Positions 1 through 64,000 of a stretch of 64,000 nt of DNA are shown here, one piece after another. The translations under genes and the position numbers were made by a program. Position 1 is the first letter of the stretch; each line of letters starts with the position of its first letter. Under the pieces are notes generated by a model. The model worked only from the letters and a program-made list of their open reading frames with translations, had not been told where the DNA came from and did no database searches. The DNA is from Streptomyces sp. CB02009 (GTDB taxonomy: Bacteria > Actinomycetota > Actinomycetes > Streptomycetales > Streptomycetaceae), in contig NZ_LIVV01000001.1 in assembly GCF_001905825.1 (NCBI RefSeq), forward strand, positions 413,299 to 477,298. The letters are read 5' to 3'.

Positions 1-652
1 GTGGAGCGGTGACACCCCGCCGCGGTCGACACCCACCGAGGACGACCGCTGGGTGGAGGTGTGGAACCACGTGATGATGCGTCACCGCCGCCTCGACGAC
101 GGCTCGCTCGTCCCGCTTCCCCAGCGCAACATCGACACCGGCCTCGGTCTGGAGCGGCTCGCCTCACTGCTCCAGGGGAAGTCGTCCGTGTTCGCCTGCG
201 ACGTCTTCGATCCCTGGCGCCGCCTCGTCCCCCTGATCTGGACACTGGACGAACCGACCAGCCGGCTCGTCCACGACCACCTGCGCTCGGCCGTCGTGGT
301 GAGCGGCGACGGGGTGCGCCCCGGCAGCACCGGACGGGGATACGTCGTGCGCCGGCTGGTGCGCCGCGTGCTCACCGTGCTGTGGCGGGACGACCCGACG
401 CGCACGCTGGGCGACCTGCCGTCCGAGCTGATCGAACACACCCTGGACCACTTCCGGCAGGAAACGGACCCGGGCGAGGTGCGCCGGATGCTGCTCGACG
501 AGGAACGCCGGTTCGGACGGCTCCTGGAACGCGGCCGCCAGGTGCTCTCCCGCCCTCGGTTCCGAGGCCCGCTGGACGAGGAGGACCTCCACTACCTCCA
601 CGACACGCACGGTCTGCCCCGGGATCTGGTGAGGACCCTGCGCGAGGTATGA
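1..652 (+). CDS. alanyl-tRNA synthetase-like protein, 5' truncated by window edge, lacking the C-terminal AlaRS domains
   Basis: The frame is open from the left edge, so the start lies outside the window. The visible ~217 residues contain AlaRS class II core hallmarks: a WNHVMM segment (family E-x-W-N-x-V-F-M), the motif NIDTGLGLERLASLLQG, and a YVVRRLVRRVL helix. The gene then stops soon after the tRNA-recognition helices, without the editing (SecondA) and C-Ala domains of a full ~870-residue AlaRS. It is therefore a short paralogue rather than the housekeeping enzyme. Such stand-alone cores may charge tRNA for a special purpose or act on a small substrate; which applies here cannot be read. 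Downstream is an unrelated lipoprotein gene after about 125 bases. Confidence 0.75.
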   Translation, partial: WSGDTPPRSTPTEDDRWVEVWNHVMMRHRRLDDGSLVPLPQRNIDTGLGLERLASLLQGKSSVFACDVFDPWRRLVPLIWTLDEPTSRLVHDHLRSAVVVSGDGVRPGSTGRGYVVRRLVRRVLTVLWRDDPTRTLGDLPSELIEHTLDHFRQETDPGEVRRMLLDEERRFGRLLERGRQVLSRPRFRGPLDEEDLHYLHDTHGLPRDLVRTLREV

Positions 653-777
653 GGGGAGGGAGGGGGCGGAACGCGGAGTGGCATCGCTCTCGGTACGACA
701 GGACCGGGTTCACCCGTGACGGTGGACCCGGCCCGAGCCCCCACGCGACCCCGGCCGGTTCGGGCACGGTGATCCCC

Positions 778-1329
778 ATGCACCCCCGCCGTACGACGTT
801 CCTCCTGCTCTCCGTACTCCTCACGGCCGGCTGCGTGGCCGTCCCGCACCCGCCGCGGCCCGGGCCGCCGCCCGCGCCCGAAGGGCCGGCCCCGGCCGCC
901 GACCGGCCCCCGGCGCCGATCCCGACCCCCGCGTGGCCCGTACCCGCGCAGCCCGTGCCGCATGAGGAGATCGCCGACACGGAACCGCTCCCCGGGACGC
1001 CGGCCGACAGGCCGAAGGGCCGGCCGGTCACCCGGGGTGTGGCGGGACCCGCCGAGGAGCCCGCCGCCGGGCGGACAACGGAGCGGCGAACGGCGAAGCC
1101 GGCCGAGGCGGCCGACGGGAGGACTCGCCCCCGCGCCCGGAAGGAACCGCGGACGGCCGTGCCGCCCGGCCGGCGGACGGCACGGCCCGAGGCGCCGTCC
1201 GCCGCGCGCGGGGGACCGCCGCAGACGAGCGCGGGGACTCCGGAGATGCGCCGGCTGTGCCGCCAGGCCCAGGACATCGACGCTCCCATGGGCGCGGCCG
1301 ACCTGTGCCGCGGACTGTACGGCCGCTGA
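778..1329 (+). CDS. small proline-rich lipoprotein, unknown function
   Basis: The predicted product is 183 residues. It opens with a short basic segment (MHPRRTT), a hydrophobic stretch and a lipobox ending LTAGC with Cys at about residue 19, so it should be exported and lipid-anchored to the outer face of the membrane. The next ~130 residues are rich in Pro, Ala, Arg and charged residues with no recognisable fold. The last ~30 residues contain two cysteines (RRLCRQAQ and ADLCRGLYGR) and look like the only conserved part. ATG at 778 is chosen because it gives the signal peptide. I do not recognise the family. It may be a cell-wall spacer or linker lipoprotein. Confidence 0.55.
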   Translation: MHPRRTTFLLLSVLLTAGCVAVPHPPRPGPPPAPEGPAPAADRPPAPIPTPAWPVPAQPVPHEEIADTEPLPGTPADRPKGRPVTRGVAGPAEEPAAGRTTERRTAKPAEAADGRTRPRARKEPRTAVPPGRRTARPEAPSAARGGPPQTSAGTPEMRRLCRQAQDIDAPMGAADLCRGLYGR

Positions 1330-1383
1330 CGGCGCACGGGCGCGACCGGGCGCGAACGGGCGCGCCCGTGAGGGGGGAGAGGA

Positions 1384-1890
1384 TCAGGCGGCGTTCGACC
1401 CGGGTTCCACGGATTCGAGGGCCTCCTCGGCCCGCTTGGCCATCTCGTCCTCCGGGACGTCCTCGATGTGCGAGGCGACGTTCCAGCGGTGCCCGAAGGG
1501 GTCCTCGAACTGGCCGGTGCGGTCGCCGTAGAACTCGTTCTTGACCGCCGACAGTTCCTTCGCGCCCCGCGCGAGGGCGCGGGCGAAGACGGCGTCGACG
1601 TCCGACACGTACACGTGCAGGGTGATCGGCGTGCCGCCGATCGTGGTGGGGGAGCGGAACCCGAGCTCCGGGAACTCGTCCGCGACCATGATGACCGAGT
1701 TCCCGACGGCCAGCTCGGCGTGGCCGATCCTGCCGCCCGGGGCCGGCATCCTCATGCGCTCCTCGGCGCCGAGCACGTCCACGTAGAAGTCGATCCCGGC
1801 CGCGGCCCCGTCGACACAGAGGTACGGCGTGACCCGCGGATACCCCTCGGGGATGGGCTGTACGGTCACGGTCTCCGCCTTTCCCGGCAC
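1384..1890 (-). CDS. VOC-superfamily (glyoxalase/PhnB-like) protein
   Basis: This 168-residue protein begins QPIPEGYPRVTPYLCVDGAA, the typical opening of PhnB-like members of the vicinal oxygen chelate superfamily, followed by IDFYVDVLGAEE, RIGHAELAVGNSVIMVADE and DPFGHRWNVASH. Two beta-alpha-beta-beta-beta modules are apparent, with a candidate metal ligand His in GHAEL and another in FGHRW. Members include lactoylglutathione lyases, dioxygenases and antibiotic-binding proteins; the substrate is not evident here. It is transcribed away from the phosphatase gene to its right, across about 380 bases. The start is the GTG/ATG region at 1890; a start at the VQPIPEG segment would shorten it by about eight residues. 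Confidence 0.8.
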   Translation of the reverse strand: MPGKAETVTVQPIPEGYPRVTPYLCVDGAAAGIDFYVDVLGAEERMRMPAPGGRIGHAELAVGNSVIMVADEFPELGFRSPTTIGGTPITLHVYVSDVDAVFARALARGAKELSAVKNEFYGDRTGQFEDPFGHRWNVASHIEDVPEDEMAKRAEEALESVEPGSNAA

Positions 1891-2046
1891 GGCGGCCGCC
1901 GTCGACCGCCCTCTCCGCCCACTGATATCCCGGCCTCCGAACCACGCACCGAAGCCGCGCGGCGGCCGACGACGGGATGCCCCGAAGAGCGGCAGCGGCC
2001 GACCGGCCGGTGACGGTGCACGACGGCCGGCCGGCGGAGGCGCAAA

Positions 2047-2097
2047 CCGTCGGCCCCGCCTCGGCGCGGCGGAGGCGTGCGCCGTCGGCCCCGCCTC
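2047..2097 (+). repeat. two direct 16-bp repeats in a 380-bp divergent intergenic region
   Basis: The 16-mer CCGTCGGCCCCGCCTC occurs at 2047-2062 and again at 2082-2097. GGAGGC between the copies can pair with either GCCTCC end, so alternative hairpins are possible. The stretch 1891-2273 separates the VOC gene (minus) from the phosphatase gene (plus) and must hold both promoters. I see no convincing -10/-35 pair apart from an AT-richer patch near 2130-2140 (GAATAT). Confidence 0.5.
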
Positions 2098-2273
2098 CGC
2101 CGCGCGGGTGCCGGGTGGGCGACGTATCGTCCGAATATGCGTGACGAGCGCGTATCCCGCCGTCGACCGCGCTCCGGGCCGCCGGGCCCGGGCACGTGGT
2201 CCGGTGGGCGCCGCCGCGCTCCGCGCCCGGACCCGCGCGGTGCCGTGTCGGCCACCGCGGGCGGGTGAGACCC

Positions 2274-4697
2274 GTGGGCGGGACCGCGGGTGACGGCACC
2301 GGGGGTGGCGGGACCGCGGGCAGCGGGCCCGAGGACGTCTTCGCCGACGGCCGGATGGCCGCCGTGCTCACCGGTCTCATGCGGGACACCGAGGCCTCGG
2401 TGGGTCTCGTCTATCTGCTGATCCCCGGGGACCGGATGCTGCGCCTCGTGCTCATCTCCGGCCTGTCCCGGGAGATCGCCGCGCCCTGGGTGCGGATCCC
2501 GGTCGACGCGCCGATCCCGGTCGCCGACGCCATGCGCGAGCGGAAGCTCGTATGGCTGAGCGGCCTGCAGGACATCGCCCACCGCTATCCGCGGATCGGG
2601 ATCGTGCTGCCGTACGACTTCATGCTGGCGGCCGCCCCCATCGCCGACGACACCACCGTATGGGGCGGTGTCGTGCTGCTCTGGCCGGTCTCGCACGCGC
2701 CGGAGCTCGACGCGCGCGAGCAGGAGACGCTCGACGCCCACTGCCGCCTGTCGGCCCGGCTGCTGCGGCGGGCCGCCGACCAGGATCCCCCGCCGCCGCA
2801 CCCCACCGAACCGTACGTCGTCCACCCCGAGCGCCCCTCCGAGGCCGACCCGGCGCTCGCGGCGGCCGCTCTGGACCTCGCGGAGCGGCTGCCGGTGGGG
2901 TGCTGCGCCCTGGACCTCGACGGACGCATCACGTTCATCAACACCGCCGCCGCCGACCTGGTGAACGCCGGTTCGACCGCGCTCCTCGGGAAGCGTCCGT
3001 GGGAGACGCTGCTGTGGCTGAACGACCCCGCCTTCGAGGACCGGTACCGCGCCGCGGTCGTGACCCGGCGGCCGACGTCGTTCACGGTGCTGCGACGGTC
3101 GGCGGCACCGCTGCTGTTCGAGCTGTATCCCGACGAGACCGGCATCAGCGTGCTCATCACCCCGAAGGACGACGGGACGCCGCCCCACGACGGGCCGCCC
3201 GGACCGCAGGACGGGGCTGTTCCGTACGAGGGATCCGTGCGAGGCTCCGCGGCTCCTCCCGGAACCCCACCCGCCTCCGTGTCCCCACTCGCCTCCGGGA
3301 TCTCATCCGCAGCCGGGACCGCCCCCGCCTCCGGGACCGGCCCTGCCTCCGGGACCGCCCCCACCTCCGGGACCCCACCTGCCTCCGCGACCGCCCCCGG
3401 CTCGGCCGCGCCGTCCGGCCGTGTGCCTCCCGCCGCCCCCGCGTTCGCCTCCGTCCCGACCCTGCCGAACCGCCCCGGCGAGCCGGTCGGGGCGACGGCC
3501 GTCTACCAGCTGATGCACCTGGCGGCGTCCCTGGCCGAGGCGGCCGGCGTGCGCGACGTCGTCGATCTGGTCGCCGACCAGATCGTGCCCGCGTTCGGCC
3601 CTGAGGGCCTCGTCCTCCTGAGCGTCGACGAGGGCCGACTGCGCGTCATCGGCCACCGCGGCTACAGCGACGCGTTCGTCGACCACTTCGACGGCAAACC
3701 GCTCACGGCGCCGGTCGCCGACGCGCAGGTGCTCTCCACCGGCGTCCCCGTCTTCTACCCCACCTACGAGGACCTCCGCCGCGCCCACCCCCAGTCCCCG
3801 CGCTACGAAGGGCGCAACGCCTGGGCGTTCCTGCCGCTGATCGCCTCCGGGCGTCCCGTGGGCTCGCTGGTCCTGTCGTACGGACAGCCGCGCCCCTTCC
3901 CTTCGGCCGAGCGCGCGCTGCTCACCTCGCTGGCCGGGCTCATCGCCCAGGCCCTGGACAGGGCCCGGCTGTACGACGCCAACCGCTCGCTCGCCCGGAG
4001 CCTCCAGAACGTCCTGCTGCCGCACCGACTGACCCCGCTCCCCGGTCTCGACGTCGCGGCCCGCTATCTGCCGGCGGGGCACGGCATGGACATCGGCGGC
4101 GACTTCTACGACCTCGTCCGCGCGACGCCCACCTCCGTCGTCGCCGTCATCGGCGACGTCCAGGGACACAACACGACCGCCGCCGCGCTCATGGGGCAGG
4201 TGAGGACCGGCGTCCACGCGCACGCGACGGCCGGCGCGTCGCCCGGCGACATCCTGGCGCGCACCAACCGGCTGCTCGACGACCTCGAGGCCGACCGCTT
4301 CACCAGCTGCCTGATCGCCGAGTTCGACCTCGCGCGACACCGGCTGCGGCTGGCGAGCGCGGGCCATCCGCCGCCCCTCCTGCGCCGGGCGGACGGCAGC
4401 GCCGAGGTGCTGGAGGTCCCACCGGGGCTCCTCCTGGGGATCGCGACGGACGTCACGTACGACACCATGGAGCTGCCCTGGGAACCCGGTTCCGTCCTCG
4501 CCCTGTACACGGACGGGCTCGTCGAGGCACCGGGCCTCGACATCGGTACGGCCATGGAGGACCTGGCGGAGCGGCTCGGGGTGTCGGGCGCCGCCGACCT
4601 GGACCGGCTCGCGGACGAGCTGACCCTGCACGTCAGGGATGCCGCACACAGGACCGACGACGTGGCTCTCCTCCTGGTCCGGCGACCTATGCTCTGA
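2274..4697 (+). CDS. PAS/GAF-domain SpoIIE-type serine phosphatase (PP2C family)
   Basis: About 807 residues if GTG 2274 is used; an upstream in-frame GTG at 2196 would add 26 Arg-rich residues that look non-domain. Order: N-terminal GAF-like sensor (~20-175), PAS (~185-285, LDGRITFINTAAADL), a Pro/Ala/Gly/Thr linker with repeated ASGTA-like units (~320-385), second GAF (~410-565), then a SpoIIE/RsbU PP2C domain (~580-805) with MDIGGDFYDLV, AVIGDVQGHN, SAGHPPPLL and ALYTDGLVEA, which supply the metal-binding aspartates. Family members dephosphorylate anti-sigma antagonists in partner-switching modules. No kinase domain is fused and no anti-sigma gene is adjacent. The next gene begins 3 bases after its stop. 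Confidence 0.88.
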   Translation: MGGTAGDGTGGGGTAGSGPEDVFADGRMAAVLTGLMRDTEASVGLVYLLIPGDRMLRLVLISGLSREIAAPWVRIPVDAPIPVADAMRERKLVWLSGLQDIAHRYPRIGIVLPYDFMLAAAPIADDTTVWGGVVLLWPVSHAPELDAREQETLDAHCRLSARLLRRAADQDPPPPHPTEPYVVHPERPSEADPALAAAALDLAERLPVGCCALDLDGRITFINTAAADLVNAGSTALLGKRPWETLLWLNDPAFEDRYRAAVVTRRPTSFTVLRRSAAPLLFELYPDETGISVLITPKDDGTPPHDGPPGPQDGAVPYEGSVRGSAAPPGTPPASVSPLASGISSAAGTAPASGTGPASGTAPTSGTPPASATAPGSAAPSGRVPPAAPAFASVPTLPNRPGEPVGATAVYQLMHLAASLAEAAGVRDVVDLVADQIVPAFGPEGLVLLSVDEGRLRVIGHRGYSDAFVDHFDGKPLTAPVADAQVLSTGVPVFYPTYEDLRRAHPQSPRYEGRNAWAFLPLIASGRPVGSLVLSYGQPRPFPSAERALLTSLAGLIAQALDRARLYDANRSLARSLQNVLLPHRLTPLPGLDVAARYLPAGHGMDIGGDFYDLVRATPTSVVAVIGDVQGHNTTAAALMGQVRTGVHAHATAGASPGDILARTNRLLDDLEADRFTSCLIAEFDLARHRLRLASAGHPPPLLRRADGSAEVLEVPPGLLLGIATDVTYDTMELPWEPGSVLALYTDGLVEAPGLDIGTAMEDLAERLGVSGAADLDRLADELTLHVRDAAHRTDDVALLLVRRPML
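3290..3400 (+). repeat. degenerate ~18-bp tandem repeats inside the phosphatase linker
   Basis: Units built on GCCTCCGGGACC recur about every 18 bases within the linker of the phosphatase and encode (T/P)ASGTA-like steps. Unit length is a multiple of three, so copy-number change would keep the frame and only alter linker length. Confidence 0.6.
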
Positions 4698-4700
4698 CGT

Positions 4701-5384
4701 GTGGTGAACCCCAGCGATCCCCAGGACTTCGCGGCCGGCCCCGTCGCCTCCGCCCCCGAGCTGCTCGCCCTGCACGCCGTACGGCTCAAGGGCGTTGCCG
4801 ACGACGACGAGGCGGCGGCGCGCTACGGCCTCGACGCCGAGGTCGTACGGGAAGCGCTGCTCGACCACGAGGCGAGGGGCTGGGTGACCCGCCGGGCGTT
4901 CGCCGGGACACGGGGGTGGACGCTCACCGACTCCGGCCGGGCCGAGGGGGAGCGGCAGCTCGCCGGGGAGCTGGCGGCGGCGGGGCTCGGACCCTTCGTA
5001 CGGGAGCGGTACGAGACGTTCCTCGCCCACAACGCCCGCTGTCTCCGGGCCTGCACCGACTGGCAGGTGCGGCCCGACGGAGCGGGGCGGCTCGCGGTCA
5101 ACGACCACGGGGACGCGGCGTGGGACGGGCGGGTGCTCGACGAACTCACCGCACTGGGCGGGGTCATCGACCTGCTGTCGGACGAGCTGGGGACGCGGAT
5201 CGGCCGACTCGGCGGCTACGGCCCCCGCTTCACCGGCGCGCTCGCCCGTGTCCGGCGCGGTGAACTGTCCTGGGTCGACCGGGTCAAGGAGGACTCCTGC
5301 CACACCGTGTGGATGGAACTCCACGAGGACCTGCTCGCCACCCTCGGCATCGCCCGCGGCGAGGAACCCGCGGTGCGCGCCTAG
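4701..5384 (+). CDS. winged-helix-like putative transcriptional regulator coupled to the phosphatase
   Basis: This 227-residue soluble protein starts at GTG 4701 (a second GTG follows at 4704), 3 bases after the phosphatase stop, so the two are probably co-translated. Residues ~15-80 look like a winged helix: ELLALHAVRLKGVADD, then a helix ending VVREALLDHEARGWVTRRAF and a wing TRGWTLTDSGRAEGE, which is MarR-like. The C-terminal ~130 residues are helical with conserved-looking NDHGDAAWDGRVLDEL and LGGYGPRFTGALARV and no metal motif. I do not recognise a characterised homologue. A ligand-sensing regulator role is inference from the N-terminal fold only. Confidence 0.6.
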   Translation: MVNPSDPQDFAAGPVASAPELLALHAVRLKGVADDDEAAARYGLDAEVVREALLDHEARGWVTRRAFAGTRGWTLTDSGRAEGERQLAGELAAAGLGPFVRERYETFLAHNARCLRACTDWQVRPDGAGRLAVNDHGDAAWDGRVLDELTALGGVIDLLSDELGTRIGRLGGYGPRFTGALARVRRGELSWVDRVKEDSCHTVWMELHEDLLATLGIARGEEPAVRA

Positions 5385-5398
5385 CCCGTGGGCGAGCT

Positions 5399-5419
5399 GC
5401 CGTCCGGTGCCCGGACGGC
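5399..5419 (+). terminator. hairpin terminator after the winged-helix gene
   Basis: Perfect 9-bp stem GCCGTCCGG/CCGGACGGC with a 3-base loop, beginning 15 bases after the stop codon at 5382-5384. There is no T tract, as is common in high-GC actinomycetes. Confidence 0.6.
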
Positions 5420-5454
5420 GGCGTTGCCGTCGGCCCCGCCGTCGTCCGGTGGAA

Positions 5455-5477
5455 AACATGGGGGGATGTTCCCCATG
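5455..5477 (+). promoter_or_regulatory. nested inverted repeats upstream of lanM, candidate operator
   Basis: AACAT-N6-ATGTT (5455-5470) overlaps CATGGGG-N7-CCCCATG (5457-5477) in an AT-richer island about 75 bases before the lanM start. Two overlapping dyads in a lead region suggest a protein-binding site. There is no direct evidence for the binding protein. Confidence 0.35.
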
Positions 5478-5551
5478 CCGCGCAGGCCTGCCTCGTACCA
5501 GGATCGGACCTGGCCCGGGAGCGGTGGGCCGGGTCGGTGCGAGGAGGGGCG

Positions 5552-8500
5552 ATGGCGGTGAGGGCCGGGCACGAGCGGGCGGCGACGTCGCTGTCGGCGA
5601 TCGAGCGGTGGTGGGACAGCGGACTGGTCCGCGACGACGGGGACGCGGAACGGCCGGACTGGGCCGTGCTGGCCGAGGAGGCCGTGGCCGCCGCGCCGGA
5701 TGCGGCCGAATCCGGCGCGCCCGAGGGGGAGTTGACCGGACTCAGCGGATTCGAGTGGGTCCTGCGGACGTTCACCGGCCGCGCCGGGGCGCGGTGGGAG
5801 CGGCGCCTGTCGGGCCGGGCGCGCGGCCTCGTGGACATGGCGGCCGTACGGCACGACCTGGAGCGGCAGATCGGCGGCAGGCTGGCACGGGCCGCCGCCC
5901 GGACGCTGGTCCTCGAACTGCACGAGGCGCGCGGCGCCGGGAGGCTCGAAGGCGACGACTCCCGGGCCCGGTTCCGGGACTTCCTGACGCGTACCGCTTC
6001 CCGGCGCGGACTCTCCGACCTGCTGGCCGGGCGTCCCGTACTCGCGCGGATCCTCGGCCGGGCGGCGCTCGACGCGGCGGACGCGATGGCCGAGGCGCTG
6101 GAACGCCTCGCGGACGATCGCACCCTCCTGGCGGCCTCTGGCCTCCTTGCCGAGTCCGGCGGCGGCCCGGGGCCGCTCGTGGGCATCGAGCCCGGCGCCG
6201 GCGACGGCCACCGGGGCGGGCGCACCGTGATGCTGCTGCGCTTCGCCGACGGCACGCGGCTGGTGTACAAGCCGCGCCCCCTCGCCGTGCACCGCCACTT
6301 CAACGACCTCGTCGCCTGGTTCAACGGGCTTCCCGGCACCGTGGACCTGCGTACCCTGCGGCTGCTCGACCGGGACGCCTACGGATGGGTGGAGTTCGTC
6401 GCCGCCCGCCCCTGCGCCTCCGCCGCAGAGATCGGGACGTTCTACCGCCGCCAGGGCGCGCTGCTCGCGCTGCTGCACCTGCTCGACGGGACCGACCTGC
6501 ACCACGAGAACCTGATCGCCGTCGGCGCCCACCCGGTCCTCGTCGACGTGGAGACCCTGTTCCACCCGCCCCTGCCCGGCTCCGGCACCTCCGACCCCGC
6601 CGCCCGCGCGCTCCACGACTCGGTCTACCGGGTGGGGTTGCTGCCGCAACTCCTGGTCGGCGACCACAGCGCCCTGGACGTGTCCGCGGTCGGCGGCGGC
6701 CGTGCGGGCGTGTCGCCCGTGGAACGCGCGGACTTCGCCGACGCCGGTACCGACCGGATGCGACTGGTGCGCAGGCCGGGGACGTTCGGCGAGTCCGCCA
6801 ACCTGCCGCGGACGGCGGCCGGCGGGCCCGTCGACCCGGGTGCGCACGTCGACGCGCTCTGCGCCGGCTTCCGGGCCGGGTACACGGCCATCGGTGAAGC
6901 GGTGGACGAACTGCGCGGGGACTCCGGCCTGCTGGCCTCGTTCGCGGAGGACGAGGTGCGGGTGGTCGTGCGTCCCACCTGGGTGTACTCGCTGCTGCTC
7001 GACGAGTCGACGCATCCCGACCTCCTGAAGGACGCGCACGCGCGGCAGCGAGTCCTGGAGACCCTGCGGACCGAGCAGTTCGGGCCGGTCCTCCCGCCCG
7101 CCGTGATCGACGAGGAGATCGCCCAACTCTGGGCGGGTGACGTACCGTTGTTCACCGCGAAGCCCGGTCACCGCGACCTCAGGGGCGCACCGGGTCGACC
7201 CGCGGTGGACCGCGCGGACCTGCCCGGCACCGCGCGCGTCGCCGCGAAGCTCGACGCCCTGGACACCGTCGACCGGCAGGACCAGGAGTGGATCGTACGG
7301 GCCGCGATGGCGACGACCTCCCGCGTCCCCGCGCACCGGCCGGCCGCGGGGCGGCGCACCCTGACCGCGGGACGCGCCCCCGAGCCGGAGCGGCTGCTCT
7401 CGGCCGCCCGGTCCGTCGGGGACCAGCTGGTCTCCCTCGCGTACCGCGACGGGCCGCGCAGCAACTGGATCGGTCTGGAGCTCCTCGACGACCGCTACTG
7501 GCGGATCGGTCCGATGGCGGCCGACCTGGCCGACGGCTACACCGGGCCGGCCCTGTTCCTGGCCCAGTTGGCGGCTCTCACCGGAGCCGGTCACTACGCC
7601 GAGGCCGCCCGTACGGCCCTGACGCCGGTGCCCGGACTGCTCGAAGCGCTGCGCGCCAGGCCCGAGGAACTCGGCGCGGTGGGCTCGGGTGCCTTCTCCG
7701 GCCTCGGCGGCATCGCGTACGCCCTCGCCGAGACGGCCCGGCTGCTGGACGATCCGGAGGTCGGCGCCTGGGCGTCGGGCGCCCTGCGGCTGGCGGCCGC
7801 GGCGACCGGGGCCGAGCCGGGGTACGGTGTGGGCGCCGGGCTCGCGGGCGGCCTGGTGGCCCTGTCGACCGCGCGCGAACGCCGCACGGGTACGGGCACG
7901 GGTACGGGCACGGGTGCGGGGAGCGGAACGGGTTCGCGTACGGGAGCGGGCACGAGGGGCGTACCGGGCCTTGTTCCGGAGATCGTGGGGGCCGCGCGGG
8001 CCTGTGCGGACCGGCTGGTCGTCGCCGTCCATGCCGCCGCCACCGGTCCCGCCGATACCGAACTCGCCTCCCTCTCCAGGGGCTTCACGGAGGGGACGGC
8101 GGGGATCGGATGGGCCTTGTTGAGGTTCGCCGAGGCGGAGGAATCCGCCGCCGGCCTCGCCGGTGAGCGTGCCGAGGACACCGTCGGGGGCGGCGCGGGG
8201 CTCCGTGCCGCCGAGCGGTACCGGCTCGCGGGGCTGTCCGCGATCCGGGCGGCCGTCGGGGCGGCCGCGCCGGGCGGTGGACCGGGGCCGGGCGGAGACC
8301 GCAGGGGAGTCTCCGCCCCCACCCCGGGCGGCGGACCGGCGGACACGGCGAGGGCCTCGGCCTGGTGCCGGGGAGAAGCGGGCGTCGCACTCGCCGTGCT
8401 GGACGCACCGGGCGCCCTGGCCGACCCGCACCTCGCGGCCTGGGCGCGGGGGACCGCCGAGCGGCTGGGACAGAACGGGGCTGCTCCCGACGACAGCCTC

Positions 8501-8764
8501 TGCCACGGCGAGGCCGGCCTCTGCGAACTCCTCGGCCACACCGCGCTCCCCGAAGCGCGACCCCACTGGCTCCGCCGAGCAGGGGCTCTCCTCGCCTCCG
8601 TCGAGGAGAGCGACGCCAGGAGCGGCGCCCCGGACGGAGTCCCGCACCCCGGTCTGCTGACCGGTCTCGCGGGGATCGGCCACGGACTCCTCCGGGCGGG
8701 ATTCCCGGAGCGCGTACCGTCGCTCCTCCTCCTGCGCACCACGGAGGGGCACCAGGACCGCTGA
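5552..8764 (+). CDS. class II lanthipeptide synthetase (LanM)
   Basis: About 1070 residues from ATG 5552, which follows a strong GAGGAGGGG ribosome-binding site; longer upstream frames are low-complexity. The N-terminal DUF4135 dehydratase domain shows LVYKPRPLAVHRHFNDLVAW (~236), TDLHHENLIAVG (~313) and HPVLVDVETLF, the kinase-like elements that phosphorylate and eliminate Ser/Thr. The C-terminal LanC-like cyclase (~610-1060) keeps GLGGIAYAL, GTAGIGWALL and both zinc-ligand motifs, WCRGEAG (~936) and CHGEAG (~982), so cyclisation chemistry should be intact. A Gly/Thr/Ser linker repeat interrupts the cyclase near residues 780-800. The only small gene beside it encodes a cysteine-free peptide. 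No dedicated LanT transporter or protease is fused. Confidence 0.92.
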   Translation: MAVRAGHERAATSLSAIERWWDSGLVRDDGDAERPDWAVLAEEAVAAAPDAAESGAPEGELTGLSGFEWVLRTFTGRAGARWERRLSGRARGLVDMAAVRHDLERQIGGRLARAAARTLVLELHEARGAGRLEGDDSRARFRDFLTRTASRRGLSDLLAGRPVLARILGRAALDAADAMAEALERLADDRTLLAASGLLAESGGGPGPLVGIEPGAGDGHRGGRTVMLLRFADGTRLVYKPRPLAVHRHFNDLVAWFNGLPGTVDLRTLRLLDRDAYGWVEFVAARPCASAAEIGTFYRRQGALLALLHLLDGTDLHHENLIAVGAHPVLVDVETLFHPPLPGSGTSDPAARALHDSVYRVGLLPQLLVGDHSALDVSAVGGGRAGVSPVERADFADAGTDRMRLVRRPGTFGESANLPRTAAGGPVDPGAHVDALCAGFRAGYTAIGEAVDELRGDSGLLASFAEDEVRVVVRPTWVYSLLLDESTHPDLLKDAHARQRVLETLRTEQFGPVLPPAVIDEEIAQLWAGDVPLFTAKPGHRDLRGAPGRPAVDRADLPGTARVAAKLDALDTVDRQDQEWIVRAAMATTSRVPAHRPAAGRRTLTAGRAPEPERLLSAARSVGDQLVSLAYRDGPRSNWIGLELLDDRYWRIGPMAADLADGYTGPALFLAQLAALTGAGHYAEAARTALTPVPGLLEALRARPEELGAVGSGAFSGLGGIAYALAETARLLDDPEVGAWASGALRLAAAATGAEPGYGVGAGLAGGLVALSTARERRTGTGTGTGTGAGSGTGSRTGAGTRGVPGLVPEIVGAARACADRLVVAVHAAATGPADTELASLSRGFTEGTAGIGWALLRFAEAEESAAGLAGERAEDTVGGGAGLRAAERYRLAGLSAIRAAVGAAAPGGGPGPGGDRRGVSAPTPGGGPADTARASAWCRGEAGVALAVLDAPGALADPHLAAWARGTAERLGQNGAAPDDSLCHGEAGLCELLGHTALPEARPHWLRRAGALLASVEESDARSGAPDGVPHPGLLTGLAGIGHGLLRAGFPERVPSLLLLRTTEGHQDR

Positions 8765-8767
8765 GCC

Positions 8768-8850
8768 GCACCACGCACGACCCGCCACCGCATCTCACGA
8801 AGGGCGCACCACGTACGGCCGCACCACGCACGACCGCACCACGCACGACC
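8768..8850 (+). repeat. 15-bp tandem repeats between lanM and the candidate precursor
   Basis: The unit GCACCACGCACGACC occurs at 8768-8782, 8821-8835 and 8836-8850, with a variant GCACCACGTACGGCC at 8806-8820, so three units are directly in tandem. The array lies in the 159-base gap in front of the precursor-like gene. It could be a multi-site operator, since SARP proteins bind short direct repeats, or simply slippage sequence. Confidence 0.7.
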
Positions 8851-8923
8851 GCAGGGCACGCACCACCCGCACCATCCACGGCACCACCACCACTCCCGCG
8901 GACCCGAAGGACGAGTGAGGACC

Positions 8924-9124
8924 ATGCAGATCAGTGACTCGGTGACGTACGTCAACGGCGGTGCCGGCGCGGAGGGCGCGGCCCAGGACGACCCGGTGGG
9001 CGAGGTCACCCTCGGCACCGCGGGGATGCTGGGGCGGCGCAGTCGGCTGCTCCGCACGGCCGATCTGGACACGGTCGCCACATGGGACATGCCGTACACC
9101 ACGGGCACCATCACGGTGTCCTGA
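8924..9124 (+). CDS. candidate LanM substrate peptide, 66 aa, cysteine-free
   Basis: ATG 8924 follows GTGAGG a few bases upstream; an in-frame GTG at 8915 would add three residues. The peptide starts MQISDSVTYVNGG, has an acidic/neutral middle, a basic patch GRRSRLLR, and a Thr-rich end (TADLDTVATWDMPY, then TTGTITVS). Position right after lanM and a hairpin 13 bases past its stop are what a lanthipeptide precursor would show. It contains seven Thr/Ser in the last 22 residues but no Cys anywhere, so lanthionine rings cannot form within it by the usual route. It may be dehydrated only, or another precursor may lie outside. Homology was not tested. Confidence 0.6.
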   Translation: MQISDSVTYVNGGAGAEGAAQDDPVGEVTLGTAGMLGRRSRLLRTADLDTVATWDMPYTTGTITVS

Positions 9125-9137
9125 CGCGAGGGCGGAC

Positions 9138-9162
9138 GTGGGCCGGGGGCTTCCCGGCCCAC
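9138..9162 (+). terminator. hairpin after the candidate precursor gene
   Basis: Perfect 10-bp stem GTGGGCCGGG/CCCGGCCCAC with a 5-base loop, 13 bases downstream of the precursor stop. Such hairpins often stabilise or attenuate precursor transcripts, leaving reduced read-through into the regulator that starts at 9198. Confidence 0.6.
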
Positions 9163-9197
9163 TGCCGTGCACGAAAAGGATCAAGTAGCCTGCGGAC

Positions 9198-12100
9198 ATG
9201 CGTGCGACGTCGTCGGTCATCGTGGGGCGGGACGCCGAGATCGGGTTACTCGACGAGGCCCTGGAGAGCGCCCGGAGGGGCGCCGGACGGGCCGTGTTCC
9301 TCGTCGGCGAGGCGGGGATCGGAAAGTCCCGGCTGGCCGGCGAGTGCGCTCTTCGCGCCTACGACCGGGACATGCCGGTGCTGCGCGGCCGCGCCACGTC
9401 CACCGGGCTCGTCGTCCCCTTCCGGCCGCTGGTCGAGGCGCTGTCCTCGCGGTTCAGGGCGGCCGGCGCACCGAACGATCCGGAACTCGACCCGTACCGG
9501 CCCGCGTTGGCCGGCCTCGTGCCGGAATGGCGGGCCGCCGCGACGGCACCCGGCTACACGATCTCGCTCGTCGAACTGGCCGAGGCGCTCCTCAGACTAC
9601 TTGCCGTGCTGGGGCGCGAACGCGGCTGCGCGGTCCTCCTGGAGGACCTGCACGACTCCGACACCGAGACCATCGCGGTCGTCGAGTACGTCGCCGACAA
9701 CGTGGCGGACCTCCCGGTCCTGCTGGTCGGCACGCTCCGCCCCGATCCGGGACCGGCGCTGGACCTCGCGCTCGCCGCCGAGCTGCGCAACACCGCCTCC
9801 GTCACGGAACTTGCGCCGCTGGACGAGACCGCCGTACGGCACATGGTGGACGCCTGTCTCGACGCGGCCCCGGGAGAGGTGCCCCCGGCCGCGCACCGGC
9901 ACCTCTCCCGGCGCGCGGGCGGGAACCCGTACCTCGTGGAGGTGCTGCTGGCCGACCTGCTGGACATGGGACGGCTGAGCAGGGCGGACGATGGATGGCT
10001 CCTCGCCGATCACGGCGAGGAGACGGTTCCCACGGGAGCGGTACGCAGCTGGGCGCGCCGGCTCGCCCGGCTCGACGAGCCGGTGCGCGAACTGCTCCTC
10101 ATCGCGGCGACGCTCGGCGGCCGGTTCTCGGTCGGGGCGCTGAGGGTGGTGACCGGGCTCGACGACCGGGCCCTCTTCGCCCACCTCCGGTCCGCGTCCG
10201 AGGCCGGGATCATCGCCCCCGACGGTGCGGCCCACGACCACTACACCTTCCGCCACGTGCTGACCGCGGACGCGCTCAGAGCGTCGTTGCCGCCCGCCGA
10301 GCAGGCCGCGCTCGCCCGCCGCGCGGCCCAGGCGATCGAGGAGTCCGCAGGCTCGTCGCTCTCCCGCGACCGTCCCGGCGAACTCTCCGGGGAGCAGAGC
10401 CAGCTGGTGGCCACGCTCCGCCTCGCGGCCGGTGACAAGGTCGCGGCCTCCCGGCAGTTCGCCCAGGTCGGCCGGCAGATGCTGGACGCCGGCGCCTCCG
10501 GATCGGCCGCCGTGCTCCTCGAACGGGCCCGGGGCCTCGCGGCCGACGGGGAACGCGACGACGTCACCGTGCAACTGGCCATCGCGCAGGCCGAGTCCGG
10601 GCGGACCGACCTGGCATCCGCACTGCTCGACGACCTGGCGCCGGTGCCCGTCGGCTCCCCTGCGGCGGAGGAGCGGGCCCAGGCACACACCCAGGTCGCC
10701 TGGGTCGCGACGATGGCCGAGCAGCAGCAGGAGGCCCGCCGCCGGATCCGGGCGGCCCGCGCCCTGCTCGGGCCCGAGCCGCGTCCGGAGCAGGAGGCGG
10801 CGCTCGTGGTCGTCGAGGGGCACCTGGCGCTGCTGCCGGAGCAGGACGGACGGGACGGCGAGGACGACCGGGGGAGCCCGGCCGGCCGGGGCCGAGAAGA
10901 CGGCGGACGGGGTGGAGAAGGCGGCGGACCGGGCCGAGAGGGTGGCGGACGGGGCGCGGCGGGCCGGGCCGGCCGTGAGCGCCTGAAGGAGGCGGAACGT
11001 TCCGCCAGGAGCGCCGCGCTCACCGCGGAGCAGCGCGGCCGGCCCGTCGTCGCCTGCCAGGCATGGCAGCTCCTCGCCCTGCTGTCCCGGCAGCGCGGGT
11101 TCGACGAGGCCGACGCCTGCCTGGTCCGGATGCTGGAGGTCGCCGAGAAGCACCGGCTCGCGGTGTCACGGGCCGAGGCGCTGGTACGGCTCGGCACCAA
11201 CGCGTTCATGCGGACCGGGGAGGCGACGCAGCTGGAGACCGCCCGCGCGGCGGCGCACGAACTCGGCTCCCTGAGCGTGCTCCAGACCGTCGACGGACTG
11301 CTCGCCATGCAGAGCGTGCTCGCCGGGCGATGGGACCGGGCCCGGGAGATCGTCGACCGTTCCGTGGAGGCGAGCGCCCGCCTCCAGAACCTGTCGGCGC
11401 ACCGCTACCTGCTCCTCGTCGACGCCACGCTCGCCGCCCACCAGGGGCGGGGCCGCGAACAGGAGCGAGCCCTCGTCCGGTTCCGCAGGGCGGGCGGCGA
11501 GGAGTCGATGCTCGTCCCCCTGCAACGCGGACTGTGCCAGGCCGTCGGCGCGCTCATGGCCGAGGACCGCAAGCGGGCCACGGCCGAGCTGGACGCGGCC
11601 CTCGCCTGGGAGCGGGAGCATCCGAGCTTCTTCTACCTCAGCGGGCGGTACGGGCTCCGCCCGCTGCTGCGCATCCTGGACGGCGATCACCCTGGTGGGG
11701 GCGAGGACTTCGGCGGAGCCCGGGAGGCGTACCGGGAGGCGCTCGCCTCACCCGGCGGGCAGTTGGCCTGGAACCGGATGTTCCTCGGGTTGGCGGACGC
11801 CGTCCTGCGCGGCCGGGGCGGCGACCCGATCGGCGCGCGGCGCGCGGTGGAGGAGGCCGGCCGTGTCGCGGCGGTGTTCCCGCACGTCTGGCATCTCGCC
11901 CTGCGGCTGGTCGCGGAGGCGGCGCTCGCCGACTCCTGGGGCGAGCCGGTCGCCTGGCTGCGGACGGCGGAGGAGTACTTCCACGAGGCCGGCGTACAGC
12001 CGGTGGCCGGTGCCTGCCGGGCGCTCCTGCGCCAGGCGGGCGTCAGTGTGCCGCAGCGCAGAGGTGGCCGGGAACGGATCCCGGCCGAGCTGCGCACCGC

Positions 12101-12338
12101 CGGTGTCACGCCGCGCGAGTACGAGGTGTTCGTGCTGCTCATGGAACGTCCGGGCAATCTCCAGATCGCCCAGCGCCTGTGCATCTCACCGAGGACGGTG
12201 GAGAAGCACATGGCGAGCCTGATGGCCAAGACCGGCTGTGCGGACCGCTCCGCGCTGTGCGCGCTGTCGGCGGAGCGGGCGGAGGACGGGGCGCCGGCCG
12301 GGCCGGCCCGGATCGCGTTCCGGCAGCCGTCGGCCTGA
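9198..12338 (+). CDS. LAL-type LuxR-family regulator with AAA/NB-ARC-like ATPase; contains a TTA codon
   Basis: 1046 residues from ATG 9198. Residues ~34-41 form a Walker A (GEAGIGKS), followed by an AAA-type ATPase with Walker B-like CAVLLEDLHDSD. A TPR-like helical middle is interrupted near 545-590 by a Gly/Arg/Glu-rich linker. The C-terminus (~965-1030) is a LuxR/GerE helix-turn-helix: TPREYEVFVLLMERPGNLQI, then SPRTVEKHMASLMAKTGCAD. This is the large ATP-binding regulator (LAL) architecture of many pathway-specific activators. Codon 17 (9246-9248) is TTA, so translation should depend on the bldA leucyl-tRNA. It follows the precursor-like gene by 73 bases and probably controls this cluster. 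Confidence 0.88.
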   Translation: MRATSSVIVGRDAEIGLLDEALESARRGAGRAVFLVGEAGIGKSRLAGECALRAYDRDMPVLRGRATSTGLVVPFRPLVEALSSRFRAAGAPNDPELDPYRPALAGLVPEWRAAATAPGYTISLVELAEALLRLLAVLGRERGCAVLLEDLHDSDTETIAVVEYVADNVADLPVLLVGTLRPDPGPALDLALAAELRNTASVTELAPLDETAVRHMVDACLDAAPGEVPPAAHRHLSRRAGGNPYLVEVLLADLLDMGRLSRADDGWLLADHGEETVPTGAVRSWARRLARLDEPVRELLLIAATLGGRFSVGALRVVTGLDDRALFAHLRSASEAGIIAPDGAAHDHYTFRHVLTADALRASLPPAEQAALARRAAQAIEESAGSSLSRDRPGELSGEQSQLVATLRLAAGDKVAASRQFAQVGRQMLDAGASGSAAVLLERARGLAADGERDDVTVQLAIAQAESGRTDLASALLDDLAPVPVGSPAAEERAQAHTQVAWVATMAEQQQEARRRIRAARALLGPEPRPEQEAALVVVEGHLALLPEQDGRDGEDDRGSPAGRGREDGGRGGEGGGPGREGGGRGAAGRAGRERLKEAERSARSAALTAEQRGRPVVACQAWQLLALLSRQRGFDEADACLVRMLEVAEKHRLAVSRAEALVRLGTNAFMRTGEATQLETARAAAHELGSLSVLQTVDGLLAMQSVLAGRWDRAREIVDRSVEASARLQNLSAHRYLLLVDATLAAHQGRGREQERALVRFRRAGGEESMLVPLQRGLCQAVGALMAEDRKRATAELDAALAWEREHPSFFYLSGRYGLRPLLRILDGDHPGGGEDFGGAREAYREALASPGGQLAWNRMFLGLADAVLRGRGGDPIGARRAVEEAGRVAAVFPHVWHLALRLVAEAALADSWGEPVAWLRTAEEYFHEAGVQPVAGACRALLRQAGVSVPQRRGGRERIPAELRTAGVTPREYEVFVLLMERPGNLQIAQRLCISPRTVEKHMASLMAKTGCADRSALCALSAERAEDGAPAGPARIAFRQPSA

Positions 12339-12445
12339 TCCGAAGTGGGACGGCGGTCGCCCCGCCGCCCACCCACCCGCCCGGTCCGGTGTGGTCCGGC
12401 GACGTGGGGGCTCGTCGGCCCCGGGATGGGGGCCGTACCCGATCC

Positions 12446-12466
12446 CCTGGGGGCGGGTCCCCCAGG
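12446..12466 (+). terminator. hairpin between the LAL and SARP genes
   Basis: CCTGGGGG and CCCCCAGG form an 8-bp stem around a 5-base loop, about 110 bases after the LAL stop. The rest of 12339-12579 is GC-rich leader for the SARP gene with no other structure I trust. Confidence 0.45.
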
Positions 12467-12579
12467 ACCCGTTCCGCGACGGCACGACTGTGAGGGTTCG
12501 GTACCGATGTGTGAAGGTCCGGCGCGGCGGATCATCGAGCGGACCGACCAACTCCCGTCACCACACGGAGGTTCGCTCG

Positions 12580-14451
12580 ATGCCGAGTCCGTCCGCGCGG
12601 CCCGTCGCCTCACCCGGCACACTCCGGTTCACCGTCCTCGGCCAGCTCGCGGCCTTCCAGGGCGAACGGGCCCTGCCGCTGGGCCCGTTGAAGCAGCGCA
12701 TCATACTGGCGACGCTCCTGGCATCCGCCAACTCACCGGTGTCCGTGGACGCGTTGACCGAGGCCGTCTGGCCGGAGGAGCCCCCTCGTACCGCCCGCAA
12801 GAACATCCAGGTGTACGTCAGCGCCCTGCGGGCGCTCTTCGGGCCGGACGACCGGGAGGCGCCGGACCCGCCACGGCTCGCCCACACCGGAGGCGGATAC
12901 GTCCTGCGCGCGGCGGAGGAGGAACTCGACCTGCTGAGGTTCCGCTCCCTGGTCCGGGCCGCCGAGGGCCAGCCGCCCCAGGTGGCCGCACGCCTGCTGG
13001 GACAGGCCCTCGACCTGTGGCAGGGACCGCCGCTGGGCGACGACCTCCGGCAGTCGCCCACGCTGGCCGAGGAGGCCGAGCGGCTCGGGCTGCGGCACGT
13101 GACGGCCTACGAGAGCTGGGCGGAGGCCGAGTTGGAGCTGGGCGGCGCGCCCGCCGTGGTCGAGGGGCTGCGCGACCTGGTGGAGCGGCACCCGCTGCGG
13201 GAGCGGCTCCGCTCGGCCTGGATGTGCGCGCTGAGCGGCTCCGGCCGGCAGCCGGAGGCGCTCGCGGTCTACGACGACTACCGGCAGCTGCTGGCCAGGG
13301 AGCTGGGCCTGGAGCCGAGCGGCGCGATGGCCGCCCGCTACCGGCAGATCCTCAGGGGGGACGCCCGGGCCGCCGGGGCGGGCACGGCCGGCGGGCCGCC
13401 GGGCGGGAGACCCGCGGCCGCCTCGTCGAAGCCGACCGTCCTGCTGCCGCCCGACCTGTCCGACTTCACCGGACACGGCGAGGAACTCCACGACCTCCTG
13501 GACCTGTTGGAGCACGGCGAGGGGGTCGCTCCGGGCGAGGCGGGAGACCCGGGCGCCGTCGTGCTGCTGTCCGGCCCCGCGGGATCGGGGAAGACCGCGC
13601 TGGCGGTCAGAGCCGCCCACCTCCTCGCGGGCCGATTCCCCGAGGGGCGGCTCTGCGTCTCCCTGCGGGAGGCGGACGGACGCCCCCGATGTACGTCCGC
13701 CGTCCTCGCGGAACTCGGCGAACGGACGGGGCGGACCGGACTGTCGACCCCCGAGGCGTGGCGGGAGTGGCTGGGACGGCACCGGGTCCTGGTCATCCTC
13801 GACGACGTACCCGAGGAGCGCGCCGTACGAGCGCTGCTCCCGTGCGGCGGACAGGGCAGGGTGCTGATCACCGCGCGCGGTCAACTGGGCGGCCTCGCCC
13901 CGGTGCGGCGGATCACCGTTCCGCCGCTGGACACGGCCGAGGCCGTGCAACTCCTCGCAGGGCTCGTCGGCCCGCGCCGGGTGCGGGCCGACCGGGAGGC
14001 CGCGCTGCGGATCGTACGGGCGTGCGGCGGTTCGCCGCTCGCGGTCCGGGTGAGCGGGATGCGGCTCGCGGTGCTCCGCCACGTACCGCTGCGGGAGTTC
14101 GCCGACCGGTTGACGGATCCCAGCGGCGCCCTGGACGAACTGACCGCCGGGGACGTGTCCGTACGGCAGCGGCTGGCCCACGGCTGGGAGACGCTCCCCG
14201 AGCAGCGGGGCAGGGACGCGGGCCGGCTGGCCGCGGGCACCGGGGACGGCCCCTTCGGTCTGACGGAGGCGGCGGAGGCGCTCGGCTGCGACGAGCGGCA
14301 CGCGGTGCGGGTGGTGGAGGCGCTCATCGACGCCGGCATGGTCACGTCGCCGGGCGGTGAGGTCACCGCACACGCGGCGCAGTACGACATGCCCCACCTG
14401 ATACGGCTGTACGCACGGGGCGCGGGTCACGGGACGCCGGTGCTGACGTAG
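12580..14451 (+). CDS. SARP/AfsR-family regulator with NB-ARC domain
   Basis: 623 residues from ATG 12580, preceded by GGAGG with about 8 bases of spacing. Residues ~15-95 match an OmpR-like winged helix of SARPs (LRFTVLGQLAAF, PLGPLKQRIILATLLASAN, VDALTEAVWPEEPP). Residues ~98-245 are the bacterial transcriptional activation domain (ALDLWQGPPLGDDL, GRQPEALAVYDDYRQLLARE, LGLEPSG). A P-loop GPAGSGKT at ~331 starts an NB-ARC segment (VLVILDDVPEE, GGSPLAVRV). The protein ends after this ATPase and lacks the TPR tail of full AfsR. It lies between the lanM set and the minus-strand operon and is the likely cluster-situated activator, possibly below the LAL regulator. Targets are inferred. Confidence 0.88.
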   Translation: MPSPSARPVASPGTLRFTVLGQLAAFQGERALPLGPLKQRIILATLLASANSPVSVDALTEAVWPEEPPRTARKNIQVYVSALRALFGPDDREAPDPPRLAHTGGGYVLRAAEEELDLLRFRSLVRAAEGQPPQVAARLLGQALDLWQGPPLGDDLRQSPTLAEEAERLGLRHVTAYESWAEAELELGGAPAVVEGLRDLVERHPLRERLRSAWMCALSGSGRQPEALAVYDDYRQLLARELGLEPSGAMAARYRQILRGDARAAGAGTAGGPPGGRPAAASSKPTVLLPPDLSDFTGHGEELHDLLDLLEHGEGVAPGEAGDPGAVVLLSGPAGSGKTALAVRAAHLLAGRFPEGRLCVSLREADGRPRCTSAVLAELGERTGRTGLSTPEAWREWLGRHRVLVILDDVPEERAVRALLPCGGQGRVLITARGQLGGLAPVRRITVPPLDTAEAVQLLAGLVGPRRVRADREAALRIVRACGGSPLAVRVSGMRLAVLRHVPLREFADRLTDPSGALDELTAGDVSVRQRLAHGWETLPEQRGRDAGRLAAGTGDGPFGLTEAAEALGCDERHAVRVVEALIDAGMVTSPGGEVTAHAAQYDMPHLIRLYARGAGHGTPVLT

Positions 14452-14489
14452 CGGGGGAGGGGGGCGGCGGTACGCGGGGTGCCTGTGGG

Positions 14490-14518
14490 GCCCGGCCGGA
14501 GGCGTGTCCCGGCCGGGC
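14490..14518 (+). terminator. bidirectional hairpin between convergent SARP and prolyl oligopeptidase genes
   Basis: Perfect 10-bp stem GCCCGGCCGG/CCGGCCGGGC with a 9-base loop, 39 bases after the SARP stop and facing the end of the peptidase gene. The remaining 14519-14663 holds short degenerate direct repeats (CACCGAGCGCGAC-like) and nothing coding that I can support. Confidence 0.55.
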
Positions 14519-14663
14519 CGGGCCCGCCACCGAGCGCGACTCCACCGAGCGCGACCTCACCGGGCGCCGCCCCCGAGCACGGCGCACCAAGCACGGCCCA
14601 CCAAGCGGCGCCCGCCTGGCGCGGCGCCGACGCGTCGAGGCCGTGACGCGCCGGCGCCGGCGG

Positions 14664-16994
14664 TCACCGCGGCGGAGCACCCGCGGCGGAGCCCGGAGCC
14701 GAGCCCGGAGCCGAGCCCGGAGCCGAGCCCGGAGCCGGTAGGCCCACGTGGGATGCCAGGAAGGCCAGGCACTCGGCCTGGAGTGCCGCCGCGCGGGACG
14801 CGGACCGTTCCCCGTGGCCGACTCCGTGCTCGAGCCGCAGCAGGACCGGGCCGGTGCCCGACGTGGCGTGCTGGAGCGCGGCGCACATCTTGCGGGCGTG
14901 CAGCGGGTCGGTGCGGGTGTCGCCGTCCGCGGCGGTCAGCAGCACCGCCGGGTACGCGGTCCCGGGCACGACCCGGTGGTACGGCGAGTAGCCGAGAAGC
15001 ACCGGCAGCCGCGCCGGGTCCTGGGCGCTGCCGTACTCCGGCGTCCAACTCGGGCCGAGGCCGGACAGTTCGTAGCGGACCATGTCCAGGAGCGGGGACG
15101 AGCACACCACGGCGGCGTACTTCTCCGGCTCCTGCGTGAGGGCCGCTCCGACCAGCAGCCCGCCGTTGGAGCCGCCCATGATGGCGATCCGGCCCGGCTC
15201 GGTCCAGCCCGCCTCGATCAGCCGGTCGGCCGCCGCGGCGAAGTCGTCGAAGGTGTTCTGCTTGTGCGCGCCGCTCCCGGCCCGGTGCCACGCCTCGCCC
15301 TCCTCGCCGCCGCCGCGAAGGCCCGCCCAGGCGAACACCCCGCCCGCCCCGACCCAGGCCAGGACCTGCGCCCGGTAGCGGGGCGACATCGTGCGGCCGA
15401 AGCCGCCGTACCCCGTGAGCAGTACCGGGCGCGGCCGGTCCGGCCGCCCGCCGGGGGAGATGACGAACATCCGGACCGTCGTCCCGTCCCGCGACGGGAA
15501 CGCGACCTGGCGGGTCACCGCGCCGCCCGTCCCCGGACGGCCCGCCGCCGGACCACCCACCGCCCGGCCGTCGGCCGCCCGACCGTCGGTCGCCGGGCTG
15601 TCCGGATCGCCCGGCGCATGGGCACCCCCGTCCCGTTCCCAGCGGGTCAGGCGGTGCGTACGCGCGTCGAAGCGGAGGACGCGCACCGGCGTGACGAAGT
15701 CCGTGTACGCGAACCACGCCTCGTGACCACCCGACGCCACGGCCGTGAAATCGCCGACCGCGCCGGTTCCGGGGAGCGGCACCGTGGCCACCTGCCGGCC
15801 CTCCACCAGATCGTGCAACGTCACCTCGGCCACGGTGTCGCGGGTCCAGGCGGCCAGGCCGAGCGGGTTCTTGAGCTCGGGACCCGCGAGCACGACCAGG
15901 TGGGTGAGCACCGCGTCCGGCCGTTCGGGGACGACCTCGTGCCAGGCGTCCGGGCCCAGGTGGACCTCGTCCGGCCGACAGGCGACGATGCGACCGCGCG
16001 CCGCGCCGCGGTCGGTGCGGAGCCACACCCGGTCCGCCGGGCCCGTACCGGGCACGGCATGCAGCCTGGTCGCCGCCCCCATGCCCTCCTGGACCGGCCG
16101 CAGCAGCGGACGGTCGAGCGGCGCGGCCGACAGGTCGGCCAGGTGGACGTCGGTCCCGCGGCCGGTGCCGAGCGTGGCCGTGATGGCGAGCCAGCGGCCG
16201 TCCTCGGTCACGGAGACGCTGTAGAACTGGGTCTTGTCCCGCCCCTCGCCGAAGACCACGGCGTCCGTCTCCGGTGACGTGCCGACCCGGTGCAGGCAGA
16301 CGCGGCGGTGGTAGCGCTCCTCCCCGGGGTTCAGCCGGGGGTCCAGCTGCCGGACGTAGTAGAACGCCCCGCCGCCGGGAAGCCAGCCCACCGACGACTT
16401 CCGCACCCGGTCCAACGGCCCGTCCACGACCTCGCCGGTGGCCACGTCGATCACCCGGAGCAGCGAGTCCTCCGTGCCGTTCCGGGACACCTGGCAGGCC
16501 ACCAGATCGCCCTCCACGGAGGGCTCCCAGGCGTCGAGGACGGTACGGCCGGACGGATCGAGGACGCTGGGATCGAGCAGTACGCGCTCCGAAGCAGAAG
16601 CAGAAGCAGAAGCAGAAGCAGAAGCAGAAGCAGAAGCAGAAGCAGAAGCAGACGTCCCCGTTCCGGCGTCCGCCACCACCAGGACCGGGTGCTCCTGGCC
16701 GGCCTCCTGCCGCAGCCAGAACACCCTGCCGCCGCGGACCTTGGGCGACCGGACACGATCGCCGTCGCCGAGCGCCGAGACCGCCGCCTCCCACTGCTCC
16801 AGACCGGGCAGGGCGGTCCGTTCCGCGGCGTACAGGGCCTCCTGCTCGGCGCTCCAGCGGCGCGTCTCGGCGGTCTCGGCGTTCTCCAGCCAGCGGTACG
16901 GGTCCGGGACACGCACCCCGTGGAGTTCCTGGACGACGTCCTGCCGCTCGGCGTGCGGGTACGGGCGCCGTGTCCGTCGGGCGTCGGTGGTCAC
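14664..16994 (-). CDS. prolyl oligopeptidase family serine peptidase (S9A), with a (Ser-Ala)10 insertion
   Basis: 776 residues from GTG 16994, with GGGAG upstream; its start overlaps the MFS stop (GTGA). The N-terminal beta-propeller begins with the S9A signature DPYRWLENAETAETRRW. The C-terminal alpha/beta-hydrolase domain has the nucleophile in GGSNGG (~609), Asp in AADGDTRTDPLHARKM (~690) and His in EHGVGHGE (~725), so the triad looks complete. No signal peptide, so it is cytoplasmic. Two repeats mark it: (Ser-Ala)10 from a 6-bp microsatellite and a C-terminal APGS repeat. S9A peptidases remove leaders in some lanthipeptide pathways (FlaP/AplP type); as last gene of this operon it could do the same for the 39-aa peptide, which is inference. 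Confidence 0.88.
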   Translation of the reverse strand: MTTDARRTRRPYPHAERQDVVQELHGVRVPDPYRWLENAETAETRRWSAEQEALYAAERTALPGLEQWEAAVSALGDGDRVRSPKVRGGRVFWLRQEAGQEHPVLVVADAGTGTSASASASASASASASASASASERVLLDPSVLDPSGRTVLDAWEPSVEGDLVACQVSRNGTEDSLLRVIDVATGEVVDGPLDRVRKSSVGWLPGGGAFYYVRQLDPRLNPGEERYHRRVCLHRVGTSPETDAVVFGEGRDKTQFYSVSVTEDGRWLAITATLGTGRGTDVHLADLSAAPLDRPLLRPVQEGMGAATRLHAVPGTGPADRVWLRTDRGAARGRIVACRPDEVHLGPDAWHEVVPERPDAVLTHLVVLAGPELKNPLGLAAWTRDTVAEVTLHDLVEGRQVATVPLPGTGAVGDFTAVASGGHEAWFAYTDFVTPVRVLRFDARTHRLTRWERDGGAHAPGDPDSPATDGRAADGRAVGGPAAGRPGTGGAVTRQVAFPSRDGTTVRMFVISPGGRPDRPRPVLLTGYGGFGRTMSPRYRAQVLAWVGAGGVFAWAGLRGGGEEGEAWHRAGSGAHKQNTFDDFAAAADRLIEAGWTEPGRIAIMGGSNGGLLVGAALTQEPEKYAAVVCSSPLLDMVRYELSGLGPSWTPEYGSAQDPARLPVLLGYSPYHRVVPGTAYPAVLLTAADGDTRTDPLHARKMCAALQHATSGTGPVLLRLEHGVGHGERSASRAAALQAECLAFLASHVGLPAPGSAPGSAPGSAPGSAAGAPPR
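14697..14742 (-). repeat. 12-bp tandem repeat encoding the APGS tail of the peptidase
   Basis: The unit GAGCCCGGAGCC recurs nearly four times and, read on the minus strand, encodes (Gly-Ser-Ala-Pro) steps at the C-terminus of the oligopeptidase. It lies beyond the catalytic domain, so its length is likely neutral. Confidence 0.7.
16591..16650 (-). repeat. hexanucleotide microsatellite (GAAGCA)10 encoding Ser-Ala repeats
   Basis: Ten perfect copies of GAAGCA (TGCTTC on the coding strand) run from 16591 to 16650 inside the oligopeptidase gene and give an uninterrupted Ser-Ala dipeptide tract. The ~50% GC of this tract contrasts with its surroundings. Because the unit is six bases, expansion or contraction keeps the frame. 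Confidence 0.9.
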
Positions 16995-18535
16995 TCCGGT
17001 CTCCCTCGTTCGTGATCGGGCGGACGGTGGCCTCGGGATCCGGCCGGAGAGGTGACGTCGGCCGTGAGCGCGACGGCCGGCTCGGCGGCGGTCCCACCGA
17101 CCGTGGCATCCTCCGCCTCCGTAGCCTCCCCGACGGGTTCCCCCGCGCCCTTCGCAGCCGGTTCCCCGGGACCTCCGGCGGCGTCCTCGCCCGGCTCCTT
17201 CTCCGCGCTCCCCGTGCCGGGCAGCGCCAGCCACGCGAAGACACCCGACAGGACGACGATCGCTCCGGACACCGCGAAGATCGTGTCGATGGGACCGAAC
17301 CTGACACCGCCGAACGAGCCCGCGACGTCCGTCAGCACCGAGCCGGCCAGCCAGCCGGACAGGACCGCGGCGAGCATCGACGCCAGTTTCGTCACCGGGT
17401 AGAACACCGCCATCACCCGTCCCCTGAGGTCCGGGGGAGCCGCCGCGAGCAGCAGCGGTGCCATCGCGGTGTTGAGGACGGTCAGCGGAACGGTGAAGAC
17501 GAAGAGCAGCGCGATGCCGCCGAGGAAGGTCGTCTGCCGGGAGTAGGCGATCAGCAGGGTGCCGCTCACCAGCAGGCTGATCCAGGTGCTCCGGCGCGCG
17601 CCGAGCCACTGCACGACCCGGCCCCCGCTCAACGCGCCCGCGATGCCGCCCACTCCCATCGCCATGCCGATGTACCCGTAGAGATGGGCGTCGGCGTTGA
17701 GGTTGCCGGTGGTGAAGAAGACGTTCAGGGTGCTCAGCGCGCCGAGCCCGAACTGCCCGATGACGGCGAGCAGAAGCAGTACGACCAGGAACCTGCTGCG
17801 CGCGAAGAACCGCACCCCCTCCGCGAACTCGCGGCCGAGGCTGGGCTTCTGCGGCGCCGGCTTCGCGTCCTCCGGAGCGGACCCGGAAGCGGGCCTCCCG
17901 CCGCCGGCCGTCGTGGCCGGCGCGGGCAGGTCGATGGACCGGATCGCCACGTACGACACCGCGTAGGACAACGCGTTGAAGAGCAGGGCCCATTGGATGC
18001 CGGCGGCGAACAGCAGCGGAGCCGCGAGCGGAGGGCCGATGATCCACGCGGTCTCGCCGGTCGCCTGGCCGATGCCGGCGGCCCGGGCGCGGTTGGCGTC
18101 CCCCTTCACGAGGTCGGCCAGGATCGCGAAGCGTGCCGGAGAGAAGAACTGGCCGGCCGCGTGCAGCAGGAGGACGGTCACATAGACGAGGGCGAGCCAG
18201 ACACCTGCCGGGAGCGCGTCGACCGGCAGGAAGGAGACGGCCGTCAGCACCACCACGAGCGCCCCGCGCACCACCTCGGTGCGGAGCAGGGTGGCGAGCT
18301 TGTCCCAGCGGTCGACGAACACGCCCGCGAGGGGTCCGATGCCCAGGACGGCGACGCTGGACGCCATCAGCACCCCGCTGACCGCCATCGGCGCCCACGA
18401 CTCGTCCTTCGCCAGCACGGTCGCCACCCACAGCACCAGGGTGGTACTGAAGACGGCGTCTCCGACGGACGAGACGGCCTGGCCGAACCAGAGGCGGGTG
18501 TAGTCGCGGTTGATCAGTGTGAGGCGCGGTGTCAT
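16991..18535 (-). CDS. MFS transporter (MFS_3-like, exporter type)
   Basis: 514 residues from ATG 18535, overlapping the upstream gene's stop (ATGA). About ten to twelve hydrophobic helices are seen, beginning LINRDYTRLWFGQAVSSVGD, the usual start of MFS_3/enterobactin-exporter-like transporters, with the loop motif GVFVDRWDKLATLL. A central cytoplasmic loop (PATTAGGGRPASGSAPEDAK) splits two six-helix halves, and the last ~80 residues form a Gly/Glu/Ala-rich soluble tail. Family members export siderophores, antibiotics and peptides. Its place between the peptide-modifying enzymes and the oligopeptidase, with both ends translationally coupled, suggests export or self-protection for the operon product. 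Confidence 0.85.
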   Translation of the reverse strand: MTPRLTLINRDYTRLWFGQAVSSVGDAVFSTTLVLWVATVLAKDESWAPMAVSGVLMASSVAVLGIGPLAGVFVDRWDKLATLLRTEVVRGALVVVLTAVSFLPVDALPAGVWLALVYVTVLLLHAAGQFFSPARFAILADLVKGDANRARAAGIGQATGETAWIIGPPLAAPLLFAAGIQWALLFNALSYAVSYVAIRSIDLPAPATTAGGGRPASGSAPEDAKPAPQKPSLGREFAEGVRFFARSRFLVVLLLLAVIGQFGLGALSTLNVFFTTGNLNADAHLYGYIGMAMGVGGIAGALSGGRVVQWLGARRSTWISLLVSGTLLIAYSRQTTFLGGIALLFVFTVPLTVLNTAMAPLLLAAAPPDLRGRVMAVFYPVTKLASMLAAVLSGWLAGSVLTDVAGSFGGVRFGPIDTIFAVSGAIVVLSGVFAWLALPGTGSAEKEPGEDAAGGPGEPAAKGAGEPVGEATEAEDATVGGTAAEPAVALTADVTSPAGSRGHRPPDHERGRPE

Positions 18536-19491
18536 GAGACCTCCCTCGGTGACGAGACGATCGACGCCATGAGGGCCGTCACCAGAGTCGTGTGGTACGC
18601 CTTCCGGAAGAACTCGCCGGCTGTGGCACCCGGCCCGGCCCTGAGCTCGGCCGACCTCCCGGGGATCGCCCCGTCGGCCCGCTGGGCGCGCGCCAGGCAC
18701 TCCACGGCCGCCGCTCCCGAGGGCGTACGGAGGGGGTCCTCGCCCAGGACGAACTGGGTGAGGACGAGCTCCGCCGCCAGGTCCCAGAGCTCGTGCGCGA
18801 CGCAGTGGAGCAGCATCCGGTGGGTGAGGTCCCGGGCGTGGTCCAGGCCGGCTCCGGTGAGCCGGGGCTCGGCGCGGCCGAAGTCGCCGAGGTAGAAGGC
18901 GGTGTGGGTCAGCGCGTACGCCTGCGGGACGGTGAGCGGCCGCACCGCGCCCCCCGCGGTCCCGGCCGCGACCGCGGGGCCGTCGGCGGGGTGGGCGAGG
19001 AGAGGGCTCCGCGGGAGGAGTGCGGCGTACGGTTCGATGGTGTGGCGGACGCCCGCCTTGTCCGCGTAGTAGCGGATCTCGATGCGCAGGTACGGCGACT
19101 TCCCGCCCGGTGAGAGGAAGTCGGGGTCCAGCCGGGCGAGGGCCTCACGGCACTGCGTGGTGTCGATCCCGTCGGGCGCGAGCGCGGCGTAGACCAGCCG
19201 GTACGTGGAGGCGTACACGGGACTGCCGTCGAAGAGCCGCGGGAAGTCCGGGTCCTGCCAGAGCTTCCGTACGAGTGCGGCCGCTCCGCCCAGCGGGTCC
19301 GGGGCGGAGCCGTCCGGCCGCGCCGCGCGATGGCAGAGCAGCCCCAGCTCCAGTGCGGCCTTGGCCTTCGCCTGCGGTGTCGACCGGGTGTCCGACCCGG
19401 CGGCCGTGGCGAACGGGTCGAAGTGGTCGAGGTTCCCGCCCAGCCAGTCCAGCGCGCCGGCGGAGAGCTGCTCCAGGAGTGAGGGAGGCAT
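18532..19491 (-). CDS. DUF6895-like protein (copy 1)
   Basis: 319 residues from ATG 19491, two bases after the radical SAM stop. All-helical with no signal peptide or membrane span. It is clearly paralogous to the gene at 20729-21763: shared elements are a TPQAKAKAALELGLLC-type helix, LxRLVYAALAP, YLRIEIRYYAD, an ALTHTAFYLGDFG segment and the C-terminal GTPSGAAA, QRADGAIPG and FFRKAYHTTLVTALM. The QxxDGAIPG motif recalls the QW-like repeats of alpha/alpha-toroid cyclases and prenyltransferases. I assign it to DUF6895 from memory of the family. The function is unknown; a scaffold or partner for the radical SAM enzyme is a reasonable guess. Confidence 0.65.
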   Translation of the reverse strand: MPPSLLEQLSAGALDWLGGNLDHFDPFATAAGSDTRSTPQAKAKAALELGLLCHRAARPDGSAPDPLGGAAALVRKLWQDPDFPRLFDGSPVYASTYRLVYAALAPDGIDTTQCREALARLDPDFLSPGGKSPYLRIEIRYYADKAGVRHTIEPYAALLPRSPLLAHPADGPAVAAGTAGGAVRPLTVPQAYALTHTAFYLGDFGRAEPRLTGAGLDHARDLTHRMLLHCVAHELWDLAAELVLTQFVLGEDPLRTPSGAAAVECLARAQRADGAIPGRSAELRAGPGATAGEFFRKAYHTTLVTALMASIVSSPREVS

Positions 19492-19493
19492 GG

Positions 19494-20732
19494 CTACAGG
19501 CGCCCCGTCTCGTGCAGATGGTCGAGCAGGGCCGTGTCGACGGTGTCGCGGAACCTGGCGAGCGTCCGGGCGTCCTCGTCGTAGCTGTAGAGGTCCTGGC
19601 AGGCGATCCACCGGTCGGCGGTCTCGGCGCTCGGCAGGTAGCCGTCGGTGACCGTGCCGACCTCCCAGTCGGGTTTGCCCGCGGTCTCCCAGCAGCTGGC
19701 CAGGGTGCCGTCCGCGCTCACGACCGCGCCGTACCGGCCGTCGGTGTGGCCGCAGGTGACGCAGGTCTTCCGGCCGCCGGGGCGGTTCACGGCGAAGCCG
19801 AGTTCCAGGGCCCTGCGCTGCCAGCGGGTGAAGGCGGCGGAGAGCTCGCCGGTGTGCAGGAGGCTGTTGGCGTACCCGACGCCGACGTCGCCGATGCGGG
19901 CGAAGTACAGCGTGCAGCGCGCGGGGTCGAGCGCGCCCGCCAGCCGGTCGATCAGCGCGTCGACCCCGTGGAAGGTCTCCTGGGAGACGTTGACCCGCAG
20001 GGTCCACCGCAGCGGTGTGGCCTCGGTGGCCTTCACGATGTTGCGGACGATCTTGTCGAAGGTGCCGCTGCCGTCCGCCCTGCCGACCCGGATCCGGTCG
20101 TGGTCGTCACGGTCGCCGTCGAAGGTGACCTGCACGGAGGTCAGGCCGCGGTCGTGGAGCCGACGGGCGAGGGACGGGGTGAGCAGGGTGGCGTTGGAGA
20201 TCATCCAGGCCGAGGTGGGAGCGATGTCCGCGGCCCGCTCCAGGAGTTCGAGACACCCACGAGGGTTGAGGAGGGGCTCGCCGCCGAAGAGGAGGATCCT
20301 GAGCTTCTCCAGTCCCACCGCGGCCATGCGGCGCTCGGTGAACCCGAGGATCGAGGTGATCGTCTCCGAGGTGAGCCGGGTGCGGGCGATCCGCGGCGGC
20401 CGGCTCCCGCCCGCCAGGTCCTGCGCCGTGTTCTGGAAGCAGTAGCCGCAGCCGAGGTTGCAGTGGGTGCTGGTGAGGACGGTCAGGGCGTAGGCGCGGA
20501 CCGTGGCGGGGGTGAGCATGCCGCTCTCCCGCAGCCGCTGCTCGGCCTCGGGACGCAGGCTCCCGTCGGGGGTGACATGGCGGTCGGCGAGCCGGGCGAC
20601 GCCGCCCGGACCGAGGAACCACCAGGTGCGCTCGCCCCGGAGGAGCCGCGCGCCGGAGGAGGCGAGGTCGGTCCCGGCCGGGACGGCGGGCGCCGGCTGC
20701 CGGTCGATGCCCGTCGCTTGGTCGATGCTCAC
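19494..20732 (-). CDS. radical SAM/SPASM peptide-modifying enzyme
   Basis: 412 residues from GTG 20732, whose start overlaps the preceding stop (GTGA). The radical SAM cluster motif is CNLGCGYC (~residue 90, Cx3Cx2C), followed by LLFGGEPLLNPRGCLELLER, NATLLTPSLARRL and VQVTFDGDRDDHDRIRVG, typical of the TIM barrel and SAM site. A SPASM region near 310-345 has KTCVTCGH and, after a short loop, LASCWE, giving ligands for auxiliary clusters. SPASM enzymes often install thioether or C-C crosslinks in ribosomal peptides. With a 39-aa peptide at the head of the same operon, peptide maturation is likely; the bond formed cannot be predicted. Confidence 0.87.
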   Translation of the reverse strand: MSIDQATGIDRQPAPAVPAGTDLASSGARLLRGERTWWFLGPGGVARLADRHVTPDGSLRPEAEQRLRESGMLTPATVRAYALTVLTSTHCNLGCGYCFQNTAQDLAGGSRPPRIARTRLTSETITSILGFTERRMAAVGLEKLRILLFGGEPLLNPRGCLELLERAADIAPTSAWMISNATLLTPSLARRLHDRGLTSVQVTFDGDRDDHDRIRVGRADGSGTFDKIVRNIVKATEATPLRWTLRVNVSQETFHGVDALIDRLAGALDPARCTLYFARIGDVGVGYANSLLHTGELSAAFTRWQRRALELGFAVNRPGGRKTCVTCGHTDGRYGAVVSADGTLASCWETAGKPDWEVGTVTDGYLPSAETADRWIACQDLYSYDEDARTLARFRDTVDTALLDHLHETGRL

Positions 20733-21763
20733 CGTGTCGCCTCCCGTACGGCCGTCTTTCCCGTGGTTCCTGTGGTTCCCGCGGCTCCTGCGGCTCCTGC
20801 GGTTCCCGCGGCGGAGGTGGAGCGCGCGACGGGCCCGCCGGGCGCGGCCGTCCGGCCGCTGCCGACGATCAGCGTCGTGAGCGCGGTGACGAGGGTCGCC
20901 TGGTACGACTTCCGGAAGTACTGCACGGGCGTCGCGTCCGCCGGGGCGCGCCTGACCACGGACTTCCCGGGGATCGCCCCGTCGGCCTCCTGGACCTCGG
21001 CCAGCATCCGGATGCCGGCCGCCCCGGAGGGCGTACCGAGGGGATCCGCGCCGAGGCAGTGCTGCGCGAGCACGAGCTTGCCGACGAGGTCCCATTCGCC
21101 GAGGCCCAGGCAGTGGTGGGTGAGCCGCTCGACGACCTGCAGGGCCTGCTCGCGGGCCTCGTCGGTCAGGCCGGGATCGCGGAGGCCGAAGTCGCTGAGG
21201 TAGAAGACGGTGTGGGTGACCACACAGGCGTCCAGGTCGGCCACCGGCAGGGTGGCGGCCCGGGCGGGCAGGCTGGCCGCGTACAGCTCGTCGTACGAGG
21301 CGAACGTGTGCTCCGCCCCCGCGAGATCGGCGTAGAACCTCGCCTCCAGGTGGAGGTACGGGGCCTTGCGGCCCGGCGCGAGATAGCCGTCGCCCTTCAG
21401 CCGTGCGAGGACGGCGCGGGAGGCCCCGGTGGCGGTTCCGGCCGGTGCCAGTGCCGCGTACATCAGCTCGAACTGCCGTGCGTACCGGCCGTCGAGGGTC
21501 AGGAGACGCCGGAAGTCCGGTCGCTGCCAGGCCTGTTCGACGATCGAGGCCGCCTCGCCCAGGGCGGTCTCCGCCGGGGCGGACTCTCCCCAGTAGCGGC
21601 AGAGCAGCGCGAGCTGCAGGAGCGCCTTGACGCGCGGCGTCACCGGCAGTTCGGCGTGCCCGGCGGGGGAGTCGAGGTACCCCGCGTGCCGCGCGATCCA
21701 GTGCCGCGCACCCATGGACAGACTCGCCACGGCCTCATCGAGGCCGACTGATCGCGTACTCAT
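20729..21763 (-). CDS. DUF6895-like protein (copy 2)
   Basis: 344 residues from ATG 21763, with AAGGAG eight bases before. The start lies inside the end of the glycosyltransferase gene (29-base overlap). Helical throughout, and collinear with the paralogue two genes downstream: LMYAALAP, PYLHLEARFYADLAG, VVTHTVFYLSDFGLRDPGLT, LGADPLGTPSGAAGIRM, QEADGAIPGKS and YFRKSYQATLVTAL. The last ~40 residues are a simple Ala/Gly/Thr tail from short DNA repeats. The paired copies flanking the radical SAM gene suggest a heteromeric partner role. No catalytic motif is recognised. Confidence 0.65.
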   Translation of the reverse strand: MSTRSVGLDEAVASLSMGARHWIARHAGYLDSPAGHAELPVTPRVKALLQLALLCRYWGESAPAETALGEAASIVEQAWQRPDFRRLLTLDGRYARQFELMYAALAPAGTATGASRAVLARLKGDGYLAPGRKAPYLHLEARFYADLAGAEHTFASYDELYAASLPARAATLPVADLDACVVTHTVFYLSDFGLRDPGLTDEAREQALQVVERLTHHCLGLGEWDLVGKLVLAQHCLGADPLGTPSGAAGIRMLAEVQEADGAIPGKSVVRRAPADATPVQYFRKSYQATLVTALTTLIVGSGRTAAPGGPVARSTSAAGTAGAAGAAGTTGTTGKTAVREATR

Positions 21764-22940
21764 GGTTCTCCTTCGGGATCGCGGATGCCTGAGCCACCCG
21801 CTCGACGATGTCGGCCGCGCGGGCCGCGCCGTCCGCCGCGGCCAGCCTGTCGCCGAGCGCGCGGGCTCGGCTCCGCAGTCCTTCGTCGCGCGACACCGAC
21901 TCCAGCAGCGCCGACAGGTCCACGGACGGGGTCTTCGGATCGCGCACGGCCACGCCGGCCCGTACGCAGGCGCCGGTGAGCAGCGGCTGCTCGGACCCGT
22001 TGGGCGAGAGCACCAGAGGGCGGCCGCGCAGGAGCGCCGAAAGGACCGGGGCCGACGTGCCGTTGGCCAGCACCAGGTCGGCCGCGTCGACGAGCGGTCC
22101 CATCCAGGGCTTCCGTACGAGCAGGATGTCGGCCTCAGGGGCGGGCGCGGGGTCGGTGGACCGGCCCTGCTCGACCACCGCCTGGAACGGTCCGCCGGTG
22201 AACGCCTCGTTGAGCCGCGGCCAGAGCGTCCGGCCGCCGAAGAAGCGGCCGAGATGGACGTAGACGACGGGCTTCCCCCCGCCCGTCCTCCCCACGTGCT
22301 CCTCGACAGCCTCCCACTCGCCCTGACGGGGCGCGGGTTCCCAGGACAGCGGCCCCACGTGAGCCACCCGCTCGGGGAGTTCCGCCCCCGGATGCTCCAG
22401 CGCCGGATCCCCGCGGAGCAGCAGCGCGTCGCCGAGGAGCGGATCGTGCGCCCAGCGGGGCGCGCGCCCGGCCAGGCCGACCTCCTCCCGTGTGGCGGCA
22501 TGGAGGTCCAGGCTGTCGAGGGTCCGGCTCTCCCGGGTCCTGCCCAGGTGCGGCTCCCCGTCGCCGCCGCTCCGGTAGTCCCACAGATGGACCGAGAGCC
22601 CGACCACCGCCACCGGGATGTCCAGGGCCTCGGCGGCGAGCAGCGCGCCGTTGCACAGCACCGAGGTGACGAGCAGATCGGCCCTCGCCGCCCGGGCCGC
22701 GCGCAGGACCGCCCGGTACTGGGCGGCACCGGTCTTCCCCCACCACGTGGCGGAGAACGCCCGGTGGCCGCCGAAGTCCTCGGCCACCGCGCACGGCAGC
22801 CCTGCCTCGGCCACGACGGGGCCTGCGGAGGACCTGGCGAGGACGCTGACGTGATGGCCGCGGCGGCGCAGCTCGCGGCCGGCCGCGAGCGCCGGGTAGA
22901 GGTAGCCGCCGTCGCTGAGCGGGCAGAGCAGGATCTTCAC
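21735..22940 (-). CDS. MGT-type GT-1 family glycosyltransferase
   Basis: 401 residues from GTG 22940. It opens KILLCPLSDGGYLYPALAAG, the nucleotide-sugar glycosyltransferase N-domain with a glycine-rich turn, and has a HVGPLSWEP segment. The C-terminal GT-B domain includes VYVHLGRFFGG, VDAADLVLANGTSAPVLSAL and RPLVLSPNGSEQPL, matching the donor-binding half of macrolide-type and UDP-sugar GT-1 enzymes, although the usual HHGG is replaced by ANGTS. Its position directly after the 39-aa peptide suggests that the peptide (Ser, Cys or Asn) or an associated small molecule is glycosylated. No sugar biosynthesis genes are present, so a common UDP-sugar would be the donor. Confidence 0.82.
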   Translation of the reverse strand: MKILLCPLSDGGYLYPALAAGRELRRRGHHVSVLARSSAGPVVAEAGLPCAVAEDFGGHRAFSATWWGKTGAAQYRAVLRAARAARADLLVTSVLCNGALLAAEALDIPVAVVGLSVHLWDYRSGGDGEPHLGRTRESRTLDSLDLHAATREEVGLAGRAPRWAHDPLLGDALLLRGDPALEHPGAELPERVAHVGPLSWEPAPRQGEWEAVEEHVGRTGGGKPVVYVHLGRFFGGRTLWPRLNEAFTGGPFQAVVEQGRSTDPAPAPEADILLVRKPWMGPLVDAADLVLANGTSAPVLSALLRGRPLVLSPNGSEQPLLTGACVRAGVAVRDPKTPSVDLSALLESVSRDEGLRSRARALGDRLAAADGAARAADIVERVAQASAIPKENHEYAISRPR

Positions 22941-23146
22941 GACGAGCGCGCTCCCTCGGGGTCGGGCGGGCGATGGAAGACGGAGGGTGGAGAGCAGTCG
23001 GCGGTGGGTGACGTGCGGAGGGGATCGGGCCGGAGAGCGCAGGGTGACGGTGCGCGGGCCCGTGAGTGGCCGCGGGCCCCCCGGTCCTGGCGTGATGCGC
23101 CGGGAACCGGGTGGCCCGCGAGGTACTCAGGACGAGACGAGTCGCG

Positions 23147-23266
23147 TCAGGAGATGTCGCTGGAGTTGTTGATGATGCAGCCGGCCTCGTCCTCCTCGGC
23201 CTCCCCGTGCGCCACGACCTCGATGTCCTCGTCCTCGACCGGCTTCGGGTTCGTGTTCTCGGGCAT
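23147..23266 (-). CDS. candidate RiPP precursor, 39 aa, C-terminal CIINNSSDIS
   Basis: ATG 23266 lies 7 bases after a strong GAGGAGG ribosome-binding site. The peptide begins MPENTNPKPVEDEDIEVVAH, continues with an acidic Glu/Asp-rich stretch and ends G-CIINNSSDIS, with a single Cys at position 30. An acidic leader followed by a short core with Cys, Asn and Ser at the head of an operon with radical SAM, glycosyltransferase, exporter and peptidase genes is the pattern of a RiPP precursor. Stop is at 23147-23149; 206 bases separate it from the glycosyltransferase start, allowing separate, higher expression. I do not recognise the core sequence. Confidence 0.68.
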   Translation of the reverse strand: MPENTNPKPVEDEDIEVVAHGEAEEDEAGCIINNSSDIS

Positions 23267-23683
23267 GTTCGTCCTCCTCGTTTGACGGCGTCGCTGCGCC
23301 GGCTGAGAAGAACGTACGAACGGCGGGTATGGGAACGCCTGGCCGTCGGTTCGACGCCGGTATACGTCACCGGAGCGGACCCGCCACACCTTCGTGACGT
23401 GGGCCGATGCCCGAGCCGGACCGCGGGACCCGGCCGCCCGCGGCCCGGCCGCGCTCTTCCCCGCACCCGTCCGGTGCCCGCCGCACCCTGCGGGACCTGG
23501 GACTTAACCGTTCACCAGGCGTTCGTGAACCGGAAGTCTGCCGCCCGGGGGCACGATCCGGGAACGCTCCGCGCGCGGGACGAGTGCGGGCCGACGGTGT
23601 CCTGACAGCACGTCGGCGGCGACCTCCGGGGGAACCCGCCGGGGGACCGGGCGCGGAGCGAACCCGACGAGGAGGAGACGGAC
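23267..23683. promoter_or_regulatory. divergent intergenic region between two radical SAM operons
   Basis: 417 bases with no convincing gene separate the 39-aa peptide gene (minus) from the second radical SAM gene (plus), so both promoters should lie here. GTTCAC (23510-23515) and GTGAAC (23525-23530) form a spaced inverted repeat near an AT-rich CTTAAC patch, a candidate operator. On the minus strand a TCGAAC-N17-CATACC pair lies about 60-90 bases before the peptide gene as a weak promoter candidate. Confidence 0.4.
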
Positions 23684-24871
23684 ATGGACCTGGCGGAGCT
23701 CATCGGCCTGCGGCCGGTGCCCTGCGGCGGTCTCCTCGTGGCCCTCACCCGCCGCTGCCCCATGAGCTGCGCGCACTGCTCCACGGCCTCGTCCATGACG
23801 GCGTCGGAGGAGCCCGACCAGCGGCAACTCCTGCGATTCATCGACTCGTTCGGTGTCGAGGACCGTCCCGAGGTGGTCATGCTGACCGGCGGCGAACCGC
23901 TGCTCCTCCCGGAGCTGGCCGCCCGCGTGGCCGGTCTCGCGCAGGCGAAGGGGTCCCGGGTGGCCCTGCTCAGCGGGATGTTCTTCGCCCGCGGGGGACG
24001 CGTCCCCGACCGGATCATGCGGACGATCACCGCTCTGGACCACTTCTCTGCGAGCCTGGACGTCCACCACGAGCGCGAGGTCCCGCGCGCGGACGTCCTG
24101 CGCGCCCTCCGCGCCGTACTCGACGCCGGGATCCCCGCCAGCATCCACCTCACGGGAACCGGCACCGGCACCGGCACGGGCGAGGGCCCCGGGCCGGAGA
24201 CCGGCGCGGACTCCGGCGACCCGTACCTGGCCGACGTCGTCGCGGACGTCCGCCGTGTCTTCGGCGCCCGGATGCCGATGCTGGTCAACGAGGTGCGGCC
24301 GCTCGGCCGCGCCGCCGGCCTCGTCCGGCCGACACCGCCGGGCCCGGACGACGACGTGGCGGCGCCCTGCGCCCTCGCGGCCTGGCCCGTCGTCGCCTTC
24401 GACGGAACGGTGGCGGCCTGCTGCAACCAGTGGACCGTCGACCGGCGGCCCGTGCCCCCGCACCTGCGGCTCGGACACATCGCCGAGGACGACTGGCCGA
24501 CCGTCCGCGAGCGTTCCCTCGGCTCCCCGGTGCTGCGGATGCTGCGCGCGGTCGGCCCGCGGCGGCTGCACGCCCGCTACGAGACCGCGCCCGCGCCGGC
24601 CGGCTACTGCCGCAGCTGCCACGCGCTCGGCGACCGCCCGAGCGTCCTGGAGGGCGCGGCCCGGGACGCGGGCGGTCGCGTCGGCGAACTCCTCGACCGG
24701 CTCACCACGGCGCAGCAGCGCGCGGCTGGACCCGCGGCCCTGGTACGGCGCATGGGGTGCGCGCGCTACGCGCACCTGGTCGAGCCGCCGCCCGGAGAGG
24801 AACCCGTGCCCACGAAGGAGCCCCGACTCACCCAGGCGCCGCCAACCGCAGAGGCGAGGAGCAGTCGATGA
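23684..24871 (+). CDS. second radical SAM protein, aroma-sacti-like cluster
   Basis: 395 residues from ATG 23684 behind GAGGAGGAG. The Cx3Cx2C motif RRCPMSCAHCS sits at ~25-32, followed by VVMLTGGEPLLLPELAARV and FSASLDVHHEREVPRADVL for the SAM barrel. A Gly-Thr repeat linker (TGTGTGTG) lies near 160. The C-terminal part has CALAAWP, TVAACCNQW and GYCRSCH, a SPASM-like cysteine set for auxiliary clusters. It is ATGA-coupled to an iron-redox enzyme and then a small peptide gene, the arrangement I associate with clusters named aroma-sacti in protein databases. Likely a peptide modifier acting on the 72-aa protein; the reaction is unknown. Confidence 0.83.
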   Translation: MDLAELIGLRPVPCGGLLVALTRRCPMSCAHCSTASSMTASEEPDQRQLLRFIDSFGVEDRPEVVMLTGGEPLLLPELAARVAGLAQAKGSRVALLSGMFFARGGRVPDRIMRTITALDHFSASLDVHHEREVPRADVLRALRAVLDAGIPASIHLTGTGTGTGTGEGPGPETGADSGDPYLADVVADVRRVFGARMPMLVNEVRPLGRAAGLVRPTPPGPDDDVAAPCALAAWPVVAFDGTVAACCNQWTVDRRPVPPHLRLGHIAEDDWPTVRERSLGSPVLRMLRAVGPRRLHARYETAPAPAGYCRSCHALGDRPSVLEGAARDAGGRVGELLDRLTTAQQRAAGPAALVRRMGCARYAHLVEPPPGEEPVPTKEPRLTQAPPTAEARSSR

Positions 24872-25623
24872 ACGCCACAGCCACAGCCGCAGCAGTAGCC
24901 ACAGCAGGAGCCGCAGCCCCCGAGACCCGCACAGTCCCGGCGGCGGGCACCGCCACCGCCACGGTCACCGCATCCCTGGCGCTCCGCACCAAACTCACAC
25001 CCACCGCCCCCGTCCTGAGGGCCGCGACCGCCGCGCTCTGGCGGCCGGACGGCCTCCGCGAGCGGTACGTGCGCTATCTGACCGCCATGCATCGGCTCGT
25101 ACGGGCCTCGGTGCCGCTTCTCCTGCGGGCGGCCGAGCGGTGCGCCGCCGAGCCCGACGACCCGGCCGCGCGGCGCCTGGCCGCGTACTGCCTCCGCCAC
25201 GCCGAGGAGGAGCGCGACCACGACGCCTGGCTGCTCGACGACCTGGCAGCAGCGGGTGCGGGACCCGCGGCCGTGCCGCACCCGATCGTCGTGGAACTCG
25301 CCGGGGCGCAGTACTACCGGATCGAACACGAGCACCCCGTGGCCCTGCTCGGCTACATCGCCGTCCTGGAGGGCAACGCCCCCGGGCCCCGGCTCGCGGA
25401 CCGCCTCGCCGAGGTCACCGGGCTGCCGGCCGGCGCCTTCCGCACGCTCAGGGAGCACGCGGAGCTCGACGGCGGCCACCTGGACGACCTGTACCGGGTG
25501 TTCGACGCGCTCGCGCCGAGCCCGGCCCGGCAGACGGCCGTCGCGGTCAGCGCGCTGCACACGGCGAACCTGCTCACCCGCCTGTTCCTTTCCCTCGCCG
25601 AGGACAACGGAGGACACCCGTGA
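24868..25623 (+). CDS. iron-containing redox enzyme family protein (haem-oxygenase-like fold)
   Basis: 251 residues from ATG 24868, overlapping the radical SAM stop by ATGA. The first ~35 residues are a simple Ala/Thr tract from short repeats. The rest is helical, with RHAEEERDHDAWLLDDL (~111-127) and LREHAELDGGHLDDLYRVFD (~195-214), the Glu/His pairs typical of haem-oxygenase-like di-iron or mono-iron oxidases related to TenA/PqqC. These enzymes oxidise or cleave small molecules or peptide residues. Coupling to the radical SAM gene on one side and the 72-aa peptide gene (GTGA) on the other indicates a joint maturation step. Confidence 0.78.
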   Translation: MNATATAAAVATAGAAAPETRTVPAAGTATATVTASLALRTKLTPTAPVLRAATAALWRPDGLRERYVRYLTAMHRLVRASVPLLLRAAERCAAEPDDPAARRLAAYCLRHAEEERDHDAWLLDDLAAAGAGPAAVPHPIVVELAGAQYYRIEHEHPVALLGYIAVLEGNAPGPRLADRLAEVTGLPAGAFRTLREHAELDGGHLDDLYRVFDALAPSPARQTAVAVSALHTANLLTRLFLSLAEDNGGHP

Positions 25624-25838
25624 CCGACCACGCGACCCCGCACGGCCCGGAGCCCACCCTGGAGGCACTCGCCGCCGCGGGCTTCAACGTGGACGCCCTG
25701 AGTGAGGAACAGCAGGACGTCGTACGGGCCTTGACGCCGGACGAGCTGGCCCTGCTGGTCGACATCAGGGGCCGGCTCGACGCGGCGGCCCCCGAGGTCC
25801 AGGCCCACGCGGACGTGGCGGGCGGCGCGCTGTTCTGA
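25620..25838 (+). CDS. 72-aa small protein resembling aroma-sacti cluster proteins, candidate precursor
   Basis: GTG 25620 overlaps the previous stop and follows GGAGGA. The protein has a leader-like helical part LEALAAAGFNVDALSEEQQD, then ALTPDELALLVDIRGRLDAA, and a short tail PEVQAHADVAGGALF. From memory this layout (AGF-x-VDxLSxEQ, LTPDELxLLxxIxxRLDAAxPEVxAH, Gly-rich aromatic end) matches small proteins labelled aroma-sacti cluster domain. It has no Cys. The last ~12 residues would be the core if it is a precursor. It could instead be a recognition or carrier protein. Confidence 0.62.
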   Translation: MTDHATPHGPEPTLEALAAAGFNVDALSEEQQDVVRALTPDELALLVDIRGRLDAAAPEVQAHADVAGGALF

Positions 25839-25970
25839 CCCGGGCCCACCGCCGCCCGGGCGGCGCCCCTTGCCACCCCCGCCCCTCGCCGCCCCCCGTC
25901 CCCCGTCCCCCTGCCGACCTCTCGTACCTCACATCCCCCCGTCCACCGTCCCCCGCCCCCGGAGGAACCC

Positions 25971-28900
25971 ATGCCCTGCGCCTCGTGCGGGAGTGCCCCG
26001 CCGCCCGGAGCCCGGTTCTGCCCGTCCTGCGGCAGCCCGTGCGCTCCGGGGCCGGCCTCGGCCAGGCCGACGGGCCGCAAGGTCGTGACGGTCCTCTTCT
26101 GCGACCTGGTGGGCTCCACCGCGCTCTCCGGGGCGCTGGACGCCGAGACGCTGCGCTCGGTGACGCTCCGCTGGTTCGACCTGATGCGCCTGCGGATCGA
26201 GGAGCAGGGCGGCACCGTGGAGAAGTTCATCGGGGACGCCGTGATGGCGGTCTTCGGCGTACCGACGGTCCGTGAGGACGACGCACGGCGGGCGGCGTCC
26301 GCCGCCCTGGCGATGCGGGAGGCGCTCGCCGGGTTCAACGCCCGCCTGGAGGAGGCCGTGGGGGTACGCCTCGAGATGAGGATCGGCATCAACACCGGTC
26401 AGGCGGTGACCGGTTCGGCCACGCAGCGGCAGGCGATGGTCTCGGGCGAGGTGGTGAACGTGGCCGCCCGCCTGGAGCAGAACGCCGCCGCCGGGGAGAT
26501 CCTGCTGGGTCCCGACACCCTCGCGGCGGCCGGGCCCGGCATCCGGACGACGGAGACCGGCCCCCTCCTCCTCAAGGGCAAGAGCGAACGGGTGGCGGCG
26601 CACCGCCTGATGGCCCTGGACGAGGAGGACGGACCGGAGGCCCTCCGCCGCTTCGACATCGGCTTCGTCGGCCGGGGGAGCGAACTGGCGCTGATGGAGG
26701 AGGTGCTGGGCCGGGTGGCGCGCACGGGGAGCGTCGACCGCCTGGTGGTGGTCGGAGAGGCGGGCCAGGGGAAGACCCGGCTGGTACGGGAGTGGCTCCA
26801 CCGCATGACAGACGCGGGCACGGCAGCCACGCGCCCGACGGACGGAGGCGCACCGCCGCTCTCCCCGCTCCCCGCCACCGCCCCCCGGTACGGCGTCGGC
26901 CGCTGCCGGGCCCGGGGCGAGCAGCCCAGTCTGGGGGCGCTCGCCGACGCCGTGGCGGGGCTGCTCGAGAGCGCCGGCGGCGCCGTGCCGTCCCCCGAAC
27001 TCGATCTGCTCCACCAAGGCCTGCTCCTCGACGGGACCCCCAACCCCTCCCCGGCGGACACCTGCGCCGCACTCGCCAGGGTGCTCGCCGAGCTGTCCGG
27101 GGACCAGCCCGTCGTGCTGGTCGTCGACGACTGCCACTGGGCCGCGCAGCCGCTCTTCGACGCCCTCGACCGGCTCCTGCGCGCCCTGACCGACGCGGCC
27201 GTGCTGATCGTCCTGCTCACCCGGCCCCAGCTGTTCGACGCGCGGCCCGAACTGGCCCCCAGCGCCGTCCTCCTCGGCGGCCTCTCCGACACCGAGGCGC
27301 AACTCCTCGCCGCCGAGCTCACGGGGCGGCCGGCCGACGGCGCGCCGCTCGCCCCGCGGGTCCTGGCGCGGGTCGGCGGGAACCCGCTGCATCTGGAGCA
27401 GCTGCTCGTCGCGGGGAACCCCGTCGACGCGGACAGCGTCCCGCTGCCCCTCCAGGCCCTGATCGGCGCTCGGATCGACGCGCTCGAACCGCCCGAACAG
27501 CAGGCCCTCGGCCTGGCGTCCGTCCTCGGCGGCGACTTCACCGCCGACGAACTCACGGCGCTCGCCGGACATCCCGCCGAGGCGTGGACCGAGCCCGAGC
27601 TGCGCACCACCCTCCACCGGCTCGTCCGGCACCGTCTCATCAGGCCGGACGGCCGGGCGTTCCGCTTCGCCGGAGGGCTGATCCAGGAGGTCGTCCACAC
27701 CAGCCAGTCCAAGCAGGACCGCGCCGACCGGCACGAGCGCGCGGCCCGCCTCGACACGGTCCGGCAGCGCGGCAGCGCCGCGGTCGGGGCCCATCTGGAG
27801 CAGGCGTACCGCTACCGCGTCGAGCTCGGCGCCCAGGACGCGCACACCGACGGGCTGCGGCGACGCGCCGCCGACGCCCTTGCGGAGGGCGGTCGTCTCG
27901 CGCTGGCCCACGCCGACCCCGTATGGGCCGCCGACCTGCTGGGCAGGGCCACGGACCGGTACGCGGCGGGCGAGCCGGGCAGCGCGGCCACGCGACGGCG
28001 ACTCGGCCAGACGCTGCTCGACCTCGGCCGCGTGGCGGAGGGCCGGGCGCTGCTCGAAGAGGTCCTCGGCGACGTTCCGGCGGACGGCCCCGGCGGCGAC
28101 GCGGTGGAGGCCGCGCACGCCCGGCTCGGCCTGGCGTCGGCGGGAGGCCCGGCGGGCGGCCGGTCGGACCCCCGTGGGGCGGGGACGGACCGCCGCACGG
28201 CGGAGGCACCCGCCGAAGGCCCCGGGGGTGAGTCGCCGGCCGAGGCCGCGGCCGCCACGCTGCCCGTCTTCGCCGCCGCCGGCGATGAGTTCGGCCAGGC
28301 GCGGGCCTGCCTGCGGCTCGCCCAGCACGCCCAGGAGCAGGGCCGGCACCGGGAGGCCGAGCGGCTGCTCGACCGGGCCCTCGGCCATGCCGTACGGGCC
28401 GATGCCGAACCGGAGCGGGCCGCCGCCCTCGGGGCCATGGGGGTCTCCCTCTGGCGCGGGCCCCTTCCGGTCGTGGACGCCGTGACCCGCTGCCGCGCGC
28501 TGCTCGCCGAGCAGGGGGCGGGCCGCCGGGCCGTGCGGCTGACGCTCAACTGCCCGCTGTCCGTGGTCCTCGCCCTCCACGACGACCAGGACGGCGCGCG
28601 CGCCTGCCTCGCGGAGGCCGAACAGCTCGCCCAGCGGCTCGGCTACGCCGAGACCGACGCCTTCCTGCCCCTGTTCACCGCCACCGTCGACGAGCTGGCG
28701 GGCCGCCGTGAGGAGGCCCTCGCCGGCCTGGAGCGGGCCGCGGCCGCCGCGCGGGCGCTCGGCGCCACCGGACTCCTGCGCAGCGCCCTCCTCGACGCCA
28801 CCCGCATCCGGCTCGACCTCGGCGACTGGCGCACCGCGCACGGCACCCTCGCCGCACTCGAACCGACGGCGGGGCAGTCCGAAGCGGCCCGGCCCCGCGC

Positions 28901-29252
28901 CGAATCGGCCGACCTCGACGGACTGCGCGCCCGGATCGCCGCCGTACGGGGGGAGGCCGCGACCGCCACCCGCCTGGCGGACCGGGCGCTCGCCACCGCC
29001 GTCCGTACCGACTCGCCCATCGTCCAGGGCCTCGCCGCGCTCGACGCGGCCCGTACCGCCCTGGCGCTGGGGCACACGAAGGACGCGGCGGAGGCGGCGG
29101 TACGCGCCCGGTGGAGCTTCGCCGCCAAGGGCCACCTGCCCGCCGCCCGCGAGGCGGAGGCCGTCGTCCTGCGCTGCCAGGGCCACCGGACCGACGGGAC
29201 CGCTTCCGTCGGGGCGGCGGCCGACGGAACAGGAAAGGACGCCCAGCGATGA
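25971..29252 (+). CDS. zinc-ribbon, class III nucleotide cyclase and AAA/TPR regulator
   Basis: 1093 residues from ATG 25971 behind GGAGGAA. The N-terminus is a zinc ribbon (CASCG and CPSCG), followed by a class III cyclase domain (~35-215) with the metal aspartates in LFCDLVGST and FIGDAVMAVFG, the Lys of VEKFIGD expected for ATP selectivity, and the Asn/Arg of VVNVAARLEQ, so it looks catalytically competent. A P-loop GEAGQGKT (~267) starts an AAA-type ATPase with VVLVVDDCHWA, then a long TPR-like tail. This is the adenylate cyclase-ATPase-TPR signalling layout. It is ATGA-coupled to a subtilase and 132 bases after the 72-aa peptide gene, so it may sense or regulate this system. Confidence 0.85.
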   Translation: MPCASCGSAPPPGARFCPSCGSPCAPGPASARPTGRKVVTVLFCDLVGSTALSGALDAETLRSVTLRWFDLMRLRIEEQGGTVEKFIGDAVMAVFGVPTVREDDARRAASAALAMREALAGFNARLEEAVGVRLEMRIGINTGQAVTGSATQRQAMVSGEVVNVAARLEQNAAAGEILLGPDTLAAAGPGIRTTETGPLLLKGKSERVAAHRLMALDEEDGPEALRRFDIGFVGRGSELALMEEVLGRVARTGSVDRLVVVGEAGQGKTRLVREWLHRMTDAGTAATRPTDGGAPPLSPLPATAPRYGVGRCRARGEQPSLGALADAVAGLLESAGGAVPSPELDLLHQGLLLDGTPNPSPADTCAALARVLAELSGDQPVVLVVDDCHWAAQPLFDALDRLLRALTDAAVLIVLLTRPQLFDARPELAPSAVLLGGLSDTEAQLLAAELTGRPADGAPLAPRVLARVGGNPLHLEQLLVAGNPVDADSVPLPLQALIGARIDALEPPEQQALGLASVLGGDFTADELTALAGHPAEAWTEPELRTTLHRLVRHRLIRPDGRAFRFAGGLIQEVVHTSQSKQDRADRHERAARLDTVRQRGSAAVGAHLEQAYRYRVELGAQDAHTDGLRRRAADALAEGGRLALAHADPVWAADLLGRATDRYAAGEPGSAATRRRLGQTLLDLGRVAEGRALLEEVLGDVPADGPGGDAVEAAHARLGLASAGGPAGGRSDPRGAGTDRRTAEAPAEGPGGESPAEAAAATLPVFAAAGDEFGQARACLRLAQHAQEQGRHREAERLLDRALGHAVRADAEPERAAALGAMGVSLWRGPLPVVDAVTRCRALLAEQGAGRRAVRLTLNCPLSVVLALHDDQDGARACLAEAEQLAQRLGYAETDAFLPLFTATVDELAGRREEALAGLERAAAAARALGATGLLRSALLDATRIRLDLGDWRTAHGTLAALEPTAGQSEAARPRAESADLDGLRARIAAVRGEAATATRLADRALATAVRTDSPIVQGLAALDAARTALALGHTKDAAEAAVRARWSFAAKGHLPAAREAEAVVLRCQGHRTDGTASVGAAADGTGKDAQR

Positions 29253-30094
29253 CCACCGGCCAGCGACCGGCCCCCGCTCCCGCCCCCGGACTCACCTGGG
29301 GCCTCCGGGGCCGCGGCCCCGACGACGTACCCGTGGAGGCCGACCACCCGCCCGAGCCGCCCGAGGGCGGTCTGCTCGGGGGGACGGGGCGCGGCGTCCG
29401 CGTCTGCGTGGTCGACTCCGGCGTGGAACGGGACCACCCCATGGTCGGCCCCGTCGACCGGTCCTGGCGGGTCTTCAAGGACGACGACGGCGTCCACGTC
29501 GAGGAGACCGACGAGGGCGACGCCTGCGGTCACGGCACCGCCTGCGCCGGGATCATCCGCCGCACCGCCCCGGACTGCGAGCTGTCCAGCGTCCGTGTGC
29601 TCGGCGAGCGGTTCTCCGGCAGCGGGGACATCCTCCTCGAAGGGATCCGCTGGGCCGTCCGCCAGCGCTTCGACGTCGTGAACCTCAGCCTCTCCACCAG
29701 CCGCGACCGCTTCGTGGAGGACCTGCGCAGGCTGGCCGACGAGGCGTACTTCCAGCAGACCGTGATCGTCGCCTCCGCGCACAACACCCACGTGGAGAGC
29801 TTTCCCTGGCGCTTCTCCTCGGTGATCTCGGTCGGCAGCCACCAGGAGGACGACCCCGACCTCCACCTCTACAACCCCGACCCGCCGGTGGAGTTCTTCG
29901 CCCCGGGCCAGCGGGTGCAGGTGGCCTGGCTCGGCGGTACGTCGATCCGTACCTCCGGCAACAGCTTCGCCACCCCGTTCGTCGCCGGGCTCTGCGCGCG
30001 GATCCTGTCGAGCCGGCCGCGCCTGACGCCGTTCCAGCTGAAGAACGCCCTGTACCTGTCCGCCGCCAACGTCCGTGTCCACGGCAGCCGGTAA
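29249..30094 (+). CDS. cytoplasmic S8 family serine peptidase (subtilase)
   Basis: 281 residues from ATG 29249, overlapping the cyclase stop (ATGA). The triad is visible: Asp in VCVVDSGVERDHP (~55), His in GHGTACAG (~98), Ser in TSGNSFATPFVAG (~237), with the oxyanion Asn probably in SAHNT. There is no signal peptide, no propeptide and no calcium-rich insert, so this is a compact intracellular subtilase. Such proteases appear in RiPP clusters as leader peptidases, and the neighbouring 72-aa protein is a candidate substrate. The direct evidence is only fold and context. Confidence 0.85.
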   Translation: MTTGQRPAPAPAPGLTWGLRGRGPDDVPVEADHPPEPPEGGLLGGTGRGVRVCVVDSGVERDHPMVGPVDRSWRVFKDDDGVHVEETDEGDACGHGTACAGIIRRTAPDCELSSVRVLGERFSGSGDILLEGIRWAVRQRFDVVNLSLSTSRDRFVEDLRRLADEAYFQQTVIVASAHNTHVESFPWRFSSVISVGSHQEDDPDLHLYNPDPPVEFFAPGQRVQVAWLGGTSIRTSGNSFATPFVAGLCARILSSRPRLTPFQLKNALYLSAANVRVHGSR

Positions 30095-30119
30095 CGACCG
30101 GCGCCGGAAGGGAACCCCC

Positions 30120-30704
30120 ATGGCTCAGACGATCGCCCCCGCCGTCCCCTCCGCACCCCGTCCCGATCCGGCCATGGCGGAGCTTCTGCAGTCGGTCGTG
30201 GACACCGCCCGCGCCATCTTCGGCGCGGAGGCGAGCTCCATCCTGCTCCTGGAGGCGGCGGCGGACGAGCTCGTCTTCGAGGCCGTCTCCGGGCAGGGGC
30301 AGGAGTTCCTGGTGGGCCGGCGGTTCCCGGCCGGCCGGGGGATCGCAGGCTGGGTCGCCGCCTCGGGCGAGCCGATGGTCGTCGACGACCTCCACGACAG
30401 TACGTCCTTCGACCGGGACGTCGCCCAGTCCACCGGCTTCGTGCCGAACGCCCTGATGGCCGCGCCGCTCGTGCACGGGGACCGCGTCCTCGGCGTCCTC
30501 GAGGTCCTCGACCCGTCTCCGCAGGCCCGGTCCAGCCTGTCCGAGCTCGACCTGCTGAGCCTCTTCGCCCGGCAGGCCGCCGTCGCCCTGCACGTCCTCA
30601 CCACCCACGCGCCCCGCGGGGCGGAGCCCGCCGCTCCCGAGGACCCCGCGCGGGCGGAACTCCTGCGCCTCCTCGGGGAGGCCCGCCGCCTCCTGGAGGA
30701 GTGA
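30120..30704 (+). CDS. GAF domain-containing protein
   Basis: 194 residues from ATG 30120 behind GAAGGGA, 25 bases after the subtilase stop. Residues ~18-165 form one GAF domain (ASSILLLEAAADELVFEAVS, RRFPAGRGIAGWVAASGEP, NALMAAPLVHGDRVLGVLEV), followed by a short Ala/Pro linker and a helix LLRLLGEARRLLEE. There is no output domain, so it would act as a stand-alone sensor, perhaps partnering the cyclase-ATPase two genes upstream. The ligand is unknown. Confidence 0.8.
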   Translation: MAQTIAPAVPSAPRPDPAMAELLQSVVDTARAIFGAEASSILLLEAAADELVFEAVSGQGQEFLVGRRFPAGRGIAGWVAASGEPMVVDDLHDSTSFDRDVAQSTGFVPNALMAAPLVHGDRVLGVLEVLDPSPQARSSLSELDLLSLFARQAAVALHVLTTHAPRGAEPAAPEDPARAELLRLLGEARRLLEE

Positions 30705-30733
30705 GAACCCGGCGGCCGCGCGGGAGGCCGGAC

Positions 30734-30776
30734 CGCGTCCGCCCCGGCCGCCGGGGAGGCGGCCGGGGCGGACGCG
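30734..30776. terminator. 19-bp perfect hairpin, bidirectional terminator
   Basis: Left arm 30734-30752 (CGCGTCCGCCCCGGCCGCC) pairs perfectly with 30758-30776 around a 5-base loop, between the convergent GAF and katG stop codons. Confidence 0.85.
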
Positions 30777-30783
30777 GGCGACG

Positions 30784-33221
<2,438 letters not shown>

Positions 33222-33677
33222 ATGAGCGACCTGCTGGAGCGGCTGCGGGGGCGCGGCTGGCGGATGACCTCGCAGCGGCGCGTCGTCGCCGAGGTCCTCG
33301 ACGGCGAGCACGTCCACCTCACGGCGGACGAGGTGCACGCCCGCGCGGCGGAGCGGCTGCCGGAGATCTCCCGGGCGACCGTCTACAACATCCTGGGGGA
33401 ACTGGGCCGGCTCGGCGAGGTCGTGGAGGTCTCCGTGCACGGCAGGGCGAAGCGGTACGACCCGAACGCGCACCGCCCGCACCAGCACCTGGTGTGCTCC
33501 GGCTGCGGCACCGTCCGGGACGTCCACCCGACCGGCGACCCGGTCGCCGCGCTGGCCGCCCTCCCGGCCGAGGACCGGTTCGGCTTCACGGTGGCCGAGG
33601 CGGAGGTCACCTACTGGGGACTGTGCCCGGAGTGCGCTCCGGGCCGGGGGCCGGGCGCGCCGAACGCCCCGAGGTGA
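33222..33677 (+). CDS. Fur-family peroxide-type repressor (FurA/CatR-like)
   Basis: 151 residues from ATG 33222, preceded by GAAAGGTGAAA. An N-terminal winged helix (WRMTSQRRVVAEVLDGEHVH and EISRATVYNILGELGRLGEV) is followed by the Fur dimerisation domain with His-rich HRPHQHLVCSGCG and a second pair GLCPEC, the four cysteines of the structural zinc site. His and Asp in YDPNAHRPHQH are consistent with the regulatory metal site of PerR-like members. Divergent placement against katG strongly suggests it represses katG and itself, with relief by peroxide. In other streptomycetes homologues sit beside katG or catalase genes in the same role. Confidence 0.88.
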   Translation: MSDLLERLRGRGWRMTSQRRVVAEVLDGEHVHLTADEVHARAAERLPEISRATVYNILGELGRLGEVVEVSVHGRAKRYDPNAHRPHQHLVCSGCGTVRDVHPTGDPVAALAALPAEDRFGFTVAEAEVTYWGLCPECAPGRGPGAPNAPR

Positions 33678-33696
33678 CCGCGGCCGTCGCCCCCGG

Positions 33697-33885
33697 CCTG
33701 TCGCCTGTCGCCTGTCGCCTGTCGCCTGTCGCCCCTCGGCCCTCGGCCCTCGCCCCTCGGCCCTCGGCCCTCGCGCCTCGGCCCTCGGCCCTCGCGCCTC
33801 GGCCCTCGGCCCTCGCGCCTCGGCCCTCGGCCCTCGCGCCTCGGCCCTCGGCCCTCGCGCCTCGGCCCTCGGCCCTCGTGCCTCG
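33697..33885. repeat. heptamer minisatellite with 21-bp higher-order period
   Basis: Five copies of CCTGTCG (33697-33731) run directly into about 22 further 7-bp units of the types GGCCCTC and GCGCCTC. These are ordered as GGCCCTC-GGCCCTC-GCGCCTC, a 21-bp super-unit repeated about five times to ~33885. It fills the gap between the Fur gene and the convergent DUF4139 gene and is outside both coding regions. Confidence 0.9.
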
Positions 33886-33935
33886 CCGAGCGCCTCGCCC
33901 CTCCGCTCCTGGGCCGCCGTGCCGTCGCGGCCCCG

Positions 33936-35558
33936 TCAGAGCCCGGCGACCTTGGAGCCCGCCGACAGTTCGTACACCAGGGTGACCGTGCGCCGGCCGC
34001 CGGGCGGCAGGGTGACGTCCCAGCGGGCGATGCCCTCGGCGTCGACCCCGTCGGGCGCCGGTGAGCAGGCCTCCTTGCGGAGCCGTACCTCCACCGCCGA
34101 GACCTCCGAGACCGGGATCCGCTCCCTGAGCACGACCACCCGGTCGTCCGACTCCCCGGGCGCCGAGAACCGGGACACGTGCAGCCGGACCGTGCGGGTC
34201 ACCACCGTCCGCTGGGTGAGCCCGGCGGTCTCCCGGGTCTCCTCGGTCTCCCGGACCACCCGGTGGTCGTCGCGGCTGCCGAAGGCGAGCTCGACCGGGG
34301 CGCCGGGGGTGGTGAACCCGAGCGTGCCCCGGCCGGTGAAGCCGCTGCCCCGGATCAGGTCGACGGGTCCGGCGAGCAGCACGTGCCCGGACCGGTTGTC
34401 GAACCGGACCACTTGGGTGACCAGCGGAGACACCTCGGGCGAGCAGGCGTACTCGCTGCCGGCCGCCGCCCGGAAGACGGAGAGCCGCACCCGGTGCGCC
34501 CGGCCGTCCGACGGCACGGAGACCGGGGCGGGGGCGTGCAGCACCCGTGTCTCGCCGCCGTCGTCCACACCGGGCAGTCCGAGGACCGGGACCGGCCCCA
34601 GGTCGCCGATGTCCTCCTCGCGCAGCTCGACGTCGACCGTGCGCCGCTCCGCCGCCGTGCGGTCCTTGAGCGTCAGCCGGTCCTCGCCGAGCGACGGCGG
34701 CTCGGTGGCCAGCGCCGACCTGGCGGTCGACAGCGTCAGGTCGACGCCGGTCCAGTCCTCGCCCGTGCGCTGCCAGACCACGGCATCGGTCTCCAGGCTC
34801 ACGGAGCCGCCGTCGAGCACGGCCCGGTACGCGGGCCGCCACAGCGCGCACGGGACGAGGTGGGTCAGGCGCAGCCCGACCGGACCCGCTGCCGCGGCCT
34901 CCACGGTCAGCTCGACATGGGCCAGCAGCTCGGCCGGTTCGTCCTCGGTGGTGTCCATGGCCCGCCGGACCTCGTCGAGTTCGGCGGCCAGGGCGGACAA
35001 CCGGGCCTCAGTCGTACGGAGTCGGTCGCCGTAGGTGGCGCGCTCGGCGTCGACCCGGTCCAGTTCGCGGGTCCAGCGCGGCCCTTCGGCCTCCCCGGAA
35101 CCGGCACCCTCGCCGATGTCCCGCAGGACGTCGGCGGCGAGGCGGCCGAGCACGTCGAGGCGGCTCCGGAGCCGCTCGCGCCGCTGCTCCAGGGCCCGGC
35201 GCTCCTCGTCGAGGGCGTGGACGCGGTGGCGCAGCGCGGAGTCGTCGGCGGCCGGCGGCCGGGGCGCGCGCGGCTCCCACCTGCGGACGACGCGCACGTC
35301 GAGCACGGTGGCCGACTGACCGGAGGTCAACTCGGCATGGAGGGTGCGGTCGACGGCCAGCGCGCTGACCGGGCCGAGCCGCAGCCGCTGGACCCCGCCC
35401 GCCAGGTCCAGTGCGACGGCGCGCTCGACGAGGGCGCGGTCCTCCAGGCAGGTGACGGCCGTGACCGGAGCGGCGGTGACGGGGAGGGGGGCAGCGGGCA
35501 CGCGGGACGACGGCACGACCGTGCCGTCGCCGGCGCTCGTCTTCGAGGCGGTGGACAT
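33936..35558 (-). CDS. DUF4139/MuiA-family protein (copy 1)
   Basis: 540 residues from ATG 35558. Residues ~30-110 resemble the DUF4140 N-domain (CLEDRALVERAVALDLAGG), then a coiled coil (~110-205, heptad-like Glu/Arg/Leu), then the beta-rich DUF4139 domain (~225-535) with LVPCALWRPAYRAVLD, TGEDWTGVDLTLSTA and FDNRSGHVLLAGPVDLI. These are hallmarks of the mucoidy inhibitor A-like family, whose biochemical role is not established. No signal peptide or membrane segment is visible. It lies 6 bases downstream of a longer paralogue, so the two form an operon and perhaps a hetero-oligomer. Confidence 0.82.
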   Translation of the reverse strand: MSTASKTSAGDGTVVPSSRVPAAPLPVTAAPVTAVTCLEDRALVERAVALDLAGGVQRLRLGPVSALAVDRTLHAELTSGQSATVLDVRVVRRWEPRAPRPPAADDSALRHRVHALDEERRALEQRRERLRSRLDVLGRLAADVLRDIGEGAGSGEAEGPRWTRELDRVDAERATYGDRLRTTEARLSALAAELDEVRRAMDTTEDEPAELLAHVELTVEAAAAGPVGLRLTHLVPCALWRPAYRAVLDGGSVSLETDAVVWQRTGEDWTGVDLTLSTARSALATEPPSLGEDRLTLKDRTAAERRTVDVELREEDIGDLGPVPVLGLPGVDDGGETRVLHAPAPVSVPSDGRAHRVRLSVFRAAAGSEYACSPEVSPLVTQVVRFDNRSGHVLLAGPVDLIRGSGFTGRGTLGFTTPGAPVELAFGSRDDHRVVRETEETRETAGLTQRTVVTRTVRLHVSRFSAPGESDDRVVVLRERIPVSEVSAVEVRLRKEACSPAPDGVDAEGIARWDVTLPPGGRRTVTLVYELSAGSKVAGL

Positions 35559-35564
35559 GGTGTC

Positions 35565-37901
35565 TCAGCTCCTGCGGTTTCCGCCGACCAGGGCTTTGCC
35601 GGCCGGGATGCGGATCTCGTAACCGCCGTCGAGGGCGCTGGTGCCACCGGCGGGCAGGTCCACCCGCCAGACGCGGGTGCCCGGGGCATGCCGCTCGGAC
35701 GCCCCGCCGTCCTCGGGCTCCGTCCAGCCGGCCCGCTCCTCGATGCGTACGTCCGGGTCGGAGGTGACCGGCACCCGCTCGCGGATCTCGACCGTGGCGG
35801 GCCTCGCGAGCCCGTTGGCCAGTTCGACGTGGACGCGGTGGTCGAGCACGGTGACGTTGTTGCGCAGACCGGCGGTCGTCTCGTTCAGATGGGTGCGGCG
35901 GGTGACCCGGATGCCCTCGGCCGGTCCGAGCCCCACCCGGCGCACACCGCCGGGGGCGAGGGTGGGCAGCGCGGTGGTCAGCAGGAAGTCGTCGTCGACG
36001 GTGACCTCCACCGGGCCGGCGAGCAGCGCCTGGTCCGTGGCGTTGGAGAGGACCAGCGTCGCGTACACGGTCTGCTCCACGGAGGGCACGCAGAGGTACT
36101 CGGTGCGCAGACCGACCGGGATCTCGCCGACGGTGACGGTGTGCCAGGTGCCGTCCGCCGGCACGTCGGCGCGCGCGGCGGCGTCGAAGCGGTGGTCGAA
36201 GGAGCCGGCCGACTCGCGCGGCCGCACGGCATGGCCGGGCAGCGGCAGCGAGGCCACCGTATCGGCGCGACGGCGGTACTCGGCCGCCACCGCGTCGGAG
36301 GACGGGGCGGGGAACAGCCGTCCCCTGCGCGCACTGGGCTCGTCCGGTCCCGACATCACCAGGGCTGCGTAGTCGAGCTCGTCGCCGCTCGGCCGCGGCG
36401 GCCCGGGGGGCGGGGGAGGGGGCGGTGGTGCCGGAGCGGCACCGGCGGGCGGCGCGGAGGCGGCGGGGGCCATCGCCGCGGGGGCCGGGGCGCCCGCGAA
36501 GGACCGGCCGGCGCCGCGCGGCATGCCGCCGGGCTGGGCCGGCGCCCGCCGGGCGAAGTCGGCGGAAGCCTCGCGTCGGAAGGCCTCGGGGGCGGCGCCG
36601 TAGCCGCCTCCCGGCGCCGGCGGCGGTGCGCCGTAGGCCTGTGGTGCGGGCGGGGGGATCGGCGGTCCGCCGGGGGCCAGTGGCGCCGGCGGCGGTACGG
36701 GGGCGGGCACGGCGCCGCCCCCGGCCGCGACGGGCAGCGGAATGCCGCCGCCCGCCCCCGGTGCAGCGGCCCCGGTGCCACGGGGCGCCGGGGGGCGCGG
36801 GCCCGCCGCCGCGTATCCGGCGAACAGGTCGGCGAGCCCCGCAGGGGGCTCGCGCCAGCCGGAGGGAGCGGGGGCCGCCTGGCGGCGCCCGATCCGCATC
36901 GAGCGGAGCTTCGGCAGATCGGTACGGCGCCGCAGATCGGCGGTGGCCAGGGCGATCCGCACCCCGGTCCAGTCCTCTCCGGTGCGCTGGGCGACCGAGG
37001 CGCGGAGCACCAGGCGGCCGGTGCCGTCGCCCTGACGGTGGCTGAGGCGGTAGGCCGGCACCCAGACGGCGCCCGGCACCCTGTACTCCAGCTCCAGTTC
37101 GACGAGCGGTTCCGCCGCGTCCTGCGGGCCGCCCTCCGCGTCGGCGTCACCGTCCGCTGCCACGAGGGTCAGGACCGCGGACACCGTGGTCTCCACGTGC
37201 GTCGACGGCGTGGCGCTGGACGCACGGGCGAGCCGGTCCGCCGCGACGGACAGGTCGTGCTCGGCCCGCAGCAGCTCCTCCTCCAGCTCGGCGAGCCGGG
37301 CGTGCAGTCCGGTGAGCCGGGTGTCGACGAAGTCGGCGAGCTCCAGCCACGCGTCGACGGGGGTGCGGCGGTGCGGCTCGTCGCGCTTGCGGGCGGGCGG
37401 TACCGGGCGCAGCCCGCCGACCTCGGCGATCAGTCCCTGCTGTCGGTCCCGGCGGCCCTGGGCCGCCTCGTACGCGTCACGCAGCCGCTCGACCTCGCGT
37501 CGCAACCCCTCCGGCGCGCCGGACGCGGTGCCCAGCGGCTCGGCCTCGGTCTCCACCCTGGCCTCGGCGACCCGCGTCCCGGTGGTGCCGAGCACCCGGG
37601 CCCGCAGCGAGCCGGGGTCGAGGGAGCGCGGCAGCCCGGTGACGCGCACCCGGCCGTCCGCGGGCAGGGGCCCGCGGGCCAGGCGGCGGCAGAGCGCGCC
37701 CTGCGCGTAGACGACGACCGAGTCGAGGGCCGAACCCCACGAGGACGCCGTCCCGCTCGGGCCGGTGGGCCCGGTCGTCCCGGCCACGCCGGAGGCCCCG
37801 GGCACCCCGCTCGTCCCGGACACTCCCGTCGTCCCGGCCACACCGGTCGAGCCGCTCGTCCCGGCCGCTCCGGTCGTCGTTCCCGCTGCGTCAGCCGTCA
37901 T
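35565..37901 (-). CDS. DUF4139/MuiA-family protein (copy 2) with collagen-like N-terminus
   Basis: 778 residues from ATG 37901. The first ~55 residues contain at least twelve uninterrupted Gly-X-Y triplets (GVA-GTT-GVS-GTS-GVP-like), a collagen-like tract. Then follow a DUF4140-like region (SALDSVVVYAQGALCRRLA), a coiled coil, a split DUF4139 (VPAYRLSHRQG, TGEDWTGVRIALATADLRRR), a long Pro/Ala/Gly linker (~345-500) and the DUF4139 C-half (VTVDDDFLLTTALPTLAPGG, HLNETTAGLRNNVTVLDHRV). The paralogue downstream lacks the collagen-like tract and the linker. No export signal is seen, which is unusual for a collagen-like segment. Function unknown. Confidence 0.8.
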   Translation of the reverse strand: MTADAAGTTTGAAGTSGSTGVAGTTGVSGTSGVPGASGVAGTTGPTGPSGTASSWGSALDSVVVYAQGALCRRLARGPLPADGRVRVTGLPRSLDPGSLRARVLGTTGTRVAEARVETEAEPLGTASGAPEGLRREVERLRDAYEAAQGRRDRQQGLIAEVGGLRPVPPARKRDEPHRRTPVDAWLELADFVDTRLTGLHARLAELEEELLRAEHDLSVAADRLARASSATPSTHVETTVSAVLTLVAADGDADAEGGPQDAAEPLVELELEYRVPGAVWVPAYRLSHRQGDGTGRLVLRASVAQRTGEDWTGVRIALATADLRRRTDLPKLRSMRIGRRQAAPAPSGWREPPAGLADLFAGYAAAGPRPPAPRGTGAAAPGAGGGIPLPVAAGGGAVPAPVPPPAPLAPGGPPIPPPAPQAYGAPPPAPGGGYGAAPEAFRREASADFARRAPAQPGGMPRGAGRSFAGAPAPAAMAPAASAPPAGAAPAPPPPPPPPGPPRPSGDELDYAALVMSGPDEPSARRGRLFPAPSSDAVAAEYRRRADTVASLPLPGHAVRPRESAGSFDHRFDAAARADVPADGTWHTVTVGEIPVGLRTEYLCVPSVEQTVYATLVLSNATDQALLAGPVEVTVDDDFLLTTALPTLAPGGVRRVGLGPAEGIRVTRRTHLNETTAGLRNNVTVLDHRVHVELANGLARPATVEIRERVPVTSDPDVRIEERAGWTEPEDGGASERHAPGTRVWRVDLPAGGTSALDGGYEIRIPAGKALVGGNRRS

Positions 37902-38118
37902 CCGCCCCCGCCCCCGTCCTGTCGCGCCGCCCGGCTTCGCCGGCGGCGTGACGAAGCCTACGCCCGGGCACCGACAGGCACCCAGGGCTTTCCGGAGTGC
38001 CGCGCACCGGTTGCGCGGGTGCGCCGGGGAGCGCTTCCGATCCGCTTCGGTGGTTGGCCGGGCCCGGGAGTGGGACGCTGGGGGTGGAGGTCGTGCCGAC
38101 GAGACTCGGGAGGGCCCG

Positions 38119-39600
38119 ATGGGACGTGACGTCCCGGCGCTGGAGTTCACCCGTGAAGACCGCCGCCGGTTCCGGAACAAGATGCACACGTGCCTCGACG
38201 TGTTCGCGCGCATGCTGCGCGAGTCGCGGTTCGACTTCGAGCGGCCGCAGGTGGGCCTGGAGATCGAGCTGAACGTCGTGGACGCCACCGGCGAACCGGC
38301 CATGCGCAGCACCGACGTCCTCGAGGCGATCGCGGATCCCGCCTGGTCGACGGAGCTGGGCCGGTTCAACCTGGAGATCAACCTCGAACCGCGGCGGCTC
38401 AGCGCGGGCGGCGGCCCGGACTCCTGGGAGCAGGAGATCCGCGACGCCCTCAACCACGCCGAGCAGCAGGCGGCGGGGATCGGCGCGCACCTGGTGATGA
38501 TCGGCATCCTGCCGACCCTCGAACTCCAGGACGCGGGTCCCGCGTCGCTCTCCGAGAACCCCCGCTACCACCTCCTGAACGAGCAGATCTTCGCCGCCCG
38601 GGGCGAGGACCTGCTGATCTCCGTGGACGGCGTGGAGCGGCTGCGCACCCACGCGGAGACGATCACGCCGGAGGCGGCCTGCACCAGCACCCAGTTCCAC
38701 CTCCAGGTGTCGCCGGACGAGTTCGCGGACTACTGGAACGCCGCGCAGGCCGTGGCGGGCGTGCAGGTGGCACTGGCGGCGAACTCGCCGTTCCTGTTCT
38801 CCAAGGAGCTGTGGCGCGAGACCCGCATCCCCCTCTTCGAGCAGGCCACCGACACCCGTCCCGACGAGCTGAAGGTGCAGGGCGTGCGGCCCCGGGTGTG
38901 GTTCGGCGAGCGGTGGATCACCTCCGTCTTCGACCTCTTCGAGGAGAACGCGCGCTACTTCCCGGCTCTGCTGCCCCTCTGCGACGACGAGGACCCGGAG
39001 GAGACGCTCGGCCGGGGCGAAACCCCGGGACTGTCCGAACTCACCCTCCACAACGGCACCGTCTACCGCTGGAACCGCCCCGTCTACGACGTGGTCGACG
39101 GCGTCCCGCATCTCCGCGTCGAGAACAGGGTGCTCCCCGCGGGACCCACCGTCGCCGACACACTGGCCAACGGCGCGTTCTACTACGGGCTGATCCGGGC
39201 CCTGGTCGACGAGGACCGGCCCGTCTGGTCGCGGATGTCCTTCGCGGCCGCGGAGGACAACCTGCACACCGCCGCCCGGCACGGCATCGACGCGCAGGTC
39301 TACTGGCCCGGGATGGGCGAGGTCCCGGTGACCGAACTGGTCCTGCGGCGCCTGCTGCCGCTCGCGGACCGCGGGCTCGAACGGATGGGCCTGGAGGCGT
39401 CCCGGCGGGAGCCGCTCCTCGGGGTCATCGAGCAGCGCTGCGTCAGCGGTCGCAACGGCGCCCAGTGGCAGTCCGACATGTTCCACCACATCCATGACAT
39501 CGACCACGCGGACCGGCACCAGGCGCTGCGGCGGATGACCCAGCAGTACATCGAGTACATGCATCTCAACGCGCCCGCGCACACCTGGCCGGTCGACTGA
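38119..39600 (+). CDS. glutamate-cysteine ligase family (GCS2) carboxylate-amine ligase
   Basis: 493 residues from ATG 38119, with GGGAGGG before it. Motifs of the GCS2/YbdK fold are clear: VGLEIELNVVDATGEP, LEINLEPRRLSAGG, ACTSTQFHLQVSPDEFADYW, NSPFLFSKELWRETRIPLFEQ and HNGTVYRWNRPVYD, with active-site Glu and His residues in the first two blocks. Members join the gamma-carboxyl of glutamate to an amine using ATP. In actinomycetes, which use mycothiol, several paralogues have uncertain substrates. It is divergent from the DUF4139 genes and 37 bases before the MHS transporter gene. Confidence 0.82.
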   Translation: MGRDVPALEFTREDRRRFRNKMHTCLDVFARMLRESRFDFERPQVGLEIELNVVDATGEPAMRSTDVLEAIADPAWSTELGRFNLEINLEPRRLSAGGGPDSWEQEIRDALNHAEQQAAGIGAHLVMIGILPTLELQDAGPASLSENPRYHLLNEQIFAARGEDLLISVDGVERLRTHAETITPEAACTSTQFHLQVSPDEFADYWNAAQAVAGVQVALAANSPFLFSKELWRETRIPLFEQATDTRPDELKVQGVRPRVWFGERWITSVFDLFEENARYFPALLPLCDDEDPEETLGRGETPGLSELTLHNGTVYRWNRPVYDVVDGVPHLRVENRVLPAGPTVADTLANGAFYYGLIRALVDEDRPVWSRMSFAAAEDNLHTAARHGIDAQVYWPGMGEVPVTELVLRRLLPLADRGLERMGLEASRREPLLGVIEQRCVSGRNGAQWQSDMFHHIHDIDHADRHQALRRMTQQYIEYMHLNAPAHTWPVD

Positions 39601-39637
39601 CGCGTACGCCGGGACGGGGCGGGGCAGAGGCGTGATC

Positions 39638-40978
39638 ATGACCGACACGCCCCCCGGGCACGACGACGCCCCCGCCCGTGCCACCACGACCACGTCCCCC
39701 GGCCCCGCGCCGCGACCACCGTCCTCCCGCCGCCCGTTACGGCAGCTCCTCGCGGCCTCCGTCGGCAACGCGGTGGAGTGGTACGACTGGTACGCGTACA
39801 CCTTCCTGGCCGCCTACCTCGCGGACCAGGTCTTCCCCAAGAGCTCGGGGAACTCCCTCGTCCCCCTCCTGTCGACCTTCGCGGTCTTCGCCGTCGGCTT
39901 CTTCATGCGCCCCGTCGGCGGACTGCTCATGGGCGCGCTCGCCGACCGGCGCGGCCGGCGGACCGCGCTCACCGCGACGATCCTGCTCATGGGCGGCAGC
40001 AGCCTGCTGGTCGGCCTCACCCCGACGTACGCCGCGGCCGGCGTCCTCGCCCCCGTCGTGCTCGTGACCGCCCGCCTCCTCCAAGGCCTTTCGGTCGGAG
40101 GGGAGTTCGCGGCCTCGACGACCTTCCTCGTCGAGTCGGCAGGACGCGGCCGGCGCGGCCTGTTCTCCTCCTTCCAGTACGTCTCCACCTCCGCAGGGCA
40201 GCTCGCCGCCTCCGGCATCGCCGCGCTGCTGGTCAGCCAACTCGGCGAGGACCGGATGAACGGCTGGGGCTGGCGGATCCCCTTCCTGCTCGGCGCGGTG
40301 TTCAGCCTCGCCGGCTTCTGGATCCGCCGGGGCGCCGAGGAGACCCGGAGCACCGCCCAGCGGGAGGCCCCCCGCCCCGGGCTCTTCGAGGCCCTGCGCC
40401 ACCACCCCCGCGCCTCGCTGCTGATCGGCGGCATCACGGCCGGCGGCACCCTCGCGTACTACACGTGGACCTCCTACCTGCCGACGTACGCGGAGCTCAA
40501 CACCGGCATCGACAAGGCGGACGCGCTGCTGGCCGGGACCCTCTCCCTGGCGTTCTTCGCCCTGCTGCAACCGGTCGGCGGACTGCTCTCCGACCGCTTC
40601 GGCCGCAAGCCGTCGCTGCTGTTCTTCGGCATCGGCTTCGCGGTGCTCGCCGTGCCGCTGCTGCGCGCGCTCGACGGCTCGTTCCTCTCCCTCCTCCTGG
40701 TGCAGTGCGCGGGCATGGTGCTGCTGACCGGCTTCACGTCGATCTCCGCCGCGGTGAACGCGGAGCTGTTCCCCGCGCGCGTGCGGGCGGCCGGGATCGG
40801 CTTCCCGTACTCGCTGACGGTGGCGCTCTTCGGCGGCACGGCACCGTATGTCGGGACGCTCTTCAAGGAGTGGGACGTGGCCGGCCTCTTCCCCTGGTAC
40901 GTGGCGGCCCTGTGCCTCGTCTCCTCCGCGGTGTACTTCCGGCTGCCGGAGACCGCCCACAAGGAACTGGACCGCTGA
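39638..40978 (+). CDS. MFS transporter, metabolite:H+ symporter (MHS) family; contains a TTA codon
   Basis: 446 residues from ATG 39638; a GTG at 39632 is too close to the GAGG site. Twelve hydrophobic segments are present, with the MHS signature GNAVEWYDWYAYTFLAAYLA, the A-motif GALADRRGRRTALT and RLLQGLSVGGEFAAST. These are characteristic of the family that imports alpha-ketoglutarate, citrate, shikimate, proline or betaine with protons. The substrate is not identifiable. Codon 34 (39737-39739) is TTA, so expression may depend on bldA. It follows the GCS2 ligase by 37 bases and ends at a hairpin. Confidence 0.87.
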   Translation: MTDTPPGHDDAPARATTTTSPGPAPRPPSSRRPLRQLLAASVGNAVEWYDWYAYTFLAAYLADQVFPKSSGNSLVPLLSTFAVFAVGFFMRPVGGLLMGALADRRGRRTALTATILLMGGSSLLVGLTPTYAAAGVLAPVVLVTARLLQGLSVGGEFAASTTFLVESAGRGRRGLFSSFQYVSTSAGQLAASGIAALLVSQLGEDRMNGWGWRIPFLLGAVFSLAGFWIRRGAEETRSTAQREAPRPGLFEALRHHPRASLLIGGITAGGTLAYYTWTSYLPTYAELNTGIDKADALLAGTLSLAFFALLQPVGGLLSDRFGRKPSLLFFGIGFAVLAVPLLRALDGSFLSLLLVQCAGMVLLTGFTSISAAVNAELFPARVRAAGIGFPYSLTVALFGGTAPYVGTLFKEWDVAGLFPWYVAALCLVSSAVYFRLPETAHKELDR

Positions 40979-40994
40979 CGCGGCGGGACGCCGA

Positions 40995-41024
40995 AGGCCG
41001 ACGGCCCCGAGGGGCCGCCGGCCT
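40995..41024. terminator. hairpin between convergent MHS transporter and protease genes
   Basis: AGGCCGACGGCCCC and GGGGCCGCCGGCCT form a 14-base stem with one mismatch across a very short loop, 16 bases after the transporter stop and 42 bases from the protease stop. Confidence 0.65.
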
Positions 41025-41065
41025 GTGTGCGCGGGCGGAGAGAGCGGCGGACGCCCGCCCGGCCG

Positions 41066-41983
41066 CTAGAAGACGCTGACGCCGTACGCGCTCAGCGCCT
41101 CCGTCACCGGCTGGAAGAACGTCGTGCCGCCGCTGGAGCAGTTGCCGCTGCCGCCGGAGGTGAGGCCGAGCGCCGTGGTGCCGGAGAAGAGCGCGCCGCC
41201 GCTGTCGCCGGGCTCGGCGCACACGTTGGTCTGGATCAGGCCGTAGACGACGTCGCCGCCGCCGTAGTTGACGGTCGCGTTGAGACCGGTGACCGTACCG
41301 CTGCGCAGACCGGTGGTGCTGCCGCTGCGCTGCACCGACTGGCCCACGGAGGGGTTGCCCGCCGCGGTGATGTCGCGGTAGCTGCCGTTGTAGAGGTAGA
41401 CCCGGCCGTCCGCGGCCGAGGCGTTGGAGTGCCGGATGATGCCGTAGTCGTTGGTCGGGAAGCTGGAGCCCGCCCGGGTGCCGAGCACCGTGGTGTTGCC
41501 CGAGTTGGTGTACCAGGTGCTGCCGATGTTGGTGCAGTGGCCGGCGGTCAGGGCGTAGTAGGTGGAGCCGCTGCGGACGTTGAAGCCGAGCGAGCAGCGC
41601 CCGCCGCCCGCGTAGATGGCCTGGCCGCCCGCGATGAGCTTGTTGAACGTGCCGGGCGTGCGCTTGATCTCCAGGCTGGCGGCGCGGTCGCCCGCGGCCT
41701 CCTTGATCTTGGCGATCTCGGCGGCGGAGACGGTGGAGTCGGCGGTGAGGACGATCTTCCCGGTCGCCTGGTCGGTGTACCACGCGGTGCCGGGAACGTC
41801 GGCTCCGCGGACCGCCTGGTCGGCCACGGCGAGCTGGGCGGCGGTGGCCCGGCCTTCCACGGTCGTGGCGGCGGACGAGGCGGGCACGGCAAGCGCTGAG
41901 GCGGCGAGCAGGGCGGAGGCCACGGCGATCAGCCGTGCACCCTTGGCCGCGCCGCCGAGGGGGGACAGACGCTTGAGGTTCAC
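41066..41983 (-). CDS. streptogrisin-type secreted serine protease (S1, SGPA/SGPB mosaic)
   Basis: 305 residues from GTG 41983, preceded by GGAGGATCCA. A long basic signal peptide (~38 residues, ending near PASSAATT) and a propeptide of ~75 residues precede a mature domain beginning [20 protein letters not shown]. The triad is His in ALTAGHC, Asp in TNDYGIIRH and Ser in [11 protein letters not shown]; disulfide cysteines are at RCSL/GHC and NVCAE/GNCSS. From memory of the mature sequences, the middle part ([19 protein letters not shown]) is SGPA-like, while the beginning and end ([16 protein letters not shown]) are SGPB-like. It should be exported and self-cleaved to a chymotrypsin-like digestive protease. 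Confidence 0.93.
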
Positions 41984-42764
41984 TGGATCCTCCGGTGGGG
42001 GAGTGGGGGGAACCGCTGGGTGGGCGATCCCTTCGGCGCCGAGCGGACGGATCGCCGACGAGGGAGTCTGGCTCGCCATGGACCTGTCAATCTCGACAGG
42101 GGAATCCTCGAATCAGGGCGGCCGGCCGACAAGAACGCCTTTCGGCCGATCTACGCGCGTCCATGCGGTTCGAGCGGCGGGAGTCGTCTGTCGCGTCGCG
42201 AGGGACGCCGCCGCGAGCGGGCGGTGTCGAGGGTGTGCAACTGCTTACGGAAACTTGCTGATGCTCCTTCAGGGGCCCCGGTGGAGAGGCGCGCCGCGCG
42301 GGATCCGATCGACGCAGGAAGCGGAAGGGTAGGTACCGATTTCCCAGTTCACCCCCTGCGCCGCCGCCCGCCCCGCCGGCTCCCGGCGCGTCCATGCCGT
42401 GGCCCGGCGAGTGGATCGCCCCTCGCCCGCCCGAGGAGTAGCAGCCGCACAGATCCGGCCGCCCTGGCGCTCGGGGGGCCGGGGTACGGGCGGGCCCTCC
42501 GGGGGCGGCGGAAAGGACGTTCCCGCGCGCATGGTCCAGCCGCGGACGCCCCCCAATGCCGGAATCGTGCCCTCCGTCGGGGCCGACCGAATGGCCGGTT
42601 CCCGCTGTAGCCCGCCGCCGGAGCACCGAGTACAGCGCCTCGACCAGGGCCGTCCTTCGCGGGTCGCCGCGCACGGGGACGTCCGGGCGCGCGGCGGGGT
42701 TCGCCCGGTCGGTCCCTCCGCCTTGCCGGGACGTCCGGGGACCGGTTGCGTGGACCTGAGGACC

Positions 42765-42821
42765 GGTGCCGACGTGGTGCCGAGCAGTGGTGCCGACGTG
42801 GTGCCGAGCAGCGGTGCCGAC
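42765..42821 (+). repeat. 24-bp tandem repeat upstream of the GH15 gene
   Basis: The unit beginning GGTGCCGACGTGGTGCCGAG occurs at 42765-42788 and 42789-42812, with a third partial copy to 42821. It lies about 90-140 bases before the GH15 start. Confidence 0.75.
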
Positions 42822-42861
42822 TGTCGCGGAGGAGCGGTGCCGAGGTGGCGCCGAAGGCCCG

Positions 42862-42897
42862 GAGTCGCGGGAGAACCCGGAGTCGCGGGAGAAAACG
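42862..42897 (+). repeat. 18-bp duplication immediately before the GH15 start
   Basis: GAGTCGCGGGAGAACCCG (42862-42879) is followed directly by GAGTCGCGGGAGAAAACG (42880-42897), ending 9 bases before the GTG start. Each copy carries a GGGAGAA that could serve as a ribosome-binding site. Confidence 0.75.
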
Positions 42898-42906
42898 AGG
42901 TCGCTC

Positions 42907-44730
42907 GTGCCCGAGTACCCCCCGATCGCCAACCACGGTCTGATCGGCGACCTGCAGACCGCCGCGCTGATCTCCGCCGACGGCGCCGTCGACTGGTTCT
43001 GCGCGCCCCGATTCGACTCGCCGAGCATCTTCGCCTCGCTCCTCGACCAGGAGCGCGGCGGTCACTTCACCATCGCCCCCGTGCACGACGAGGTCACCGT
43101 CCGCCAGCTCTACCTGCCCGACACGGCCGTCCTGATCACCCGGTTCCTCACCCCGGAAGGGGTGGGCGAGGTCGTCGACTTCATGCCCGTGAGCGACCGG
43201 CCGGACGTACCGACCGACCGGCACCGCCTCGTACGCGCCCTGCGGGTCGTGCGCGGCACCCTCACCTTCGACGTCACCTGCCGGCCGCGCTTCGACTACG
43301 GGCGCGCGCCGCACACCCTCGCGCTCGACGGTGCCGCCGCCACCTTCCACGGCCCCGGCCTCGACGTCCACCTGCGGAGCAGCGTCCCCCTGGAGGCCGA
43401 GGGGCAGGACGTGCGCGCCACCGTCACCCTCCGGCACGGCCAGACCGCCGGAATCGTCCTGGAGACCTCCGCGCCGGGAACCTCCGTCCCCGAGCCGGTC
43501 ACCGAGGAGGCCGTGCAGGCGGCGCTGGACCGGACCCGGGTCTTCTGGCACGGATGGATGCGCCGGTGCCGCTACCGGGGCCGCTGGCAGAGCATGGTCA
43601 ACCGCTCGGCCATCACGCTCAAGCTGCTCATCTACGCCCCGTCCGGCGCCCCGATCGCGGCCCCCACCATGGGGCTCCCCGAGCAGATCGGCGGCGAGCG
43701 GAACTGGGACTACCGGTACACCTGGATCCGTGACGCGTCGTTCTCGGTGCGGGTCCTGCTCGACCTCGGGTTCATCGAGGAGGCGGACGCCTTCCGCCGC
43801 TGGCTCGGGGGCCGCGGCCGCGCGGCCCGGCCGGGCGGGGAGCCGATGCAGATCATGTACCGGGTCGACGGCGACCCCGAGCTGGCCGAGGAGGTCCTGC
43901 CGCACCTGTCCGGCTACCGCGACTCCTACCCCGTACGGGCCGGGAACGGCGCCGCCGACCAGCTCCAGCTCGACATCTACGGCGAGTTCGCCTACGCGAT
44001 GACCCACTCGGCTGATCTGGCCGAGCTCGCCGGCTACGAGGGGTGGAAGGGCTTCTCCGCGCTCCTCGACTGGCTCTGCGACCACTGGGACCGCCCCGAC
44101 GAGGGCATCTGGGAGACGCGCGGCGGACGCAAGGACTTCACGTACAGCCGGATGATGTGCTGGGTGGCGCTGGACCGCGGCATCCGGCTCGCCCACGAGT
44201 ACGCCCGTCCCGCCGACCTCGCACGCTGGACCGCGCAGCGCGACGCGATCCTGGTCCAGGTCATGGAGCGGGGCTGGAACCCGGAGCGCAAGGCCTTCGT
44301 CCAGCACTACGACAGCGAGGTCCTCGACGCGTCCCTGCTGCTCATGCCGCTGGTCGGCTTCATCTCGCCGCGGGCTCCCTCGTGGCTCTCCACGCTCGAC
44401 GCCATGGACCGCGAACTCGTCACCGACAGCCTCGTCTACCGCTACAACCCCGAGGCGTCCCCCGACGGGCTGCGCGGTTCGGAGGGCACCTTCTCGCTCT
44501 GCAGCTTCCTCTACGTGGAGGCCCTGGCCCGGGCCGGCCGCCTCGACCAGGCCCGCTTCGCGATGGACAAGATGCTCACGTACGCCAACCACGTCGGCCT
44601 CTTCGCGGAGGAGATCGGCCGCACCGGCGAACAACTCGGCAACTTCCCGCAGGCGTTCACCCACCTCGCCCTCATCACCGCGGCGATGGCCCTCGACGAG
44701 GAACTCGACAGGGCCGCCGACCTGAGGTGA
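42907..44730 (+). CDS. glycoside hydrolase family 15 protein (glucoamylase/trehalase type)
   Basis: 607 residues from GTG 42907, where the protein begins PEYPPIANHGLIGDLQTAAL, the standard start of this bacterial GH15 group. The N-terminal beta-sandwich (~1-210) is followed by the (alpha/alpha)6 catalytic domain with GLPEQIGGERNWDYRYTWIR, LQLDIYGEFAYA, WETRGGRKDFTYSRMMCWVA and GSEGTFSLCSFLYVEAL; acidic residues in these blocks provide the general acid and base. No signal peptide, so it acts inside the cell. Related actinobacterial enzymes include trehalases and alpha-glucosidases; which one cannot be settled. The upstream frame to 42766 lacks domain character. Confidence 0.88.
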   Translation: MPEYPPIANHGLIGDLQTAALISADGAVDWFCAPRFDSPSIFASLLDQERGGHFTIAPVHDEVTVRQLYLPDTAVLITRFLTPEGVGEVVDFMPVSDRPDVPTDRHRLVRALRVVRGTLTFDVTCRPRFDYGRAPHTLALDGAAATFHGPGLDVHLRSSVPLEAEGQDVRATVTLRHGQTAGIVLETSAPGTSVPEPVTEEAVQAALDRTRVFWHGWMRRCRYRGRWQSMVNRSAITLKLLIYAPSGAPIAAPTMGLPEQIGGERNWDYRYTWIRDASFSVRVLLDLGFIEEADAFRRWLGGRGRAARPGGEPMQIMYRVDGDPELAEEVLPHLSGYRDSYPVRAGNGAADQLQLDIYGEFAYAMTHSADLAELAGYEGWKGFSALLDWLCDHWDRPDEGIWETRGGRKDFTYSRMMCWVALDRGIRLAHEYARPADLARWTAQRDAILVQVMERGWNPERKAFVQHYDSEVLDASLLLMPLVGFISPRAPSWLSTLDAMDRELVTDSLVYRYNPEASPDGLRGSEGTFSLCSFLYVEALARAGRLDQARFAMDKMLTYANHVGLFAEEIGRTGEQLGNFPQAFTHLALITAAMALDEELDRAADLR

Positions 44731-44760
44731 GCCGCGTCTCACCCGGGCGGTCGCGCTTGC

Positions 44761-44780
44761 CTATGCAACGAGTTGCATAG
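44761..44780 (+). promoter_or_regulatory. perfect inverted repeat, probable PadR operator
   Basis: CTATGCAACGAGTTGCATAG: 9-base arms around GA, perfectly palindromic, ending 13 bases before the PadR start codon. It lies 30 bases after the GH15 stop. The position fits autorepression, with the promoter overlapping the operator. Confidence 0.75.
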
Positions 44781-44793
44781 AAGGATTCCGGGT

Positions 44794-45417
44794 GTGGCGA
44801 TCGAACACGCGATTCTCGTGTCCCTCCTGGAGAAGCCCGGATCCGGCTACGAGCTGGCCCGGCGCTTCGAGCGGTCCATCGGGTACTTCTGGACCGCCAG
44901 TCATCAGCAGATCTACCGCGTGCTCAAGCGGATGGAGGGCGACGGCTGGGTCGACGTCCGGGACGTGCCGCAGCAGGGCCGTCCGGACAAGAAGGAGTAC
45001 ACCGTCGCGGACCTCGGGCAGGCCGTGCTGTCCAGCTGGATCCACGAGCCCATCGAACCCGAGAGCATCCGGCACGACCTCGCCGTGAAGATCAGGGGCG
45101 CGGCCTTCGACGACCCGGCCGCGCTGATCCACGAGGTCGAGCGGCACCGGCGCGCGCACACCGAGCGCCTCGCCCACTACCTCGCGGGCGAGCAGCGCGA
45201 CTTCCCCGCACGGGACGAGGACGCGCCCGCCGCCTCGGGTCCGGCCGCCGTCTCGGATGGGCCCGATGCCTCCGGTCCGCCGGACGCCGGCCGGGAGCTC
45301 CAGCACGTCGTCCTGCGCGGAGGCATCGCGTACGAGCGGATGACGCTGGCCTGGCTCGACGACGTCCTCGCCACCCTCCGCCGGCTGGCCGCCGCGCGCG
45401 CTGAGACGCGCCCCTGA
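44794..45417 (+). CDS. PadR-family transcriptional regulator
   Basis: 207 residues from GTG 44794 with AGAAGGA nine bases upstream; an in-frame TTG at 44773 lies inside the operator and is rejected. The PadR winged helix is clear: AIEHAILVSLLEKPGSGYEL, SHQQIYRVLKRMEGDGWV, then the wing VPQQGRPDKKEYTVADLG. The C-terminal Vir-like helical domain (ALIHEVERHRRAHTERLAHY, GGIAYERMTLAWLDDVLATL) mediates dimerisation, interrupted by an Ala/Ser/Asp-rich insert. The protein probably represses itself through the palindrome upstream and controls the acyl-CoA dehydrogenase gene 77 bases downstream. The inducer is unknown. Confidence 0.9.
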   Translation: MAIEHAILVSLLEKPGSGYELARRFERSIGYFWTASHQQIYRVLKRMEGDGWVDVRDVPQQGRPDKKEYTVADLGQAVLSSWIHEPIEPESIRHDLAVKIRGAAFDDPAALIHEVERHRRAHTERLAHYLAGEQRDFPARDEDAPAASGPAAVSDGPDASGPPDAGRELQHVVLRGGIAYERMTLAWLDDVLATLRRLAAARAETRP

Positions 45418-45494
45418 CCGCCACGACCAGAGCGTCCTGCGCACCCCCTCGCACTCCACTCCACCGCACCCCACCGGACCGAAAGACGGAGCCC

Positions 45495-47243
45495 ATGGCC
45501 GACCCGCTGCTGTTCAACCCGCACACCTACGACCCGGCGCACTTCGACCCCGAGACCCGGCGGCTGCTCCGCGCCACCGTCGACTGGTTCGAGGCGCGCG
45601 GCAAGCGCCGGATCATCGAGGACTACCGCACGCGGGCCTGGCTGGGCGACTTCCTCGCCTTCTCCGCCAAGGAGGGCCTGTTCGAGACCTTCCTGACGCC
45701 GTCCGCCGAGGCGGGGGCCGCGTCCGGGGCCGACGCCTCCGAGGGCGCGCGGGACAAGCGCTGGGACACCGCCCGCATCGCCGCCCTCAACGAGATCCTC
45801 GGCTTCTACGGGCTCGACTACTGGTACGCCTGGCAGGTCACCATCCTCGGCCTCGGCCCGGTCTGGCAGAGCGACAACGCCGCCGCCCGCGCCCGTGCCG
45901 CCGAACTCCTCGCCCAGGGCGAGGTGTTCGCCTTCGGACTCTCCGAGAAGAGCCACGGCGCCGACATCTACTCCACCGACATGCTCCTGGAGCCCGGGGC
46001 CGACGGAGGCTTCCGCGCCACCGGCTCCAAGTACTACATCGGCAACGGCAACGCCGCCGGACTCGTCTCCGTCTTCGGCCGCCGCACCGACGTCGAGGGC
46101 CCCGACGGCTACGTCTTCTTCGCCGCCGACAGCCGCCACCCGGCGTACCACCTCGTCAAGAACGTCGTCGACTCGTCGAAGTTCGTCAGCGAGTTCCGCC
46201 TGGAGGACTACCCGGTCGCAGCCGAGGACGTCCTGCACACCGGCCGCGCCGCCTTCGACGCCGCCCTCAACACCGTCAACGTCGGCAAGTTCAACCTGTG
46301 CACCGCCTCGATCGGCATCTGCGAGCACGCGATGTACGAGGCCGTCACCCACGCCCAGAACCGCATCCTCTACGGTCGCCCCGTCACCGCCTTCCCGCAC
46401 GTGCGGCGCGAGCTGGCCGACGCGTACGTCCGCCTCGTCGGCATGAAGCTGTTCAGCGACCGCGCCGTCGACTACTTCCGCTCCGCCGGTCCCGACGACC
46501 GCCGCTACCTCCTCTTCAACCCGATGACGAAGATGAAGGTGACCACGGAGGGCGAGAAGGTCATCGACCTGATGTGGGACGTGATCGCCGCCAAGGGCTT
46601 CGAGAAGGACAACTACTTCGCCCAGGCGGCCGTCGAGATCCGCGGCCTGCCGAAGCTGGAGGGCACGGTCCACGTCAACCTGGCGCTGATCCTGAAGTTC
46701 ATGCGCAACCACCTCCTCGCGCCGGCCGACTACGAGCCCGTGCCGACCCGGCTGGACGCGGCCGACGACACCTTCCTCTTCCGGCAGGGACCGGCCCGCG
46801 GCCTGGGCTCCGTCCGCTTCCACGACTGGCGCCCGGCGTACGACGCGTACGCCGCCCTGCCGAACGTCGCCCGCTTCCGCGAACAGGCCGACGCCCTCTG
46901 CGAGTTCGTCCTCACCGCCGCGCCGGACGAGGAGCAGAGCCGCGACCTCGACCTCCTCCTCGCCGTCGGCCAGCTCTTCGCGCTGGTCGTGCACGGCCAG
47001 CTGGTCCTGGAGCAGGCCCGTCTGACGGAACTCGACGAGGACGTCCTCGACGAGCTGTTCGCCGTGCTCGTACGGGACTTCTCCGCCCACGCGATCGAGC
47101 TGCACGGCAAGGACTCCGCCACCGGCCAGCAGCAGGCGTGGGCGCTGGGCGCCGTCCGGCGCCCGGTCGTCGACGAGGCCCGCTCGGCCCGGGTCTGGCA
47201 GCGCGTCGAGGCGCTGTCCGGCACGTACGAGATGGCACCGTAA
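45495..47243 (+). CDS. acyl-CoA dehydrogenase family protein (long form)
   Basis: 582 residues from ATG 45495, a FAD-dependent flavoprotein that would introduce a trans-2,3 double bond into an acyl-CoA. ACAD landmarks include FGLSEKSHGADIYSTDMLLE, KYYIGNGNAAGLVSVFGR, the helical C-domain with IGICEHAMYEAVTHAQNR and GRPVTAFPHVRRELADAY, and the catalytic-base region TKMKVTTEGEKVIDL. It is longer than classical ACADs (~380), with an extra N-terminal helix set and a C-terminal ~130-residue extension. It lies behind the PadR gene, which is a likely regulator. The acyl substrate is not evident. Confidence 0.85.
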   Translation: MADPLLFNPHTYDPAHFDPETRRLLRATVDWFEARGKRRIIEDYRTRAWLGDFLAFSAKEGLFETFLTPSAEAGAASGADASEGARDKRWDTARIAALNEILGFYGLDYWYAWQVTILGLGPVWQSDNAAARARAAELLAQGEVFAFGLSEKSHGADIYSTDMLLEPGADGGFRATGSKYYIGNGNAAGLVSVFGRRTDVEGPDGYVFFAADSRHPAYHLVKNVVDSSKFVSEFRLEDYPVAAEDVLHTGRAAFDAALNTVNVGKFNLCTASIGICEHAMYEAVTHAQNRILYGRPVTAFPHVRRELADAYVRLVGMKLFSDRAVDYFRSAGPDDRRYLLFNPMTKMKVTTEGEKVIDLMWDVIAAKGFEKDNYFAQAAVEIRGLPKLEGTVHVNLALILKFMRNHLLAPADYEPVPTRLDAADDTFLFRQGPARGLGSVRFHDWRPAYDAYAALPNVARFREQADALCEFVLTAAPDEEQSRDLDLLLAVGQLFALVVHGQLVLEQARLTELDEDVLDELFAVLVRDFSAHAIELHGKDSATGQQQAWALGAVRRPVVDEARSARVWQRVEALSGTYEMAP

Positions 47244-47386
47244 GGTCCCGCCGGAGGGGGCCGGGGCGCGCGAGCCCCGGCCCCGCTCCCCGCACGGCCC
47301 GACGCCCATCAGGGGACCGGGTGTGTCACGCTCCGTGAAGAGGTCATCGCGGTACGCGTGAGGGGGGACGGGAGCGGAAAACGGAG

Positions 47387-47416
47387 GTGAACTGCAGGTC
47401 AGAGCCCTGATATATT
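47387..47416 (+). promoter_or_regulatory. candidate promoter for tRNA-Leu
   Basis: GTGAAC (47387-47392), an 18-base spacer and TATATT (47411-47416) precede the tRNA by about 46 bases. TATATT is one of the clearest AT-rich hexamers in the window. A small hairpin of the leader (GCGGGTGA/TCACTCACCGC region) lies between it and the tRNA. Confidence 0.5.
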
Positions 47417-47462
47417 CATCTTGTCGCTGCGGGTGATCATCACTCACCGCGACGCACACCTT

Positions 47463-47547
47463 GTCCGGGTGGCGGAATGGCAGACGCGCTAGCTTGAGGT
47501 GCTAGTGCCCTTTATCGGGCGTGGGGGTTCAAGTCCCCCCTCGGACA
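47463..47547 (+). tRNA. tRNA-Leu (anticodon GAG)
   Basis: The acceptor stem GTCCGGG pairs with CTCGGAC (one G-T). The D arm is GGCGGAATGGCAGACGC, the anticodon stem CTAGC/GCTAG encloses TTGAGGT with anticodon GAG, a long variable arm GTGCCCTTTATCGGGCGT marks a class II tRNA, and the T arm is GGGGG-TTCAAGT-CCCCC. The discriminator base is A and CCA is not encoded. It reads CUC/CUU leucine codons. Neither side shows an integrated element. Confidence 0.97.
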
Positions 47548-47562
47548 CGACGATTCGTCGTA

Positions 47563-47600
47563 CGAAGTGGTGGTCGGGAGCGCTCCCGACCACCACTTCG
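47563..47600. terminator. perfect 38-nt palindrome downstream of tRNA-Leu
   Basis: The sequence from 47563 to 47600 is its own reverse complement (left half CGAAGTGGTGGTCGGGAGC), starting 16 bases after the tRNA. Up to 17-18 base pairs would form with a minimal loop. It is a strong intrinsic terminator candidate although no T run follows. Confidence 0.85.
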
Positions 47601-47697
47601 CCGTTTCCGGCGCGGTCCGGTGCGATGAGGTCCAGCTCAGCCCGGTCAGCCCGGTCCGGTCCAGCCTGGTCCAGCCCCGTCCGGTCCGCGCCGCAGG

Positions 47698-48447
47698 TCA
47701 CATCAGCAGCGAGCCCGGGTCCCTCACCAGCGGCGCCGTTCCCACCGAGTTGCTCACGTTGAAGGTCACGCTGCCCGCGCGGTAGCGGTCCTCGGTCCAT
47801 TCGATCGGGCGGCCGTCCGGGTTGCTGGTCAGGTGCCGCTGGCGCAGCAGCGGGCTTCCGCGGCGGACCCTGAGCAGCCGGGCGTCGTCACTGCCGGCGG
47901 GAACGGCGTCGATGAGGTGCTCGCCGTAGTGCGCCACGATGCCGGCCTCCGCCGCCATGCTGTCCATGATCGAGGCGCAGTCGGCGGGCAGCGCCTCGAC
48001 CGTCGGCGCGACCCAGCCCGCGTAGGCCGTGCGTTCCACCATGACGGGTTCGCCGTCCAGGAGGCGCAGGCGCAGGACGTCCAGGACCCCGGCCCCCTCC
48101 GGCAGCGCGAGCCGGCGCGCCTCCTCCGGGGTGGCCGTACGGCGTCTCCGGTGGAGGAAGCGGCTGGTCGCCTGGTAGCCCATGGCCCGCGCCCACTGCG
48201 CGAAGCTGTGGAGCTCGGCGAAGCTGTGCCGGCGCTCCCGGCGCAGGACGATGCGGCGGGCCCCCTGGCGTGAGCCGATGAGCCCCTCGGAGGTGAGCAG
48301 GGCGACGGCCTGGCGTACGGTGCCGCGCGACGCCGCCCAGCGGGTGGCGAGGTCGCTCTCGGAGGGCAGGCGGGCGCCGACGGGGTACTCGCCGCTGAGG
48401 ATCGAGCGGCGGAGTCCCTCCGCGATCTCCACGTAGAGCGCCGTCAC
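47698..48447 (-). CDS. GntR/HutC-family transcriptional regulator with UTRA domain
   Basis: 249 residues from GTG 48447 with AAGGGGGA upstream. The N-terminal GntR helix-turn-helix is ALYVEIAEGLRRSILSGEYP, then ARLPSESDLATRWAASRGTV and RQAVALLTSEGLIGSRQG. The C-terminal UTRA ligand domain (~90-245) contains PEEARRLALPEGAGVLDVLR, RTAYAGWVAP and RQRHLTSNPDGRPIEWTEDR. HutC/PhnF-type members sense sugars, phosphonates or histidine derivatives. It is divergent from the ABC importer operon and should control it through the 297-base intergenic region. Directly convergent features: the tRNA terminator lies just past its end. Confidence 0.9.
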   Translation of the reverse strand: MTALYVEIAEGLRRSILSGEYPVGARLPSESDLATRWAASRGTVRQAVALLTSEGLIGSRQGARRIVLRRERRHSFAELHSFAQWARAMGYQATSRFLHRRRRTATPEEARRLALPEGAGVLDVLRLRLLDGEPVMVERTAYAGWVAPTVEALPADCASIMDSMAAEAGIVAHYGEHLIDAVPAGSDDARLLRVRRGSPLLRQRHLTSNPDGRPIEWTEDRYRAGSVTFNVSNSVGTAPLVRDPGSLLM

Positions 48448-48744
48448 GGCATCCCCCTTCTCGCTCGCGTGTGGCGGTGTGCCCCTGCGGGTCACCGCGT
48501 ACGGCTGTGCGCAGCTGGTCACCGTGTGTGCGCTGCGGGGGTCAGCGTAACCCGACCGGACGGTCCCGCGTTGAGTTCCCAAGTAGGTCCAAGTGCACTG
48601 CATTCACCTGGCGTTCACCGCACCCGGCTCTTCCGGGAGGCGCCCGGATCCGGTCATGTTCCGTTCATGTCTCGGACAGGATGCACGGGCGAACTAAGGG
48701 CGGCTTGTTCAGACAAGTTCCTTCACTCGCCTCTGGGAGAACCC
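48448..48744. promoter_or_regulatory. divergent GntR / ABC importer control region
   Basis: 297 bases with no gene. Features seen: TTCCCAAGTAGGTCCAAGTG near 48577-48596, and the AT-richer GTTCATGTCTCGGACAGG and GTTCAGACAAGTTCC near 48660-48720, the latter just before the lipoprotein start. GntR operators are expected here but I could not define a confident dyad. Confidence 0.4.
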
Positions 48745-49896
48745 GTGCGCAGAACCCCCTTCCGCGGTGCCGCCGTGCTGCTCGGCGCCGCCGTCCTGAC
48801 CACCGTCACCGCCTGTGGCGCCGCACCTGAGGGCGCGGCCGGAGCCGACGGCGACGGTGCCAAGGCGGCCACCGCGGCGTCGGCCAAGGACTTCGGCGGC
48901 ATGGACGCCCTCGTCAAGGCGGCCAAGCAGGAAGGCGCCCTGCACGTCATCGCTCTCCCGCCGGACTGGGCCAACTACGGCGAACTGATCAAGACCTTCG
49001 AGACCACGTACGGCATCAAGATCGAGAGCGAGAACCCGGACGCCGCGAGCGCCGACGAGATCGCCGCCGTCAAGTCCCGCAAGGGCCAGAAGCGCGCCCC
49101 CGACGTCCTCGACCTCGGCATCGCCTTCGCCCGCAGCGGCGCCGACGAGGGCCTGTTCGCCCCGTACAAGGTCGAGGCCTGGGACAAGATCCCCGCCGCC
49201 CAGAAGGACGAGGCCGGCCGCTGGTACAACGACTACGGCGGCTACGTCTCCATCGGCTGCGACGCCAAGCGCATCCCGAACTGCCCGAAGACCTTCGCCG
49301 ACCTGCTCAAGCCGGAGTACAAGGGCAAGGTCGCCCTCAACGGCAACCCGACCAAGTCCGGCTCCGCCTTCGGCGGCGTGTACGCGGCGGCCCTCGCCAA
49401 CAAGGGCTCCTTCGCCGACATCCAGCCCGGCATCGACTTCTTCGGCACGCTGAAGAAGAGCGGCAACTTCATCCCCGTCGAGTCCACCCCGGCCACGGTC
49501 GAGAAGGGCGAGACGCCCATCAGCATCGACTGGGACTACCTGAACGCCGGCTACGCCGACCAGTTCAAGGACAAGGGCGTCGACTGGCAGGTCGCCGTGC
49601 CCACCGACGGCGTCTACGCCCAGTTCTACTCGCAGGCCATCAACAAGGACGCCCCGCACCCCGCCGCCGCCCGCCTGTGGATGGAGTACCTCTACAGCGC
49701 CGAGGGCCAGAACCTCTGGCTCAAGGGCTACGCCCGCCCGGTGCTGCTCCCGGCCATGACCGCCGACGGCACCGCCGACAAGGCCTTCGTCGCCAAGCTG
49801 CCCGCCGTCACCGGCACCCCCGCCTTCCCGGCCTCCGCCGAACTCGACAAGGCCAAGGCCACCCTCGCCGAGAAGTGGGACAAGGCCGTCTCCTGA
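48745..49896 (+). CDS. ABC transporter substrate-binding lipoprotein (family 1, phosphonate/iron type)
   Basis: 383 residues from GTG 48745 behind GGGAGAACCC. A signal peptide RRTPFRGAAVLLGAAVLTTV ends in lipobox VTACG, so it is a membrane-anchored binding protein facing outward. The mature part has the periplasmic-binding fold of the spermidine/iron/2-aminoethylphosphonate group: GALHVIALPPDWANYGELIK, FETTYGIKI, DVLDLGIAFARSGADEGLFA, NDYGGYVSIGCDAKR and DWDYLNAGYADQF. Its stop overlaps the permease start (TGATG). The ligand could be 2-aminoethylphosphonate or another small anion; sequence alone does not settle it. Confidence 0.88.
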   Translation: MRRTPFRGAAVLLGAAVLTTVTACGAAPEGAAGADGDGAKAATAASAKDFGGMDALVKAAKQEGALHVIALPPDWANYGELIKTFETTYGIKIESENPDAASADEIAAVKSRKGQKRAPDVLDLGIAFARSGADEGLFAPYKVEAWDKIPAAQKDEAGRWYNDYGGYVSIGCDAKRIPNCPKTFADLLKPEYKGKVALNGNPTKSGSAFGGVYAAALANKGSFADIQPGIDFFGTLKKSGNFIPVESTPATVEKGETPISIDWDYLNAGYADQFKDKGVDWQVAVPTDGVYAQFYSQAINKDAPHPAAARLWMEYLYSAEGQNLWLKGYARPVLLPAMTADGTADKAFVAKLPAVTGTPAFPASAELDKAKATLAEKWDKAVS

Positions 49897-50795
49897 TGAC
49901 CTCCGCCTCCTCCACCCCCACCGGGGGAACCGCCGGCGGCACCCGCCGCCGGCGGCGCGGCCCGCGCACCTGGCTCGCCGCCCTTCCCCTCATCGCCTTC
50001 ACCGGGCTGTGCTTCGGCCTCCCGCTCGGCGCCCTCCTGTACGGCGCCGTCACCCGCACCGACCCCGGCACCGGCGCCACCTCCCTGACCGGCGAGCACC
50101 TCGGCCGCTCCCTCCAGGGCCCCTACCTGGGCTCCCTCGTCGGCAGCGTCCAGCTCTCCGCCCTCACCGCGCTCATCGCCTCCGTCCTCGGCGTCCTCAT
50201 CGCCCAGGCCGTCGTCACCTCCCGCTCCCAGGCGCTGCGCAACGCCGTACTGACCGCCTCAGGAGTGCTCGCCAACTTCGGCGGCGTACCCCTCGCGTTC
50301 GCGTTCATCGCGACCCTCGGCATCTCCGGCGTCGTCACCCAGCTCGCCGACCTGAGCGCCCTCGGCTGGAACCTGTACTCGTTCACCGGCCTCACCGTGG
50401 TCTACCTGTACTTCCTCATCCCGCTCATGGTCCTGGTGATCCTCCCCGCGCTCGACGGGCTGCGCCCCCAGTGGCGCGAGGCCGCGCAGAACGCGGGCGC
50501 GGGCAGCCGCCAGTACTGGCGTCACGTCGGCGTCCCCGTCCTCGCCCCGTCCCTGCTCGGCGGGTTCGTGCTGCTCTTCGGCAGCGCCTTCGCCGCGCAC
50601 GCCACCGCGGCGGCGCTCGTCGGCGGCTCCGTCCCCCTGGTCACCCTCAAGATCGCCGACGCCCTCTCCGGGAACGTCCTCGTCGGCCAGGAGAACGTCG
50701 CCCTCGCCCTCGGCCTCGACATGATCCTCATCGCCGGGGCCGTCATGGCCGTCTACCTCCCCCTCCAGCGCAGGAGCGCCCGATGGCTGCGATGA
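49896..50795 (+). CDS. ABC transporter permease (first)
   Basis: 299 residues from ATG 49896, one base inside the previous stop. Six membrane segments follow an Arg-rich N-terminus (GTRRRRRGPRTWLAALPLIA). The EAA loop of binding-protein-dependent permeases is visible in WREAAQNAGAGSRQYWRHVG, contacting the ATPase. It pairs with the second permease downstream to form the channel of an importer. Its end overlaps the next gene by 13 bases. Confidence 0.9.
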   Translation: MTSASSTPTGGTAGGTRRRRRGPRTWLAALPLIAFTGLCFGLPLGALLYGAVTRTDPGTGATSLTGEHLGRSLQGPYLGSLVGSVQLSALTALIASVLGVLIAQAVVTSRSQALRNAVLTASGVLANFGGVPLAFAFIATLGISGVVTQLADLSALGWNLYSFTGLTVVYLYFLIPLMVLVILPALDGLRPQWREAAQNAGAGSRQYWRHVGVPVLAPSLLGGFVLLFGSAFAAHATAAALVGGSVPLVTLKIADALSGNVLVGQENVALALGLDMILIAGAVMAVYLPLQRRSARWLR

Positions 50796-51757
50796 CCCCC
50801 ACCGCCCGGGAGACCGCGCCGAAGCCCGGCACGGACGACGCGGACCCGACCCCGCAGGCCGCCCCCACCCGGAGCCGGACCCGGCGCCGGCCCCGCGTCT
50901 GGCGCGGAGTCGTCCTCGGCCTCGGCGGCGCGTACTTCCTCGTCCCGCTGATCGCCTCGTTCGTCTTCACCGTGCACACGCCCGGCCAGGGAGTCTCCTT
51001 CGAGGCGTACACCGCGCTGCTCGCCGCCGACGGCTTCACCGAGAGCCTGCTGCTCTCCCTGGGCCTGGCCGCCGCGACGATCGCCCTCGCGCTGCTGCTC
51101 GCCGTACCCGCCCTGGTGGCCGTACGGATCGGGGCGCCCCGGCTGCGGCCGGTCGTCGAGGTGATGTGCATGCTGCCGCTCGTGGTGCCACCCATCGCGC
51201 TCGTCACCGGCATCAGCACCGTGCTGCGCTGGGGCCCCGACCACCTCTCGCGGACCCCGCTCTACCAGACCTTCCTCGCCGTGCAGAACGAGAGCTTCCC
51301 GTTCGTCCTGGTCCTCGCGTACACGGTGATGGCCCTGCCGTTCGTGTACCGGTCCCTCGACGCCGGACTGCGGGCCTTCGACGTCCCCACCCTCGTCGAG
51401 GCCGCGCGCAACTGCGGGGCGGGCTGGCCGTACGTGATGTTCCGCGTCATCCTGCCCAACCTGCGGTCCTCCCTCGCGGGCGCCGCGTTCCTCACCCTGG
51501 CCCTGGTCCTCGGCGAGTTCACCATCGCCTCGCTGCTCGGCTTCCGGCCCTTCGCGGTGTGGATCGTGTCCATCTCCGGCGCCCACGCCCGGATGTCGGT
51601 GGCCGTGTCGCTGCTCAGCCTCGTCATCACCTGGGTCCTGCTGCTCGCCCTCTCCCGGGCGGGAACGGCGCCGGCCGGCGCACCCGGCGCCGCGAACCCC
51701 GCGCGCAGGGCACGCAGTTCCCGCACGCCGTCCCGCACCTCACCCAAGGAGTCCTGA
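50783..51757 (+). CDS. ABC transporter permease (second)
   Basis: 324 residues from ATG 50783, chosen over ATG 50792 because CAGGAG lies at the better spacing. About six membrane helices; the EAA loop is LVEAARNCGAGWPYVMFRVI. The C-terminus after the last helix is a short Pro/Ser/Arg-rich tail. The short Pro/Thr/Asp-rich N-terminus precedes RPRVWRGVVLGLGGAYFLV. It forms the heteromeric membrane channel with the preceding permease. Confidence 0.9.
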   Translation: MAAMTPTARETAPKPGTDDADPTPQAAPTRSRTRRRPRVWRGVVLGLGGAYFLVPLIASFVFTVHTPGQGVSFEAYTALLAADGFTESLLLSLGLAAATIALALLLAVPALVAVRIGAPRLRPVVEVMCMLPLVVPPIALVTGISTVLRWGPDHLSRTPLYQTFLAVQNESFPFVLVLAYTVMALPFVYRSLDAGLRAFDVPTLVEAARNCGAGWPYVMFRVILPNLRSSLAGAAFLTLALVLGEFTIASLLGFRPFAVWIVSISGAHARMSVAVSLLSLVITWVLLLALSRAGTAPAGAPGAANPARRARSSRTPSRTSPKES

Positions 51758-51760
51758 CCC

Positions 51761-52852
51761 ATGTCCTCGTCCACAGCAACAGCGGAGCGGACCGAGCCGG
51801 TCGCGGTCGGCGGGGCGCGCGTCGAATTCCGGGGCCTGCGACGCACGTTCGGCAGCACCACCGCCCTCGACGGGCTCGACCTGACCGTCGAGCCCGGCGA
51901 ACTCCTCGCCCTGCTCGGCCCGTCCGGCTGCGGCAAGACCACCGCGCTCCGCGTCCTCGCCGGATTCGAGCGGCCCGACGCGGGCGAAGTCCTCGTCGAC
52001 GGCGCCGACATCACCCAGGTCCCTGCCAACCGCCGTGACGCGGGCATGGTGTTCCAGTCGTACAGCCTCTTCCCCAACCTCACGGCCGCCGACAACGTCG
52101 CCTTCGGTCTGCGCGTCCGGAAGGTCAAGGCGCCCGAACGGCGCGCCAGGGCCGCCGAACTCCTCGACCTCGTCGGCCTGCCCCAGCACGCCGACCGCTA
52201 CCCGCACCAGATGTCGGGCGGCCAGCAGCAGCGCGTGGCACTCGCCCGGGCGCTCGCCCTGCGCCCCCGTGTCCTCCTCCTCGACGAGCCGCTGTCCGCG
52301 CTCGACGCCAAGGTCAGGCTCAGCCTGCGCGAGGAGATCCGCCGCCTCCAGCTCTCCCTCGGCATCACCACGGTCTTCGTCACCCACGACCAGGAGGAGG
52401 CGCTGTCCATGGCGGACCGCGTCGCCGTCCTCAACGCCGGCAGGCTGGAGCAGTGCGCCGCCCCGGCCGAGCTCTACCGCCGCCCGGCGACCCCCTTCGT
52501 CGCCGAGTTCGTCGGCACCATGAACCGGCTCCCGGGCGTCCTCACCGACTCCGGCCAGGTCGAGGTCGCGGGCACCCGGCTGCCCGTCGACGGCGAGGCC
52601 CCGAAGCTCCGCGAGGTCGACGTCCTGGTACGCCCCGAGAACGTCACCGTGGCCGAGGCCGCCGACGGCGACGCGACCGTCGTCTCCACCTCCTTCCTCG
52701 GCTCCGTCACCCGCGTTCATCTCGACCACGCCGGTACGCGCGTCAAGGCGGACCTCTCCTCCCGCGAGGCCACCGGGCTCACCCCCGGCGCGCGCGTCAC
52801 CCTCGGCCTCGCCCCGCACCCCGCGCTCGTCGCGCCGAGGGCGGAGCGGTGA
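51761..52852 (+). CDS. ABC transporter ATP-binding protein
   Basis: 363 residues from ATG 51761, with AAGGAG upstream. All nucleotide-binding motifs are intact: Walker A GPSGCGKTT, Q-loop MVFQSYSLFPNLT, signature MSGGQQQR, Walker B LLLDEPLSALD and H-loop VTHDQEEALS. The C-terminal ~110 residues form a TOBE domain (NRLPGVLTDSGQVEVAGTRL), as in PotA, FbpC and phosphonate importers. It energises the importer formed by the two preceding permeases and overlaps the HAD gene by four bases (GTGA). Confidence 0.93.
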   Translation: MSSSTATAERTEPVAVGGARVEFRGLRRTFGSTTALDGLDLTVEPGELLALLGPSGCGKTTALRVLAGFERPDAGEVLVDGADITQVPANRRDAGMVFQSYSLFPNLTAADNVAFGLRVRKVKAPERRARAAELLDLVGLPQHADRYPHQMSGGQQQRVALARALALRPRVLLLDEPLSALDAKVRLSLREEIRRLQLSLGITTVFVTHDQEEALSMADRVAVLNAGRLEQCAAPAELYRRPATPFVAEFVGTMNRLPGVLTDSGQVEVAGTRLPVDGEAPKLREVDVLVRPENVTVAEAADGDATVVSTSFLGSVTRVHLDHAGTRVKADLSSREATGLTPGARVTLGLAPHPALVAPRAER

Positions 52853-53532
52853 CCGAACTCGCCGCCGTCCTCTTCGACATGGACGGCACCCTGGTCGACA
52901 CCGAGGTCCTGTGGTGGGAGGCCACGGCGGAGATCGCCGCCCGCATCGGACACCGGCTGACGGACGCGGACGCCCCCGAGGTCGTCGGACGCGCCGTCGG
53001 GGACACCGCCGCCCACCTCGTCCGCGTGACGGGGGAACCGGACGCGGACGGCGTGGCGGCGGACCTCACCGCCGCCTTCCAGGAACGGGTCGACCGGGGC
53101 GCTCCGCTGCGCCCCGGAGCGGACCGGCTGCTGGCCGAACTCACCGCGGAGGGAGTGCCGTTCGCCCTGGTCAGCGCCTCGCCGCGGTCCGTGGTGGACT
53201 CAGTGGTCGGGGGCGCGCTCGCGCACGTCCCCTTCGCGTTCACCCTCTCGGCGGACGACACCGTACGGACGAAGCCGCACCCCGACCCGTACCGCGCGGC
53301 CGCCCGCCGGTTCGGCGTACCGGACGCGGCGTGCGTGGCCGTCGAGGACTCGCCGGACGGGGCGGCCTCGGCCGACGCGGCGGGCTGCACGGTCCTCGTC
53401 GTCCCGTCCATGCTGCCGGTCCCGGCCCGACCGGGGCGGATCTTCGCGGAGACCCTGGAGCAGGTGTCGGTCGCGGGCCTGCGCCGCTACGTGGCGGGTG
53501 GCGGCGAGGGCCGGGCGGCGGGGGACGGGTGA
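52849..53532 (+). CDS. HAD-superfamily (subfamily IA) phosphatase
   Basis: 227 residues from GTG 52849, coupled to the ATPase gene. HAD motifs in order: I VLFDMDGTLVDTE, II VSASP, III TKPHPDPYRAAARRFGV, IV CVAVEDSPDGAASADAAG, with a four-helix cap of the beta-phosphoglucomutase/phosphatase type. It probably dephosphorylates or cleaves the compound brought in by the importer, such as a sugar phosphate. The lysine cap of phosphonoacetaldehyde hydrolases is not obvious, so a true phosphonatase is not supported. Confidence 0.87.
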   Translation: MTELAAVLFDMDGTLVDTEVLWWEATAEIAARIGHRLTDADAPEVVGRAVGDTAAHLVRVTGEPDADGVAADLTAAFQERVDRGAPLRPGADRLLAELTAEGVPFALVSASPRSVVDSVVGGALAHVPFAFTLSADDTVRTKPHPDPYRAAARRFGVPDAACVAVEDSPDGAASADAAGCTVLVVPSMLPVPARPGRIFAETLEQVSVAGLRRYVAGGGEGRAAGDG

Positions 53533-53657
53533 GGCGGCCCGGCGCACGAGGGGCCCGGCGCACGAGGCGGCGGCGCACAGGGGCCCATTGCCCCCCACGG
53601 CGCGGGTGCGCCCCGGTCGAGGCCCGAGCCGCCCGGGGGTCTCCCGCGGCCGAGGCC
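53533..53657. other. intergenic region with two ~16-bp direct repeats
   Basis: 125 bases between the convergent HAD and MerR-type genes. GGCCCGGCGCACGAGG occurs twice in a row near 53537-53570. No terminator hairpin is obvious. Confidence 0.45.
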
Positions 53658-54428
53658 TCAGTCGCGCTCGCGCTCGCGCAGGTACGCGTCGAGCGCGGCG
53701 GCCCCGGCCATCAGCGACCGGCCCCGCGCGGACAGCCGGTCGCGCCAGTCGCCGAGCGCGGCCTCCAGCGGCGCGAGACCGCCGGCCGCCCGCACCTGGG
53801 TGATCAGCGGGGCGATCTGCTCCAGCAGGTGGCCGCCGCGCCTGAGTTGGTGGACGAGGCGCACGTCCCGTACATCGGCCTCGTCGTAGACGCGGTAGCC
53901 GGTGAGCGGATCGCGGCGCGGGCGCACCAGCCCTGCGCGCTCCCAGGAGCGCAGCGTCGCGGGCCGGATGCCGAGTCGCTCCGCGAGGGGCCCGATGAAG
54001 AGGGCGGCGCCCGGCACGACGGGCGCGCCGCCGGGCCCCGTCGCGGACCCGGTCCCGGTCGCGGCGGTCGCGGCGGGGGGCTCCAGGTCCCGGAGGGCGT
54101 TCTCCACGGCGCGGAGGGTCCGCCGGTCGTCGAGGAGCAGGGCATGGCTCTCGTCGACGAGGCGGAACGCCTCCTCGGCCGCGTCCTCGTTCACCGCGCG
54201 CATGATCGCCGTCGCCGTCCGGTGCCCGTGGCCGGGCAGCAGGGCGAGGAAGGCGCGGAGCGCGGCCACGTGCAATGCGGTGTAGGCGCGGTATCCGGAG
54301 GGCGTGCGGGCGGCGGGCGGAAGGGCGCCGGCCTCCTCGTAGTTCCGGATCGCCTGCGTGGACAGACCGTGCTCGCGCGCCAGGTCGACAGGTCGAAGCC
54401 GTCCGCTGCTTTGAGGGTTGCGTCCCAT
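53658..54428 (-). CDS. TioE-like regulator with two MerR helix-turn-helix domains
   Basis: 256 residues from ATG 54428. The first MerR domain (~10-75) reads RLRPVDLAREHGLSTQAIRN then YEEAGALPPAARTPSGYRAY. After an Ala/Gly/Thr linker, a second (~140-210) reads FIGPLAERLGIRPATLRSWE then RAGLVRPRRDPLTGYRVYDE. Two MerR domains in one chain is the layout of TioE-family regulators. There is no metal-binding cysteine set, so an organic ligand is likely. It is divergent from the erythromycin esterase gene, with starts 58 bases apart, so both are probably controlled from the same operator. Confidence 0.85.
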   Translation of the reverse strand: MGRNPQSSGRLRPVDLAREHGLSTQAIRNYEEAGALPPAARTPSGYRAYTALHVAALRAFLALLPGHGHRTATAIMRAVNEDAAEEAFRLVDESHALLLDDRRTLRAVENALRDLEPPAATAATGTGSATGPGGAPVVPGAALFIGPLAERLGIRPATLRSWERAGLVRPRRDPLTGYRVYDEADVRDVRLVHQLRRGGHLLEQIAPLITQVRAAGGLAPLEAALGDWRDRLSARGRSLMAGAAALDAYLRERERD

Positions 54429-54465
54429 GATGCCGCCGATATCGCGTGAAAGTCTCAACCGAGTG

Positions 54466-54483
54466 TTCAACGATACCGTTGAA
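54466..54483 (+). promoter_or_regulatory. inverted repeat TTCAAC-N6-GTTGAA upstream of the esterase gene
   Basis: Perfect 6-base arms flanking GATACC, ending 3 bases before ATG 54487. TCAACC at 54456-54460 partly repeats the arm. The hexamer GATACC could be a -10 element, so a regulator bound here would act on a nearly leaderless transcript. Confidence 0.55.
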
Positions 54484-54486
54484 GCC

Positions 54487-55758
54487 ATGGCTACCGACAT
54501 CAAGGACGTCACCCACGCCGTCGAAGCGGCCGCTGTCATGGGCCTCGTCCGGGGAAGGCCGAGGCTGCTCGCCCTGGGCGAGCCCACGCACGGCGAGGAC
54601 GCGCTGCTCGACGTACGCAACGAACTGTTCCGGCAACTCGTCGAGCAGGAGGGCTACCGCACGATCACGATCGAGAGCGACTGCCTGCGGGGCCTGCTCG
54701 TGGACGCCTACGTCACCACCGGCGCCGGCACGCTCGACGAGGCCATGGGGAAGGGGTTCAGCCACGGCTGGGGCGCGTCGGCCGCCAACCGCGAACTCGT
54801 CCGCTGGATGCGCGCCTTCAACGACGGCCGCCCGGCGGGCGACCGGGTCCGCTTCGCGGGCTTCGACGGCCCGCTGGAGATCACCGGCGCCGAGAGCCCC
54901 AGGGAGGCCCTCACCGCACTCCGCGGCTACCTCTCCGCCCGGGTGGACGCGGACCTCCTCGACGCCACCTGCGACGCGTCGACGCTCGACCGCCTGCTCG
55001 GCCCCGACGACCGGTGGACGCACCCCGACGCGATGACGGACCCGTCCCGGTCCGCGGGGCGGTCGGCCGAAGCCACGGAGCTGCGCCTGCTCGCCGACGA
55101 CCTGGTGGCGCTCCTCGACACGCAGCGGCCGCACCTGATCGCGACGAGCTCCCGGGACGACTGGGACCGGGCACGCCTGTACGGCCGCACCGCCACCGGC
55201 CTGCTCCGCTACCATTACTGGACGGCTGACACCTCGCCGCAGCGCATGACGCGGCTGGTGAGCCTGCGGGACCGGATGATGGCCGACAACCTCCTCGCTC
55301 TCGCGGGTGCCGACACCGACGCCGCCGCCGTCGGGGCCGCCGGCCCGGAACCCCTCGCCGATCGTGCCCCGGTCCTGGTCCACGCCCACAACGGCCATCT
55401 CCAGCGGAGCCTGAGCACGATGCGGATGGGCGGCCGGCCGGTCGAGTGGTGGAGCGCGGGCGCGATCGTCAGCGCCCGACTCGGCGCGCGGTACGCCTTC
55501 CTGGCGACGGCACTGGGCACGATCCGGCACCGGGGAGTGGACGCGCCGCCGCGGGACACCGTCGAAGGACTCCTGTACGCGGGACAGGAGGAGTGCTCGG
55601 TCGTCGACGCCCGCGGTCTGGCCGCCTCCTTCGGCGACGTCCCGCCCGCGCCGCGGGTGTCCCCGTGGTTCGGCTACGCGCCGCTCGACCCGGCGCACCT
55701 GGCCGACATCGAGGGCCTCGTGTTCGTGAAGGACGTCCGCGAGGCCGGGGGCGTTTAA
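54487..55758 (+). CDS. erythromycin esterase family protein
   Basis: 423 residues from ATG 54487. The fold signature is LLALGEPTHGEDALLDVRNE, ITIESDCLRGLLVDAYV, FSHGWGASAANRELVRWMRA, RFAGFDGPLEI and VLVHAHNGHLQRS, including the Glu and His residues (GEPTHGE, HNGH) used by EreA/EreB and related hydrolases. Macrolide esterases hydrolyse the lactone; many genomic homologues have other or unknown substrates, so resistance is not proven. It lies opposite the TioE-like regulator. The short spacing to the start gives little room for a ribosome-binding site. Confidence 0.85.
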   Translation: MATDIKDVTHAVEAAAVMGLVRGRPRLLALGEPTHGEDALLDVRNELFRQLVEQEGYRTITIESDCLRGLLVDAYVTTGAGTLDEAMGKGFSHGWGASAANRELVRWMRAFNDGRPAGDRVRFAGFDGPLEITGAESPREALTALRGYLSARVDADLLDATCDASTLDRLLGPDDRWTHPDAMTDPSRSAGRSAEATELRLLADDLVALLDTQRPHLIATSSRDDWDRARLYGRTATGLLRYHYWTADTSPQRMTRLVSLRDRMMADNLLALAGADTDAAAVGAAGPEPLADRAPVLVHAHNGHLQRSLSTMRMGGRPVEWWSAGAIVSARLGARYAFLATALGTIRHRGVDAPPRDTVEGLLYAGQEECSVVDARGLAASFGDVPPAPRVSPWFGYAPLDPAHLADIEGLVFVKDVREAGGV

Positions 55759-55773
55759 TCGGTGGTGCCCGGC

Positions 55774-55797
55774 GGATCGGCCCGCATAGGCTGATCC
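55774..55797 (+). terminator. hairpin after the esterase gene
   Basis: GGATCGGCC and GGCTGATCC form a 9-bp stem with one G-T pair and loop CGCATA, 16 bases after the stop. The following ~150 bases upstream of the Ro60 gene contain no gene that I can support. Confidence 0.55.
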
Positions 55798-55994
55798 CGC
55801 GACCGCGCCCCCGATGCGCTCGGCTGCGGCTACTTCTTCCGAAACCAAGTGACGCCGCCGCCATCCCTGATCCCGGTGGGCGCGGCCGCCTCGGCCCCGG
55901 TCGACCTGTCCCGCGGCCGTCCGTTCCTTTCCTCTGGATCCGGGGGGATTCACTGCCTCGCTACACCCGACGCGTCTCGAAGGTCTGGTCCGAG

Positions 55995-57647
55995 ATGCTC
56001 GTGGCCCCGCACGTCTCGGCGGCCGCCCGCGCGATGCCCCAGCCGGTCTGGGCCCATCACCCGCCCGCCCCACGGCAGTTCCTCACGCACGAGGGCGGAC
56101 CCGCCTTCGTACGGGAGCCCCGGGACGAGCTCTTCCTGCTGGCCGTCGGCAACTTCGTCGCCCAGCGGACCTTCTACGAGAGCGGCACGGAACGCGACGA
56201 ACGGTACGTCCGGCTCGTCCGCCGACTCGCCGTCGAGGACCCCGCGTGGACGGCCGGCCTGCTCCGCTGGCTGCGGAGCGAGGGCCACCTGCGCACGGCG
56301 TCCCTGGTCGGCGCCGCCGCGTACGTACGGGCCCGGCTCGACGAGCGGGTCTCCCACGGTCCCTCCAACCGGTCCGTGATCGACTCGGTGCTGCAACGAG
56401 CCGACGAACCGGGGGAGTTGCTCGCCCACTGGATCTCGGCGTACGGGCGGAACGTGCCGCAGCCCGTGAAGCGGGGCGTCGCCGACGCCGTACGCAGGCT
56501 GTACTCGTCGCGGTCCCTCCTGAAGTACGACACCGCGTCCCACGCCTTCCGCTTCGGCGACGTGCTCAACCTGGTGCACGCCACCCCGGACCCGGAGAAG
56601 CCGTGGCAGGGCGCGCTGTTCCGGTACGCCCTGGACCGCCGGCACCACCCGGAGAAGGCGGTTCCGCCGCCGTCCGACACCGTGCTGACGGCGCACCGGG
56701 CCCTCATGGACGTCCCCGTGGACGAGCGGCGGGCCGTGGTGACCGGGCCGGGAGGCAGCGAACGGCTGGCCGCGGCCGGCATGACCTGGGAGGCTCTGGC
56801 GGGCTGGCTCCACGGGCCGTTGGACGCCGCCGTGTGGGAGGCCGTCATCCCCGCGATGGGCCCGATGGCGCTCCTGCGCAACCTGCGGAACTTCGACGCC
56901 GCGACGATCTCGGCAGAGGCGGCGGGCAGGGTCGCGGCCAGGATCTCGGACGCCGACGAGGTCGCCAGGTCACGGCAGTTCCCCCTGCGCTATCTGGCCG
57001 CGCGCACACACGCGCCGGAGGAGCACTGGGCGCCCGCCCTGGAAGAGGCACTGGGCCACTCCCTGGCCAACGTACCGGCGCTGCCCGGCCGGACGCTGAT
57101 CCTGGTGGACCGGTCGGACTCCATGTTCTGGGACACCGTCTCGGAACGCTCCGTCCTGACCAGGGCCGACGCGGCGGCCGTCTTCGGCTGCGCGCTGGCC
57201 CTGCGGGCCGAACAGGCCGACCTGGTGGAGTTCGGCTGGTCCACCAAGGAAGTCCCTTTCACGTCCGGCGAACCCGTGCTCGACGTGCAGAAGCGCTTCC
57301 ACCGGCTCGGCGGCACCCACACCGTGAAGGCCCTGCGGGAACGCTACCGTGAGCACGACCGCGTGGTCATCGTCACCGACGAACAGGCCGCTCCGTACCA
57401 CCCCGGGGGCCCATCCGAACCGGTCCCGGCGGAGATCCCCGTCTACACCTGGAACCTCGCGGGCTACCACCCCGCCCACGCCCCCACGGGCCCCCACCGC
57501 CACACCTTCGGCGGCCTGACGGACGCGGCCTTCCGCATGATCCCGCTCATCGAGTCCGGCCTCCGGGCGAGGTGGCCCTGGACGCCCCACGAGGAGACGG
57601 GCCGACCGCGGACGCCCGGAGGCCGACTCCCGGAAGAAACCCGCTAG
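55995..57647 (+). CDS. TROVE/Ro60-family RNA-binding protein with vWA domain
   Basis: 550 residues from ATG 55995. Residues ~30-340 are the TROVE HEAT-like ring: THEGGPAFVREPRDELFLLA, RQFLT, VRLVRRLAVEDPAWTAGLLR, WLRSEGHLRTASLVGAA and RNVPQPVKRGVADAV. A von Willebrand A domain follows with MIDAS LVDRSDSMFWD (~371). Ro60 proteins bind Y RNAs and misfolded RNA and can gate nucleases. The true N-terminus may be longer: CTG 55953 in frame follows GGGGGGATT at ideal spacing and would add PRYTRRVSKVW. No Y RNA gene could be confirmed nearby. It converges with the next gene, sharing 4 bases. Confidence 0.82.
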   Translation: MLVAPHVSAAARAMPQPVWAHHPPAPRQFLTHEGGPAFVREPRDELFLLAVGNFVAQRTFYESGTERDERYVRLVRRLAVEDPAWTAGLLRWLRSEGHLRTASLVGAAAYVRARLDERVSHGPSNRSVIDSVLQRADEPGELLAHWISAYGRNVPQPVKRGVADAVRRLYSSRSLLKYDTASHAFRFGDVLNLVHATPDPEKPWQGALFRYALDRRHHPEKAVPPPSDTVLTAHRALMDVPVDERRAVVTGPGGSERLAAAGMTWEALAGWLHGPLDAAVWEAVIPAMGPMALLRNLRNFDAATISAEAAGRVAARISDADEVARSRQFPLRYLAARTHAPEEHWAPALEEALGHSLANVPALPGRTLILVDRSDSMFWDTVSERSVLTRADAAAVFGCALALRAEQADLVEFGWSTKEVPFTSGEPVLDVQKRFHRLGGTHTVKALRERYREHDRVVIVTDEQAAPYHPGGPSEPVPAEIPVYTWNLAGYHPAHAPTGPHRHTFGGLTDAAFRMIPLIESGLRARWPWTPHEETGRPRTPGGRLPEETR

Positions 57648-58561
57648 CCGACCAGGCGGCGGCGCCAGTCCAGCGGGGTGAGGGTGATGGCCCGGTCCGG
57701 GCTCCCGTCCCACTCGGTGGGGAGCCCGGTCGCCTTCAACGCGGCGACCACCTCGTGGCCGACGGCCGTCGTCGTCTCGGACGAGCCGTCGAAGCCGCCG
57801 TACAGGAGCATCAGCCCCTGGCCCGCGGCGGCGGAGTCCGTGCACTGGGTGTGGAAGTAGACGAAGCCGCGGGCGTCGGGACCGCCCTCGCCGCCGATCT
57901 CCGACTCGCCGCAGGTGCGGCAGCAGGTGAAGTTCTCCCGGGCCGTGATCCCGGACTCCCGCAGGGCCTCGAACGCGCGGGTCAGGCGCTCGGGGTCCGT
58001 CTCGCCACGCCAGCTCGACTGCTCCTCGACCCGCTCCAGCCACATCCGGTCGACCAGCGCCCCTGCCTGCTCGCGCGAGACGGGGCGACGGTCCCCGCTG
58101 ACCAGGTACTCCTCCGCGATCTCGGTCAGTTCGGCGCGGGAGGCGTAGCCGCCCGCCAGCATCTCCCGGACGCGCCGCTCCAACTCCTCGCTCTCGCGCG
58201 CGTCGAGGTCGAGCGGCGGCACCTCGCGGGCGGGGCCCATGTCCAGCAGCGCCCAGTCGAGGCCCGCGTCCCAGCCGGCATCCTGGCGCGCCCACCCGGT
58301 CAGCGCCGCGACCACGGTCCCCGGCCCGTCTGCCGTCACCTGGAAGTGGCGGGTGGCGGCGCCGTCCCGGTGCTCCAGGGTGTAGTCGCCGCCCTTCTCG
58401 TGCCAGACCTGGGCGAAGGCGTCGGGCAGGTCCGGAATCCGCTGGACGACGAGGAACCGGTCCCCTTCGTCGCCGATGCGCCGGACGAGTCCGGCCAGCT
58501 CCTCCGCGGACACGCGGACGTGCCGCTCCCCGTTCTCCGTCTTCACCACGATCTCGAGCAT
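57644..58561 (-). CDS. DUF6891-like protein
   Basis: 305 residues from ATG 58561. The N-terminal ~85 residues form a small beta domain (MLEIVVKTENGERHVRVSAE). The rest contains RESGITARENFTCCRTCGES, DARGFVYFHTQCTDSAAAGQ, LLYGGFDGSS and GHEVVAALKATGLPTEWDGS, which I recognise as DUF6891. The CCxxC cysteines and His could bind a metal. No biochemical role is known to me. Its stop codon overlaps that of the convergent TROVE gene (CTAG). Confidence 0.75.
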   Translation of the reverse strand: MLEIVVKTENGERHVRVSAEELAGLVRRIGDEGDRFLVVQRIPDLPDAFAQVWHEKGGDYTLEHRDGAATRHFQVTADGPGTVVAALTGWARQDAGWDAGLDWALLDMGPAREVPPLDLDARESEELERRVREMLAGGYASRAELTEIAEEYLVSGDRRPVSREQAGALVDRMWLERVEEQSSWRGETDPERLTRAFEALRESGITARENFTCCRTCGESEIGGEGGPDARGFVYFHTQCTDSAAAGQGLMLLYGGFDGSSETTTAVGHEVVAALKATGLPTEWDGSPDRAITLTPLDWRRRLVG

Positions 58562-58571
58562 GGGGAGACTC

Positions 58572-58589
58572 TGTCAGACGCGTCTGACA
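58572..58589. promoter_or_regulatory. perfect 18-bp palindrome in a divergent promoter region
   Basis: TGTCAGACGCGTCTGACA is a perfect 9+9 palindrome, 11 bases from the DUF6891 start and 56 bases from the hydrolase start. This shape is typical of TetR-type operators. No TetR gene is adjacent. Confidence 0.7.
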
Positions 58590-58644
58590 CTCCCTCCGGC
58601 CCGGGGCCCGGGCGTCCCGACGCCCCACCCCCTAGCCTGGAGGC

Positions 58645-59433
58645 ATGGCAGTGGTGCGGAGCGGTGGCGTCGACGTGGCCTATACGCGGACGGGGCACGG
58701 GCCCGTCCTGCTGCTCGCCCACGGGGCGGGGAGCGACGGGCGGATGTGGCAGCCGCAGGTCGAAGCGCTCGCCGACGAGTTCACGGTGGTGGCCTGGGAC
58801 GAGCCGGGCGCCGGACGCTCCGGAGCGCTGCCGGCGGGCTTCGGGCTCGAGGACTTCGCGCGCGCCCTCGCCGCCGTCATCGAGGACGTGGGGCTCGGGC
58901 CCGCGCACGTCGCGGGGTTGTCCTGGGGCGGGACGGTGGTCCTGGAGCTGTACCGGTGGCGGCCCGACCTCGTGCGCTCGCTGCTGATGGTGGACACGTA
59001 CGCCGGGTGGAAGGGTTCGCTGCCGCCCGAGGAGGTCGAGGCGCGGGTCGAAGGGGCCCGGCGGATGTTCGCTGCCCCTCGGGAGGAGTTCGACCCGACG
59101 CTGCCGGGGCTCTTCGCCGCCGGCCCGCCGGAGCGCTTCACGGTGGTGCTCGACGCCATGAACCGGGACGTCCGGCCGGAGTCCATGGCCGCGCAGCTGT
59201 CCCTGATGGCCGAGGCCGACGAGACGGACCTGCTGCCCCGCATCTCGGTCCCGACCCTGCTGCTGTGGGGCGAGGAGGACGCCCGCTCACCCCTGGACGT
59301 CGCGTACGCCTTCCAGGACGCCATCCCGCACGCCGAGCTCGTGGTGATCCCCGCCGTGGGCCACATGAGCAACCTGGAGGCGCCGGAGGCCTTCACGGCA
59401 GCGGTGCGCGCCTTCATCCGCGCGCAGACCTAG
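58645..59433 (+). CDS. alpha/beta-hydrolase
   Basis: 262 residues from ATG 58645 with GGAGG close before it. Standard alpha/beta-hydrolase elements: LLAHGAGSDGRMWQPQVEAL (oxyanion HG), nucleophile GLSWGG (~93), acid LLLWGEEDARSP (~213) and base VGHMSNLEAPEAF (~240). Similar proteins are esterases, haloperoxidase-like enzymes and lactonases; the substrate is unknown. A TAGCCT hexamer just upstream could be a -10 element. Its stop codon is part of a long inverted repeat. Confidence 0.88.
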   Translation: MAVVRSGGVDVAYTRTGHGPVLLLAHGAGSDGRMWQPQVEALADEFTVVAWDEPGAGRSGALPAGFGLEDFARALAAVIEDVGLGPAHVAGLSWGGTVVLELYRWRPDLVRSLLMVDTYAGWKGSLPPEEVEARVEGARRMFAAPREEFDPTLPGLFAAGPPERFTVVLDAMNRDVRPESMAAQLSLMAEADETDLLPRISVPTLLLWGEEDARSPLDVAYAFQDAIPHAELVVIPAVGHMSNLEAPEAFTAAVRAFIRAQT

Positions 59434-59492
59434 GGGGTGTCTTGCGTCAGGCCGGGCTCGCGGGGTCTGGCCTGATCGACAAGAGACCCCCT
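59432..59492. repeat. long imperfect inverted repeat at the hydrolase stop codon
   Basis: AGGGGGTGTCTTG (59432-59444) pairs with CAAGAGACCCCCT (59480-59492) with one mismatch, and TCAGGCC (59447-59453) pairs with GGCCTGA (59469-59475). Total stem ~20 bp with a 15-base loop. It could be a bidirectional terminator or a small mobile-element remnant. Confidence 0.6.
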
Positions 59493-59548
59493 GGCCGTCG
59501 GCCCACCCGCTCGCCCCCGCGCTTTCGACGGTCCGTCGGTCCGATCCG

Positions 59549-60568
59549 TCACACCGGTCCCTCGCGCGCCTCCCGCAGCCCCAGAACGTACGCCGCCGTC
59601 AGCGCCACCCCGCGGTCCTCGTCGTGCGACAGCGTCTCCAGTGCCCGATCCGCCGTGCTCCCCGGGATGTCCGCCAGCGCCTGCGCCAGCCGGCGGCGCG
59701 CCGGCGCGTCGACCGTGTCGCGCGCCAGGCGGGCGACGAGGCCGGTGGCGATCCGGTCCGCCTGACCGGGGCGGCTCGCCAGCGCGCTCAGCGCGTCCGC
59801 CGCGTCCACGTCGTTCGCCTCCTCCACGACCATGTCGAGGAGTGTCGGGACCGCCTCGGCCGCTCCGCGTGCCCCCAGCGCGAGCGCCGCGTGCCTGCGG
59901 ACGGCGACGTCGGTGTCCGCCAGCGCCCCGCGCAGGAGCGCCGTCGCGTCGTCGCCCGTGATCTCGGCGACGGCCCGCACGGCGCGCTCCCGCACCTCGG
60001 CAGCCGGTGAGCGCAGTCCCTCTTCCAACAGGGCGATCGAACCGTCGTCGCCCGACCGCGTCAGAGCCCAGCGCAGGGCCCCGGCGACGATCGGGTCCGT
60101 CTCGCCCAGGGCCGCCTCGACCAGCGCCTCCACCGGTACGGGGACCTCCTCGACCGAGGACAGGGCCGCGCGCTGCCGCCTGCCCGCGCTCTCCGAGCCC
60201 AGCGCGTGCAGGAGCGCCACGATCTGCAGGACCTCCTCCCATCCCGCGGGTTCGGCGGCGCCGATCCGGCGGAGCCGTGTGAGCAGGGCCGTCTCGGCCG
60301 CGATGCGTTCCCGTGTCCCGCGGATGAGGTCCTCGACGAGCCGGGTCGGCGCGAAGCCGGGATCGTCCAGCGCGCTCGCCACCTCGCGCAGCGAGAGCCC
60401 CAGGGACCTCAGGCTCTCGATGTGGAAGATCCGCCGGATGTCGTCGCCGGAGTACTCCCGGTAGCCGGACCCGGTACGGCCCGTCGGCCGCACCAGGCCC
60501 AGCGACTCGTAGTGCCGGAGCATGCGGGCGCTGACCCCGGACCGCCTCGCCACCTCGCCGATCAGCAC
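59549..60568 (-). CDS. MerR-family regulator fused to HEAT repeats
   Basis: 339 residues from GTG 60568. A MerR domain (LIGEVARRSGVSARMLRHYE, RPTGRTGSGYREYSGDDIRR) and coiled coil occupy ~1-110. The remaining ~220 residues are HEAT-like helical pairs (EALVEAALGETDPIVAGALR, LRSPAAEVRERAVRAVAEIT, LADTDVAVRRHAALALGARG). The fusion of a DNA-binding domain with HEAT repeats suggests a protein partner or peptide ligand rather than a metal. It lies 86 bases downstream of a HEAT-repeat gene on the same strand, forming an operon with a MerR-like operator. Confidence 0.83.
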   Translation of the reverse strand: MLIGEVARRSGVSARMLRHYESLGLVRPTGRTGSGYREYSGDDIRRIFHIESLRSLGLSLREVASALDDPGFAPTRLVEDLIRGTRERIAAETALLTRLRRIGAAEPAGWEEVLQIVALLHALGSESAGRRQRAALSSVEEVPVPVEALVEAALGETDPIVAGALRWALTRSGDDGSIALLEEGLRSPAAEVRERAVRAVAEITGDDATALLRGALADTDVAVRRHAALALGARGAAEAVPTLLDMVVEEANDVDAADALSALASRPGQADRIATGLVARLARDTVDAPARRRLAQALADIPGSTADRALETLSHDEDRGVALTAAYVLGLREAREGPV

Positions 60569-60654
60569 GCGCCGGCCCCTGACCGTCCGGACACCGCGCC
60601 GTTCACCGCGCGCCGGCCCCCGGAACGCCGTGGCACCTCACCGGTCCGCATGCG

Positions 60655-61326
60655 TCACTGTCCCTCCTGGCCGGTCGTTCCGAGGACGGCGACACGCTTC
60701 GCCTCTTCGATGGAGAACTCGAATCCGGCATCCGGGTCGCGCAGCAGCCGTTCCGTGGCGATCGCGTGCCGGCGCGCGGCGGGAGTGCCCTGCGCCCGCG
60801 CGGCGCCCAGTGTCGGCAGGATCACCTCGCCGAGAGCGGTCAGCGCCCGGCTGAGGCTCAACTGCGTCTCCCGTCCGCCACGCCCGAGCTGTGTCCCCAG
60901 CCCCTCCGCGAGCTCGGCCGCCTGCTCCTCTGGCACCAGCACGACCGCCGCCCGCCACGCGCTCCGCGCCACCTCGTCGTCGGCGTCGGACAGCAGCTCC
61001 CGGGTGATCGCCGGCCAGGCGCTCCGGTCACCGATCTTGGACAGCGTGTGCAGCGCCTGACTCCGCGCCTGCGCCCGCTCCGAGCGGAGCTCGCCGAGGA
61101 GTCCCGGGAGCGTGCGGGACGGGTCGTGCCGGGTGAGGGCCCAGGTGAGCATCTCGCGCACGGAGAAGTCGGGCTCGATCGCGCACCGCTCGACGAGCTT
61201 GTCGACGAACCGCGGGTCCGGGGCCGTACCGACCGCCAGCGCCGCCCGCAGCCGTACCGACGAGCTGCCGTCCTCCAGGCCCTGGAGAGCGCGGGTCGTG
61301 TCCTTGTCGTGGGTCGTCATGGTCAT
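60655..61326 (-). CDS. HEAT-repeat protein
   Basis: 223 residues from ATG 61326, eight bases after AAGGAGG; GTG 61335 would sit too near that site. The whole chain is HEAT-like helical pairs (LEDGSSSVRLRAALAVGTAP, CAIEPDFSVREMLTWALTRH, LSDADDEVARSAWRAAVVLV). It resembles the C-terminal part of the MerR-HEAT protein encoded next, which suggests a domain-duplication relationship and possible direct binding. No catalytic motif. Likely the regulated partner of the MerR-HEAT protein. Confidence 0.8.
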   Translation of the reverse strand: MTMTTHDKDTTRALQGLEDGSSSVRLRAALAVGTAPDPRFVDKLVERCAIEPDFSVREMLTWALTRHDPSRTLPGLLGELRSERAQARSQALHTLSKIGDRSAWPAITRELLSDADDEVARSAWRAAVVLVPEEQAAELAEGLGTQLGRGGRETQLSLSRALTALGEVILPTLGAARAQGTPAARRHAIATERLLRDPDAGFEFSIEEAKRVAVLGTTGQEGQ

Positions 61327-61354
61327 CGGGACCACCTCCTTGCCCGGCAGTCAA

Positions 61355-61377
61355 GACCTTGTCATCGTGTCAAGGTC
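61355..61377 (-). promoter_or_regulatory. MerR-type operator upstream of the HEAT-repeat gene
   Basis: GACCTTGTCA and TGTCAAGGTC form 10-base arms with one mismatch around 3 bases. On the coding strand, TTGACC followed by a 19-base spacer overlapping the dyad fits the over-long promoters used by MerR proteins. It lies 28 bases before the HEAT-gene start. Confidence 0.75.
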
Positions 61378-61413
61378 AAGCCCGACGCCACGCCGGTGGC
61401 GGTGACGTGGCCC

Positions 61414-62109
61414 CTACCGCCCTGCGACGGCCACCGCCGCCGCGTACGACGGCGCGACCCGTACGTCGGCGAGCGACCAGCCCTCCAGGGCGGCCGGCTC
61501 GGCGCCCATGCCCATGTACGTGCGGTCGAGGCCCCCGGACAGGCCTTCTCCCGTGCCCTTGAGGTACGCCTCCTTCCGCGCCCAGCACTGCGCGAACGCG
61601 GCCGGCCGCTCCTCCGCGGGCAGCCGGGCGAACTCCTCCCGCTCCCGGGGGTGCAGGCTGTCGGCCACGAGCGCCGATACCTCGGCCTCGGGGTGCGCCT
61701 CGACGTCCACGCCGACGGGCGTGGTGGCGATGCCGACCAGCGCCAGGTCCCCGCTGTGGGAGAGCGAGAAGTGGAACCCGGCGTCCCGCACCGCGGGCCG
61801 GCCGTGCGGGCCTCCGCAGACCGGGCAGTCCTCGCGGACGAACGCGACCTCGTCCGCCCGTATCCCCAGGTAGCGCCCGAGGAGACGCCGGAGCCCGCCG
61901 TGCGCGGCGAGGTACCGCGCCCGGTGGTCCGCCCGTATCAGGCTCTTCCACCGACGGTGTTCCTCGGCGTCCAGGAGAGCGGGCGCACCGGGGTCCTCCG
62001 CCATGGGCAGCAGCCAGAGCGCCACCGTTCCGTCGGTGACGGGCAGCAGGGCCGACTCCGGCGTGTTGCCGGCGCGCAACACCCGTACGGGGGTGATCTC
62101 CATGGTCAT
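61414..62109 (-). CDS. 4'-phosphopantetheinyl transferase (Sfp type)
   Basis: 231 residues from ATG 62109; GTG 62124 and ATG 62103 are alternatives. It transfers phosphopantetheine from CoA to carrier-protein serines. Motifs: GFHFSLSHSGDLALVGIATT and VGVDVEAH (magnesium-binding Asp/Glu) and FAQCWARKEAYLKGTGEGLS (WxxKEA). The two half-domains are of normal Sfp length. It lies 55 bases downstream of rox on the same strand and may be read with it. No PKS or NRPS gene is in the window, so its carrier partner is elsewhere. Confidence 0.92.
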   Translation of the reverse strand: MTMEITPVRVLRAGNTPESALLPVTDGTVALWLLPMAEDPGAPALLDAEEHRRWKSLIRADHRARYLAAHGGLRRLLGRYLGIRADEVAFVREDCPVCGGPHGRPAVRDAGFHFSLSHSGDLALVGIATTPVGVDVEAHPEAEVSALVADSLHPREREEFARLPAEERPAAFAQCWARKEAYLKGTGEGLSGGLDRTYMGMGAEPAALEGWSLADVRVAPSYAAAVAVAGR

Positions 62110-62164
62110 GCCACCATTCTGCACCGGTCGCGCGGGGGGCGTCCGGGCGCCCGGCCCGGCCTGG

Positions 62165-63838
<1,674 letters not shown>

Positions 63839-64000
63839 TCAGGCGGTGGGCAGCGGCTCGCCCGTCTCCAGGAGGGTCTTGAGGCTCGCCACGACGGCCG
63901 GCCAGCCCTCGCTGCACATGCCGTGCACCGTGCCGGCGGCGTCGAAGTCATGGGTGACGGTCAGCTTGACCAGGTCGCCCTGCGGCTCGATGTCGAAGGT
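63839..64000 (-). CDS. SRPBCC/AHSA1-family protein, 5' end beyond the window
   Basis: The last 53 codons on the minus strand read TFDIEPQGDLVKLTVTHDFD and then a helix GWPAVVASLKTLLETGEPLP before the stop at 63839-63841. This is the C-terminal strand and helix of the START-like SRPBCC fold of Hsp90-activator (AHSA1) relatives, which bind hydrophobic ligands. The start lies to the right of the window. No link to rox is evident beyond orientation. Confidence 0.72.
   Translation of the reverse strand, partial: TFDIEPQGDLVKLTVTHDFDAAGTVHGMCSEGWPAVVASLKTLLETGEPLPTA

Follow-up and report, generated by a model that had tools for sequence, protein, structure and literature searches.

Herein, a 64,000-nucleotide stretch of DNA from Streptomyces sp. 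CB02009, referred to as the window, was analyzed around a gene for a LanM-type synthetase. The gene is followed by a short gene for a cysteine-free peptide, a hairpin, a -10-like box and a gene for a large regulator, and a second regulator and a prolyl oligopeptidase are encoded further along (Table 1).

Table 1 Features of the LanM locus and key residues of the synthetase, in window coordinates.
Feature	Coordinates	Strand	Basis or remarks
LanM-type synthetase, 1070 aa	5552..8764	+	ATG 5552, stop 8764; PF13575, PF05147, TIGR03897
G759, lost third-repeat Asp, probably NisC Asp141	7826..7828	+	Alignment of LanMs
E847, replaces catalytic His of GFSHG (NisC His212, CylM His835)	8090..8092	+	Alignment
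C939, zinc ligand (WCRG), kept	8366..8368	+	141/147 cassette LanMs, 6 gaps
C984 and H985, zinc ligands (CHG), kept	8501..8506	+	140 and 141/147 cassette LanMs, 5 gaps each
Cys-free precursor peptide, 66 aa, DMPYTT near C-terminus	8924..9124	+	ATG start; 28-row alignment
10-pair hairpin 3' of peptide gene	9138..9162	+	Fold of 9122-9180
TAGCCT, -10-like box	9186..9191	+	6 nt before regulator ATG
LuxR/LAL-type regulator, 1046 aa	9198..12338	+	AAA_16 ATPase, TPR-like middle, GerE HTH
AfsR/SARP-like regulator, start uncertain	12550..14451	+	BTAD, NB-ARC
Prolyl oligopeptidase, start approximate	14664..16990	-	PF02897, PF00326

The profile search of the window protein gave 403 bits for PF13575 and 85 bits for PF05147, and the match to TIGR03897 reached 627 bits with a cut-off of 304. 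The dehydratase occupies approximately residues 60-560 and the LanC-like cyclase approximately residues 600-1061. Both domains by which a class II lanthipeptide synthetase is defined, DUF4135 and LanC-like, are present in the protein. A structure model from a 14-row alignment (mean pLDDT 70.4, pTM 0.55), read for the fold alone and not for site geometry, matched LicM2 (6st5; Z 31.2, 5.4 Å, 860 residues) and NisC (2g02; Z 26.7, 3.3 Å, 344 residues). The LanM fold, including the LanC-like cyclase, is kept in the predicted structure.

The initial annotation had pointed to a peptide without Cys beside the synthetase, and none is present in its 66 residues, so that the core Cys of a class II lanthipeptide precursor is missing in the window. 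The last 22 residues contain eight Thr/Ser (seven Thr and one Ser) and not seven as first counted. The residues P24, G26, G34, L36, R39, L43, P57, T59 and T60 are invariant in the peptide alignment. Of 295 same-genus genomes, 28 have a true short homologue, counting the window's genome, and pN/pS was below 1 in 21 of 21 pairs among seven peptide sequences, from the window and from six near relatives (uncorrected counts). These data indicate that the peptide gene is more than a chance reading frame. Twelve of the 40 same-genus peptide matches (L058, L060-L070; E 4e-4 to 8e-3) were rejected as chance, with no LanM nearby and no such short gene. Among 118 distinct family peptides, 89 are Cys-free and 29 have one or two Cys, never more than two. 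Ser and Thr make up 30% of the last 15 residues of the family peptides versus 14.5% elsewhere. The window peptide has no match to the mersacidin/lichenicidin-type leader model TIGR03898; when the model was tried on the peptides of four relatives, one passed the cut-off (L107, 23.6 versus 23.5).

The trailing hairpin noted earlier was confirmed, as the predicted fold of the segment 9122-9180 has an energy of -34.3 kcal/mol (z -3.6), and none of 200 shuffles was as good. The hairpin has no T run after it and is unlisted in the terminator scan. By eye, comparable hairpins can be read in the close relatives of the window and not obviously in all loci; a classical terminator conserved across the family was rejected on both grounds. 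The TAGCCT box may be a leaderless promoter of the regulator, and TAGCCTGCG or a near variant was seen by eye just 5' of the regulator ATG in many loci.

The conservation of the neighbourhood was evaluated in two overlapping sets of loci. In the loci found by the peptide and having flanks, LanM adjoins the peptide in 66 of 68, which answers the proposed check for conserved LanM-peptide neighbours: the pairing is kept. A regulator homologue is present in 68 of 68 of these loci and lies within 0.7 kb in 67. Among the 73 complete loci found by LanM, a set that leaves out seven loci cut by contig ends, the regulator is present in 72 and the peptide in 70. No regulator homologue was found in the 12 ordinary LanM loci (8-19 kb each), and 10 of the 12 have Cys-rich candidate precursors under a loose ORF filter. 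Two results named beforehand as refuting, a lack of conservation and a Cys-containing precursor consistently paired with this LanM, were not seen. The cassette family occurs in 40 of 200 genomes of the bacterial family of the window and also in Saccharothrix, Kibdelosporangium, Micromonospora and others; the two genome sets overlap, and one of them keeps 80 of 252 relatives. In a 98-row tree, 83 cassette LanMs fall on one side of a branch with an SH-aLRT of 99, and the ordinary LanMs are few (n=15), with one partial frame and long branches.

The exceptions are few. L037 has the peptide without an adjoining LanM; a LanM lies at the end of a different contig of the same genome, which may reflect a broken assembly. 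L082 has the peptide and the regulator without LanM, and the other LanM of that genome (L207) has neither peptide nor regulator. L196 and L198 have LanM and the regulator with no peptide above 14 bits; in L196, a weak 6-bit candidate with an HP.G motif follows LanM.

The regulator, absent from the initial annotation, is as constant as LanM in the cassette. Its TPR match is below the cut-off of the profile search, and the second-best match to it in its own genome has 32% identity over about 390 residues. The AfsR/SARP-like homologue is present in 27 of 68 loci within the stretch examined. The prolyl oligopeptidase is present in 13 of 148 loci. Every one of the eight window-clade loci (the window plus L032-L038) has it, and in this clade it is a candidate leader peptidase. 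No protease or exporter is constant across the cassette loci examined.

The dehydratase was compared with CylM, in which phosphorylation is reported to need K274, D347, H349, N352 and D364, and elimination D252, H254, R506 and T512, with T512 critical (PMC4550811). The corresponding residues are all present in the window LanM: K240, D315, H317, N320 and D332 for phosphorylation, and D218, H220, R470 and T476 for elimination. Across 147 cassette LanMs (L147 was too short and was left out of the alignment), D315, H317, N320, D332, D218 and H220 are kept in 146 with one gap, R470 in 147, K240 in 137 (nine R, one gap) and T476 in 137 (ten S). The ten Ser at this critical position would fit a LanM that acts as a kinase only and leaves the phosphate on Thr/Ser. 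This reading is quite improbable, as all four elimination residues are kept in the window and in most relatives.

The cyclase shows a mixed pattern. The WCRG (residues 938-941) and CHG (residues 984-986) motifs were correctly recognized at the outset, the zinc ligands Cys, Cys and His are all present in the window, and all three are found in 120 of 127 distinct cassette LanMs. The description of LanM as intact holds for the dehydratase residues and the zinc ligands and fails at the acid/base positions of the cyclase, namely E847 and probably G759. E847 was placed by alignment with three LanMs having GFSHG or GFGHG, one of which aligns with the GFSHG of LicM2. In this column, His is present in 13 of 15 ordinary LanMs versus 13 of 147 cassette LanMs (12 of 127 distinct ones). 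The G759 position is probably that of NisC Asp141, judging from repeat order and spacing, and has Asp in 13 of 15 ordinary versus 3 of 147 cassette LanMs (3 of 127 distinct ones). In the PDB search, an ordinary LanM cyclase reached NisC over residues 252-334 only, and a stand-alone LanC gave one weak match, to a protein other than NisC. Asp and His occur together in no cassette LanM versus 13 of 15 ordinary LanMs; the remaining two ordinary LanMs also have no such pair. The NisC variants H212N, H212F and D141N are reported to bind zinc without cyclisation (PMC7296275). A kept His was tried as a mark of Cys-containing substrates and was rejected, as there was no association (1/11 versus 24/125, Fisher p 0.69).

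Ring loss does not follow from loss of the Asp/His pair alone: the class III enzyme ThurKC, in which Ser stands for Asp141 and Asp for His212 and a zinc site is missing, is reported to have a cyclase domain that still forms rings (PMC10604976). This enzyme, together with the kept zinc ligands, favours a second possibility raised by the initial annotation, in which the cyclase would use another nucleophile in place of a peptide Cys. This could be a small thiol (e.g. mycothiol) or a peptide side chain, giving a non-lanthionine adduct or ring. LanCL1 is reported to add glutathione to Dhb peptides (PMC9934072), and the class III enzyme NorKC to make a His-to-butyrine link (PMC10206099). Furthermore, 139 of 147 cassette LanMs have a Glu after CHG (E987), a position at which ordinary LanMs have Asp or another residue; this Glu might be a new catalytic group. 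However, the His that would protonate the enolate is mostly lost, as is the Asp, and 55 of 147 cassette LanMs carry D or E directly after the zinc Cys, a place at which the H277D change is reported to leave LanCL1 about 90-fold less active (PMC9934072). Addition of another nucleophile is therefore unlikely.

The third possibility raised was a true, Cys-containing precursor encoded elsewhere; the Cys-free peptide would then be a partner that LanM leaves unmodified. Cyanotin-group precursors are indeed described far from their LanM (PMC7268733). This explanation is disfavoured and has a very low probability here, with one DUF4135 protein, one match to the peptide profile and no mersacidin-type leader over the cut-off in the own genome, the similarity of one relative's leader to the mersacidin family, and the linkage of peptide and LanM described above. 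Least probable of all is a decaying lanthipeptide cluster with a still-cyclising, Cys-containing ancestral minority, for which the ordinary relatives L117 and L118 with Cys-rich candidate precursors and a similar WKDP..HPAG leader could be cited, but the peptide and the dehydratase are under constraint and the Cys-free state spans several genera.

The genes are conserved together, Cys is scarce in the peptides, and the dehydratase residues are retained with the cyclase acid/base residues lost. The favoured explanation, with somewhat better than even chances, is a three-gene cassette of a LanM-derived enzyme, a Cys-free or Cys-poor substrate peptide and a dedicated LuxR/LAL regulator, in which LanM dehydrates Thr/Ser and closes no lanthionine rings. 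LanM would recognize the leader-like N-terminal part of the peptide and phosphorylate Thr/Ser of the C-terminal part, and elimination of phosphate would give dehydrobutyrine and dehydroalanine. No lanthionine would form because the substrate has no Cys and the cyclase has no Asp/His pair for thiol addition. The cyclase domain would persist with its zinc as a scaffold, which may serve in leader binding, and the product would be an unringed dehydrated peptide. Thus, the dehydration-only product is the best supported of the three options first listed, owing to the rule of Cys-free precursors, the kept dehydratase and the mostly lost acid/base residues, with the chemistry itself read from these features. 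The link of the product with the regulator points to a role as a signal or effector that the latter would sense.

A dead domain would not require the zinc ligands and the LanC fold that are kept in the cassette LanMs. The 12 of 127 LanMs with His and the 29 of 118 peptides with Cys also run counter to ring loss.

A wider picture is tentative, and would more readily fail than hold: a widespread actinobacterial signalling cassette in which a LanM with only its dehydratase activity left makes a short dehydropeptide without rings, with dehydrobutyrine as the chemical mark and LanC turned scaffold, and the LAL regulator reads it and switches on target genes. In the window clade, the prolyl oligopeptidase would perhaps cut after the invariant Pro, leaving YTTGTITVS.

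In the lanthipeptide scoring described in PMC7268733, an ORF is dropped when its estimated core has no Cys; the cassette family would therefore fall mostly outside such counts, and its loci escape precursor mining. If the favoured explanation is true, the cassette offers a natural test of the role of a LanC domain after ring-making ends, and it links the chemistry of LanM to one particular regulator and so to gene control. In the open-licence papers searched, no report of cyclase-residue loss or of a regulator for Cys-free LanM loci was found.

The cassette LanM shares domain order, dehydratase residues, zinc ligands and fold with the class II synthetases CylM and LicM2 and differs in the lost Asp/His of the cyclase. 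One cassette-family member passes the leader model of the mersacidin/lichenicidin-type precursors, whereas the family has no conserved Cys and the window peptide no GG site. Linaridins, like the proposed cassette product, are largely unringed dehydrated peptides and are made with other dehydratases. The zinc site of prochlorosin/cyanotin cyclases is described as CCC (CCG-type) (PMC11251773), unlike the CHG of the window LanM. Eukaryotic LanCL1, a C-glutathionylation enzyme, has in common with the proposed cassette enzyme a LanC fold exposed to free dehydroamino acids, but it is reported to have the catalytic His (His219) that is replaced in the window LanM (PMC9934072). LanM/LanKC clusters with Cys-free LanM-linked precursors are in print (Zhang et al. 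2015 as cited in PMC7268733) and resemble the window in having a LanM beside a Cys-free precursor. LanKC was found in 41 of 148 cassette loci within the stretch examined, with no match in window positions 1-20000; the constant neighbour in the cassette is the LAL regulator.

In the window, the LanM and the neighbouring 66-aa peptide without Cys described in the initial annotation were both borne out. The window LanM is the only DUF4135 protein of its own genome (9.2 Mb), in which the peptide profile also has a single match. A TAGCCTGCG box lies ahead of the regulator gene and would be consistent with a leaderless promoter. The low-complexity insert in the LanM cyclase domain is absent from the three ordinary LanMs (comparison LanMs outside the family) that were aligned.

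Features of the LanM locus, in window positions
Feature	Position	Description
LanM gene	5552-8764	
LanM residue E485	7004-7006	
LanM insert	7890-7965	GTGTGTG-type, between repeats 3 and 4
LanM residue E987	8510-8512	next after zinc motif CHG
Peptide gene	8924-9124	
Hairpin		10 pairs, 3' of peptide gene
LuxR/LAL regulator gene	9198-12338	AAA_16 domain, TPR-like middle (match below cut-off), GerE helix-turn-helix

Peptide matches at E 0.01 or better were found in 40 of 295 same-genus genomes. True short peptide genes, the window's included, accounted for 28 of them, and the other 12 were rejected. The residues P24, G26, G34, L36, R39, L43, P57, T59, and T60 are invariant in the 28 peptides, and P(W/F/Y)TT lies close to the C-terminus. 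Among 200 genomes of the bacterial family, 40 from 4 of 17 genera contained the peptide family by the profile built from these peptides. Within the 40 fetched regions the N-terminal part is alike, in many ..WK.P..R....DHPAGEI.L....LGRR..LL, and the C-terminal part is highly variable yet Thr/Ser-rich throughout. One distant member just passed the mersacidin/lichenicidin leader model (23.6 vs 23.5 bits), and the window peptide did not match this model. The Saccharothrix peptides (L201, L202, L205, L206, L209, L210, L212, L213, and L215) differ from the window type and carry a hydrophobic stretch followed by a short Ser/Thr tail, for example ARALAGLTLAVGAYAVVAA..STSVSAPV.

Cys was counted in 118 distinct peptides from 138 loci: 89 have none, 25 have one, and 4 have two, at positions that differ from peptide to peptide. 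The last 25 residues are Cys-free in 94 of the 118, and the Ser+Thr share is 30% in the last 15 residues vs 14.5% in the rest. Of the 12 ordinary LanM loci, drawn from the same bacterial class, 10 had Cys-rich candidate precursors; at two of these (L117 and L118) the leader is similar to that of the cassette peptides.

Gene clustering of 68 loci (28 + 40) placed the LAL regulator at 68/68 and LanM at 66/68, together with an AfsR/SARP-like gene at 27/68 and LanKC at 33/68, the latter recognised in two members from RamC_N, Pkinase, and LanC-like domains. Peptide, LanM, and LAL regulator make up a three-gene cassette. The regulator lies within 0.7 kb of the peptide in 67/68 loci and at 4.7 kb in L086. 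Named genomes were also scanned with a 14-row alignment of LanMs, giving 252 relatives, of which 80 were kept, from Streptomyces, Kitasatospora, Saccharothrix, Kibdelosporangium, Actinosynnema, Rhodococcus, Micromonospora, Kutzneria, Actinophytocola, and Catellatospora. Among the 73 LanM-found loci with enough downstream sequence, the regulator was present in 72 and the peptide in 70; no LAL regulator was found at the 12 ordinary loci. The Kitasatospora genome to which L082, L207, and L194 are all assigned has one complete cassette and, in addition, a peptide and regulator lacking LanM (L082) and a LanM lacking both of these partners (L207), which may be a split cassette working in trans.

All three zinc ligands are retained in 120 of 127 distinct cassette LanMs. 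The His of the GFSHG repeat, equivalent to NisC His212, LanCL1 His219, and CylM His835, is the proposed enolate protonator (PMC9934072). It is E847 in the window, and only 12/127 retain His, with many other residues instead. In the window, G759 takes the place of the Asp of the preceding repeat (probably NisC Asp141), an Asp that 3/127 retain. No cassette LanM has both residues, vs 13/15 ordinary LanMs. The NisC variants H212N, H212F, and D141N are described as zinc-bound without cyclisation (PMC7296275). However, Ser and Asp occupy these positions in ThurKC, a class III enzyme without zinc that nevertheless makes rings (PMC10604976), which speaks against a simple conclusion from the loss of the pair. 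A LanC fold is still seen in the window model, which matches LicM2 at Z 31.2 (5.4 A over 860 residues) and NisC at Z 26.7 (3.3 A over 344 residues). In a 98-sequence tree, a branch with SH-aLRT 99 has all 83 cassette LanMs on the same side, the ordinary LanMs sit on long branches, and the His state changed at least five times overall. E987 is Glu in 139/147 cassette LanMs and is not conserved in the ordinary ones.

The CylM phosphorylation and elimination residues defined in PMC4550811 have counterparts in the window LanM that hardly vary among 147 cassette LanMs, with Arg for K240 in 9 and Ser for T476 in 10. E485 is Glu in 147/147, vs 2/15 ordinary LanMs. The cassette LanM is predicted to be a working dehydratase on a Cys-free substrate, with a cyclase domain that would no longer catalyse thiol addition; our guess is a scaffold role for the zinc site. 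The peptide-LanM-regulator linkage points to a product that is sensed by the LAL regulator or takes effect via it.

Prolyl-oligopeptidase-type peptidases have a role in class III leader removal. At 8/8 loci of the window clade (L032-L038 and the window), the opposite strand encodes both a prolyl oligopeptidase and an MFS exporter, a few kb further downstream. Speculatively, cleavage after the invariant Pro would release a 9-residue peptide in the window. In the sister Streptomyces group (L039-L057), most loci have LanKC and MFS there, about 5-8 kb after the peptide on the opposite strand.

Where PMC7268733 describes LanM/LanKC clusters, the LanM-linked precursors lack Cys and are not treated as lanthipeptides. 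The cassette family likely overlaps these clusters, since LanKC is nearby in 41/148 loci. No report of the cyclase acid/base residue loss, or of the constant LAL regulator beside such LanMs, was found in the searches of open-licence papers. The chemistry and function proposed for the cassette are predictions.
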